The translations under genes and the position numbers were made by a program. Shown piece by piece: positions 1-64,000 of a stretch of 64,000 nucleotides of DNA; position 1 is the stretch's first letter; each line of letters starts with the position of its first letter. Under the pieces are notes generated by a model that saw nothing but the letters and a program-made list of their open reading frames with translations, was not told where the DNA came from and did not search any database. The DNA comes from Linum tenue (taxonomy: Eukaryota; Streptophyta; Magnoliopsida; Malpighiales; Linaceae), in NCBI GenBank assembly GCA_946122785.1, contig CAMGYJ010000002.1:44901414-44965413 (forward strand). The letters are read 5' to 3'.

Positions 1-858
1 GATAGGCGATCCTCATACGACGAGCAACTGGATCATAACACATGTATCCCTTGTGTTTTCACTAAGGTAACCATAGCGAGAGCGGGAACGTCAGAGCGTA
101 AGTATTAGAAGAATACAATATTGAGAGCGTGAATAGAGCGTTAATATATTATGATTTTAATAAATAAGCATGATATTTTTTAATTATTAAATAAAATATG
201 AGGAATACTATCACTATTTAATCCGACAAATTATTCGCATACAAATACTATTAGTTCTGTTACCAATTGAATTGCACTCTATGCAGAAAAAATAGTCAAA
301 TATCAATATAATTAATAAATAATATATATCTACTTAAATTATAATAATAAAAAGCAGCAATTCATTTCCATTAAAAGAACAAATGTCTCTCTCTCCTCAC
401 ATTACCTCCTACTGTACGCACCAACCCACCCTCTTCTTGTTTTTCCGCTCTCTCTTCTCTCTAATCCCTTCCTTCCTCCTTTTTCTCCACCCAAACTCAA
501 GAACTTCTTAATAAAAGCGATTGAACATCCCTTTGATCCAAGCAAGCAGTCAATGACGGGAAGGGAATAGATTTTAGAAACTCTATCTAATGATTCTGCC
601 AAGAAGCCCTCTTCGCTCACGTCCGTTCATTTTCTCCGATTGGAGCTCTCCATCCAAGTGTGGTATCTGCTATCTAGAAACGCAGAAACACTAATGGCTC
701 TCCACCGGCTCCTGATTCGACCAAAAGCAACAAATCCAAGGTAGCACTCCCCCACTGCTGACATTGGTGTTGCTGCATGCATCTCTAGCTAATGAAATGG
801 ATAAATGTCCCAGATTTCTGTATCCCTTTGCTCTTAATTTCATCTTTAGAAACTTGGC
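1..858. other. Unassigned AT-rich DNA
   Basis: AT-rich sequence with a CT-rich part near 380-490. The only open frame is short (402-620, minus) and not recognisable. No LTR partner of the copia element to the right was found here. Confidence 0.5.
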
Positions 859-1039
859 CTAAGACTTGACCCAAGAGCTGAACAGAGTTGTGCTTCTGAC
901 AAATAGGCTCGGAAGGGAATTCAAGTGGACAAACGGAAAGAAGAGGATGAAGATATATATTAGATTTTTGAGTTCGAAAAGAGATGTGCTCCCAAAAATT
1001 CCAAGCGAATTTTGGACGGACTCCCAAAAATTTGCGTTT

Positions 1040-2248
1040 TGGCGTTCTTGAGCGGGATTGTGCAGGGCGGAGTGGAGAATTGGGTGACCTAAGTTTTCAC
1101 TATAACCTAAAAACACACAACAAACTACCTTTGGAGCTAACTTATGACATTCCTTCTTTTGCAATAGAACAAAACACGTACACCCAAACAAACGTAGGAA
1201 GGAATAATCAGGAAGCTTCGAATATAAAATTTGATACTGAAAATTTTGACCCAATAGAGGAGTGATTTGACAATTAATGAGATAGACGATTGTATCTAGC
1301 GCTTCGACCCAAAAAATGTAGGTACACGAGAGAAAAAAAGGATACCTCGCGTGAGCTCCAACACATGGCGGTTCTTACGTTCCACTACTCCGTTTTGCTG
1401 AGACACCCCAGGGCAGGACTGTTGTGGTAGAATGACCTCTGTCTTAAAGACAACAATGAACTCGTTTGATGTGAACTCTCCTCCAGGATCTAAACATAGT
1501 ACATTAATTGTTTTACCAAACTGTGTCTTCACCAGCTCGATAAACTCCTTAGCCACTGATGTTAGTTCTAACTTATGCTTAAGAAAATACACCTAGGTGA
1601 AGCAAGAGTGATGACCAATAAAAATAGCAAAATACCAGAAACCCATCCTCGCAGTAACTGGTAACTGTCCCCAAAAATCCATATGAACCAAATCAAAGGT
1701 TTCATCATAAACTATCTCATTAAGCGCAGAAGAATGTTGATAGGCTTTGGCCTCCAAACAGCTCACACATTCAGTCCTCAGATATCTCATTGAACCTCAA
1801 TAAATCCAATTTATCAGGTAATAAATTTTTCTTAAACATAGCCTTCAATCGATCCAAGTAAAGGTGACCCGAACGATTATGTCAGAAATCCTACAAATAC
1901 AAAGAATTGCCAACTAAAGCATACGAACCAGAAACAGTACGCAGAACATTGCTATCATCACTGCATGTACTCGACTGCCACGTCCCTCCTGTCCGAGATG
2001 AGAATCCTAAACCACGTGACCACTACATCCTAAAACCGCACCTACTGCCATGATGCATTCGTCACGTCCTTCCTGTGGAACTCCTCCAACAAGAAAGTTA
2101 TGTTCCACCTTTCTTGCCTTCTCGATCACCCCCCGTCAATCAATCCTGCACAACACAATCAACTGAATCAAACATGATATCACAACCATCATCCGTCACT
2201 TGACCCACGGAACTAAGTTTGGAAGTACCTAAGGAACATAGAGCATGT
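1040..2248 (-). pseudogene. Copia protease end and integrase remnant (element E)
   Basis: Left of the MITE, minus-strand frames carry protease-end and pre-integrase sequence, then integrase core segments: HMDFWGQLP (1593-1790), CLDPGGEFTSNEF and QQNGVVERKNRH (1296-1592), and the integrase C-terminal block SFLRLFGCTCF...CVFLGYS (about 1090-1250). Stops and frameshifts separate the blocks. Beyond the last block the frame continues into unrelated sequence, so the element is truncated there. Confidence 0.8.
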
Positions 2249-2690
2249 TAGGGCTGGCTATTTGGACCGGGACCGGATGAAAAACCGGAAACCGGACCGT
2301 ATAACCCGGACCGAGACCGGACCGGGACCGGATAGTAAACAATCCAATCCAATCTTTGGGCTTAGATTTGAGGTAGAAAACCGGATAAAGACCGGATAAG
2401 AGAGCTCAACACCCAAAACTTAAGGGTAATTTGCATAAACGGTCACAAACCTTTACACTTAGTACAAAACTTAACCAACTCCTCACCCTTTTAGGCCTTA
2501 GGCCACTCAAATTCCCACAATCTCAATATAAAATCAAGACCGAATTGGGACCGGATCGGGTCAAGACCGGACCGGATCAAGACCGGACTGTATCCAATCC
2601 AATCTTCGGTCCTTATATTCTAAAAAAAACCGGACTGGACCGGATCAATTTGGGCCAATTTAACCGGACCGGACCATATAGCCACCCCTA
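2249..2690. mobile_element. hAT-like MITE with CCGGACC array
   Basis: 442 bp with imperfect terminal inverted repeats (TAGGGCTGGCTAT / ATAGCCACCCCTA) and a perfect 8-bp target duplication GAGCATGT (2241-2248 and 2691-2698), as expected for hAT transposition. Both ends hold dense repeats of CCGGACC and ACCGGA. It has no coding capacity. It inserted into the copia protease region after that element. Confidence 0.88.
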
Positions 2691-3720
2691 GAGCATGTGG
2701 AGAAGGGAGTAGAGGCAGTGCTAGCTAAACCCAAACTCTGTACTGGTATTGTGGCTCCATTAGCCACTTGAAGATGCATAGACGGGACATGATGCAAGTT
2801 CATAAAGACAGGTTGATGATAAGACATGTGATTAAACGCTGCAGAATTAACCAACCATCGAAGTGACTTACCAGAGTGTGTACCAATCACAGAAGTAGAA
2901 GAGAGTGCCTCACAAAGAGCTTCCTGAACCATATGGCGAACCTGATTAGGAGTGAGAGTAGGGGCCGAGGAAGAGGACCCCTCTGAACTGCCCAAAGTCA
3001 CATGATACGCGGCAGCGACATGAGAAGACGAACCACCAGTAGGAGTGGGGCGAAACTTACCCCGCCGACTTAGAGTAGGGCACTCAGAAACTATATGTCC
3101 CGTAAGTTTACAATAATTGCAGTCTTCTTGCAGCAATAAATCTGCACATGTCCGGGTTCAAAACAGAAGTGAGAAATGATCCAACTCGGAATCGAAGAAG
3201 CATCGGCCAACCACAAACGCAGCCTTCCCATGGGAGTTCATACCATCAATCTGGGACCAACTCTTTAGACGAGTCTCCTCGCATTAGCTCAGCCACAACG
3301 TCATCAATGCGGGTAATATTATGATGAATTAAAGATGGTCGGATGGGTTCAAATCCGTCCAAAACTTGGCCAAAAAATAGAGCACACGGGTACGCGTACG
3401 CTTAGCAAGGACGACCTACGAAGCAACAGCTGGGACAAGGGAGGCAGTGAGAAGATCATACTCCATCCATAAGTGAAGAGCAGACTGATAGTAGCACCGG
3501 ACGTCACGATCGCATTAAGTAAGGCGAGAAATCTTGCCCTCCAAATTAAACTGGCTAGAGGTAGTATTTTGAGAGTTAGTAGTGTGGAGATGAGTCCACA
3601 TCTCGTGAGCAGTACCAAAGTTTCGACCATAAAACTTAATCGAAAAATCTGTAATACCTTAGGAGGACAATAACAAACTCGGCACCAAGAAACCTTTCCG
3701 AACCAAAAAGTGTCACCCAC
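2691..3720 (-). pseudogene. Copia gag and protease remnant (element E)
   Basis: The gag part is frameshifted between 3349 and 3720. An intact zinc knuckle C-X2-C-X4-H-X4-C lies in the frame 2660-3136 (CNYCKLTGHIVSEC). It is followed by a protease segment in which the usual D-S-G triad reads N-S-A (LVNSAAFNHM), so the catalytic aspartate is lost. The frame runs into the MITE at its 3' end and resumes as protease-like sequence left of 2248. It cannot give a working protein. Confidence 0.8.
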
Positions 3721-3874
3721 CAATAGACAAAACCCTCACAACAACAATGCACCAAAAATAATTCCAACAACTACACAATCCAAGGAATGGAAGGAGAGAG
3801 CGGGGAACAAACCATAACTTGAGCACCCCCGCCACCAAACTGCCAAGAGCTGTACACAAATCTTTAGAGCAGAG

Positions 3875-3886
3875 GCTCTGATACCA
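3875..3886 (-). other. Primer-binding site, tRNA-Met type, element E
   Basis: On the minus strand this reads TGGTATCAGAGC, the standard copia primer site complementary to the 3' end of initiator tRNA-Met. It sets the 5' end and the minus orientation of the element. Confidence 0.9.
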
Positions 3887-4020
3887 TGTTAGACTCTTCA
3901 AAGTTTTCCCTATATCGAAATTAGGTTATAGAGAGATAGATTTGCAGCTCTATATATATATGGGTACTAATGGGAGTCACAGGTGGCTAATTACATTAAT
4001 TACATATTGGTACTTCAACA
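3887..4020 (-). repeat. 5' LTR of copia element E
   Basis: A 134-bp segment begins TGTTAGAC and ends TTCAACA on the plus strand, so it has TG...CA ends with a short inverted TGTT/AACA. It directly abuts the primer-binding site. No second copy is in the window, so the outer boundary is inferred from the terminal motif. Confidence 0.6.
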
Positions 4021-4779
4021 ATATAAATTAACATCACCTTGATTGGGGTCAAAGCCCTCTGCACCTTGCTCTTCTGAGAGACGGTGGTCTTAGCTTAGAT
4101 TAGTTTTCGACCAATCATCAATTTTTCATACTGGTTCGAACATTTCGCAAAACCCAGAGGTTTTTTGTGGATAATTAAGTTCCATGATTGGATACCTAAG
4201 ATGACTTGTTAGGTCTGATAGTCAGAACTTTCGAAGCTTCTGAAATTGAAATATTTTGTTTTTTATTTGCTCAAAGATTACCCCTGCTTTTACCGATCAA
4301 TCACAGGGAATAAGGTGGAAGGGCCATACACTACCTGTGTATTCTCTTCCTCCAGCTCCGCTTAAGTTCCGCAGGGTTGACGGAGGAGAAAAGGGTTCAC
4401 GAACAGGATGTCTGGAGAGGAGGAATATAAACGTAGGATTGTGGAGAGCAAAGTTGGTTGTAAGAGGGAGCACACTGTACCGTTGTCGATACTATGATGG
4501 GTTTAAATCTTGGGTAGCCAGTTTCTCGAATAAGGAAAGGATCCTCTCCAGGAAATCTCGTCGAAGAAAATTACGTCCAAGTCTCCTTTAATAAATTTTG
4601 ACCATTCAAATCTAGATGAATGGATGGCTCTCAATCATTATTTTGTACAATAAAATTTTATACCTTACCCTTATTATAATAATATAATGTTTTGAATAAT
4701 TGTATACTTATAATCCTTTGTCCCACGGTCAAGGAGCAGATTCCATCAATAACCTATGGATCAATAAACATTCATAAAC
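4021..4779. other. Unassigned DNA with one unrecognised frame
   Basis: A 111-codon frame (4256-4591, plus) has no motif I recognise. It is basic at its C terminus and may be a fossil of a gene or transposon. Nothing else is supportable here. Confidence 0.3.
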
Positions 4780-4782
4780 TTA

Positions 4783-5014
4783 GGCCTTGTTCACTTTCAT
4801 TTTCGTTTCCTGTTTTCTGTTTTCATGTCATAAATTTGGCAACCGAAACGAGAAAACTTGTTTACTTTTCATTCTGTTTTCTATTCGTTTTCAACTATGA
4901 AAACAGAAAGTGGCAACTTCCTGCTGTTTTCGGAAACGACAAAATGTTGTTTTCACCTGTTTTCAACATCTGTTTTCTCAAAAACAGGAAACAGAAATGA
5001 AAGTAAACAGGGCC
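4783..5014. mobile_element. Tourist-like (PIF/Harbinger) MITE
   Basis: 232 bp beginning GGCCTTGTTCACTTTC, whose reverse complement is nearly matched at the right end (GAAAGTAAACAGGGCC). It is flanked by TTA on both sides (4780-4782, 5015-5017), the typical 3-bp PIF/Harbinger duplication. The arms are GTTTTC-rich, so a transcript could fold into a long hairpin. It has no coding capacity. Confidence 0.88.
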
Positions 5015-5017
5015 TTA

Positions 5018-5494
5018 CTTTTCCCACATTAAGTTTTACGGGTTATATATCTTTCATTTTAACTTTTAAGTCATAATTTAATTTTGTGCACAAATAAATT
5101 ATATTAATTATGCTCATCAAAATGACATCCACTTTAATATATTTTGGAACAAAAAACAAAGAGATATTTATTACTGGTCCATATCATTGTGGTAATTTCT
5201 GGTAGTACATAAGATTATATTATGTGGTATGAAGTGTACCATGGTCGTATGAATATATATATACTATAGTGTAGAATGAGTATATATATACGTGATAGTA
5301 GGAATATACTGTTATTTATCACATTGCATCACCTTTTACCGCCCTATACTAGGGTGGTATATTTGGTCATCAAAATTTTTCTCCAGAAAATTTATAGATC
5401 CAATAGATAACAAATAACTCATTCCTTATGGGCAAAAATTTTCAAAATGCAAGTGAAAAATGAAGGTGATGCCGAGTGGTAGTAGGTGGTAGGT
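5018..5494. other. AT-rich intergenic DNA
   Basis: TATATA-rich sequence with no gene or clear repeat boundary visible. Confidence 0.5.
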
Positions 5495-5502
5495 AGTACA
5501 AA

Positions 5503-6177
5503 TAGAGTTGGAAGTTTGGTACCGGTATTTGGGATATACCGAATACCGTATCGAATTTTTCTATATTTGGTATTACCGAATACACGTATTATTTTTTGGG
5601 ATAGGGATTGAGATTGAATTTCAATTGTTATTCTGTATTAGGGATTACAGAATTGGGATCGGTACATACCGAAATACCGATCAATACCGAAATATAAGCT
5701 GGTGTGTATTTTATTCTCTCAACTAGACTCTCTCATTCACTAACTACACAACCCTCAACCACCAAAAGTATCATTTAATTATACATAGATCATTCCATCA
5801 CTATTAATAGTCGTCTGTCAACCTCCAATTCGTCAAATTAAAAATTACCAATGACAAGAACTTGAGATATGTCCTCTCCATTCTCCTTAATAATATCCTA
5901 ATTCAAGACTCTTTGCTTAGTCTTTTTTCCCTAAATTAAACAATAAAATCTAATTTATATATTTAATTATTAGTTGTGAAGGTAATCATTTCGTATTTGA
6001 TAATACCGATTGGGATACCGAAGTACCAATTGGGATACCGGTATATTTAGGGATTGAGATTGGGATACCGAAATTATTTAGGGATTAGGATTGTGATTGA
6101 CTTTAGGGTGTAATTTGGTATTCAGGATTTTGGTATTTGGTATTGGGATACTGATTCCGTACCGATTTCCACCCCTA
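5503..6177. mobile_element. hAT-like element with GGGATACCG array
   Basis: 675 bp. Ends TAGAGTTGGAAGTTTGGTAC and GTACCGATTTCCACCCCTA are imperfect inverted repeats. The flanks AGTACAAA (5495-5502) and AGTACAAG (6178-6185) match at 7 of 8 positions. Both halves carry many copies of GATACCGA / TCGGTAT-like words. No transposase frame is present. Confidence 0.8.
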
Positions 6178-6185
6178 AGTACAAG

Positions 6186-8538
6186 GGTGGTAACGAGTGG
6201 TATGGGAAGTACGAAAAAATATTTCTTGTAATATATTGAAAGCAAATATCAAATTGTATTCGTAGATCATAACGAACTTGTTACATCTGTGCAAAATAAA
6301 ATTAAATCCAAATAAAAAATAAAAATCATTTAGAAAAAATAAGAAAAATAAAAATTCCTTAGTTTCACCATTATATCTGACCGACTTAAAATAAAAAATC
6401 TAGATTTAATTATATAAGTGAGCACCATATCTAAGACATTCGCCCATGCCAACAAAAATAAACAATAGTCAATAGTGATGACTGAAGACTGATGACTGAT
6501 GCCTTAAGGTAGCGCTTACAAATTTCCATTTGATCCTATGGTGGCGCCTAATTCCATTTTTTTTTTCTTTCTTTATTGGAATAATAAATCTCCTACTACT
6601 AGTCCATTGAAATTTAGTCAATTAGGCACGTGTGTTTGATAAGAATAAATGGGTAACTTGTTTTTTTACTTTCTAAAAAATGCCTCTACTTTCAAATTTC
6701 TAAGGTAGCGCTTACAAAAATGCCTACAAATTAATTAATTTAAAAATTCATTCTATAAAATAATTTTACTTTACACAACTTTATCTTTATAGACCAAAAT
6801 TCATTCTATAAAATTATGTGCTTAATAATCATTTCTCACTTTTCATTACTACTTACTAATTACCATTAAACATACTTTCATTTTTAATATCCAATCTACT
6901 ACAGATCTCACTTTTCATCCATTTTATTTTTTTTTTTAACTCTTACCAAACACACTTTCCTGAAACTTAAGAAAGAATTTCCTAATTTCCAATTTTTTTT
7001 CCAAATTTAAAAAAAGTAAAAAGAAACACGTACACCCAAGAGATGTATTGGATATCCAAGTTCATCTATTATGTCGATGTTTCTTACCAAAACTAAATTA
7101 AATTTTTTCAAAAAAAAAAACTAAATTAAACCACACTTATATTAAATTTTAACCGGTAATACCATATTTGTTTTAACCCAAAATTTGATCTTTTAAACAA
7201 AAATTGATATAATCTACTGTCTCGTCTTACCATTGTGGTAGGGCTTGTCTTCCTATTACTCATAATTATTTGACTGAAAAAACTTTCCTCAAAATATGTA
7301 ACATTGTATATTTATATATATAGCAATCAAAGCATTTCCATTGTACAATTTTTTTAATTCAATTTAAAATGAATGAAATATGATCTACTAAAAATAAAAT
7401 CATCATTTTTTGGAATTAGATATATCATTCCTCAGTTGCCTAGTTTATTAATATTATATTAGTAGTATAGCCTCAAGTTTGACAACTCACCAAAAATAAT
7501 ATGTACCCTTTAATCACGTGGCGAAGATTTATCTCACGCTCACTTCCCCATTGCATCCCTTACCAAAGCGATAATGTAAACTAAAATCAATAGTCTCGAT
7601 TCAAAGAGCAACTAGCTAGAGAGAGAAAGAGATAAATATTATATTAAAAGAAATTGGTAGACTGAAAGCCACATGGTTTGTTACTTACGGCAACATGGAC
7701 TAACTCAAGCAAAGGAAAACATAGACGAGATAGGAGAAAAGACGGCCGTCTTTAGTTGAACCAAACTTTGATCAGCCATCAGGATTGAGGAGGCCGCCAG
7801 CCAAAGAGAAAACTTCAACAAACCGACGGAGCTGAGCTCGTGCCCATTCCCAGCCTAACCCATCCAATTAAAATGAATGTTTCATACTAAATCCGTCTTT
7901 TTATCCCTTATATATCCAATTTTATCATAAATTTGTTTTTTTACCTTATAGTCAGATGTTTAGATTTTTTTTTTTTTTGCATCCCCTGCAGCTAATTTCA
8001 CTTTACGTCATTTTCCTCATATATTTAACAGTTTATGTACTACAATATGAAAGATTTACGAACGCATTACATATATATGTCATAAATTACAAATAAAATA
8101 TTTCTGTATAATTCACCAAATTATCGATCACCTTCAATTTGCATTACACAAAAAAAATTTACAATCAATTTTGGTTATCGTAACAATTAATCGAATATTA
8201 ATGTGATACTTTTTAATCTACACAAGCCTGTTGATGATCTCACGACACATATGCATGACTAAGGGTTCCTAATCAGCGGCGTACTTCATTCATTGGTATA
8301 TTCTTTGTTGGACTTGAGACTGCCTCATGTACTTCATTCATTGGTGTGGTTCGATAACCGGCCGCAGGTCTATCTGGTTCTGTTTGTCTGAAGCAATAAG
8401 GACGGCGAGTATACATTAAAACCACACTTGTTGTACTAAGATTGAAAGTGGACTGGGCCTTCAAGTTCTTCAAAACTATAGTGTGGCTCTCCCTAGAAAA
8501 AACATATGTGGCATCTCGCGAAGTAGCCATGCAACTTA
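6186..8538. other. Long AT-rich intergenic stretch
   Basis: No gene is supported. An 18-bp direct repeat TAAGGTAGCGCTTACAAA occurs near 6503-6520 and 6703-6720, perhaps element ends. Poly-A and poly-T runs are common. A 90-codon minus frame (8273-8545) is unrecognised and probably spurious. Confidence 0.5.
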
Positions 8539-8547
8539 TTTTCACTT

Positions 8548-9283
8548 GGGTTAATACCTTATTTTGGCCCGAACTATGACCATATAATCAACTTTGGCCC
8601 GTGGTTTCAGAAATTAAATCCTGGCCTCAACTATGCAGCATATATACTCAATTGGCCCGACACATAGTTTGAACGTCAATTTGGACGGTCAACTCCGTTG
8701 ACCGTTAGTCAACACGCCATGTCATTGCCTAGTCAGCCTAAAAATCATTCAAAAAATTATTTATTATCAAATTAACCAAAAATAAATTATAAAAAACATA
8801 AATAAATATATTTTTTGGATAATTTGAAAATGATAAATTTTATAAATTAACCAAAAAGTATCAAATTATTTTATATTTTTAAAACTTCCCAAAAAAATAT
8901 AATTTATATCATAATTTTTAAATTTATAAAATTTAATTTGATAATTTTGGTTAATTTATAAAATTTATCATTTTCAAATATCCCAAAAAAATTATTTTAT
9001 ATTTTTAGAAATTTCTTTTTTGGTTAATTGGAAAATCATAAATAATATAAATTAGGAAAATAATTTGAATTTGAATTTTTTAATGATTTTTATGCTGACT
9101 AGGCAATGACATGGCATGTTGACTAACGGTCAACGGAGTTGACCGTCCAAATTGACGGTCAAACTATGTGTCGGTCCAATTGAGTCTATATGCTGCATAG
9201 TTGAGGCCAGGATTTAATTTCTGAAACCACGGGCCAAAGTTGATTATATGGTAATAGTTCAGGCCAAAATAAGGTATTAACCC
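8548..9283. mobile_element. Mutator-like element with ~200-bp terminal inverted repeats
   Basis: 736 bp starting GGGTTAATACC and ending GGTATTAACCC. A perfect 9-bp target duplication TTTTCACTT lies at 8539-8547 and 9284-9292. The arms (to about 8745 and from about 9082) are near-perfect inverted repeats and include GGTCAACTCCGTTGACC, itself a palindrome. The centre is AT-rich with no coding frame. 9-bp duplications and long TIRs are Mutator hallmarks. Confidence 0.9.
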
Positions 9284-9292
9284 TTTTCACTT

Positions 9293-10518
9293 TTGTAAAC
9301 AAAGGAGCGATATAATAATGTCATTAATCCTACCTCTCTAAGCACGACCATTTCTAGTGCATCCTTACTTGTTATTAGTATTTGGATAGTTATCATATTA
9401 TCCAATTAGTTGTTGGTTTTTATTTTAAGATTAAATGAATCTTATGGTTTGAGTTAGAAAATTGTGGACAGGAGTTCACCAATTATAGGTTAGGGTATAG
9501 TGTCATGACCCAAACTTCGGGTAATTAAAGATATTAATAACAAAAATGGACGGGCGTATGGTGAGGTAAGGTAAGCGTACACTTACGTGAAATATATTTT
9601 ACATATATATGGAACTCCAGATGACATGGGCGGAGGGAGAGGGTGGGTCCTGGCTCGGGAGGAAAACTGATAAATTAGGTATAATAGTTAGTCGAATATG
9701 AAAATTAATGTGTTTAAATGAGAATAGGTGACCTTTCAAATATTTGATGTTGATTTATAAATGGTTTTTTGACACATTCAATGTTTTTTCAATGAGATAT
9801 GTACAAATGAAAACGATACATTTGATATGCTCCAAATCAAAGTTGTGCGTTTTCAATATTATCTACACCAAATCATAGCTAATATGTAAACATAATTTTA
9901 TTTGAACCAGGGGAGGGAAAGTTTAACGGGGTGGGTCCCGAGGAATAAAATAGGTAAATTAGTGTAATAGTTCATTAAGAATGAAAATTAGGATGCAGTG
10001 TAATTGATAATGGTTGACCGACAGATCATATGTTCGAATCTTGGCGACCCTATTTGTTGAGCACATGATATTTAGATTTGTGAAAAGTTTAACCATGTAT
10101 AAGATGGCTTTCGTTAGCGAAATTGTGTTAATAAGTGTTATCGTATGTATATTTTTCTAAATGCACACACTTTAAATAAAATCATGGCTATGCTCCTCCA
10201 TATGAGTTCTAAAGGAAGCCAGGTGTTGTGCACAAGGCATCGTAATAGGTTTAGGTCACATAGCTTCTTTGCTTGGCTTGTCATATATACTAGACTAGAT
10301 CTGATCATGATAAGGTAACAAGCTAGTTTCCATGTGGCTATGAAGAGAACTTGTCGTTTTATTGGTTTGTGCTTATGTTTGAATGTTTGATGCATGTAAA
10401 CATGTAGTTATTGGGCCCTTTGCACGCTCAGATTAGATTTGCTTGGAAGGATACTTGGCGATTGGAAACTTGTATCTGTGCGGGCGATTGTTAGTTAGTT
10501 TTCGGATTGTTTGTCAAG
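9293..10518. other. Intergenic DNA with LTR-like and SINE-like fragments
   Basis: GTGTCATGACCCAAACTTCG at about 9500 resembles an LTR start but has no partner. Two related segments (about 9640-9710 and 9908-9990) share a GGGTGGGTCC...AATAGTT pattern. GTTCGAATCTTGG near 10032 resembles an RNA polymerase III B box, so a SINE remnant is possible. No gene is seen. Confidence 0.35.
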
Positions 10519-10523
10519 TCCTC

Positions 10524-10720
10524 TGTCAAAGTCTCGACGAAATCAATAGATTGAATGAAATAAACTGGAAATTGTATCTGTGCAGGGAGAGAACTTTTCC
10601 TTTATATATGACTCTATACAACTCAACTAACTATACATTGGTTAACTCCTAACCTATCTAACCGGTTCAAACATGAACCAACAACCTATCTACATGGAAA
10701 CGATATCATTTCCCTCAACA
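10524..10720 (-). repeat. 3' LTR of the 10.5-15.2 kb copia element
   Basis: 197 bp with TG...CA ends (TGTCAAAG ... CCCTCAACA on the plus strand). It is followed by CCCCCTCGC, which is the polypurine tract GCGAGGGGG on the minus strand. Its right part is repeated at 15079-15212. Confidence 0.88.
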
Positions 10721-12307
10721 CCCCCTCGCAAGCTGACCATGTATGGAATGAATGGGCAGCTTGGTTATAAGATCCTGAAAGGTGGAAACTCCAACTGCCT
10801 TTGTGAATGGATCGGCAAGTTGTTGCGCTGTTGGAATGTATATGACATTGAGGAACCCACATTGGACTTGATCACGCACAAGGTGGAAGTCTAGCTCTAT
10901 GTGCTTCGTGCGCTTATGCTGAACTGGTTTGGACGCCATGTGAATAGCAGATTTGCTATCACAATGAACCTGCAATGGAAGCTTAATGGTCTGATGGAGT
11001 TCTGTGAGCAGAGGCGACAACCATTGCAGCTCACAAGTAGTTTCTGCCAGTGCTCGGTACTCAGCTTCTGCTAAGGAGCGGGAAACCACTTGTTGCTTCT
11101 GAACAGCCCAGGAGATCAGAGAGCGGCCGAGGAAAACACAATAGCCTGATGTTGATCTTTTGGTGTCAAGACACCCTGCCCAATCGGCGTCAGCATAGGC
11201 ATGAAGATCCATGGATGACTTGGATGAGAAGAGAAGTCCTTGAGCTGGTGCTGCCTTTATGTGACGAAGGACTCGTTGGATGGCTTGCTGATGTGGTGTT
11301 CGTGGATTGGAAACAAATTGCGCCAGGTAATTCACAGCAAACTGCAAGTCTGGGCGAGGGTTGCAGAGTTACTGCAAACGTCCAACGAGACTTCTGTAGC
11401 TGGTGGCTTCATCCTCAGGGAGAGGATCACCTGCTGTGTTGGATAGCTGAAGACCTGGTTCGAGAGGAGAGTTGGCCGGTTTGGAGGCCAGCATTCCTTG
11501 ATCTTCAAGTAGCTCCAGAGCATACTTTCTCTGGTTCATGTGTATACCTGCAGAAGATCGAGCTATCTCCATTCCAAGAAAATATTTATGCTGTTCTAGA
11601 TCTTTTATGGTGAAAGCTTTGTCTAAATGTTCTTCGACTCTATTGATCTCAGACATATCATTTTCAGTTAAGACAATATCATCCACATAAACAAGTAAAG
11701 CAGTGTAGGAATTGGGTTTGTTTTTAATAAACAGGGAATAATCAGATTTAGACTGTGTATAACCAAGAGAAATGAGGGTTGATGTTAGCTTGAGAAACCA
11801 CTATCTACTGGCTTGTTTCAAGCCATATAGACTCTCGGTTAACTTGCAAACCTTGTTTGCATCAGCAGGGTCAGTTGAGAGGCCAGGGGGTAGAACCATG
11901 TAAACCTCTTTATCGAGGTCGCCATGTAGAAAGGCTGTATTAACGTCTAATTGGTGCAGATGCCTGTTGTTAGTAGCAGCTAAAGTGAGCAAAACCCTTA
12001 TTATAGTTTTCTTAGCTACAGGACTGAAAGTATCAAAATAATCTATGCCATAAGTTTGAGTATAACCTTTGGAAACTAACCTAGCTTTAAAATATTCTAT
12101 GGACCCATCAGACTTGTATTTTACTTTAAATACCCATTTGCAGCCTATTGGGATCTTACCAGGAGGCAAGTGCACTAGTTTCCAGGTTTTGGTGTCTATA
12201 AGAGCTTTAAGTTCTAGGAGTACAGCTTTAACCCATTCTGGATTTTTGATAGCTTCCTTATAATTTTTAGGTTCCTTAATTTGCATGATGGCTAAAGCAA
12301 AGTGCAT
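10715..12307 (-). pseudogene. Copia reverse transcriptase and RNase H
   Basis: The first frame (11801-12307) holds GCKWVFKVKY, KARLVSKGYTQ and QLDVNTAFLHGDL and ends at a TAG where Gln is expected before WF. The next (11369-11686) follows the YVDD catalytic motif. The last (10715-11347) contains RNase H motifs (ADADWAGC, SLAEAEYRAL, ADPFTKA) and stops at the polypurine tract. The copia domain order is complete but needs readthrough and frame restoration. Confidence 0.9.
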
Positions 12308-12706
12308 ATATGTGGGTGATAAGTCAGAATAAGAAAGAACTGATTGTAAGGGATACTTACAGTGGGAGTCAGGTTTGAATTGGCAAGCATTGACAGTGGT
12401 TTTGAGATTATGGTGATAATTGGAGAGGTAAGATGGAGGATGGCTCTGTCTTGTGGATTTGCGTAACTGAGGTTCTTCTGGGTGAGGTTCTGCTGGTTGA
12501 GGGGTAAGCGTGGGTGATGGTTGGGGAATGGTGTCATCGGTAGGTGGAGGGGAAGGAATACTAGTGTGTAAATTAAGAGGTGTGTCAAAAGAAATGATGG
12601 TGGATAGATCAGTGGGAGTAGTGTGAAGTGGGGAGGCATCTGTGGGATGGGGAGAAGCAAAAGGGAAAATGTTCTCATAAAAGGTGACATCTCGGGATAT
12701 AAAAAC

Positions 12707-13780
12707 TTATTTTGTTTGGATATTAAGAAGCTTATATCCTTTTGTTCCTAGAACATAACCATGGAAAATACTAGGAATAGCACGTGGAGCTAACTTAGAT
12801 ATATTATGTGATAATGTGGAAGCATAACAGAGGGAACCAAACACCCTAAGATGAGAATAACTAGGGGGCTTATCATGGAGTAACTCATAAGGGCTCTTAT
12901 TGTCTAAGAGTGGAGAAGGAAGACGATTAATGAGATGAACAGAATGACTTACAACATGATTCCAGTAAGTAGAAGGAAGAGAAGATTGAAAAAGTAATGC
13001 TCGTGTCATGGCATGTAAATGTTGGTGTTTTTGTTCTACAATGCCATTTTGTTGAGATGTTTGAACACAAGTACGTTGATGGAAAATGCTATTTTTAGTG
13101 TAAAAATCATTATATTAGAATTCTTGTCCATTATCAGTTTGTATGGATTTAATTTTCTTATCATATTAATTCAAAACGAATGTGTAGAAAGATTTTAACA
13201 AGGGTCTAACTTCTGACTTTGATTTCATTAGAAATAACCATGTATGTCTAGAACAATCATCGACTACTGTTAGGAAATAGAGATGGCCAGAATTAGAAGT
13301 AATGGAAGCAGCACCCCATATATCAATATGTAGAAGGTCAAAACAGTGAGCAGATACAGTTTGACTAATAGGAAAAGACAATCGTTTCTGTTTTGCACAG
13401 GGACACACAGAGCAATGAAAGTGTTAATTCATAGTAATAACAGGATCTATGGAATGTAGAAATGAGAATTTGGTATAGGGTAGATGTCCTAAACGATAGT
13501 GCCCGAGATCAATGCTGGTGTGTGAGGAAGAGGAGCTCTGGATAGAGTTGGAAAGGTGTGAAGGTGACAATCCAGCAGCATGAGGATCCAGTTGGTATAA
13601 GCCATCTCGAAGATTAGCTATACCAATCGTCCTCAGAGACTGGAGGTCCTGTAGGAGGCAATGGGAACGAGCAAAGGTCAGTCCAAGTGCTACCTTGGCT
13701 GCCAACTTGCTCACAGAGACTAGGTTGAATGTAAAACTAGGGACGAGAAGAACATCATGTAAGGGAAGAGAAGGAAACAT
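12707..13780 (-). pseudogene. Copia pre-integrase and integrase
   Basis: Three frames in order: protease end and pre-integrase (13424-13780), integrase N-terminal part with LLHIDIWGAA and VVDDCSRHTW (13166-13408), and the integrase distal part with SPYELLHDKPPSYSHLRVFG (12707-13009). Frameshifts between them break the polyprotein. Confidence 0.85.
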
Positions 13781-15074
13781 GACACTGTCCTATATAGGTA
13801 ATCAAAGCTTTATCACCATTAGGAAGGTAGACATATGTTGGGGGAACAGATCTATAGTTATCAAGATAATCTAGATAACTAACTATATGATCAGTAGCAC
13901 CCGTATCAAGCATCCATTTAGGAGATGTATTAACTCTCATACAAGAAGATTGGATAACAGAAACCTTACCTGGTGGTGTGGGAGGAGCATGAGTGGTAAT
14001 GGAACAAGCCTGACTGGCAGAAGGAAGTCCAAGAGAGACTGGGAAATCAGACGTAGCAGTGGGAGTGCTATAGGTAGGATGATGCTGAGAGGAACTGGAA
14101 GCCTGAGCCATGTCAGAATAGGGAGGCTGCTGTTGAACGTAATGGGACTGCATGAACTGAGTCATCTTTTGGTAAGTCTCTTGGATCTGATTCCATTCTT
14201 GAGGCTGGAATGGAATAGTAGGACGAACTAGATGAGGTGATTCATCAGAAGAACCATCCTTTGTGGACACACAATGAGCCTTTGCGTTGCTTTTGTACCT
14301 AGGAGGAAAGCCATGGAGCTTGTAAAACTTGTCAACAGTGTGACCATAGGAGTGACAATGAGTACAGAATGGCCGATTACTACCAGAGTGAGGCGGTTGA
14401 GGATTAGAAGAGGGATTAGGAGTGGGATAAGGAGATCTCGGTGGAGGATAAGATGGATTCCTACCAGGAGTGAAACCTCTGGAGTACATCGCCATTGAAT
14501 CAGGCAAGGAAGGTGGGGCTAAGATGTGATTCTGTTTTTCTTGCTCAATGATCATAGCAAAAGCTTGGTTTAGACTAGGCATAGGGTTCATCAACATAAT
14601 CGGAGATCGAGCAGCACCAAAAGAATCATTGAGTCCCCTAAAAAACCTAGGAACATAGTTGAATTGATGATTCTGACGCACTATAGCTAAACCACAGTTG
14701 CACAGACCATTGCAACGACAAGGAGGAATCGGCAAGAAATTATCCAGTTCATGCATCCAAGTGGTCATCTGTGTGAAGTAAACACTTACGGACTGGGAAC
14801 CTTGCTTGAATCGGAATAGATCTTCTTGGAGCTCAGCGATGCGGAAGTTGTTGCCGCGAGAGAAGCATTCGCGTAACTCATTCCAGACAAATAGAGCGTC
14901 TTCAAACCATTGAAACCCTAGAGCAATCGATGGAGAAACAGAACGAAGAATCCATCCAAGTAGCAAGGTGTTGTTTCTTGACCAGGCATGAAAGAGAGGA
15001 TCGACAGGATCAGGCTTCGCGATGGTGCCGTCGAGGAATTGCAGCTTGTTCTTCGTTGATAGAGCACGAATCAT
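13755..15074 (-). pseudogene. Copia gag with start of protease
   Basis: A 439-codon open frame. Residues near the N terminus (ALSTKNKLQFLDGT) match copia UBN2-type gag but begin inside the domain, because the upstream part was deleted. The zinc knuckle reads CTHC-X4-H with the last Cys replaced by Phe (HTVDKFYKLHG). A Pro/Ser/Gln-rich linker follows. The protease active site MLDTGATDH is present. The broken knuckle and lost N terminus suggest it is non-functional. Confidence 0.85.
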
Positions 15075-15078
15075 GGCT

Positions 15079-15212
15079 GAGACAACTTTCCCTTTATATA
15101 TGACTCTATATAACTCAACTAACTATACATTGGTTAACTCCTAACCTATCTAACCGGTTCAAACATGAACCAACAACCTATCTACACGGGAATGATACCG
15201 TTTCCCTCAACA
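15079..15212 (-). repeat. Truncated 5' LTR of the same copia element
   Basis: 134 bp closely matching 10589-10720, including CTAACCGGTTC and CCCTCAACA. The inner part of the LTR and the primer site are missing. The LTR homology runs straight into gag codons at about 15079. Confidence 0.87.
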
Positions 15213-15217
15213 TCCTC

Positions 15218-16004
15218 TCCCTTGATATATATGTAATCTATTACCAGAAATTGGATTGATTGAATTCGACCCGGATTTGACTTGGAAATCATTTTTGCCT
15301 ATTTTTCTCCAAAATGCAGCAGTTAAAGAGAAATTAGAAAATTTGACAATGATGAATGTGCTACCATATATTCCTACTATCATATATTCAATCATTCTAC
15401 ACTTTGATATATATGTTCATACCATCATATGGTACATTTCCATACCATGTGGTATGATCTTATGTAATGCTAAGCATTACCATCATGGTATAGATTAGTA
15501 ACAAATGTCTCACATTTTTTTTGACAAAACCTGAATCAAATCGAAATATAATCTCACACAGAACACAAGATTTACGTGGTTTCCTCAACGGCAAGCGTTG
15601 AGACTAGTCCACGGTACAAGCTGTTAGGGTTTTCTTATTTCTGTTTAAAAATATATCAAAGTAACTATCATTTTGAAGAACACTATTAATCAAATATGTA
15701 AAAAAGTTAAACTAAACTTAAAACAAAAAAATTGGCTATTAATTTTTTTTATAAGATTGATGTAGTATTATTGAAGTTCAAATAAACAAACAAGAAGAAA
15801 CAAGAAAAGAGATAAAAGGCAACATCAGGAGAAACAACAGTCGATATGAGTAGCTTTATCCCAAAGCATCAAAACCAGCAGCAGAACCGTTCTCAAGCCT
15901 CTTAGCTGCTAAACCATCCATAGCGTTTATTTCCATTTCCAGGACCATCCATAGAGTTAAGCTTCTTAGCCTATTAAAATTTATAGAGAAAAAGACTAGA
16001 CATC
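15218..16004. other. Intergenic DNA
   Basis: AT-rich. A segment at about 15540-15620 (ACACAAGATTTACGTGG...) resembles transposon-derived sequence common in plants but has no visible ends. No gene is seen. Confidence 0.4.
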
Positions 16005-16312
16005 CGAGGAATTTTACAATGCTATATAGCATTGGTGCTATAGGTTTTTACCTTTATGGTACAACTTGAAATTGTACCTTGAATGTTATGGTACAACTTC
16101 AGATTGTACCTATACTTTTTTACAAATTTTTTTATGGTACAACTTAAACTTGTAACTTATGTGATGGTACAACTTCAAGTTGTAAAATTGTACCATAACA
16201 TAATGATACAAATTCCTTTATGGTACAACCTAAACTTATATATTTAATGTTATGGTACAACTTCAAGTTGTACATTAAAGCATCAATACTATATAGTATA
16301 GTAGAAGTGCTC
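16005..16312. mobile_element. MITE with 9-bp duplication and TGGTACAACTT repeats
   Basis: 308 bp between two CTAGACATC copies (15996-16004 and 16313-16321). Ends are imperfect 34-bp inverted repeats sharing CTATATAG and ATTG-TGCT. The interior is made of TATGGTACAACTT...TTGTACC units in both orientations. The 9-bp duplication suggests Mutator-type transposition. No coding frame. Confidence 0.75.
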
Positions 16313-16321
16313 CTAGACATC

Positions 16322-16739
16322 TTCCTTAAATAATAATGATATGTAGTGACATAACATGTTATAGTAATCATGCACAACATTTTTTTTTTTTTAGAATCCA
16401 CAACAAACTCGTGGAAGGGATCCGCTCTTCTGGCGGCTATGTTAGTCAAAGTAATAGTAAGCAGATCTGGTAAGAAATTTCACGCTAACTTCTCCCAATG
16501 TTGTATGAGAAAAGAATAAATAATAGATCAAAAAATATGGAGAACTGTGCATGATTTTGTCATACAGTAGTACAGTACCAAACTTCGTTTTGAACAAGTT
16601 ACTCACTATTCATAACAAAAACAAATTACTCATTGGAGAAAAGAAGCCCAATCGTAAAGCGGTAATACTTGTTGATAAAATAAAATGAAAAAAGGTAAAA
16701 TTACCAACAAAAAATATTTGCTTGTATATGTGTAACCTA
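16322..16739. other. AT-rich intergenic spacer
   Basis: No gene or further element boundary is visible. A 101-codon minus frame (16144-16449) overlaps the MITE and is spurious. Confidence 0.5.
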
Positions 16740-16748
16740 AAAAATATT

Positions 16749-17714
16749 GGGTTAATAGCATTTCATACCCCTCTACTATCGCAAGTTAACAAACGTACCC
16801 TTCTATTATTATTTTGCACAAACGTACCCCTCTATTATTGCAAAGTAACACATGTACCCTTCCATCCCTATTTCTGTTAGTGGACCGTTAAATGACTTGC
16901 AAATTGACTACATTACCCTTTTATATTAATTAATATAAAACTAATTCAAAAAAATAAACCAAAAAAATCTGTCGTTGTTACCATTTTCTGCCCGTTCAGT
17001 TCCCAAACGGGAAAATATCTCCGCCACTAATTCATCTAACATTTTCCAAGGCCGAGCTATGAATCCTATAATTCGATCGGGAAGAAGGGAACTCTGGACA
17101 CTCTGTTTCTGATTGCTCTGCCTTCGCCTGGGGTCGGCGTCTGCAAGTTCAGAGACGGATAAGGTTGTTTTCACTTGTTACAATTCCTCACCAACATCAT
17201 CGAAGGACAAGCTTTTCAACTCGATCCTAAAGGAATTCGAGTATAGCCTGGAATTGGAATCGTCTTCTTCTTAGTCGACATCATCTTCATCATCTTCGTA
17301 GCATCCTCCGCATCTTTTCCATGTTTGAGTTTTGGATTAGCCTGTATATTCAGGTTGTTAGGTGAGGTGAGAGCCGCCGGAGTTTGCATAAGGTGACGGC
17401 GGTGAGTGGTTGTTTTGCTTAATTGGAGGGTGGGGGTTATTCCACGATTGGAATTCTTAGGGTGGACAATAAAAATAGTAATTTAAAACTATTTATTTAA
17501 TTAATTTTTTTATGGAATTAGTTATATTATAATTGACAATGAAGGGGCAATATAGTCATTTTATAAGTCATTTAACAGTCCACTAACGGAAATAGGGATG
17601 GAAGGGTATATGTGTTACGTTGCAATAATAGAGGGGTACGTTTGTGTAAAATAATAATAGAGGGGTACGTTTGTTAACTTGCGATAGTAGAGAGGTATAA
17701 AATGCTATTAACCC
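16749..17714. mobile_element. Mutator-like element carrying gene-like cargo (Pack-MULE candidate)
   Basis: 966 bp starting GGGTTAATAGC and ending GCTATTAACCC with a perfect 9-bp duplication AAAAATATT (16740-16748, 17715-17723). Long terminal inverted repeats contain GGGGTACGTTTG and CCACTAACGGAAATAGGG. The middle (about 16960-17450) has higher GC and frames on both strands: a plus frame 17140-17274 including DKLFNSILKEFEYSLE, and a minus frame 16941-17174. Neither is recognised. Captured host sequence is inferred from composition. Confidence 0.85.
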
Positions 17715-17723
17715 AAAAATATT

Positions 17724-20497
17724 TGTATACGTTGTCCATATTATCAACTAAATAATTTCCTCCATTCAAGCCATTGCAATTTACTTACAAATTAATTTGT
17801 GATTAAATTTTATACTTATTTATAGCAAGAAAAAACATAGATTTTCACGAACAGGAGTTCACCGTTCCTTTCTTTAGTCACTTTAGCTTTCATGTTCAAT
17901 TTCATTTGCTGACACATTGCAAATGTGTCCTCGGTGGTATCATTAATGCAATTGTAAAAGTTATGTCATCTTTCAAGAGCGAACAAGTCCAGTAATAATA
18001 TCATTGGTTTTGAACTTTGAGATCTCAAGTTTCAATTTTTTAATTAGTATCTAATTATAAACTAATTCTATATCACTCTTATAAAAAAATGCAATAAGAA
18101 AGTGGATAATTTAAGAGGCCACATCTTTTTTAACAAGATGACCAATAATAAAATTCACCAACCATCATCTTTATGGAAAAAATATGTATATATAGTGAAT
18201 TGGATTGTACGAAGGGTAAATTGAGTGGTACCCTCAGTAATAAACTGTTATCTAAACTCTGAATTAATAAAATTTTCCGACATGATATCATACTATAACT
18301 CCTAATTAGTAAACCTTATATTTCGATAAATCAAGATCATCGATTGTTATGTCTAATTAAATTGATCTTAGACTATAACATTTAGAGAAGTAGGATCTAA
18401 GTTTTACTCATTAGGATTTAAAGTAGAGTATATTACCTAGATACTCCTTGTGGAGCGGAATTATATGTGTTGAATCTTTGATCTCCATACTTCATAATGT
18501 CATTCTCGAAACTCTCGAGTAGGGATATCTTAATGGCAAGAAAACTCCAAACATAGCTGCGAAATTACTAAGTTAAACGAAAAAATAACAAAGACAAACA
18601 TAAATCGAATTTCAACCTTCTCTATTATTAACTATAACAAATCACATATTTATAATATTACACAACCAAATCTCTTTCCTTCTCACCCTAGTATTTTGCA
18701 TCTTTCCTTTTCTTTTTACTACTTGAGTTCCTTTTCTTCCCTTACAAGAAATAATGATTAATTACTAAAATATTTACTACTAATCCTAGACCAACTACAA
18801 AAAATATATTAATTTTATATTAACAATAAATAATTCCAAAACAATAACTAAATACGCCTAATTTATTTAACGATACACAAATCTAATTCATTGAATTGTT
18901 CTGCCAATTAGATCTCGTAACATAGTATCATACCTCAAACTCTTGTACATTCAAAGTCTAAATAGGATTTTCTTATTAAAGGTAAGTGCTACCCTTAAAT
19001 TTACAATGTGTACCATAAAATTCTCGATCTACCAATCATTTTGTATACAACCACTTATAAACCTTTAAGTGGTCGTTTGGATGGGGATATAATACAAGGA
19101 ATTTTTAGGAATTTGGACCAAATCCCTCTTTTAAACTCTAGGTAATTTATTTGGCAGGATTTATGTCAAATTATTCATTTGCTTATAGATGCATGTATTC
19201 AATTAAAATCTCACATTTGAGCCGAAGTTCATAATTTCCCTTTGTCTTCATCTATCCATCATTTATTTTTCTTCTAACATAAACCCATCGATAACTCCAA
19301 TCGCCGCTCGAGAAATCACATCCGAACTCAGTCTTCAATGACACATGAAATAAGAGAGACTTTTTAGGGATTTTCATTGGAGTAACAAGCAAGGAAAGGT
19401 AAAGCAAAAAGAGTAATATAGTTTAGAGATTTTTCAATTTATAGATGCATAATAATTAAGATAAGTTATTGTATAAGAGAGTGAATCTCGAATAGCATCA
19501 TGCATACTAAGGCTCAATCATATCATGCATCAATGACTCGTTTATATCATCACTCTATCCCTTCCACTAAGGTCATTCTCCACCCGTGCATGCACCTCTT
19601 GTGATAGAGATTTAACTAGTTAATGTGTGTTTGGTTTTATGTCATTACCTAATTAATGAAGAACAAGGAAGTTACGATAGCACATGATTAAGTGTGGGCC
19701 TCTTCAGTCATAATTGATGGTCTATAGCACGATGATCTAATAATCAAGCATTGATACTAGTCGGGGTATAGATGGTTGATCATTCCCTATATACTCATTT
19801 AGAATCAATGAGGTATCACTAATGGGTAATTTCTTAATAACCTAGATGATACCAAGCACAATGCATATAGTAGCACGCTATAGAATCATAAACAACTATC
19901 ATAAAGAAAGCATTCATACTAGATAAACAACAATGATCGTTACATGGGCATCAAAAGCAAGCATCCATGCATACATAACAAACATAAAAATTCATAAGCA
20001 TAAACACAAGCATCATATGAAATCATAGAATCAATACAAACAAAGATAAATGAGTTCACATCCTTACAAAGTCAATTTCGAACTATCAACATAGAAGAAA
20101 AGGAGGGTACCACCATCGATGATAAAAGCATCTCCCTAGCTGCACCCTCTCCTATGAAACCTAAGCTCTTACTCGAGCAGAGTATACAGAAGTTTGAATA
20201 TAGTTGTATAGGCCAATGAAGTGAAAATCGCGCTTTAAAACTTAAAAACCTATGATTTTATGTTTCTAGGTCACTAAAACGCTTCTACACAAAATCTCAG
20301 TTTTTGTAACATATGTAGTTAAAAATTCTGCTTTAAAACTTAAAAACTGACAATTTTACGCTTCTAAATCACCAAAACGTTTTCACGTAGAAACTCATTT
20401 TTTACTACATTGGTACAGGCTACTAAACTAATGATTCTAGCCCTCTATTTATAGGGGGGAACTTGGCTAAAAACATCCAAAAACCGACTAGGACAAT
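17724..20497. other. Long AT-rich intergenic stretch
   Basis: No gene is supported. Near 19070-19150 a segment beginning GTCGTTTGGATGGGGAT looks like the end of a MITE, but its partner end was not found. Simple A/T runs are frequent. Confidence 0.5.
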
Positions 20498-21895
20498 TGA
20501 TTCAGGTCTAATTGTACGCATTTTACTCCCATTTTCCTTAGGCGTTTGTGGCAATTGTGTTCCTAAAAGGGTGGTTTTACACTAGGTTTCTTGTGTTTTA
20601 GCATGTTTCAGGATCTAACAGGTGAAACCAGCCCCGGAGTCGAAAGTTGGACGAAAAGGAGCGAAAACAGGGAGAAGAGGTGAAAAACCGGCAGTTCACG
20701 GTTTCCCTTAAGAGTTCACGGTCTGCTAAGACCGTGAAGAGGAGGCATGGGCCGTGAACATCAAGCCGTCCACGGCACTTCCTGAAGTTACTCACGAAAG
20801 GCGAGTTCATGGTCACTAATACGCATTCAAGAGTGTACAGACACCAACATTGAGTTAATAGACACATTCAAGAGTTTACCGCCGTGAACTGAGCCCGATC
20901 CCTGTTTAAAAGGAGAGCTGAAAGGAAGAGAGGGGGAGAGCCCAAGAGTGAGAAAGTGCCTTCTTCATATTTTGGAGAGAGAAAGAACGAACCAAGGAAG
21001 AAAGAAGGCTAGGGTTTGCTCCAACTGAAGAGTTGGGAAGATTCTCCCCAAGAGAAGATCAACACAAGCTCAAAGGAGATTGAAGGCATCACCATGATGG
21101 TTTCTACCTGTTCCTCTTGTGTTCTTCCCCTTTCTAGCATGGAGTAGTTTCCTTTTTCACTTGGGTGTTGTGAAACCCTAACTATTTGCCATGTAGTTGT
21201 TGTGTGAATTGAATGATTGTTTATGGCTGTTGTTTAATTCAATGATTGATGTATTTTTCATGTTGATTGTCCATGTTTGTGCTTAGCAATCCAATTGGCC
21301 ATTCTAACCTAGATTATAGGGAACCCCCCCCCCTTCAAGGGAGGCTCAATTGAGTTGGGATTCCTTGGGCTTTTTAAGTCACCAATCTAGGTTAATGTAG
21401 GGAAAACCTCTATGTTGAATTAAGCAATTTGGTTAAGCGCGATTAAGCCGACCAACCATTGGGTTGAGTGAGAGAGAGAGAGTCAACCATTGATTGCCTT
21501 AACCAAGAGGGCTACTTGAGTAGCCTATAATGTATCCCTTGGTTTGATCGAGAGTGCGGTCTACGACCATAGTTGCGTTTCCTAGCGGTTGGCGGTCATC
21601 TTGCCCATTGAAATCACTTTGATTCACATGCCATGGTAGTAGTTAGGGGGAAGCGACACCCGAGTGATCCTTCTCACAAAGACCTTTCAAAACCATTTAC
21701 TTTTGTCTTTTTTTACTTTAAATAGCAAACTTTTCAACCAAAACCGATTTGCTAGATAATGTTTCAAACAATTGAAGTAGGGGTACATGAACCGACCCGA
21801 GTCGATAATTAAACATACTTGCTCTGTATTGCATCCTACTAAGGTTTATACTTGGACCTTAGGCGGGAATTAATTGTGATACTCGGGACGAGTCA
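20498..21895 (+). repeat. 5' LTR of gypsy element A
   Basis: About 1.4 kb from TGATTCAGG to GAGTCA, directly before AGTTTTTGGCGCC. Its first ~810 bp recur at 24584-25423. Start and end are set by comparison with the B LTR, which also begins TGATTC and ends GAGTCA. Confidence 0.8.
20693..20913 (+). promoter_or_regulatory. Palindromic-word cluster and TATA-like box in the A LTR
   Basis: Repeated GTTCACGG and CCGTGAAC words occur in both orientations, including GGTCTGCTAAGACCGTGAA, which can form a hairpin. The last CCGTGAAC lies shortly before TTTAAAAGG (20905-20913), followed by a purine-rich GAGA leader. The same cluster recurs in the 3' copy at about 24770-25025. Promoter function is inferred from layout. 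Confidence 0.6.
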
Positions 21896-21901
21896 AGTTT
21901 T

Positions 21902-21919
21902 TGGCGCCATTGCCGGGGA
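21902..21919 (+). other. Primer-binding site, tRNA-Asp type, element A
   Basis: TGGCGCCATTGCCGGGGA, seven bases after the LTR end. One base differs from the B and C sites. It is complementary to the 3' end of plant tRNA-Asp, the primer used by Athila-type elements. Confidence 0.85.
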
Positions 21920-22046
21920 ACAACGGTCTGTTATCTTGAAAAAGTTGTTTGGTGTTAATCTAACTTTTAATTTCCAGTTTTGAAAGTGTGTGTGCTTTGT
22001 TTGTGCAAGACTTGGTGTTATTATCTCATAGTGTGTAGGGAGGTGC

Positions 22047-23390
22047 ATGACCCAGAGCAATCCAACACCTTTTATACCACGTGATGAGGACATAATCCGA
22101 ACTCTCCGACTCCTAGCACGGGAGAGGGAGCTAGCGGAGGCAAGGAGGAGAAGTGAAGAAAGGGGACAACAATTTGGTCCCGGTGTTAGTGGAGTAGAAG
22201 TTGAAGAAGTGAAAAGTGAACCCGACATTGGAGTAGAAATGGCGGGGAACCAAAGAGAAGCAGGAGCCGCCCGAGCTCGTAACCTAAACGATGCGGCGGC
22301 GGAAGAGGAAGCCTCAAGGACAATGGGATACTATATGGCCCCACGGCCAGCGGACATTCAATCCCCAATCCTACACCCTCCCGTGGCGGCCAAAAATTTC
22401 GAGATCAAGCCGGCTCTAGTGACCATGATACAGAACAATGCTTTGTTCCACGGTCATTCGACCGAATCACCAAGAGAGCATGTGCAAAGATTTCTAGAGC
22501 TCGCGGAGAGCTTGAAAATCAATGGCATGTCGGCTTAAGCGTTGCAACAACGGCTTTTCCCCTATTCACTTGCGGGGAAAGCACTCTGGTGGCTAAATAA
22601 CCCCCCGCCTCGTTCAATCACATCATGGGATGATCTTCTCAACAAATTCATGTCCCACTACTGCCTGCCTTCAAAGACGGTCGAGTGGATAAATAAGAAT
22701 GCCCATTTCGAGCAAGAAGAAGATGAGACCTTGAAGGATGCTTGGGAGAGATACTCCGATTATTTTCTTCAATGCCCTCACCATGGGTTCGAAGAACAGT
22801 TTTGGATTGAAACTTTCTACGGTGGTCTAATCCAAGAAGACAAGATTCTCATTGACTCGCTGTGTCAAGGGAAATTGATGAATATGACTCCACCCCAAGT
22901 GACTGAGCTACTTGAAGGCATGGCCCTCAAGGGATACGATTGGGGATTAACGAGAAGTGGGAGGAGAAGCAATGATAGGGGAGTTAGAAGTTTGGGAGCG
23001 AGCGCTCCACTTGAGGCGAAGTTGGACAAGTTCATAGAGGTAATTCTTGAAGGTAAGAAGCAAGGAAAGAGGCTGGTGATGTCTTATGATTGGTGTTTGA
23101 GCACTAGCCATGAGATGGCGGAGTGCCGAGCAATGAAGGAGGCGACCACTCCAGAGGAGCAAGTCAATTTCGTGGCATATTCTAAGGCTACTTATAATCC
23201 TTGATGGAGGAACCAACGCAATTTTGCTTGGTCATCACCGACTAGTCCGAGGCCCCCGGGTTTTCAAGGCTACACAGGCAATTATCAACCTCGACCAACC
23301 TTCATCCAACAAAGTCCTCAAGTCCAAAGCTCGAACTTTCAACAACCATACCTAGCACAAGGTGGTCAAGGGTTTCAACAATAACAACAA
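22047..23390 (+). pseudogene. Gypsy gag, element A
   Basis: Starts MTQSN, matching the MTRSQS start in B and C. Contains the Athila-like gag core (LFPYSLAGKALWWL, ERYSDYFLQCPHHGF). An in-frame TAA at about 22536 and further stops near 23202 and 23381 interrupt it. The zinc knuckle is damaged: the first Cys reads Tyr (YDWC-X4-H-X4-C). It is not functional as it stands. Confidence 0.85.
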
Positions 23391-23749
23391 CCCGACAAGC
23401 TATCCAAGCTTGAAGACCTAGTGAACACCTTTGTGAGCACGAGTGCTCAAAAGTTCGAGAAGATTGAGCAATTTATGGATGTGGCGACTACCAAGTATAC
23501 CTCGATTGAGGCGGGACTCCGAAGCCATAAGCGAGCCTCCAAAGCTTGGATGTGCAAATCGGTAATCTTGACGGGATCCTCACCGAGAGACCAAAGAGAG
23601 CCCTACCTTCCCAAACCGTGGCGAACCCCAAGGATCATTTTGGGGTGAATGCAATTCAAGTGGGAAGTGGAAAGGTGACTCCTAGAGTCGCCGCTAAAGA
23701 AGTGATTGAGAAGGAAGATCCCAACCCGAGTGTGGAGGTTTTATGAAAA

Positions 23750-24590
23750 TGCTCCGCAACCTCCACCTCAATATCCCTTTCCTTGAAGCCATGGCTCAAA
23801 TGCAAAGATATGCAAAGTACCTCAAAGGATTCCTCACCAAGAAACCAAACTTGAAGGCCTCGCCAACATGACTCTTGGCGAGGAGTGCTCGGATTTCCCC
23901 CTAAAGCGCTTGCCCAAGAAGCGGTCCGACCAGGTAGCTTTACTATCCCTCTTAGTATTGGTAACCATCATATAGACAATGCCTTGGTGAACCTAGGAGC
24001 TAGTGTTAATGTGATGCCCTACAAGCTTTTCAAAAAGCTAGAAGTAGGTGAACTTAAGACCACTAAGCTTAGCATCACTTTAGCCGACCGTTTGGTCATT
24101 CGCCCGAGAGGCATTTTGAGGACATGTTGATACTAGTAGGCAAGTTTTGCTATCTGACCGATTTCTTGATTCTTGACATAAGCGAGGACTCGGATATGCC
24201 GCTCATACTCGGTCGTCCAATTCTCGCCACCGCCAAGGCATTGATAGACGTTAATGAGTTGACCTTAATTATGAGGGATGGTGAGGAGAGAATGAAGCTT
24301 GAAATTGACCCTAAGGCTAGAAGTGAGGAAGTGAAGGAATTGGTTTCGAATGATGTGAATGCGAGTGGAGGAGAGCCTCTCAAGGCAAACCCCACTATTA
24401 CTTGTGTTGCTTGTGGTGATGTTGAGCAGGAAGTCAAGGAGGGTACTATGCGCAAGAAAAACAGGAAGAATGCTTGGAGGCAAAAGATGAAGCAAGCTTT
24501 GGCCCGAATGAAGGAGAAGGCCAAAGCGAAGTTGGCCAACCAAGAGGGCCAACTCATGGAGCTTAAGATGGGAGGCTACAAGCCTAATTG
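23750..24590 (+). pseudogene. Gypsy protease and linker, element A
   Basis: The protease block has GSFTIPLSIG and VNLGASVNVMPYKLF, where the expected catalytic D-L-G reads N-L-G. DMPLILGRPILATAKALIDV follows in the next frame. The frame continues through a basic linker (RKKNRKNAW) and then runs into LTR sequence. Frame changes and the lost aspartate make it inactive. Confidence 0.85.
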
Positions 24591-25423
24591 CACATGTTTA
24601 GCCCCCGTTTTCCTTAGGTGTTTGTCGGATTTTCACTCCTAAAAGGGTGGTTTAACGGTAAGTTTCTTGTGTTTTAGCATGTTTCAGGATCTAACAGGTG
24701 AAACTAGCCCCGGAGTTGAAAGTTGGACGAAAAGGAGCGAAAACCGGGAGAAGAGGTGAAAAATCGATAGTTCACAGTTTCCCTAGAGAGTTCACGATCT
24801 GCTAAGACCGTGAAGAGGAGGCATGGGCCGTGAACATCAAGGCGTCCAGGGCACTTCATGAAGTTACTGACGAAAAGCGAGTTCACGGTCACTAAGACCG
24901 TGTACTGGAGCTATTGCCCAAGAACCTGAGCAAGCGAAGCGGTGCATTTCGACGCCAATGTTGAGTTAACGGACACGTTCAAGAGTTTACCGCCGTGAAC
25001 TGAGCCCGATCCCTGTTTAAAAGTAGAGCTTAAAGGAAGAGAGGGGGAGAGCCCAAGAGTGAGAAAGTGTCTTCTCCAGATTTTAGAGAGAGAAAGAACG
25101 AACCAAGGAAGAAAGAAGGCTAGGGTTTGGTCCAAGTGGTAAATTGGGAAGACTCTTCCCAAGAGAAGATCAACACAAGCTCAAAGGAGATTGGAGGCAT
25201 CACCATTATGGTTTCTACCTCTTCCTCTTGTGTTCTTCCCCTTTCTAGCATGGAGTAGTTTCCTTTTTCACTTGGGTGTTGTGAAACCCTAACTATTTTC
25301 CATGTAGCTATTGTGTGAATTGAATGATTGTTTATGGGTGTTGTTTAATGAAATGATTGTGTACTTTTCATGTTGATTGTCCATGTTTGTGCTTAGCAAT
25401 CCAATTGGCCATTCTAACCTAGT
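24584..25423 (+). repeat. Partial 3' LTR of gypsy element A
   Basis: Direct repeat of the first part of 20498-21895, ending abruptly at CCATTCTAACCTAG. It keeps about 60 bp around 24900-24965 that the 5' copy has lost, so the two LTRs have diverged by deletion as well as substitution. Confidence 0.85.
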
Positions 25424-26050
25424 TGTTGGGCCACCGCTGGTTTTTGCTTCTGATTGGGCTCTACTTGTAGTTACTAGTAGGCTTTTTCGTCATTCTACTT
25501 TGTCTTTATCATGAAAACTCCTTAATCTGTTTTACAACTCCTTTTGTCCTTTAGAGGGCTTCTAATGCTTGATTCAAGTTTATTTAGGTTGCAGTTATCA
25601 AAGAATAGCTATAATTTAGATAAATAGTACAAGAGAAAGGAATAAAGATACATTTCTAGAAGAGGAAAATGTATCAAGAATCAGAGTGATAAGCACTATA
25701 CATGATGACTTTTCAAAAGGTAATCCATCTTTGCACCGCTTCACTCTGATCACGTGTAAGGTCAGAGTTCTTAGAAGACTTCTTTTATTTCACCCGAAAC
25801 ACATCTTCTCAACTATAACTGGATTGTTTGTTGTGGATCATTAATCTCGATCGTGCTTTGTCGATGTGAAATTTTTCTAACGTCTTATAAAAAATATGAA
25901 ACAAAACATAACAAAAATATCTCCCTGAACTAGTTGCTAGTTCCATTAATTGACCATCATGTCACTTCTGTAGGTTTACTGTTAAACCACTAAACCACAT
26001 AACCAAAGACAAATAACCAAATAATGTAAATTATACAATCAAGGATTGCC
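25424..26050. other. Intergenic DNA
   Basis: No gene or complete repeat recognised. Sequence flanks the broken end of element A. Confidence 0.45.
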
Positions 26051-26058
26051 GTTTTGAA

Positions 26059-26700
26059 TAGGGTTGAATTTTCGGTTATCTCGGTTATAACCGATAACCG
26101 AAATGTCTGTTACGGGTTAACCGCGAAGTCAGACACGCCTACCGCCAACCGCCCGACGGATCTCATCGGTTATCAGACAACCGACTGGTCGGTTACCAGT
26201 TAGTTGCTCGGTTAACCAAGATAACCGCAACGACGCAGTCGGAGGGGAGGAACAGTGGCGGCTGCTGGCTGCTCGTGGACTGGTCGGTGGAGGAGGAGAT
26301 GACGGAGTAGCATGAGCGCGGGTCGGGGAGGGAGATGGAGGAGAGCGGCGGCGACGTGGAGGGAGATGGCGGAGAGAGGCGGCGTCGGGGAGGGAGATGG
26401 CGGAGAGATGGGGAGTCTCTTCGCTGAATCGTCGTTCAGGGCAAGCGGCAGGGGAGAGAGCTCGCGTCTTTCGCGAGAGAAGAGAAAGGGGTTAGCGGTT
26501 AGGGGTGGATCGATTAGGGTTAGGTTGGAAGTGGGACGGCGTCGTTTTATGAGGGGTTAGATGTGTCGGTTAGCCGGTTAACCGGCCTATCTAGCCCCGC
26601 TACCGAACACCGACCGCGCACGTCTATTTCGGTTAGTCGGTTAACCGGTAACCGCCGGTTATCGGTTAACCGGCAACCGATAACCGAACCTCCAGCCCCA
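26059..26700. mobile_element. hAT-like element with CGGTTAACCGG array
   Basis: 642 bp, starting TAGGGTTGAATTTTCGGTTATC with a related inverted end at ...ACCTCCAGCCCCA. Flanks GTTTTGAA (26051-26058) and GGTTTGAA (26701-26708) match at 7 of 8 positions. Both ends are packed with GGTTAACCG and ATAACCGA words. The centre (26240-26540) is GC-rich with GGAGAGATGG-type repeats and may be foreign cargo. No transposase frame. Confidence 0.75.
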
Positions 26701-26708
26701 GGTTTGAA

Positions 26709-27600
26709 CGTAGGAATTAGTCCGATTTATTACAATATTTTCACAATAAATGTATTATGTATATCGTACCTAATTTATCCAGCAATGGACATTTTCATGG
26801 TCCGATGGATCGATTAGGGAAGGTAACGTAACCATGGAAGAGAGAGCAAGGTTGTCAAATTGGTTTATAGTGTTATGTCGGTTTTGCAAGTGTTATGGTC
26901 CGACCGGTGGTACAATGATTTATGCCAGCTCATTTCGGTTTTTACAAAAGTATATGCAGTCAAAAGCTAGTTTTAAAGTCTAAGTCTAAGCTTTTAAGCT
27001 TTGAACCCCCAAACTGTTGTTGCTTTTGTTCAAAAAGCTTTGTGCGCCAAAAGTCGAAGTAAAAGCCCTCAAGTCTTGTAAAAACCATAGAATCTATCTT
27101 TTAAATCGCTTTTGCAAGCTTTTGATATAAGGGTATTAGGACATATTTCAGGATTGTCCAATGGTCCGGTTTGAATCGAACCGGGCCAAACCTTGAGAAT
27201 AGTAGTCGTTTTTTAACCGGTTGAACCTAGTTCACCACCCAACATGCCACCGACATTATAATCATGAGTACTTGAGTAGGGAGTGTTCAAATACTTTGGT
27301 TTGGTTAATTTGGATAATTGGTTTGGTTAAATTTTCTAGCTTGTTTGGTCTAAGTGGTTTAAGACACCGTTAACCAATCAAACAAATTAGCCAATTAGAA
27401 AATTGGCCATGCATCTATATATAACACATACTTAATACTTTGCATTACTACTCAAGATTCAAATGTTCCCCTTTTGGATCCATTAAGATAAAGCTCATAA
27501 TTTTTTTCCATTATATATTTGTTTTGGTAAATCCTTCATCTCCATCCTCAAACACACAAAATCTCCTTATCCCATTTGTGCTTTGTCGAAGACTTATGGA
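26709..27600. other. Intergenic DNA with possible MITE ends
   Basis: GTTTGGTTAATTTGGATAAT-like sequence at about 27297-27345 and inverted AACCAACTAACCAAATC near 28575 could be ends of a larger element enclosing the LINE fragment. No target duplication was found, so this stays unproven. No gene is seen. Confidence 0.3.
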
Positions 27601-27609
27601 TTTTCACCA

Positions 27610-28180
27610 AAGGAACTCCTGAAGCTATAGAGGTCAAAAATAAGATCCTTGATTACTTTTCCATGGTCTCTGGACTTAAAGTACAATCCTAGCAAGAGTG
27701 AGATATTTTTTTGTGGGGGTTGATCCTTTTACTCAAACTACTATAGCTTCAACCATGAGGTTTATAGTAGTTAAGCTCCCAATACGGTACTTGGGAGTCC
27801 CTCTTGTTGCTGGGAAGCTGTCATCTGCAGACTATGAAACTTTTATTGAGAAAGTAACTGCTTAAATAAGAGGATGGAGGGATAAGTCACTTTCATACGC
27901 GCAGATAGAATGCACTTGATCTCTTATGTGATCTCAAGTATTACTCAGTACTGGATGAATATCAACCAACTGTAAGTTGAATTCATTAAGAGACTTGAGT
28001 TGTTATGTTCTGCATACTTATGGGGTGTAGAAGAGGAGGGTAGACGAGCCAAACTGGTCTGGAAATTTGTTGCTTTGCCTAAGGAAGAGGGTGGATTGGG
28101 CTCTAATGTCTAACCCCTCATCTTTGTGGAATTGATGGCTCGGGCATTATCATCTCTCGTACACTTCGATTTGGGATATT
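27610..28180 (+). pseudogene. LINE (L1-like) reverse transcriptase fragment
   Basis: Conceptual plus-strand frames give SGLKV..SKSEIFF, KLPIRYLGVPLVAGKLS, WRDKSLSYAGRMHLISYVI and ALPKEEGGLG, in the order seen at the C-terminal end of plant L1-type reverse transcriptases. Several frameshifts and stops are present and no neighbouring endonuclease or ORF1 is visible. It is a short 5'-truncated relic. Confidence 0.8.
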
Positions 28181-29037
28181 CCCTCTTCAGTCTCATGCTC
28201 TATAGAGAATATAAATCATAGATATTTGGTTCTCTATTTACGTCAATAAAGAAACTGATTCAACAAAGAAGAAAAAAGCTGGCAATGAAGTAATTTCTAG
28301 TTGCTTATAACTGCTAAGAGTCTAAAACGATTCACGCATACACTCTCAATTCATTATCTCACACTATTGCTATATTTATTTTTATAGGGGGCTACTTCTA
28401 ATTATTGCAAGATAATAAATTTTCTTCTAACGCAAAATAATTATATTAGTTATGTGTATTTATGTTAAGGGTTAACTATTACTTGATTCTTATGTATTAG
28501 GCATTATATCTATAATAGATTGATGCATTAAAAGAATATTTTTTTCTCATATAAAATGATAATGCTATATTATATTGAGTAACACTATAAGACTATAACC
28601 AACTAACCAAATCTATTAAATTTTAATTTAGTTAATTTGATTAATAGAAATTACGCTAATCATTTGATTAGCCTTAACTATGAGATGAGAGAGCGGCCCT
28701 GCCACCGTCGAAGAGAGAAAAGTGGGCTGTTGAGCTGCTGCGTTTTGTTTTTGTTTTGTTTTGCCGCCGATCCCATGCAGCCATAAACGGGAATCTATTG
28801 GGAAGTTGATTCTGTCTCCTTCCCTTTGGCCACTTTCTTCCTCCTTCCTTCCACGCTCTCTACGGGCCAACTCCCCTTTTCTCTTCTTCTTTCCTTTGCT
28901 AAGTCTCCCCTAGATAATAATTAATTAATTAATTAACTACCTTATTTCCTCTTTTAAACACATGAAATCATTAAATTAATATATTTATTTCTCTCTCTCT
29001 CCCCCGATTCCATGGTGGCGGCCGGGCCGGCACCGAT
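28181..29037. other. CPS upstream region
   Basis: AT-rich DNA with no gene. From about 28680 GC rises. CT-rich tracts and TTAATTAA repeats come just before the CPS TATA box, so promoter elements probably lie here. Confidence 0.4.
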
Positions 29038-29045
29038 TATAAATA
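29038..29045 (+). promoter_or_regulatory. TATA box of the CPS gene
   Basis: TATAAATA lies 169 bp before the CPS start codon, just after a CT-rich tract (28991-29005). A start site about 30 bp downstream would give a leader of roughly 140 nt with no upstream ATG. A TTAA-repeat tract lies at about 28918-28938. The assignment rests on motif and position only. Confidence 0.6.
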
Positions 29046-29213
29046 CTCCCCCCACTATCGACTTCCTACCTCCAACTCCAAAACCTTCTCTTCTCTCATT
29101 TCTCCCCTTACCTCCTCGTAAGTTTTTTCACAACCCACCAACCCAAGCAACTAATATAAGAAAGAAGGAAGTAGAAGATAAGCTCATCCGATCCACTCAT
29201 CAACCCTCAAACC

Positions 29214-32200
29214 ATGGCTTCTCTTCTTCACTCCTCCTCCGCCGTCGCCGCTTCCACCAAACCTCCGGTGCCGGCATCCTCCTTCTTCCGGCCCCTGTTT
29301 TTCTCAACCGGTGAGTGCTGCCTTCCTGTAAACATCAATCAATACGTACATGCTCTTCTTGTCGTTATCTTCGTCGGCTTCTTGCCCGGCCGGCGCGTGT
29401 CCTACTTTATTTTCTTCCCTTCTGATGGTAATTAAGGAAGAGGACGCTAGTTTTTTTTTTTTTTTTAAAATATAATTATATATATATATATATATATGAA
29501 TAAATAAATAAAGAAACGGCATTTCCAAAGTGATCAATCTAGATGATGATTCAGTGAAGCACAAATGGATGATTCGGATTTTGCCCTTTTCTTCCCAACC
29601 AATTAGTGGGAATGCCATGGAGATGGAGTTGGCAGCCTTTTTTTTTTCCCCTTCTCTAAATATATTTCTCCAATGAGGGAGAAGGAAGGAGTAGAGTGGA
29701 CTGTTCTTTTTTCATCATTGGCTTCTTTCTTTCGTTTTAATTTAATTAACCAATCAATTATTTTAATTATTCTCCCACACATATTTTTATCCATTTCAAG
29801 CAGTATGATTATTGGCTCCACCGTACAACCTGTGAAAAGGATAAAAAGCTCTTCGTTAATTTTAGATGGTGCTGAATTTTTTTTTCAAATTTTTATAAAT
29901 CTCAGCATTCAAATGATTTCTCCAATATATTGTTTACTTTGTTTTATACACTAGCAATAAAATAAAAAAAAGAAGAAGCAAGATTTGCATTCATTCTTCT
30001 TAATACATTATCTTTGTCCACCTTACGTTACAAAAGATGACAAGATGTGTTAATTAATCACTAGTAGTTTAGTAGGTCATGATAATGTGAAACTGATAAA
30101 ATTAATTTATACTCCCATTAGAAATTTCTTGGGTTGATATTTATGCTACAGGCAATGCATGGTTGAACGGGGTTTCCTCTAAGGATAAGAAGCTTCACTT
30201 TGACAACCATACAAAGTGTAGCGCCATATCCAAATCTCGTACTCAAGGTGAATATATAGTCTTATTATTTGGTAATTATATTTTTTCTTTACTTCCTCGT
30301 AACTAACTATAAATATGAAGATTTGCCTTTGTAGATTCAATTTTAACCATATGAAGATATGACCATAAAATTAACCTTTTGTTATTTGTCCCAGAAATAA
30401 ACCTATGAAACATTCAGCTGATTTGTTGGACCCCAATTCTTATGAATCTTTTTTTTCTTTTTTGTTTGTTCTTAAAAATGAAAAAGGGTATGAAGCCGAC
30501 GTGTTTCAACCAAATGGTTTGCCAGTTATAAAGTGGCAGGACATTGTGGAAGACATCGAACAGGAAACTCTCAAGGTGAATATACAATTTCCCCCACTCA
30601 ATCTTAATTACTGTTATTATTTTAAGGATGCATTGTACTAATGATGATGACTTCTAATATGGCCATTTTTTAAAACAAGGTGTCCATATCAAAGGATATT
30701 AAAAAACGGGTAAATATGATCAAAACTATGTTGAGCACCATGGAAGATGGAGAGATCAACGTCTCGGCATACGACACGGCTTGGGTGGCTCTGGTGAAAG
30801 ACGTGAATGGAAGTGACAAGCCGCAGTTCCCGGAGAGCCTCGACTGGATTGCCAACAATCAGCTTCCCGACGGCTCGTGGGGCGACGCCCTCATTTTTCA
30901 GGCCCACGATCGCATTCTCAACACTTTGGGTTGTGTGATCGCGCTCACCTCCTGGAATTTGCACCCTGATAAATGCGCCAAAGGTAATTTCTTTTTTTAT
31001 TTTCATTATTTATCTTATAGTAGAACGAGAGCATTATAACAGGTATTTTGATTAATTATGAATCGGTTAGTCGCTTTCTTAAAAATAAAAATAAAAATTT
31101 GTTGGACTATTAACATGAGGACAAAAAGTTTGGAACACCGCCCATGTAAGAGTATATACCTGCCGTCTGAATCCGAATGAGTGTCGGATTTGGTAGCAAC
31201 GGGAAGGGTTTGCTGTTGCCAGTCTTGTTTGCCTCTGTTTTCTCTCTGCTCTGTTTTTTTTAATAGTGAAATGATTGATTCTTGTGCAGGGATGAAGTTC
31301 TTCAACGAGAACCTGAACAAGTTGGAAGACGAGAACATGGAGCACATGCCCATCGGCTTCGAAGTTGCTTTCCCTTCCCTACTCGAGCTCGCCGGCCGCT
31401 TGAACCTCGACGTCGCCCACGATTCCCCTGTTCTGCAGCAGATTTACGCCGCCAGAAACCTCAAGCTCAAAAAGTAAGCTCTTCTTCCCTTAAAACACTA
31501 CTCGCTGAGTTAATTAATTACCCAAATGGTGGAAAAAGCTGTAAGAGAAAACAAAAGGGTGATGATGATTGTTATTCTAAAGTTACGGCGCCCGTGTATG
31601 GACTGCAATAATGAAGGGCTGGCTGTTTTTTTTTTTTTTTTGTTGAATTATGAACAGGATTCCAAAGGAAATACTGCACACTTTTCCAACGACACTACTC
31701 CATAGCTTGGAAGGAATGCCAGAGCTGGATTGGGAAAGGCTTCTGAAACTGCAGTGCCAAGATGGCTCTTTCTTGTTCTCCCCTGCCTCTACTGCCTACG
31801 CGCTCTCTCAGACCAAGGACCAAAAGAGCTTGGGATACCTCAGTAAAATTGTCCAGAAGTTCAGGGGAGGAGGTAATTAATGCTGTTTGTAGATTACTTT
31901 TTTTTTTTTACTGTGTTTTATTTAACTTTTTTAACCGTGGAGGATATCATTTTAACTCCGATTTTTTATGGTGGTTATCATCTACAGTTCCGAATGTCTA
32001 CCCGGTTGATCTGTTCGAGAACATCTGGGCTATTGACCGGATGCAGCGGTTGGGAATTTCAAGATACTTCCAGCCTGAGATTACTAAATGTGTCGACTAC
32101 ATTGAAAAGTTAGTTTTATTTTATTTTTTTTTTGGTAGCAGAAAAGTTAGTTTTAATTTCTAGCATTTTGTATTTATTTTGGATAGGATAACATTGGTTA

Positions 32201-34922
32201 ACCTTTTTGTTTCCTCCTTTGCCTTTTTTTTCAGACACTGGGATCAGAAGGGGATTTGTTGGGCCAGGAACTCTGAGGTCCACGACATTGATGATACTGC
32301 CATGGGATTCAGGATCTTGAGAACCCACGGCCGTCAAGTTTCTCCTGGTAATTAATTATAGTTTTAAACCAAGAACCACAGTAAACAAAAAATAGTAACG
32401 GAATTTGAGTTAGTAAAAAAAATATATATTTTTTTAATAAAATTCTTGGTTTTTACTTCTTCTGTGCAGATGTGTTCAAGTATTTCGAGAAAGACGGCGA
32501 ATTCTTTTGCTTTGCTGGACAGTCGAATCAAGCAATCACTGGACTATTCAACCTGTACAGAGCGTCTCAGGTTTTGTTTCCAGGAGAGGAAATCCTGGAG
32601 AACGCCAAAGAATACGCCTATAAATTTCTAAGGGAGAAGCAAGCATCTAATGAGCTCCTTGACAAATGGATCATTACCAAGGACTTGCCCGGAGAGGTAC
32701 TACACTACTAATATTACTATATATATATATATAAAAAAAAATTCATTTTATCAAAATTTACCACTCCATGGAAAAAATATTTACCGTGGGTTAAAAATGT
32801 GGGAATCTTTGGTAGGTGGGATATGCATTGGACGTCCCGTTCTATGCTAGCTTGCCCCGAGTGGAGAGCCGATTCTTCATTGAACAATACGGTGGGGAGG
32901 AAGACGTGTGGATTGGAAAGACTCTCTACAGGTAACCATCTTTGACCTTGATCTTCAACATGTAATAATATATAATATATTACTAATTATAGCTATAACC
33001 ACGAAGTTCGAGTTGCAATAACATATTACTAATTATGGAAATGGGGGTTGCTCAAATTTGGGCACCTAATTAGTAGTATAAATAGTAATTAGCACATGCA
33101 TGCTTTGAAGACTGCAACTTATCATAAGATCATTATCGTAATGTGGGTAATTACTCTCTGACACGTACAGGATGCCACTCGTGAATAACAACGAGTATTT
33201 GGAGCTTGCCAAGATTGACTACAACGATTGCCAAGCAATGCACCGCATGGAATGGGACAACCTTCAAAAGTAAGTCAGTCAAAAACAAAGACTATAATTA
33301 ATTAATTAATTACTAGTCAAGTACTTTTACTTTTTCTTTCCTGGTAAGCAAAACAAGTCAATAACGTTGTTTTCCTGTTTTGACTTTTATGTTGGGGTTT
33401 GGGTAGGTGGTACGAGGAATGTGGAGTGGGGAAATATGGTGTGAGCAAGAGAAGCCTGCTGCACGGCTACTACCTGGCGGCGGCCACCGTGTTTGAACAA
33501 GACAGGTCAGAGGAAAGACTGGCATGGGCCAAGACCACCGTGCTTCTCGACGCCGTCGAGTCATACTTCCACGTCAACGACTCCAATGATCAGCGGGCTG
33601 CCTTTGTCCACGAGTTCACCCACGGTATCGGCGTCCGAGGACTCGTCAACGGAAGGTATAACGTCGTCAGTAATATCCGACAAATTTATGAGAGCGGTCG
33701 CGATTTTGAGCATACAGTAATACTCTCTCGAATAGTTTACTAATTGATTTTTTTTTTTTTTAAAAAAAAATTTGGGAATATTGTTGATTCAGGAGATCGA
33801 GTGAGGACAGGAAAAGACAAGACCTTGTAAAATTGGTGCTGAGCACGCTAAACCACATCTCGTTGGACGCCCTGGTTGCTCATGGCCGGGACATTGGCCA
33901 CTCCTTGCGCCACTCTGTGAGTGCTTTCATTGCAATTTAGCACACTTCCTTCCAAACCGGCCATTTTGAATAATGGGTTTTTGTTGTTTAGTGAAATTAC
34001 TGAAGGTGTATTGTTGTTCGTTGTGGAAAAATTGCAGTGGGAAGAGTGGCTGGTGAAATGGGAAGAGGAAGGAGACAGGGGAGTTGGGGAGGCAGAGCTG
34101 CTGGTGAAGACACTCAGCTTGGCTGCTGGCCATTTGAACTCTCAAGAGTTCTTGGCGGGTAATGACAATCCGCAGCACCAAAAGCTGGCCGAAATCACCA
34201 ACCGAGTTTGCCAGCAGCTTACCCATTTCTGCCACACAAAGGTCGGTTCCTGCCCTTTTTTTTTTTGCCCTTTGTTTCTACGTTGGCTTAATTCCAAACT
34301 CCCCAATCTAACCAAAAAACTTTCCACTTTCATTCCAAGTGGTCTTTTCCACTATTGCAGAGGGCAAATCCCATCAACCAAATTAAGTGGGATGATGGCC
34401 TTTCATTCTAATTTATGACCTATATCCTCTAATGGGGAGGACATTAACCAAGTTGATTGAACACCTCTAAATTGGCTAGGTTAACACATAATGTCACAAC
34501 TAAGTACTACTGTTGTCAATGGGTTCTGACATTGCCCCCAAAATAAAGTCAGCTTGACCATTCAATCATAGTGGCAAACAATTGATGGATTAAGTTTATC
34601 ATTATGCTGTTCATCTCTTAGAGCTTCAGCTAGGGTGCTAAAGAAAACAGGATACTAATGGTTTTTACTTTTGGGGTAAATGTTGTACTGTAAACAGGAA
34701 GGGGAAAATAGCAGCAGCAGCCTCCCAACCACAACCCCAGAGATAGAGAGTGGAATGCAGGAGCTGGTTCGCATGGTGACCCAGAATGATGAAGGGATCA
34801 AATCCGGTCAAATGAAGCAGAGATTCCTGGATGTGGCCAGGACATTCTACTACACTGCTGTTGTTGACCCTGGAACCATCAATCACCACATTGCCAAAGT
34901 GCTGTTTGAGAGAGTGTATTAG
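29214..34922 (+). CDS. CPS: Copalyl diphosphate synthase (class II diterpene cyclase), intact 15-exon gene
   Basis: Plastid enzyme that protonates and cyclises geranylgeranyl diphosphate to copalyl diphosphate, probably ent-CPP. Exons: 29214-29310, 30152-30247, 30487-30575, 30680-30983, 31290-31473, 31658-31872, 31988-32108, 32235-32347, 32470-32696, 32816-32931, 33171-33269, 33407-33655, 33793-33916, 34038-34241, 34698-34922. All introns are GT-AG and the sum is 2463 nt, giving 820 residues without a break, close to the usual ~800. The Ser/Ala-rich N terminus fits a transit peptide. Visible motifs: SAYDTAW (123-129), QLPDGSWG (155-162), EDEN (208-211), LHS with His272, PNV with Asn331, and DIDD (386-389) carrying the general acid. 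No DDxxD is seen, so it is class II only. His272/Asn331 match the catalytic dyad of Arabidopsis ent-CPS (263/322, constant offset of 9). Asn340 replaces the regulatory His (Arabidopsis 331). The start is the first ATG after a TATA box. Whether it serves gibberellin or specialised metabolism is open. Confidence 0.96.
29452..29512. repeat. poly-T and (TA)n microsatellite in CPS intron 1
   Basis: A T run is followed by an AT-dinucleotide run and GAATAAATAAATAAA inside the 841-bp first intron. It is likely polymorphic in length. It has no coding role. Confidence 0.75.
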
Positions 34923-35260
34923 GGAAAACAGCAGCTTCAGATCCATTATTGTGTATATCTCTCTCTAATCATCCATATCTCAAGGTGTCTCTCCCTCACA
35001 CACACACACAAGTTCTGGGGAATCTCATTTGATAAGTTCATTCAAATTCCTGTTGTAATCAATAGCAATCGTGTAGTACTCCATAGTTCCCCCTTTTGGT
35101 TCAATTGGGAACTATGTATATGTATAGGTCCAGGGGAGAATGAAACAAAAGGTGTCAGTGTCATGTGGCCCTTTGTAACTGTGACACTTAATTTCTCCCC
35201 ACTTTTTTATTTCTTAATGAAAATCTGGCTATCTCTCACCAACCTCATTAATGCTTGGTA
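34923..35260 (+). other. Probable CPS 3' untranslated region
   Basis: Non-coding sequence after the CPS stop. It holds a short CA microsatellite (about 34996-35009) and weak AATGAAA-type polyadenylation signals near 35139 and 35216. The transcript end cannot be fixed from sequence alone. Confidence 0.45.
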
Positions 35261-35269
35261 CTAGAAACT

Positions 35270-46725: not shown

Positions 46726-48027
46726 ATGACCCGTAGCCAGTCGGGAGGTTTACTGACGTTGGATCCAGAGATTGAACGCACCTGCAACCAACTTCGGAGA
46801 CAACAGCGAGCTAGACTGGCTACGGTGGAGCGCATAGACGGCCAATTGAGCAGCGAGTCCGAGGACGAGTACGAGATGGAACGCGATCACAACCCACCTC
46901 CGGCGAATCAGCTCTTGGGGAACGACCCCAATCCCCAGGGAGATGGGGTTCATCATCATCCACCACCACCGGGTCCCACCTTGGAGTATTACTACACTCC
47001 ACGGATTGCTGACATCCGCCCGGTCATCCTCTATCCGCCCATTCCAGCAAACAACTTCGAGATCAAGCTATGTTGGATTCAACTCATTACATCCTCTATC
47101 CAGTTCCATGGCTTGAAGGATGAGGAGGCCCGGGTGCATCTCTCCCGTTTTCTGCAGCTGACGAACGGGTTCAAGCTGAACGGTGTCCCGGATGATGCAA
47201 TCCGCCTTCACCTCTTCCCCCATTCTCTGGCGGGGAATGCTAAGAGGTGGTTGGAGACCCAGCCCCCATTGTCCATCACTTCTTGGGACGATCTGGCAGA
47301 CAAGTTCGTGCACATGTACTATCCGGCATCGAAGACCACAGAGATTCAGCGGGAGATCACTCACTTCCGCCAAGAGCCAGATGAGTCACTTCGTGATGCA
47401 TGGGAGCGGTACATGGGATATTTCTGGCAGTGTCCCCATCATGGCTTCAGTGATGCATTCACAGTGGGGAACTTCTACAGCGCCCTCACTCTAGACAGCC
47501 AGAGGGTGATTGAGTCTCTATGCCCAGGAGGGGATATTCTCACTAAGACTCCACCTGAGCTGAACCAGATGATTAGTACCTTGGCTGCCCGAGATCATTC
47601 CTGGGGGCAGAACAGCAGAGGCAGAAATTCCCGGGACCGGGGTGTGCACGCTATGGAGGCCAGGTCCGGGTTAGAGCAGCAGGTGGCTGAGTTGGTGCAG
47701 ACATTGAAGCAGCCCAACAGTCTCCTTCCGGGCCGAGGTGTAGCTACGCCTCCAGTAGCTCAGTGTCAGTGGTGTGAGAGCCCGAATCACCTGGTGGAGG
47801 ATTGTCAGGCTATGAGGGAGTCCTCTACTCCCCAAGAACAGGTGGATTTCATCGCCAATGCTCGGCGCCTTGACCCATACAGCAGTACATACAATGAGGG
47901 GTGGTGCCAGCATCCCAACTTTGCCTGGAACAGCAACACCACTAAACCACCTGGTTTCCCAGCACCAACGGGTGGTTTTCAGCAGAGACAGCCCTTCCAG
48001 GCTAGGCAGGGGCCACCACCACAGTAG
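46726..48027 (+). CDS. Gypsy Gag protein, element B
   Basis: 433-codon open frame starting MTRSQSGG at the same site as in A and C. It holds an acidic/Pro-rich N-terminal part, the retrotransposon gag core (about residues 100-260: FEIKLCWIQL, HLFPHSLAGNAKRWLE, RDAWERYMGYFWQCPHHGF), then a zinc knuckle CQWC-X4-H-X4-C with all four ligands and a Gln/Pro-rich tail. TAG at 48025 falls where relatives continue (QPYQPRQG follows in frame), so the frame is slightly shortened or read through. It would form the particle and bind RNA. It is the best-preserved retroelement protein in the window. Confidence 0.88.
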   Translation: MTRSQSGGLLTLDPEIERTCNQLRRQQRARLATVERIDGQLSSESEDEYEMERDHNPPPANQLLGNDPNPQGDGVHHHPPPPGPTLEYYYTPRIADIRPVILYPPIPANNFEIKLCWIQLITSSIQFHGLKDEEARVHLSRFLQLTNGFKLNGVPDDAIRLHLFPHSLAGNAKRWLETQPPLSITSWDDLADKFVHMYYPASKTTEIQREITHFRQEPDESLRDAWERYMGYFWQCPHHGFSDAFTVGNFYSALTLDSQRVIESLCPGGDILTKTPPELNQMISTLAARDHSWGQNSRGRNSRDRGVHAMEARSGLEQQVAELVQTLKQPNSLLPGRGVATPPVAQCQWCESPNHLVEDCQAMRESSTPQEQVDFIANARRLDPYSSTYNEGWCQHPNFAWNSNTTKPPGFPAPTGGFQQRQPFQARQGPPPQ

Positions 48028-48500
48028 CAGCCCTACCAGCCTAGACAGGGGCAACCATTCATGCAGCCCCAACGTCAGTATGCCGAGCCAGCAGCAGCGC
48101 CAGCTCCCGATAATCAGATGACTGAGTTGAAGAACATTTTGGCGGCATTCATGACCACCAGCCAGGCAAATTTCACGAGGGTGGACCAGAGCATAGCCTC
48201 ACTGGAGGCAGGACAGAGGAACTAGGGTGCCATTATGCAAGATTTACAGAACCAGGTTGGTGCCATAGCTCGCCAAATTACTACCGGGCCCCGGGGACTC
48301 TACCTGCCACCACCATCCCCAATCCACGGAGCCGCACCAGCAGCTGGATGCCATTTTACCAGGAGCAGCACCACATCGCTGATCCTGCCCGACCAGGCAG
48401 GAGGAACCACTACCTGCTTCAGCACTTCCAGCCGATGATGCAAAGTGCGGGTGGAGAAGGAAGCCCCTGCTCCCAAGCCACAACCAGTGGTTAAGGAGCA
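48028..48500 (+). pseudogene. Gag tail and linker, element B
   Basis: In-frame continuation after the TAG: Gln/Pro-rich, then NQMTELKNILAAFMTTSQAN, a helix matching 60490-60714 of element C. A second TAG (about 48223) and frame changes follow. It would connect gag with protease in a full-length relative. Confidence 0.7.
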
Positions 48501-49090
48501 TGTGCCCCAGCTTCCCTTCCCCACTCGCCTACAAAGACAAGCTGGAGACTGAGTTTGCCAAGTTTATGGCAATGTTGAAGCAGCTCAACATCAGCATACC
48601 ATTTGTGGAGGCACTGTCGAAGATGCCCAAGTACGCAAAGTTCATGAAAGATCTCCTCACCAACAAGAAGAAACTTGGGGATCTCTCGACAGTGCTGCTG
48701 AGCGAGGAGTGTTCTGCTGTCCTGCAGAACAAGCTGCCCGAAAAGCGCAAGGACCCAGGGAGTTTTACTATCCCTCTTACTATTGGCAGCATGCATGTAG
48801 GAAAGTCCTTGGCGGACCTAGGCGCTAGCATTAATGTCATGCCATAAATTGTTCAAAAAGCTAGACCTAGGTGAACTTAGCCCTACTAGGATGAGCATTC
48901 AGCTAGCTGATCGTTCCGTTGTGCATCCTAGGGGTATCATAGAGGATCTGCTTGTTAATGTGGGTGCATTCACATATCCTGTTGATTTTGTTATTCTGGA
49001 TATAAATGGATGTGGATGTGCCTTTGATTCTGGGTAGACCATTTCTTGCCACCGCCAAGGCACTATTGATGTGCATGATGGTAAACTGAT
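48500..49090 (+). pseudogene. Gypsy protease, element B
   Basis: The frame 48500-48847 has KLETEFAKFMAMLKQ, GSFTIPLTIG and SLADLGASINVMP with the catalytic D-L-G intact. A small deletion after MP gives a stop, and 48834-49037 continues the domain in another frame (KLFKKLDLGEL, GRPFLATAKAL-like end). One or two indels separate it from a working protease. Confidence 0.85.
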
Positions 49091-49151
49091 CTGCGTGCTG
49101 GGAATGAACAGGCTACTTTTTCTGTGACTGAATTCGATCACTGTGCTATGA

Positions 49152-49547
49152 TTGCTGTCACACCTGTGCATGCTATTTCTGACCAGTACACGAGCCTGTC
49201 GTGTATCCTTCTGCACCTCTCATTTTGCAGGATCCCCCTCTCACCCTTCGCCGCCACTCACTCCAGCCTCACCACCGAATAAAAAGCTCAAAGAGGAGTG
49301 GCGGCCGAAGCAGCAGGTGCCTAAGCCCACTCGGAAGAAAGGCGGAGACCACTATGAGCTGGTCCCACCCTGCATCCAGATCACCCTGGCCATCCGCGTA
49401 CTCACTTGCCTGCATTCTGTCGGATGGCCAGGTCGAGCTAACCATTGCTGGTGGTGCACCCGTCGGGTGCACGGTCACCACCTGAAGCTGTACCTCAAGA
49501 GTGACGTGGATCCGCTCTTGGAGGCACCCTTTCTCGCGGACCCTTAG
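49152..49547 (+). pseudogene. Integrase C-terminal remnant, element B
   Basis: The frame ends VHGHHLKLYLKSDVD...ADP-stop, matching the integrase C terminus of element C (NGHRLKLYLGDKVE...ADP-stop at 57224). The region between protease and this remnant, which should hold RT, RNase H and the integrase core, is missing. A stretch KKLKEEWRPKQQ of unclear origin lies at the junction. Confidence 0.7.
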
Positions 49548-49768
49548 TTCCGCCATGGGCGTCCAGCTAAAAGACGGTAAAGAAGCGCTTGTGGGGAGGC
49601 AACCCCACCACGGCTTGCATTTCTTTTTCCCTTTTTTCTGAGTTTTTGTGTCGTGTCGAGTCAGTTGCATGTCTGTAATGAAGTTCGGTCGTCTGTGATG
49701 CATTGATATGGTGTTTTCGTGCAGGAGAGGTTGAAATTTTGGGCGAATGAGATTTTGGCCGATTTGGG

Positions 49769-50090
49769 GGAAATACCCGGTCGTGGGCCAAAATACCCGA
49801 CCGGGTATTTTTGGACCACGATCGGGACCCCCTCTGTTTCTCGGGGGGAAAAAAGGGAAATACCCGACCTCGTCCCAAAAATACCCGACCGGGTATTTTT
49901 GGTTCGAGGCCGGGGATTTTCAAGGCCTTGCACGCTGCGTTTCACAAAATACCCGACCTTGACCCAAAATTACCCGACCGGGTATTTTTGGCTCAAGGCC
50001 GGGTATATTGGTCCATTCGATACGCCGCGTTTAACAACCCCCGGTCGTGGAATCAAAAATACCCGACCGGGGATTTTTCCTATTTAAAGG
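49769..50090 (+). promoter_or_regulatory. Internal palindrome cluster and TATA-like box, element B
   Basis: At least four full AATACCCGACCGGGTATTT-type palindromes or half-pairs, the same word as in the B LTRs, lie between the integrase remnant and the Athila-like ORF. The last (about 50057-50077) ends a few bases before TATTTAAAGG (50081-50090), which resembles AATTTAAAGG in the LTR. A CT-rich leader follows. It looks like a second copy of the LTR promoter core. Confidence 0.65.
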
Positions 50091-50176
50091 AAACCCCCGG
50101 TCAATTTCTCTCTCTACCCTCATTTTTTCCAAAATTCCTCCTCTCTTCTCTCAAAACCTCTCCCCTCTCTCCTCTT

Positions 50177-50330
50177 TGGCCGCCGGCCGCCGCCGCGCCG
50201 CCGCCGGCCGCCGCCGCGCCGCCGTCGCCGCCGCCGCGCCGCCGTCGCCGCCGGTCATTTTCCGGCGACTTTCCGACGACTCGCCGGCCATTTTCCGGCG
50301 AGCCTCCCGGGCGATTTTTTGGCTCCCTCA
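50177..50330 (+). repeat. GCC-repeat tract in the leader of the B internal transcript
   Basis: Long run of GCC/GCCGCG units (50177-50252) followed by TTTTCCGGCGA repeats to about 50310. Extremely GC-rich against the AT-rich surroundings. It lies between the internal TATA-like box and the extra ORF and would be in its 5' leader. Confidence 0.8.
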
Positions 50331-50697
50331 CGCGTCCCTCACCCCTTCCTCGTGTCCTAGCTACAGTTCTACTTGCGTTTTCACGTGTGTTTCTTGTTAA
50401 TTACTCTTTTCATGGAAAATCGAACTATAGATTGTAGGACCGAGAACTGTGTTTGCATGCCCGATTTAGAGTAGGGTGAGGGATGCCTTGAGTATGCATG
50501 GATTTATATGTGGTATATGTGCTGCTCCCGTGTACTTAATGTGGTAGGTTCTGTGGTCTTGCCTTGATTCCGGTTGAGTTGATTTCGATTCAACCAGTTG
50601 TGCTTAACTGTTAGCCTAGGTGAGCCTTAAGTGGGGGAAGTGATGAACCCATGCTGTTGGTCCTGACAAGTTTTTCTTGGCTCCACCTTTGGTTTGT

Positions 50698-50708
50698 TGG
50701 TTTTGCAG
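50698..50708 (+). other. Predicted 3' splice site before the Athila-like ORF, element B
   Basis: TGGTTTTGCAG precedes GATCATG. The T-rich tract (GGTTTGTTGGTTTTGCAG) fits a plant acceptor, and the same AG/GATCATG junction is kept in element C. This suggests that the ORF is expressed from a spliced RNA. Confidence 0.5.
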
Positions 50709-50712
50709 GATC

Positions 50713-52024
50713 ATGTCCCTCGACCATCCCTTTGTGCAGGGCCTGCGCCTGCACCCGGAGTACGCGGATCAGTTCCGCAAGGTGATCCGAGGGAAATTGG
50801 AGCGCCACCACCACCTCGAGTGGGCAGTGTTCGAGCAGCTCCACTGCATGCAGGAGCTCATCGCCGCCATCAGTCACCGCGATTGGCGGACGCTGCTTAC
50901 CATAGACGAGCCCACCTACACGGAGCTGGTGTGGGAGTTCTACACCACGTTTAAGTACGACAGCAAGAAGCCTCGGGACTCCTGTGTAGTGACGTTCATG
51001 CTGGGGAGCTACCCCCGGGAGCTGACCATTGACGGGTTGGCCTACGCCTTGGGGATCGAGTACCACCCGTTCGATCGCCACGAGGTCGAGATCCCGAACC
51101 CGACCGAATGGAACCAGGACGAGTTCTACCGCCAGGTAGCCAGGCACGCCCATAGGTATGACTTCTTCGATGCGGGCCAGACCTACGTCAGCACCCTCAA
51201 GCCGGAGTGGCACATTCTGAACCTGCTGATCACCCGCTCCATCGTCCCCAACGTCACCGGCTCGCATAAGATTCCGAAGCGGGTGCTGTATGCCATGTAC
51301 TCGAGGGGTACCCGGAGCACATGCTCCACTTGGGTTTTTCGTGGCCATCACCTTCTCCCGGTGCCACGGGAAACCCACCCATCTCTTTTGTGGTCCCCTG
51401 ATCACCCGGTTGGCGCGCCATTTCGCCATCAGCTTCCAGGGGCTTCATGATGCTTCTGCACGGGGCGGCTCCACCCCCCTCAGCCGGGACGTGCTCCACA
51501 GTGCACGCCTCCTGGCCACTGATGACATCCGTACCTTGGTGGATGGGCTTTCTATGCTCCCTGAGGAGGTTGTGGATCTCGATGAGGACGAGGAGGACGC
51601 TGACTACTCAGGAGAGGAGGTGGATGAGGATGCTGATGATGATGATGACGGGGCCATGGATGCCGATGAGCCGGAGCCCCCGCTCTCTCCACCAGGGGAC
51701 CTTCAGCCTCGACGGAGACCAGTGAGAGGCGAGTCCTCCTCTGGTCCTTCTGGTCCTTCTGGTCCGTCGATGGCTTCTGGCCCATCGATGGACTTCTTCA
51801 CGGAGCAGTTCCAGCAGATGGGGCTCCAGTTCCAGCAGCTCGGTCTTCAAAACCAGCAGCTCATGGACCATCAGGTCCAGTTCTACCAGCAGTATTCGGC
51901 CCACCAGGCCGAGTACCAGTCCAGGCTGGCGGATGTTGACGAGCGCCTTGGCCGCTTGGAGACCCATATGGGAGTCACTAGTGCTCTCTCATGGAGCGGG
52001 AGAGAGATCATGGACGCCAACTGA
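50713..52024 (+). pseudogene. Athila-like extra ORF, element B
   Basis: Starts MSLDHPF at 50713. N-terminal domain with DWRTLL..DEPTYTELVWEFY and LKPEWHILNLLI, shared with element C. Two small indels near 51300-51345 shift the frame into 51290-52024. There the protein has a strongly acidic stretch (about 51565-51680), a Ser/Pro/Gly segment and a Gln-rich coiled-coil-like end (FQQMGLQFQQLGLQNQQLM ... RLGRLETHMG). Without the indels it would be about 435 residues. It is of the type found after pol in Athila elements. It has no signal peptide or membrane segment, so it does not look like an envelope protein. Function unknown. Confidence 0.75.
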
Positions 52025-53396
52025 TGGAGTACTCGGAGCACCTGCTCCAGGTTTGTCACCCTCCAGAGGAGCACCACTGGACCACCGGTGGAATCATTCA
52101 CCACCACACCCACCACCAGAGGATGGTGACGACGACCTCATGAACCAGATCGACTTCTCCGGTCTCGGAGGGCCTTAGGGCATGTTTTGAGTGGTTTTGT
52201 CTTTGTCAGCATGCAAACTGATTTGTGTCGGTTTTGTTTTTTCTTTTTGGATGCTGTACTATTGGGCTGACCATTGGACCTAACATATGTGTTTGAGCTC
52301 TTTGGTGGTTCCTTTAGCTGTGCCTGTGTTCTCGACTGGTCCTCTCTCCAGTCCGTTTTATGCCGACTGGTCCATTTCCAGTCTCCTGCAGTCTGTGCAC
52401 ACCGGTAACATCATTCCCCTTTCCTTCCCTCTTCTCCATTGGGGCAATGTCGATCTTAAGTGTGGGGGGGATGTTTATCTTTTTACTGCATTAGATCTAT
52501 TTGTGTGCTTAGAGCCTAGTCCATTGTCCAAATTTTTAAAATTTGAGGGCTCCAAGTACGTGTTCCTTGCAATTGCCTGCTCAGTATGCTTTGAATTGAC
52601 AGTCTCTGTAGTAATGTGCAACCTAGGGAGGTAGTGTAGCACTATGGAGGATGTTGATGCATTTAAGAAGTCTCATTTCTTCTTCATATTGTGTTGGTTG
52701 ATTGAGTGAATTAGTGATCTTAGGACCCTTGAATTGTGTGGTGTTGTGGACTCTCTGCCTGTCATGGACTCTTGTATCATGTTTTGAAAATAACAGGTGC
52801 TCGAAAATGTGCTTTAAAATAACGTCTCCCGTGCGAATAGGGCGAAAGTGTGTAAGGGGAGACGGGAATCCGTTCCCAATTTCCACCTACTACCTCCAGC
52901 CCCCTTACATGTCTTTCCCCGCACGAGGCTCGAGACACCCGCTCCTGGCATGGCCGGTAAGAGCTGGGCTCCCGCAAAACCTTTGCTAGGTGGGAGCCCC
53001 GTTTTCTGAAAAACAGGTTGGAACCCTTGAAAAAAAAGAAAGAAAAAAAGAAAAACAAGCAAAAAGAAGAAAGAAAAGGGGTTCCAACCATCTTCAAGAA
53101 GAAAATCGAGCACCTTGAAAAAATGTGAGTCCATGATCTTTTGTTTTTGAGAGTCTCTTCATCCACGATTCATTTGTCCTCTGTTCACTATTTACCATGA
53201 TGCCGACTCGAGACTAGCGTTCTCGCCGAAGAAGCTATGAGATGACTTGTGCGTCGGTTGACTTCGTAAGTTTCTAAATGATCTAGGAAGTCCTCTACCT
53301 ATGATCGGGGTTGTTTGTTGCTATAGAGGTCTGGAGAGTTGCATTGGTTTGAGTTAGGTTTGCTTGGGGACAAGCAAACGGTTAAGTGGGGGAGTT
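52025..53396 (+). other. 3' non-coding region of element B
   Basis: After the extra ORF. Contains GACTGG/CCAGTC repeats (52332-52392), a second polypurine-like tract CTTAAGTGTGGGGGGG (52455-52470), A/G-rich DNA near 53030-53100, and the polypurine tract proper (53386-53396). No convincing coding frame. Confidence 0.75.
53381..53396 (+). other. Polypurine tract of element B
   Basis: GTTAAGTGGGGGAGTT directly before the 3' LTR. The related tract before the C 3' LTR (minus strand) reads GGTTAAGTGTGGGGGAATTT. Confidence 0.88.
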
Positions 53397-54714
53397 TGAT
53401 AGACCGATAATTACACATGTTTTCACCCCTATTCTGAAGCCGTTTGAGATGTGGATCCTAGTGTTTTAAGCCGATTTCATGCTAGGTTGTGTGTTTATGT
53501 CATAGTTCAGGACCCGGCGTTGGAATCGAGGCGGGAGAAACGAGTTCTGGGTCGAAAGAGCGAAGTTGGGACGAAGGGGACTGATGGAGGAAAATACCCG
53601 GCCATGTCCAAGAATACCCGGCCGGGTATATTATTTTGGGCGCCCCCGAGAATCAGAGAGGGGCCCGGGCAGAAGGCTTAAATCCCGGTCGGGGTTTATT
53701 GGAGCAGACCGGGGATTTTCCCCCTGACCAAAACGCACGCTTTAACAATACCCGGTCGATACCCAAAATACCCGACCGGGTATTTTGACGGGTATCGCGA
53801 CAGGCAGCCAATTTAAAGGAGAAGAAGGCCAACATTCAAGGGTTCCGAGTTTTAGAGAGAGAGAGCGATTCCCAGAGAGAGAAAGTGACGAACCAGAGTT
53901 CCCAAGTGCCATAGCTTGATCTTCATCACCATTCGAGCCCGGCTTGAGCTTGGAGAAGTGCCGATTAACGTCCAGGAGCAGAAATCCATCTTCTCAGTAT
54001 GATTTCCGCGTCTGAATCTGCTTTTGCTTCTTTCTCTATGGAGTAGTTTCCCCATTCATCTGGTATGGAGAACCCTAGATTTGTATGCTAGGTCCGATTG
54101 TATGAACCCAAGTACAGAGTTTATGAATTGATTATATTCGATTGAGGTTTGAATGATGGAATGACTTGAATCCTGATCAAATTCCTATTTGTTTCTGCTT
54201 TGACCTAGAATGAGAATATCTGCCTAGGTTGATAGAGTATCCTTAATTAAAGGTAGTGAATTGGTGACTTTAGTCGAGGAGCCAATTCGCTATTCTGTAC
54301 CGAATTCAATTCGGTAGTGGAGGTTTGGTTCGTTAGGGCCTCAATCTGTTTACTCCGGTGGAGGTTATTCGCCCGCTAGAGACTCAGATTGAGAGGGTCT
54401 AGAGACCTTTAGTCGAGACTTCAGACTGTTTAAGAACCTTCCGCAGTATAACTTTCATGAAAACTGAACTTGGTAAATTGCAATCCGGCTTAACTGCACT
54501 CTAGGGGGAACCATATCCGGGTGACCTCTCTTGACTTGAACAACCGTTTAACTTGATTTGCGTTTTTGTTAGTTTGAACCTGCACTAAAAGTTCACTGCT
54601 AGATAACGAGAATTCACCGAGTAGTCATCAAATCTAGGACCCGGGTTGACAATACTACGCTTTAGGAAGTGGTTATACTTGGCCATTTTCTAGAGTGACA
54701 GTAGGAGTGAGTCA
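53397..54714 (+). repeat. 3' LTR of gypsy element B
   Basis: 1318 bp, TGATAGACCG ... GAGTCA, directly after the polypurine tract AGTGGGGGAGTT. The flanking CCAGT duplication fixes its end. Confidence 0.94.
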
Positions 54715-55094
54715 CCAGTCAAGGGCAGGGGACTGGAAGTGGACCAGTCCAAGGGTACATAGCGAGAGGCATGAAAACACACACACTGGGTAAAAGAACC
54801 ATAGATCCATGTCTACAATCCAAATGAAAAGGAAAGCCAGAACCAACAACGACGGGAGTCTCAGTCTGGACAAGAAATGAAGTACATAACCCTCAAATCT
54901 CCACTAGATCACATCGCCACCATCGCCCGTGGGAGGTGGGTAGTCGTACTCGTACCCCGGTGACTGCACGAAGGGGTAGTGGATCTAGTTATGGTTTAGG
55001 CCCATATAGTGCATGATGTAGTGCTGGCCGGACATGAGACGGCGGCCGCGGTCCCACTCACGATCAAGGCGGGCGTGGATGTGCTCCTGGCTAG
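54715..55094 (-). other. 3' non-coding region of element C (proximal part)
   Basis: Between the Athila-like ORF and the B insertion site. It contains degraded codons continuing the ORF to about 54905, then a GACTGG/CCAGTC-rich segment (54715-54755) conserved with element B at 52332-52392. Confidence 0.65.
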
Positions 55095-56126
55095 CTAAAT
55101 TTGCTCGTTCAGACGAGCAATGGCTGCTAACTGGTCAGCAGCGGTGACCGCAGGGGCTGCGAAAGAACCAGGGGCAGCATCAGAAGGACCCGTGGGGGCC
55201 TGGGTACGGCGTGCAGGACAACGGGGGACACGGTGCCCCCGAGCAGCACTCGACTTTGGCCGGTCGTCCCCGATAGGAGCAAGCATATGCGGCCTAAGAA
55301 GATCCGCGATCCATGTCAGGCGCCCCTCACGATCGAGCAGGTGCTGATGTCGGAGAACAGCCTCGTTGAATGGTGTCGCGACGTGGATTAGGGTCATGCC
55401 AGCAGTGTCGACCCCATAGTAGCGGGCCAGGGTTGTGCTCACCGGGCCACAGACAAGGTAGCGATCCTGGCTGGCGCAGACCTTGGTGATGGTATGCGTG
55501 ATAACAGAGCCCAGCTCTATAGTGTCCTCCTCCAGACCCATCACATGCATGAAGTACAGCGTCCGAAGGGTGACCAGGTTGGCCGAGCCCCGACTTGGAG
55601 TGTAGGACTGAGTGAACAGGTGGTTCAGGATCCGCCACTCCGGACGGAGTAGGGTGGCCCTCGTCTGGCTGGGTATGTACTCCTCACCCAAGTTCTCAGG
55701 TCGGCAAATGCGCTCGAAGTAAGCCTGGCAAGGAAAGGAAGTGGGATCCGCCTCGTCTATGACCAATGCACCATCGCCGGAGTCGAGGGAATTCAGGCCA
55801 AGTGAAACAGCCAACTCCCAGTAACTGACGGAGTGCTCGACCCTGCCGAGAGTGAAACGAATGGCGTCAGCATGTTCAGCCGCCTTCCGCGACGAATGGG
55901 AGAAGGAGGCGTAGAACTCCCAAACAAGCTTCTGGTAGGTCGGCTCGTCGAGGCAGAGGAGGCGCCGCCAACCATAGGCGCGAACAACGGCCTCCATCTA
56001 CTGGCGAGCGTGGAGCGCCTCGAACACCCCAAAGTCCAGGTGCAGGTGCTCGGAGATATGGCGGGTGCGGATGGTCCGCAGGTGGTGGCACTGAGTGGTG
56101 CTTAAGAGGTCCAAGTAGTCCTCCAT
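55095..56126 (-). pseudogene. Athila-like extra ORF, element C
   Basis: Begins MEDYLDLLS at 56126, where AG precedes GATCATG exactly as in element B. One stop (TAG for CAG, codon 43) interrupts it, and the open part is 300 codons (55095-55997). Shares with B the block W-R-x-L-L-x-x-DEPTY-x-x-LVWEFY and a later LRPEWRILNHLFT. It ends in a Pro/Ala-rich tail and an AAIARLNEQI helix at another TAG. It resembles the extra ORF downstream of pol in Athila-type elements (Pfam families for plant transposon proteins). Molecular role unknown. Confidence 0.75.
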
Positions 56127-56734
56127 GATCCTTCACAGTAACAGAGAGCACAAATGCCACATAGAGGGGGGTTAATGTTAGGCCAAACCACACAGGGAGC
56201 CCTCAAATAGTAAGATTTGGACAGTGGACTAGGCTCTCGGTGGAATAAACACACAATCCAATCCCAAATATCCATCCAATCGGCTATTCACCAAACAAAT
56301 TCCAACCAAACATACAATGGCACAATTCTACACATGCAATTGGTAGGCCGGCAAAACTAATTCAGGGGAACAATTACTTCAAGCATATATCTCTATCGGC
56401 CTACCAAATCGATCTAAGTTCATGCCAAAATCTCAAGTTCTGCACGTATAACCCTAGGTATCAATTCTCCAAAATTGACTAAGAGACAACGAGAACGAAC
56501 CTGAAGACGCAAGTAGATACCAAAGGGAAGGTGAAGAAAAGAGCAAATGCACTCCAGAACCACCGGAGAACTCGCCGCCGGCTACCCAACCTCCGCCAAA
56601 CAGGACCAAACTTCTGGGGAATGTGCTCCCTGTCGCCAGAAGCGTAGGCGAAGTCTCGGTTTGTGATTTGGAGGTCGGGGAGGCAGTTGTGTCCGGAAAA
56701 TCGAAATCTGATGGGGGAAGAGGCCGAAAATCAA

Positions 56735-56975
56735 TTTTTATAGGGGGGAGTAAAACACGAGCGGGCCTAGAACACGGTCGTGTTTCTGGTGCTTCGCGCC
56801 CGTGTTTTAACTGCCTAGGCGCGCTCCCCGTTTAATAAAACACGAGCGGCCAGGGGTCTAAACACGACCGTGTTTTTAACCCCTGGCGCCTGTGTTTTTA
56901 CTGCCGAGGCTGCGCAGAAAGAGATTCCAAAACACGGGCGGGCAGGGGTTAAAACACGGCCCGTGTTTCACTACC
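56735..56975 (-). promoter_or_regulatory. Internal palindrome cluster and TATA box, element C
   Basis: AACACGG / CCGTGTT words, the same as in this element's LTRs, repeat between the end of integrase and the Athila-like ORF (for example AAACACGACCGTGTTTTTA). On the minus strand the cluster is followed within about 10 bp by CTATAAAAATTG (56732-56743). The layout copies the LTR promoter, so an internal promoter for the downstream ORF is inferred. Confidence 0.6.
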
Positions 56976-57223
56976 AAGGCTGCCTCTGCAAAATTTAAAG
57001 TTAGTTTTTCAAACGACCAAACCTCATTCGTGCCCCGGCTCGAAAATTGTACAGCCAAAGACGAACACAGACTACCTTGGGCACGAAATACTTTCCAGAC
57101 AAACTCAATGACTCAAAAACTGACAAAATCAAAAATGAAAAAGGGAAAGAAATGCAAACCGTGGTGGGGTTGCCTCCCCAAAAGCGCTTCTTTACCGTCT
57201 TTTAGTTGGATGCCCATGGCGGA

Positions 57224-58333
57224 ACTAAGGGTCCGCGAGTTCAATTACCAACTCCGCACTTTCGACCTTGTCTCCCAGATAGAGTTTGAGACGATGGCCA
57301 TTTAAACGGCTCAGTCTACGAGTTGGCAATCTCGATCATGCTATATGGGAACACCTGGGTGACCTTGAACGGTCCAGACCACCGGGAGCGGAGTTTTCTG
57401 GGAAAGAGCTATTATAGAGGAGAATTCGATCGCCAACCTGAAACCCTTCGGACCCCTCAAGCGGGCGTCGTGAAGACACTTAGCTCGCTCCTTATATAGC
57501 TTGGTGTTTTCGTAGGCGTGGTAATGTCATTCCTCCAGCTCCAACATCTGCAATTTACGTTCAGCACCTGCAAGACTAACATCCAGGTTGAGCAGCTTAA
57601 GGGCCCAAAAGGCCTTGTGCTCTAGCTCCACGGGCAAGTGACATGCCTTTCCATAGATAAGCCGATACGCTGAAGTACCAATTGGCGTCTTGTAGGCAGT
57701 CCGGTATGCCCATAAAGCATCATCGAGCTTGGTGGACCAATCCTTGCGGGACTGATCCACCATTTTCTCCAATATGTGCTTGAGCTCCCAATTCGTCAGC
57801 TCGGCCTGACCACTCGTTTGGGGATGGTAGGCCACGGACACCTTGTGGGTGACACCATAGCGGGATAGTAATTTATCGAACTGGCCTTGGAAATGGGTCC
57901 TTCTGTCGCTAATGATGGCCCTAGGTGTCCCGAACCGAGAAAACAGCTACTTCAGAAATTGAAAACATGTCTAGCATCATTGGTGGGAAAATCTTGTGCC
58001 TCAACCCACCTAGAGACGTAATCAACAGCAACTAAGATATATGTATTGCCAAATGATGGTGGGAAGGGGCCCATGAAGTTGATACCCCAGACAAAAAAAT
58101 ATCACAAGTTATAAACACATTCTGGGGCATCTTATCACGGGCAGAGATGTTACCTGACCTCTAGCATCGATCGCACCTGCATGCGAAGGTGTCAGCGTCC
58201 TTGAAGAGCGAGGGTCAGTAGAAGCCCGATTGTGGCACCTTCCGCACCGTGTAGTTACCACCATGGTGCCCGTCAGTAGGTCCCTCATGGCAATGAGACA
58301 CAATGCCATCCATCTCATTTTGCCATGACACAA
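57224..58333 (-). pseudogene. Gypsy integrase, element C
   Basis: 58109-58333 carries the zinc-binding N-terminal region out of frame. 57527-57841 has the distal catalytic-core motif [12 protein letters not shown] and [14 protein letters not shown]. The C-terminal end NGHRLKLYLGDKVE runs to the stop at about 57224. Frameshifts prevent a continuous protein. Confidence 0.85.
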
Positions 58334-58375
58334 CGATGGATGACCCCATCGTCTCCGATCCTGAAAAGATGCGGG

Positions 58376-59617
58376 TCATCCGAAGTAGTGCTTCAGTTTA
58401 GAGAAGAACTTTCTCTTGGCGTGAGTCGTCATCCCCTTGGGCAACTGCTGGCCCACCAGATAATTTGCAAAATCGGAGTACCAAGGGGTGACACTCTCCA
58501 CCAAGCACATCATCATCACTCGCTCATCTAGGAAGGAGTCGTTGATCTCCTCCTCGAGGTTGTCCGCAGGAGGTGCGTCCAACCGGGAGAGATGATCAGC
58601 AGCCACATTTTTGGCTCCTTTCTTGTCCCGGATCTCGATGTCGAACTCCTGCAGTAATAAGATCCATCGTATGAGCTGAGGCTTGGCATCGGCCTTGCTC
58701 ATCAAGTATCGAATTGCAGAGTGATCCGTGTGTATTGTCATATGGGACAAGACCATATAAGGACGAAACTTATCAAAGGCAAACACCACCGCTAGCAGCT
58801 CCTTCTCTGTAGTGGTGTAGTTCTCCGGGGCATCGTTAAGTGTCTTCAAGGCGTAGTAGATAGGACGGAAGTGTTGATCTCGCCTTTGCCCCAGAACAGC
58901 TCCAACAGCAAAGTCACTGGCGTCGCACATAAGCTCGAACGATAAAGACCAGTCAGGAGTGACCATGATAGGAGCATGAGTGAGCTTCTCCTTCAAGGTC
59001 GTGAATGTTGTTGTGCACGCGTCAGTGAACTGGAAGGGGGCATCCTTCTCAAGGAGCTTCGTTAGGGGCAAGGCGATTTTGGAGAAGTCTTTTATGAACC
59101 GCCTATAGAACCCTGCATGGCCCAAGAATTCCAGGTTGTGAAGACAGTGAGAGAATGAGTCCCCAAAACCGAAAAGTCGTCCATAAACACCTCTATGATT
59201 TCTCTGACCACTCAGTCGAAGATGGCTAGCATGCAGCGCTGAAATGTGGTCGGGGCATTGCACAGCCCGAATGGGAATAGAAGGAGGGGCTGATCCCTCA
59301 GATATCAGCTTCACGATCTCTGCCCGAACCACAGCCTCCAGATTCGGTGTCAGTCTCCGCTGGGGCTGCCTCACAAGTCGCATCTCATCCTCTATCAGTA
59401 TCAGATGGGAATAGAAGGAGGGGCTGATCCCTCAGATATCAGTGATTTTCCATGCCAAAGCTCGCTCGTACTGCTTCAACAAGGCCACCAGTCTGGTCTT
59501 CTGCTCAAGTGTGAGGGTCGAGCTAATAATGACTAGAAGTTTATTCCCCTCCCGGAGAATTGCATACTCCAAGTGAGGAGGGAGGGGCTTTAGCTCCAGT
59601 TCTGGTGGCTCCTCCAT
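58376..59617 (-). pseudogene. Gypsy reverse transcriptase (deleted) and RNase H, element C
   Basis: 59432-59617 is the region before RT. A frame at 58376-59383 begins with RT N-terminal sequence (EIVKLISEG), then jumps to the catalytic segment, where the FMDD motif is readable only in another frame, so a stretch of the RT palm is deleted. RNase H follows (LMCDASDFAVGAVLGQ, TTTEKELLAVVFA, IHTDHSAIRYL) with its acidic residues. A segment repeated at 59261-59302 and 59405-59443 marks a local duplication at the deletion. Confidence 0.87.
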
Positions 59618-59869
59618 AGTTGTGGTGATGCGAGGAGAGGATGAGATCGGCTTGAACTGCTTGGCACCCTACAGAAACTCGACACTCTCCTGCGATGCCT
59701 GCTCACCTAGCAAAATACAACGTTCAAGGGAATCGTCAGTACCCGCACTCGTGATGGCGAGTGCACTCAAAATCAGCCAGCATATCACAGTAATACAATT
59801 CATCATGGAAATGGGAATGCTTCGCATTATCGGACTCAGAAAATGTAGCTTGTTCATCCCCAGTCCGCA

Positions 59870-60720
59870 AGATTAACTTGCCACTATGCACATCAGTAAG
59901 TGCCTTGGCGGTGGTAGAAATGGTCTACCCAAAATCAAAGGCACATCCACATCCTCATTTATATCCAAAATAACAATTTATAGGGCATGACATGAATGCT
60001 AGCACCTAGGTCCGCCAATGACTTTCTTACATGCATGCTGCCAATGACAAGAGGGATAGTAAAACTCCCTGGGTCTTTGTGCTTCTCGGGCAGCTTGTTC
60101 TGCAGGATGGCAGAACACCCCTCGCTCAGCATCATCGTCGAGAGATCCCCAAGTTTCTTTTTGTTGGTGAGAAGATCATTCATGGACTTGGCATACTTGG
60201 GCATCTTCGACAATGCCTCTATGAAAGGAAAGCTGATGTTGACTTGCTTCAACATTGCCATGAATTTGGCAAACTCAGTCTCCAGCTTATCCTTGTGCAT
60301 TCGAGTGGGGAAGGAAAGCAAGGGAACATGCTCACTGGTTGTGGCTTGGGAGCAGGTGCTTCTTTCTCAATCCCCACCTCTTCTTTGTCAGCTGGAAATG
60401 CTGAAGCAGGTGTTGGCTCCTCCTGCCTGGCCGAGAGCAGGGATATCAGATGTTGTCTTGCCACTTTGAGTAGTGATGGCATCTAGCTGCTAGTGAGGCT
60501 CGCGAGGATTTGCAATAGTGGTGGCCGGCAGAGTTCTCGGTGCTCTCGTGGTGTTGTGGCGAGCTATGCCTCCAATCTGGTTCTGGAGGTCCAGAAGTAT
60601 GGCACCCTGGTTCCTCTGGCCTGCCTCCAATGAGGTGATGCACTGGTCTAGCCTAGCGAAATTTGTCGTGCTGGCACTCACGAAGGTCTGCACCATGTTC
60701 TTCAGCTCTGACATCTGGTC
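59870..60720 (-). pseudogene. Gypsy gag tail and protease, element C
   Basis: 60490-60714 is a gag-tail coiled-coil-like segment. 59959-60321 holds the protease: KLETEFAKFMAMLKQ, GSFTIPLVIG, SLADLGASIHVMPYK with the catalytic D-L-G retained. The frame shifts right after MPYKL, and ILGRP-type sequence follows to the left. Broken but only lightly. Confidence 0.85.
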
Positions 60721-60939
60721 ATCCTGTGCTGGAGTTGTTGCCGGCTGGGCAAACTGTCTTTACTGCTGCTGAAATGATTTCCCCAGCCTGGACTGGTAGG
60801 GCTACTGCTGTGGAAATGGGCCCTGTCTGGCCTAGAAGGGCTGCCTTTGCTGAAAACCACCTACTCTATCGGGAAGCTGGGAGGCTTAGTGGTATTGCTG
60901 GTGTTGTTGTTCCAGGAGAAGTAGGGATGCTGGCGCCAC

Positions 60940-62133
60940 CCCTCATATATGTTCCATTGTAACGATCAAGGCGCCGAGCATTGGCGATGAAGTCCAACTG
61001 CTCCTGGGTGTAGTAAACTCCCGCATAGCCTGGCAGTCTTCCACCAAGTGGTTCGAGCTATCACACCACTGGCATTGTGCAACTGAATGGCCAGCCAATC
61101 CTCTGCCCGGAATGAGACCGTTGGGCTGGTTTAATGTCTGGACCGGCTCGGCCACCTCCCGCTCAAGCCCGGATCTAGCCTCCATAGAATGTACACCGCG
61201 ATCCCGGGAGTTCCTACCTCTAGTACTCTGCCCCCAAGAGTGATCTCTAGCAGCCAAAGTACTGATCATCTGATTCAGATCGGGTGGATTCTTGGTGAGA
61301 ATGTCCCCTCCTGGGCATGGAGACTCGATCACCCTCTGGCTCTCTAGAGTTAGAGCACTGTAGAAGTTTCCCACTGTGAATGCATCACAAAACCGTGATG
61401 GGGACACTGCCAGAAAAATCCCGAGTACTGCCCCCAGGTATCACGTAGTGACTCATCTGGCTCCTGGCGGAAATGAGTGATCTCCCGCTAAATCTCCGTG
61501 ATATTCGAGGCCGATAGTACCTGTGCACAAACTTGTCGGTCATATCGTCCCATGACGTAATGGACAGTGGGGGCTGGGTCTCTAACCACCTCTTTGCATG
61601 CCCCGCCAGAAAGTGGGGGAAGAGGTGAAGACGGATTGCATCATCTGGTACACCATTCAGCTTGAACCCATTGGTAAGCTGCAAGAACCGGGAAAGGTGC
61701 ACCCTCGCCTCTTCATTATTGAGGCCATGGAACTGGATGGAGGATGTGATCAGTTGAATCCAGCATGGCTTGATCTCAAAGTTATTTGTTGGAATGGGCG
61801 TCCCGTGGAGTGTATTAGTACTCCATAGTAGGACCCGGCATGGGTGGTGGATGCTGAGCCCCATATGGCTCGGGAACTGGGTTATTGGCCAGAACCTGAT
61901 TTACTGGGGAACCTGCATGGGCATCCCTAGGGGTTGGTTCTGCCCCAGGTTCAGGTTCACCCTATTGTGCTCGTCGCCCATTTCCTACTCCTCTTCAGAA
62001 TCGCTGCTCAGATGGCCGCCGACGTGCACTTCCTCATAGCTAGTCTTGCTCGCTGTTGTCTCCTAAGCTGGTGACAAGTGCGTTCTAGCTCCGAGTCTAA
62101 CGGTAGTAAGTCTCCCGACTGGCTACGGGTCAT
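60940..62133 (-). pseudogene. Gypsy gag, element C
   Basis: Starts with MTRSQS at 62133, then is frameshifted. Readable frames are 61385-61864 (NNFEIKPCWIQL, GHAKRWLETQPPLSITSW) and 60943-61407 (QCPHHGF-like junction, then FYSALTLESQRVIE). The zinc knuckle CQWC-X4-H-X4-C is intact. Closely related to B gag, with several stops. Non-functional. Confidence 0.87.
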
Positions 62134-62257
62134 ACACTACCTGCACACAGTCAAAGCAAGCAAACCCGTGAAGGCACAAGTGGGACAAAGCAAAACAATC
62201 AATGCAGAAAAGAAATGCTAAAGTAAACGAAATCACGTTTCTTCAACAACCTAGCCG

Positions 62258-62275
62258 TCCCCGGCAACGGCGCCA
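62258..62275 (-). other. Primer-binding site, tRNA-Asp type, element C
   Basis: Minus strand reads TGGCGCCGTTGCCGGGGA, identical to the B site and complementary to the 3' end of plant tRNA-Asp. Confidence 0.9.
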
Positions 62276-62281
62276 AAAACT

Positions 62282-63639
62282 TCACTCGCTTTTACCGTCA
62301 CACTACAAAGTGGCCAAGTATAACCACCTACTAATGCGTAGTATGGCGGGTTTAGTTCTAAATGTCAACCCGGATCCTAGGTGTGATGACTACTCCGTGA
62401 GATTCTTATTATTTAGCGGTTAAACTGTAGTGAAGTTCGAACTAAACTAGCAAGCAAAAGCAGTAAATATTGTGTTCCAAGTTTGAGAGAGGTCAGATAT
62501 GGTTCCCCCTAGACTGCACTTAAGCCAAGTTGTAATTTACCAAGTACATATTCAATGATAGTTATACTGCGGGAGGTTCTTAGACAGTCTGCAGTCTCGA
62601 CTAAAGGTCTCCAGACCCTCTCAATCTGAGTTCCCAGCGGGCGACTAACCTCCACCGGAGTAAACAGACTGAGGCCCTACGTACCAAACCTCCGCTACTG
62701 GAATAAATCTAGTACATAATAGTGAATTGACTCCTCGACTAAAGTCGTCAATTCACTACCTTCAATCAAGGGTGCTCTATCAACCTAGGCAGATATTCTC
62801 ATTCTAGGTCAAAGCAGGAATAACAAGAATTTGATCAGGATTCATGCAATTCAGAAACCATGCCTCAATTGAATATAATCAATATCAAAGAATTTGTACT
62901 TGGGTTCATACAACCATCCCTAACATACAAATCTAGGTTTCTTCATACTAGGTGAGAGAGGGAGTTTACTCCATAGAGAGTGAAGGGAAATCTGCTTCAG
63001 ATACGGAAATCGTTCTGTGAAGGATGAGGATCTGCTTCTGGTAATCAATCGGCACTCCTCCAAGCTTCCACCGAGCTCCAATGGTTTGAAGATCGATTTA
63101 TGGCACTTGGAAGTTATGTTCGTCACTTTCTCTTTCTAGGTTTTCTCCTCTCTAGCTCTCAAAATTGGATGCCGCTTCTCTTGGCTGAAATCTCCTTTTA
63201 ACCTGAGATTGGGCAAAACACGGTCGAGGACATGGCCGTGTTTTGCTTCATCCCGCCTGTGTTTTGCTTCACTTGTGGCAAACACGCCCGCGTCGCTCCC
63301 AAAACACGGTTGTGCCCAATAAGTGACACGGCCATGTTTTGGTCCAATGGCGCCCGTGTTTTGGACCCTAAACAGCAATCACGAGCACGCCCTCGGCAGT
63401 AAAAACACAGCCTGGGGAAACACGATCTATTTTTAAAAGGGATGCCCGTGTTTTTGCTCCAGCTCCACCGAACGACCTCCAAACGACCCGAAACTCGCGC
63501 CTAGCCTCTCCTTGACGCTTGTGACATGAAATGTGACCAAATAGCACAACCCAGCGTAAAATAGGCCAAAGATGCACGACTAGGAGTCGCAAACAGATAA
63601 GAAATAAGGGTGCAAACACGTGCAAATACATCGTTATCA
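62282..63639 (-). repeat. 5' LTR of gypsy element C
   Basis: 1358 bp, TCACTCGC to TTATCA on the plus strand, beside the primer site at 62258-62275. Differences from the 3' LTR are scattered substitutions and small indels, clearly more than between the two B LTRs, so C is the older insertion, as nesting also shows. Confidence 0.9.
63190..63460 (-). promoter_or_regulatory. Palindromic-word cluster and TATA-like box, C 5' LTR
   Basis: Copy of the 43149-43420 cluster, with AACACGG / CCGTGTT words and the TATA-like GGTTAAAAGGA on the minus strand at its left edge. As the 5' LTR, this would be the promoter driving the element's genomic transcript. Confidence 0.6.
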
Positions 63640-63644
63640 ATGCT

Positions 63645-64000
63645 CCAAGTACACTACCTATTTCAAATCGCCATGTAAGAAAGCATTTTGACGTCTAGTT
63701 GAAACAAATGGCCAATGAAGAAGAGATGCAACAGCTAACAGAACCCGGACAGTCGACACCTGGCCATTGGAGTGAAGGTTTCATCATTATCCACACTGTG
63801 CTCCTGTGTATACCCCTGTGCGATAAGCCTGGCTCGGAATCTTTCGACGGTACCATCGGGGTGCATCTTGATAGCATACAACCAGCGAGGGTCGACGACT
63901 GGGACCTCTGGAGGAGGGCTTGATACCTGCGTCCATGTATTATTGGCGTGTAATGTGTCAATTTCAGTGTCCATGCCTTGTTCTACGTGGGTCTTCCTTG
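63645..64000 (-). pseudogene. Copia reverse transcriptase (5' part), element D
   Basis: The frame 63735-63974 has the N-terminal RT block (NNTWTQV, VERFRARLIAQGYTQ, DETFTPMA). It shifts frame and continues as QLDV..AFLHGDL-like codons up to the insertion site of element C. It is the upstream half of the gene found at 41172-42310. Confidence 0.88.

Follow-up and report, generated by a model that had tools for sequence, protein, structure and literature searches.

Repeated palindromes in front of retrotransposon promoters are known from the Sireviruses, in which 13 elements carry element-specific palindromes (RM boxes), 12 of them with a CGG-CCG core, in many LTR copies shortly before the TATA box (Bousios et al. 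2010, PMC2829016). According to the parts of that paper used here, extra copies are present in the nine elements with an env-like ORF, 77 of 79 lying ahead of it, and absent from the four that have no such ORF; RM boxes are missing from six further Sireviruses that do contain env. The authors suspected that stress-related host factors act there. VANC proteins of the VANDAL elements bind to short motifs, which vary from one VANDAL family to another, with binding and demethylation both measured (Hosaka 2017, PMC5735166), and the sections consulted describe motif and protein as diverging together (PMC5735166, PMC10398659). In foamy viruses the accessory protein Tas acts on the LTR promoter and on an internal promoter (excerpts of PMC8670036, PMC4929722). 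Many OTA (Athila/Tat) and SIRE elements have a highly divergent extra ORF (eORF) on the 3′ side of pol; an env-like role has been speculated and any function questioned (Neumann 2019, PMC6317226, in part). Finally, host plant mobile domain proteins have been linked to a promoter motif, with binding not shown in the portion used (Nicolau 2020).

Here we compare with these systems three LTR retrotransposons, A, B and C, from a window of 64,000 nucleotides of the Linum tenue genome. As in the Sireviruses, CGG-CCG palindromes precede the TATA-like box of the LTR, and copies stand ahead of an extra ORF only where that ORF exists. Unlike the Sireviruses, which are Ty1/copia elements, the flax elements are Ty3/gypsy and Athila-like, and the RM paper, in the parts used here, mentions neither a reader encoded by the element, nor a tie between word and ORF type, nor an exchange of cassettes (PMC2829016). 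The likeness to VANDAL lies in related elements with different short repeated motifs, read by the element’s own protein there and, as we propose, here; in contrast, VANDALs are not LTR elements, their motifs are described as lying in tandem repeats, and the term “palindrom” is absent from PMC5735166. An LTR and an internal promoter under one accessory protein is what we propose for flax by analogy with foamy viruses, which are vertebrate retroviruses and for which the parts of PMC8670036 and PMC4929722 used mention no words common to the two promoters. Like the eORFs surveyed by Neumann, the flax eORF is divergent and 3′ of pol; the function called speculative in what we drew from that paper has one testable candidate here. 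An earlier note on this DNA had known of no such description for Athila-type elements. That claim must be narrowed, because the general layout has been known in Sireviruses since 2010. We found no report in the open-licence literature of promoter words in Athila-type elements or of a tie between word and eORF. As far as found, the Athila-type setting, the word-eORF linkage and the exchange of cassettes are new.

We take Athila to be the lineage name for elements of this type. B is nested inside C and consists of gag, a protease-like stretch (by eye) and an eORF, with no RT or integrase seen by eye among its listed ORFs (Table 1). C has the order gag, RT-RNase H, integrase, which is the gypsy order, and a Ty1/copia backbone is rejected because its integrase piece comes after RT-RNase H. 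The segment TGGCGCCGTTGCCGGGG, identical in B and C, presumably serves as the primer-binding site of both, and would tentatively be assigned to tRNA-Asp. Pfam gave no family for the protease-like stretches of B and C, nor for the last ORF of A. Rfam snoR71 matches lie antisense within gag of B (47342-47447, minus strand) and of A (22684-22789, minus strand); they are more likely retrotransposon sequence that entered the Rfam family than a snoRNA gene.

Table 1. Features of elements A, B and C, in positions of the window
Feature	Position	Strand	Remarks
Element A	20508-25422	+	gag present
A 5′ LTR	20508-21312	+	TTCACGG words 20695-20888; TATA-like box 20903-20913
A 3′ LTR	24584-25422	+	TTCACGG words
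Element B	45240-54714	+	nested inside C; target duplication CCAGT (45235-45239 and 54715-54719)
B 5′ LTR	45240-46576	+	
B 5′ U3 word cluster	45437-45641	+	ATACCCG half-sites
TATA-like box, B 5′ LTR	45656-45665	+	AATTTAAAGG
B candidate primer-binding site	46583-46599	+	TGGCGCCGTTGCCGGGG
B gag	46726-48027	+	PF03732
B anchor segment	49533-49687	+	conserved; directly upstream of internal cluster
B internal word cluster	49769-50078	+	nested dyads of ATACCCG half-sites
TATA-like box after B internal cluster	50080-50090	+	CTATTTAAAGG
B eORF region	50713-52172	+	B-type; more than one frame; first frame PF20167-like
B 3′ LTR	53396-54714	+	words 53594-53795; TATA-like box 53810-53819
Element C	42309-63640	-	gag, RNase H of RT, integrase pieces, eORF after pol
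C 5′ LTR	62284-63640	-	words 63216-63453; TATA-like box 63194-63203
C copy of TGGCGCCGTTGCCGGGG	62259-62275	-	identical to B’s
C gag pieces	60943-61900	-	two frames
C pol pieces	57527-59431	-	RNase H part of RT 58376-59431; integrase piece 57527-57946
C anchor segment	57239-57084	-	
C internal word cluster	56751-56975	-	AACACGG half-sites
TATA-like box after C internal cluster	56732-56744	-	CCTATAAAAATTG
C eORF region	54907-56126	-	C-type; longest ATG frame 55095-55997, PF20167-like
C 3′ LTR	42309-43652	-	words 43171-43414

Each element has its own word. Counted on both strands, TACCCGR occurs 6 times in the 5′ U3 of B, 6 times in the 3′ U3 and 11 times in the internal cluster, and AACACGR 6, 8 and 10 times at the corresponding places of C. 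TTCACGR is present 5 times in each LTR of A and 0 times in its interior (3,431 bp). None of the three words occurs in the cluster regions of the other two elements, and single words outside the clusters are occasional (0-4 per 2-20 kb region of the window). These counts bear out the earlier note, which had reported words repeated in the LTRs and interior of B and of C and in the LTRs of A. A blind scan for 7-mers with at least 5 copies within 350 bp recovered the clusters of all three elements without knowledge of the words, returning 51 rows from the window compared to 1 row in total over 8 order-1 Markov controls. Across the 692-Mb genome the B palindrome ATACCCGRCCGGGTAT matches 3,666 times in forward and 3,599 times in reverse orientation, with perfect palindromes counted twice, compared to 0/0 for the same string read backwards.

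The scan also gave clusters elsewhere in the window, which are probably in part subterminal repeats of small DNA transposons. CGG-type word clusters (ACCGGA, ATAACCG) at 2264-2690 and 26060-26690 resemble, by eye, the subterminal repeats of TIR-bearing small hAT-like DNA transposons, and other words (GAAAACA, GGTACAA) recur in local clusters at 4810-5000 and 16055-16275.

In the window elements the word clusters precede TATA-like boxes, as had been claimed, but at 5-14 bp rather than the claimed 10-20 bp; the box of the C LTR, GGTTAAAAGG, is a weak TATA. The placement of an internal cluster ahead of an extra ORF holds for B and C, which contain the only two eORF-type matches in the window. A has neither: no internal cluster lies between its LTRs, and the known eORF types find no match there.

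The words share a common grammar. The half-sites are ATACCCGR in B, AAACACGR in C, NTTCACGR in A and, in elements from elsewhere in the genome, AATTACGR (F), mostly YCACACGR (E) and CGCACGR (one L030 LTR). CGR beside the dyad is fixed and the outer letters vary, the types compared having CGR.YCG as a shared core; one half of an ATACCCG word frequently reads CGA. Spacing was surveyed in seven elements, including three B-type ones. Of 43 pairs of half-sites with the same orientation lying within 40 bp of each other, 35 had a distance of 20-22 bp; of 72 pairs that face each other within 30 bp, 63 had a distance of 8 bp (30 pairs) or 28-30 bp (33 pairs). Because spacing and CGR are constant and the outer letters variable, the arrangement is common to the elements and it is the private part of the word that changes.

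We found two more words in the genome, each in an LTR and an internal cluster: ATTACGG in a complete element and CACACGG in one whose 3′ LTR was not found. Element F carries ATTACGG in its 5′ LTR (L010), internal cluster (L032 and L033) and 3′ LTR (L033), and its D-type eORF is 89% identical to the relative P0038. A long insertion at L032:4300-5600, LINE-like by eye, splits its internal cluster. Element E (L010) has 10 copies of CACACGG in the 5′ U3 and 12 before an eORF that is about equally distant from the other eORF types; a B-type LTR sits in between, and the pairing of LTR and interior rests on strand, order and intervening gag. A second C-type element, C2 (L011, L029), has AACACGG 10 and 10 times in its LTRs and 11 times internally; the 99.9% identity of these LTRs over 1,361 bp marks it as a recent insertion. 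Within-element agreement thus extends to four words, complete for ATACCCG, AACACGG and ATTACGG and without the 3′ LTR for CACACGG. An internal cluster was seen only in elements with an eORF; A and a short element with CACACGG LTRs (L030/L026), neither of which matches the known eORF types, have no internal cluster.

The stretches L009-L028 were picked by the B word and are informative only on ORF type versus word; here all nine B-type eORFs have B words, 4-16 upstream and 4-8 in U3. The weakest internal clusters among these B-type elements are those of L021, L022 and L027, and L021 has ATCCCCG forms among its B words. ATACCCG also occurs in the U3 of a distant LTR family (L014:4748-5297, L015:4689-5238 and L011:4618-5167; R-U5 83-93 bits), with no eORF seen in these stretches. 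This family may use B’s factor or its own, and because of L014 and L015 we dropped the B word as a mark of one family. One more private word is probably CGCACGG, present in 11 copies in an LTR at L030:211-1621 whose R-U5 is B-like (90%); the adjacent eORF remains are too damaged for their type to be assigned.

We also sampled elements by eORF type with their words unseen, covering C- and D-type. Ranks 1, 11, ... 91 were taken from 102 scored hits of P0012 (C-type) and 103 of P0038 (D-type), themselves the best of 7,057 and 6,615 candidates, and one piece upstream of the ORF and one at the expected 3′ U3 were read for each; because they come from the best-scoring hits, the copies are close relatives rather than independent events. 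The predicted word lay ahead of the ORF in 20 of 20 elements and in the 3′ piece of 18. AACACGR had 10-12 copies upstream in all ten C-type elements and 7-19 downstream in nine; the tenth (L050/L051) has AACACGG internally and AAGCACGG, one letter off, in U3. ATTACGR had 9-12 copies upstream in all ten D-type elements and 9-12 downstream in nine, with no LTR visible in the downstream piece of the tenth (L057). Any single word of another type reached at most 1 copy per piece in either sample. A mismatch between LTR and internal word within an element, which the earlier note had named as evidence against its reading, was slight (1 of 20 sampled elements, by one letter), and the check on relatives it had called for came out as expected, with the word agreeing within elements and differing between subfamilies.

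What the word follows is the eORF and not the backbone. B and C are alike in gag (91% identity over 95 aa, 76% over 142 aa), in R-U5 (80%) and, as the earlier note had pointed out, in the primer site, yet their words differ at both places and their eORFs are 31% identical. F and C2 likewise differ in their words, with R-U5 at 92% and eORFs at 47%, whereas C and C2 (L029), with R-U5 at 66% and eORFs at 59%, have an identical word. L028 is closer to C (86%) than to B (78%) in R-U5, yet its eORF is B-type and its words are those of B. Among the 28 pairs that eight elements form, eORF identity (best local piece, 86-309 aa) was 58-77% in the 7 same-word pairs compared to 30-47% in the 21 different-word pairs, whereas R-U5 identity overlapped (66-92% versus 64-92%).

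The R-U5 sequences form two groups, I (B, C, E, L012, L021, L028 and one L030 LTR) and II (F, C2 and another L030 LTR), which are 64-71% alike over aligning parts, apart from a 58-bp match. A C-type eORF with AACACGG is present on both LTR backbones: the ten sampled C-type elements divide into six of group I, three of group II and one without a hit, and the six of group I are nearer to B (87-92%) than to C (79-82%). R parts were found in 7 of the 10 D-type elements and are short (108-146 bp) and 92-96% like that of C2. These comparisons support the conclusion that, at the level of sequence, the word goes with eORF type and not with the gag or R-U5 backbone. The earlier note had proposed a family-specific factor co-evolving with its site; the word-eORF association partly supports this idea, in which DNA binding by the eORF protein and letter-by-letter co-evolution would be presumed steps.

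The eORF products resemble PF20167 (Transposase_32, Pfam cut-off 45), mostly at scores below its cut-off. P0001 passes at 49.1 bits; the ORFs of B and C, the E ORF of L010, P0012, P0023 and P0025 score 24-38.8, under the cut-off, and P0028 has no match. Plant mobile domain appears in the UniRef names of some relatives, and PF10536, the Pfam family of that name, had no hit in the ORFs and relatives scanned. B-type ORFs have a dN/dS of at most 0.35 in 26 of 28 pairs, with 0.44 and 0.76 in the other two. On a simple scale, four relatives (P0012, P0038, P0035 and P0025) contain no long hydrophobic stretch, their top 19-residue hydropathy being 0.69-1.24. We do not favor an env reading of the eORF for this reason, though the E-type segment of L010 reaches a borderline 1.77 near its end; L029 reaches 1.88 before the first Met. 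The AlphaFold model (22 relatives) is poor (pLDDT 47.5, pTM 0.34), so any DNA-binding fold would be conjectural; by eye, this low-confidence model has a long, coiled-coil-like C-terminal helix. A scan of IMG/VR with the C ORF gave 15 stretches that fit a pattern, 0 of which encode a relative. On dN/dS, hydropathy and the helix model, the eORF is the natural candidate for a reader of the words.

The association of word and eORF suggests, but does not prove, that the eORF encodes the element’s own promoter-recognizing factor. We propose, with a probability of about 60%, that the words serve as operators in a regulatory circuit specific to the element itself, with that specificity encoded by the eORF. 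Its protein, PF20167-like with a helical tail, would supply that specificity directly or within a complex. One target would be the LTR promoter, which makes genomic RNA, and the other a putative internal promoter for the eORF’s own mRNA. The common CGR.YCG core and 20-22 bp spacing would be the shared part of the site and the outer letters the family’s private code. The effect could be activation or anti-silencing.

The words could instead be read by host transcription factors, with each lineage having recruited another factor and the eORF linked merely as a neighbor in a recombining block. We consider this possible but on the unlikely side. The cluster, ORF and U3 are contiguous and the conflict between R-U5 and ORF groupings implies recombination, but internal clusters were seen only in elements with an eORF, which speaks against it. 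Promoter words without an eORF match in A would suit host factors, as would the Sirevirus palindromes, for which a motif database returned mainly sites of stress-related host factors in the part of the paper used (PMC2829016). A common core and spacing would be expected if a single protein family had shifted its specificity, more than from unrelated host factors, and the mostly low dN/dS of B-type ORFs also speaks against a bystander.

It is quite improbable, in our judgment, that the eORF protein is a VANC-like anti-silencing factor, removing DNA methylation at the LTR and internal region rather than activating transcription: CpG-rich, short non-coding repeats that differ between related elements do recall VANDAL and VANC (PMC5735166, in part), but the dyads end so close upstream of the TATA-like boxes that promoter control fits at least equally. 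Hardly any weight falls on the internal cluster as a functionless relic of a U3 copied inward, its agreement due to shared descent, since the alignments beyond the words in C2 (133 bp, 72%), L012 (107 bp, 74%) and E (62 bp, 82%) drop, once words are masked, to best matches of 7-37 bp in the seven elements compared (C 20 bp at 100% and B 25 bp at 88% remain), which makes recent copying unlikely as the whole cause, and words keep their spacing while most spacers differ, with the B and C internal clusters ending at TATA-like boxes of their own.

Returning to the circuit with an eORF-encoded reader, we propose a 3′ cassette made up of internal cluster, ORF and U3, which would have moved as a unit between LTR/gag backbones and so kept code and reader matched. 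First-strand transfer joins the R-U5 of one RNA to the U3 of another. Recombination during reverse transcription, for example at this step, would carry the 3′ block as a cassette. A non-coding anchor segment, whose first 104 bp are 94% identical in B and C, stands upstream of the cluster in these two and likewise in L010, L029 and L032; the genome has at least 1,382 candidates for it, of which 40 were scored. It may help cassette recombination, and may be a recombination or replication signal. In the genomic RNA the cluster, eORF and U3 are neighbors at the 3′ end, and this linkage accounts for the joint movement of word and eORF. Linkage by itself does not explain an identical private word at cassette ends about 3-4 kb apart; we propose that the word is the same at both ends because the reader protein must recognize both promoters. 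Exchange of whole 3′ cassettes is an alternative to step-wise co-evolution, and the backbone conflicts point to exchange. Against a reader count the one-letter difference between U3 and interior in L050/L051, the words in A and other LTRs without an eORF, the B word in L014 and L015 with no eORF seen, the mixed words of L021 and the two pairs of higher dN/dS.

More broadly, there is perhaps an even chance that Athila-type elements carry exchangeable self-recognition cassettes, in which the eORFs, perhaps those of Sireviruses too, are readers with private codes that keep families from cross-activation. Since ORF type predicts promoter word across backbones, the question of eORF function becomes one for a binding assay. 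If true, this reading would help to account for the stronger divergence of eORFs relative to gag, and it would mean element-specific promoter control in plant Ty3/gypsy elements, with a logic comparable to that of VANC and foamy virus Tas.
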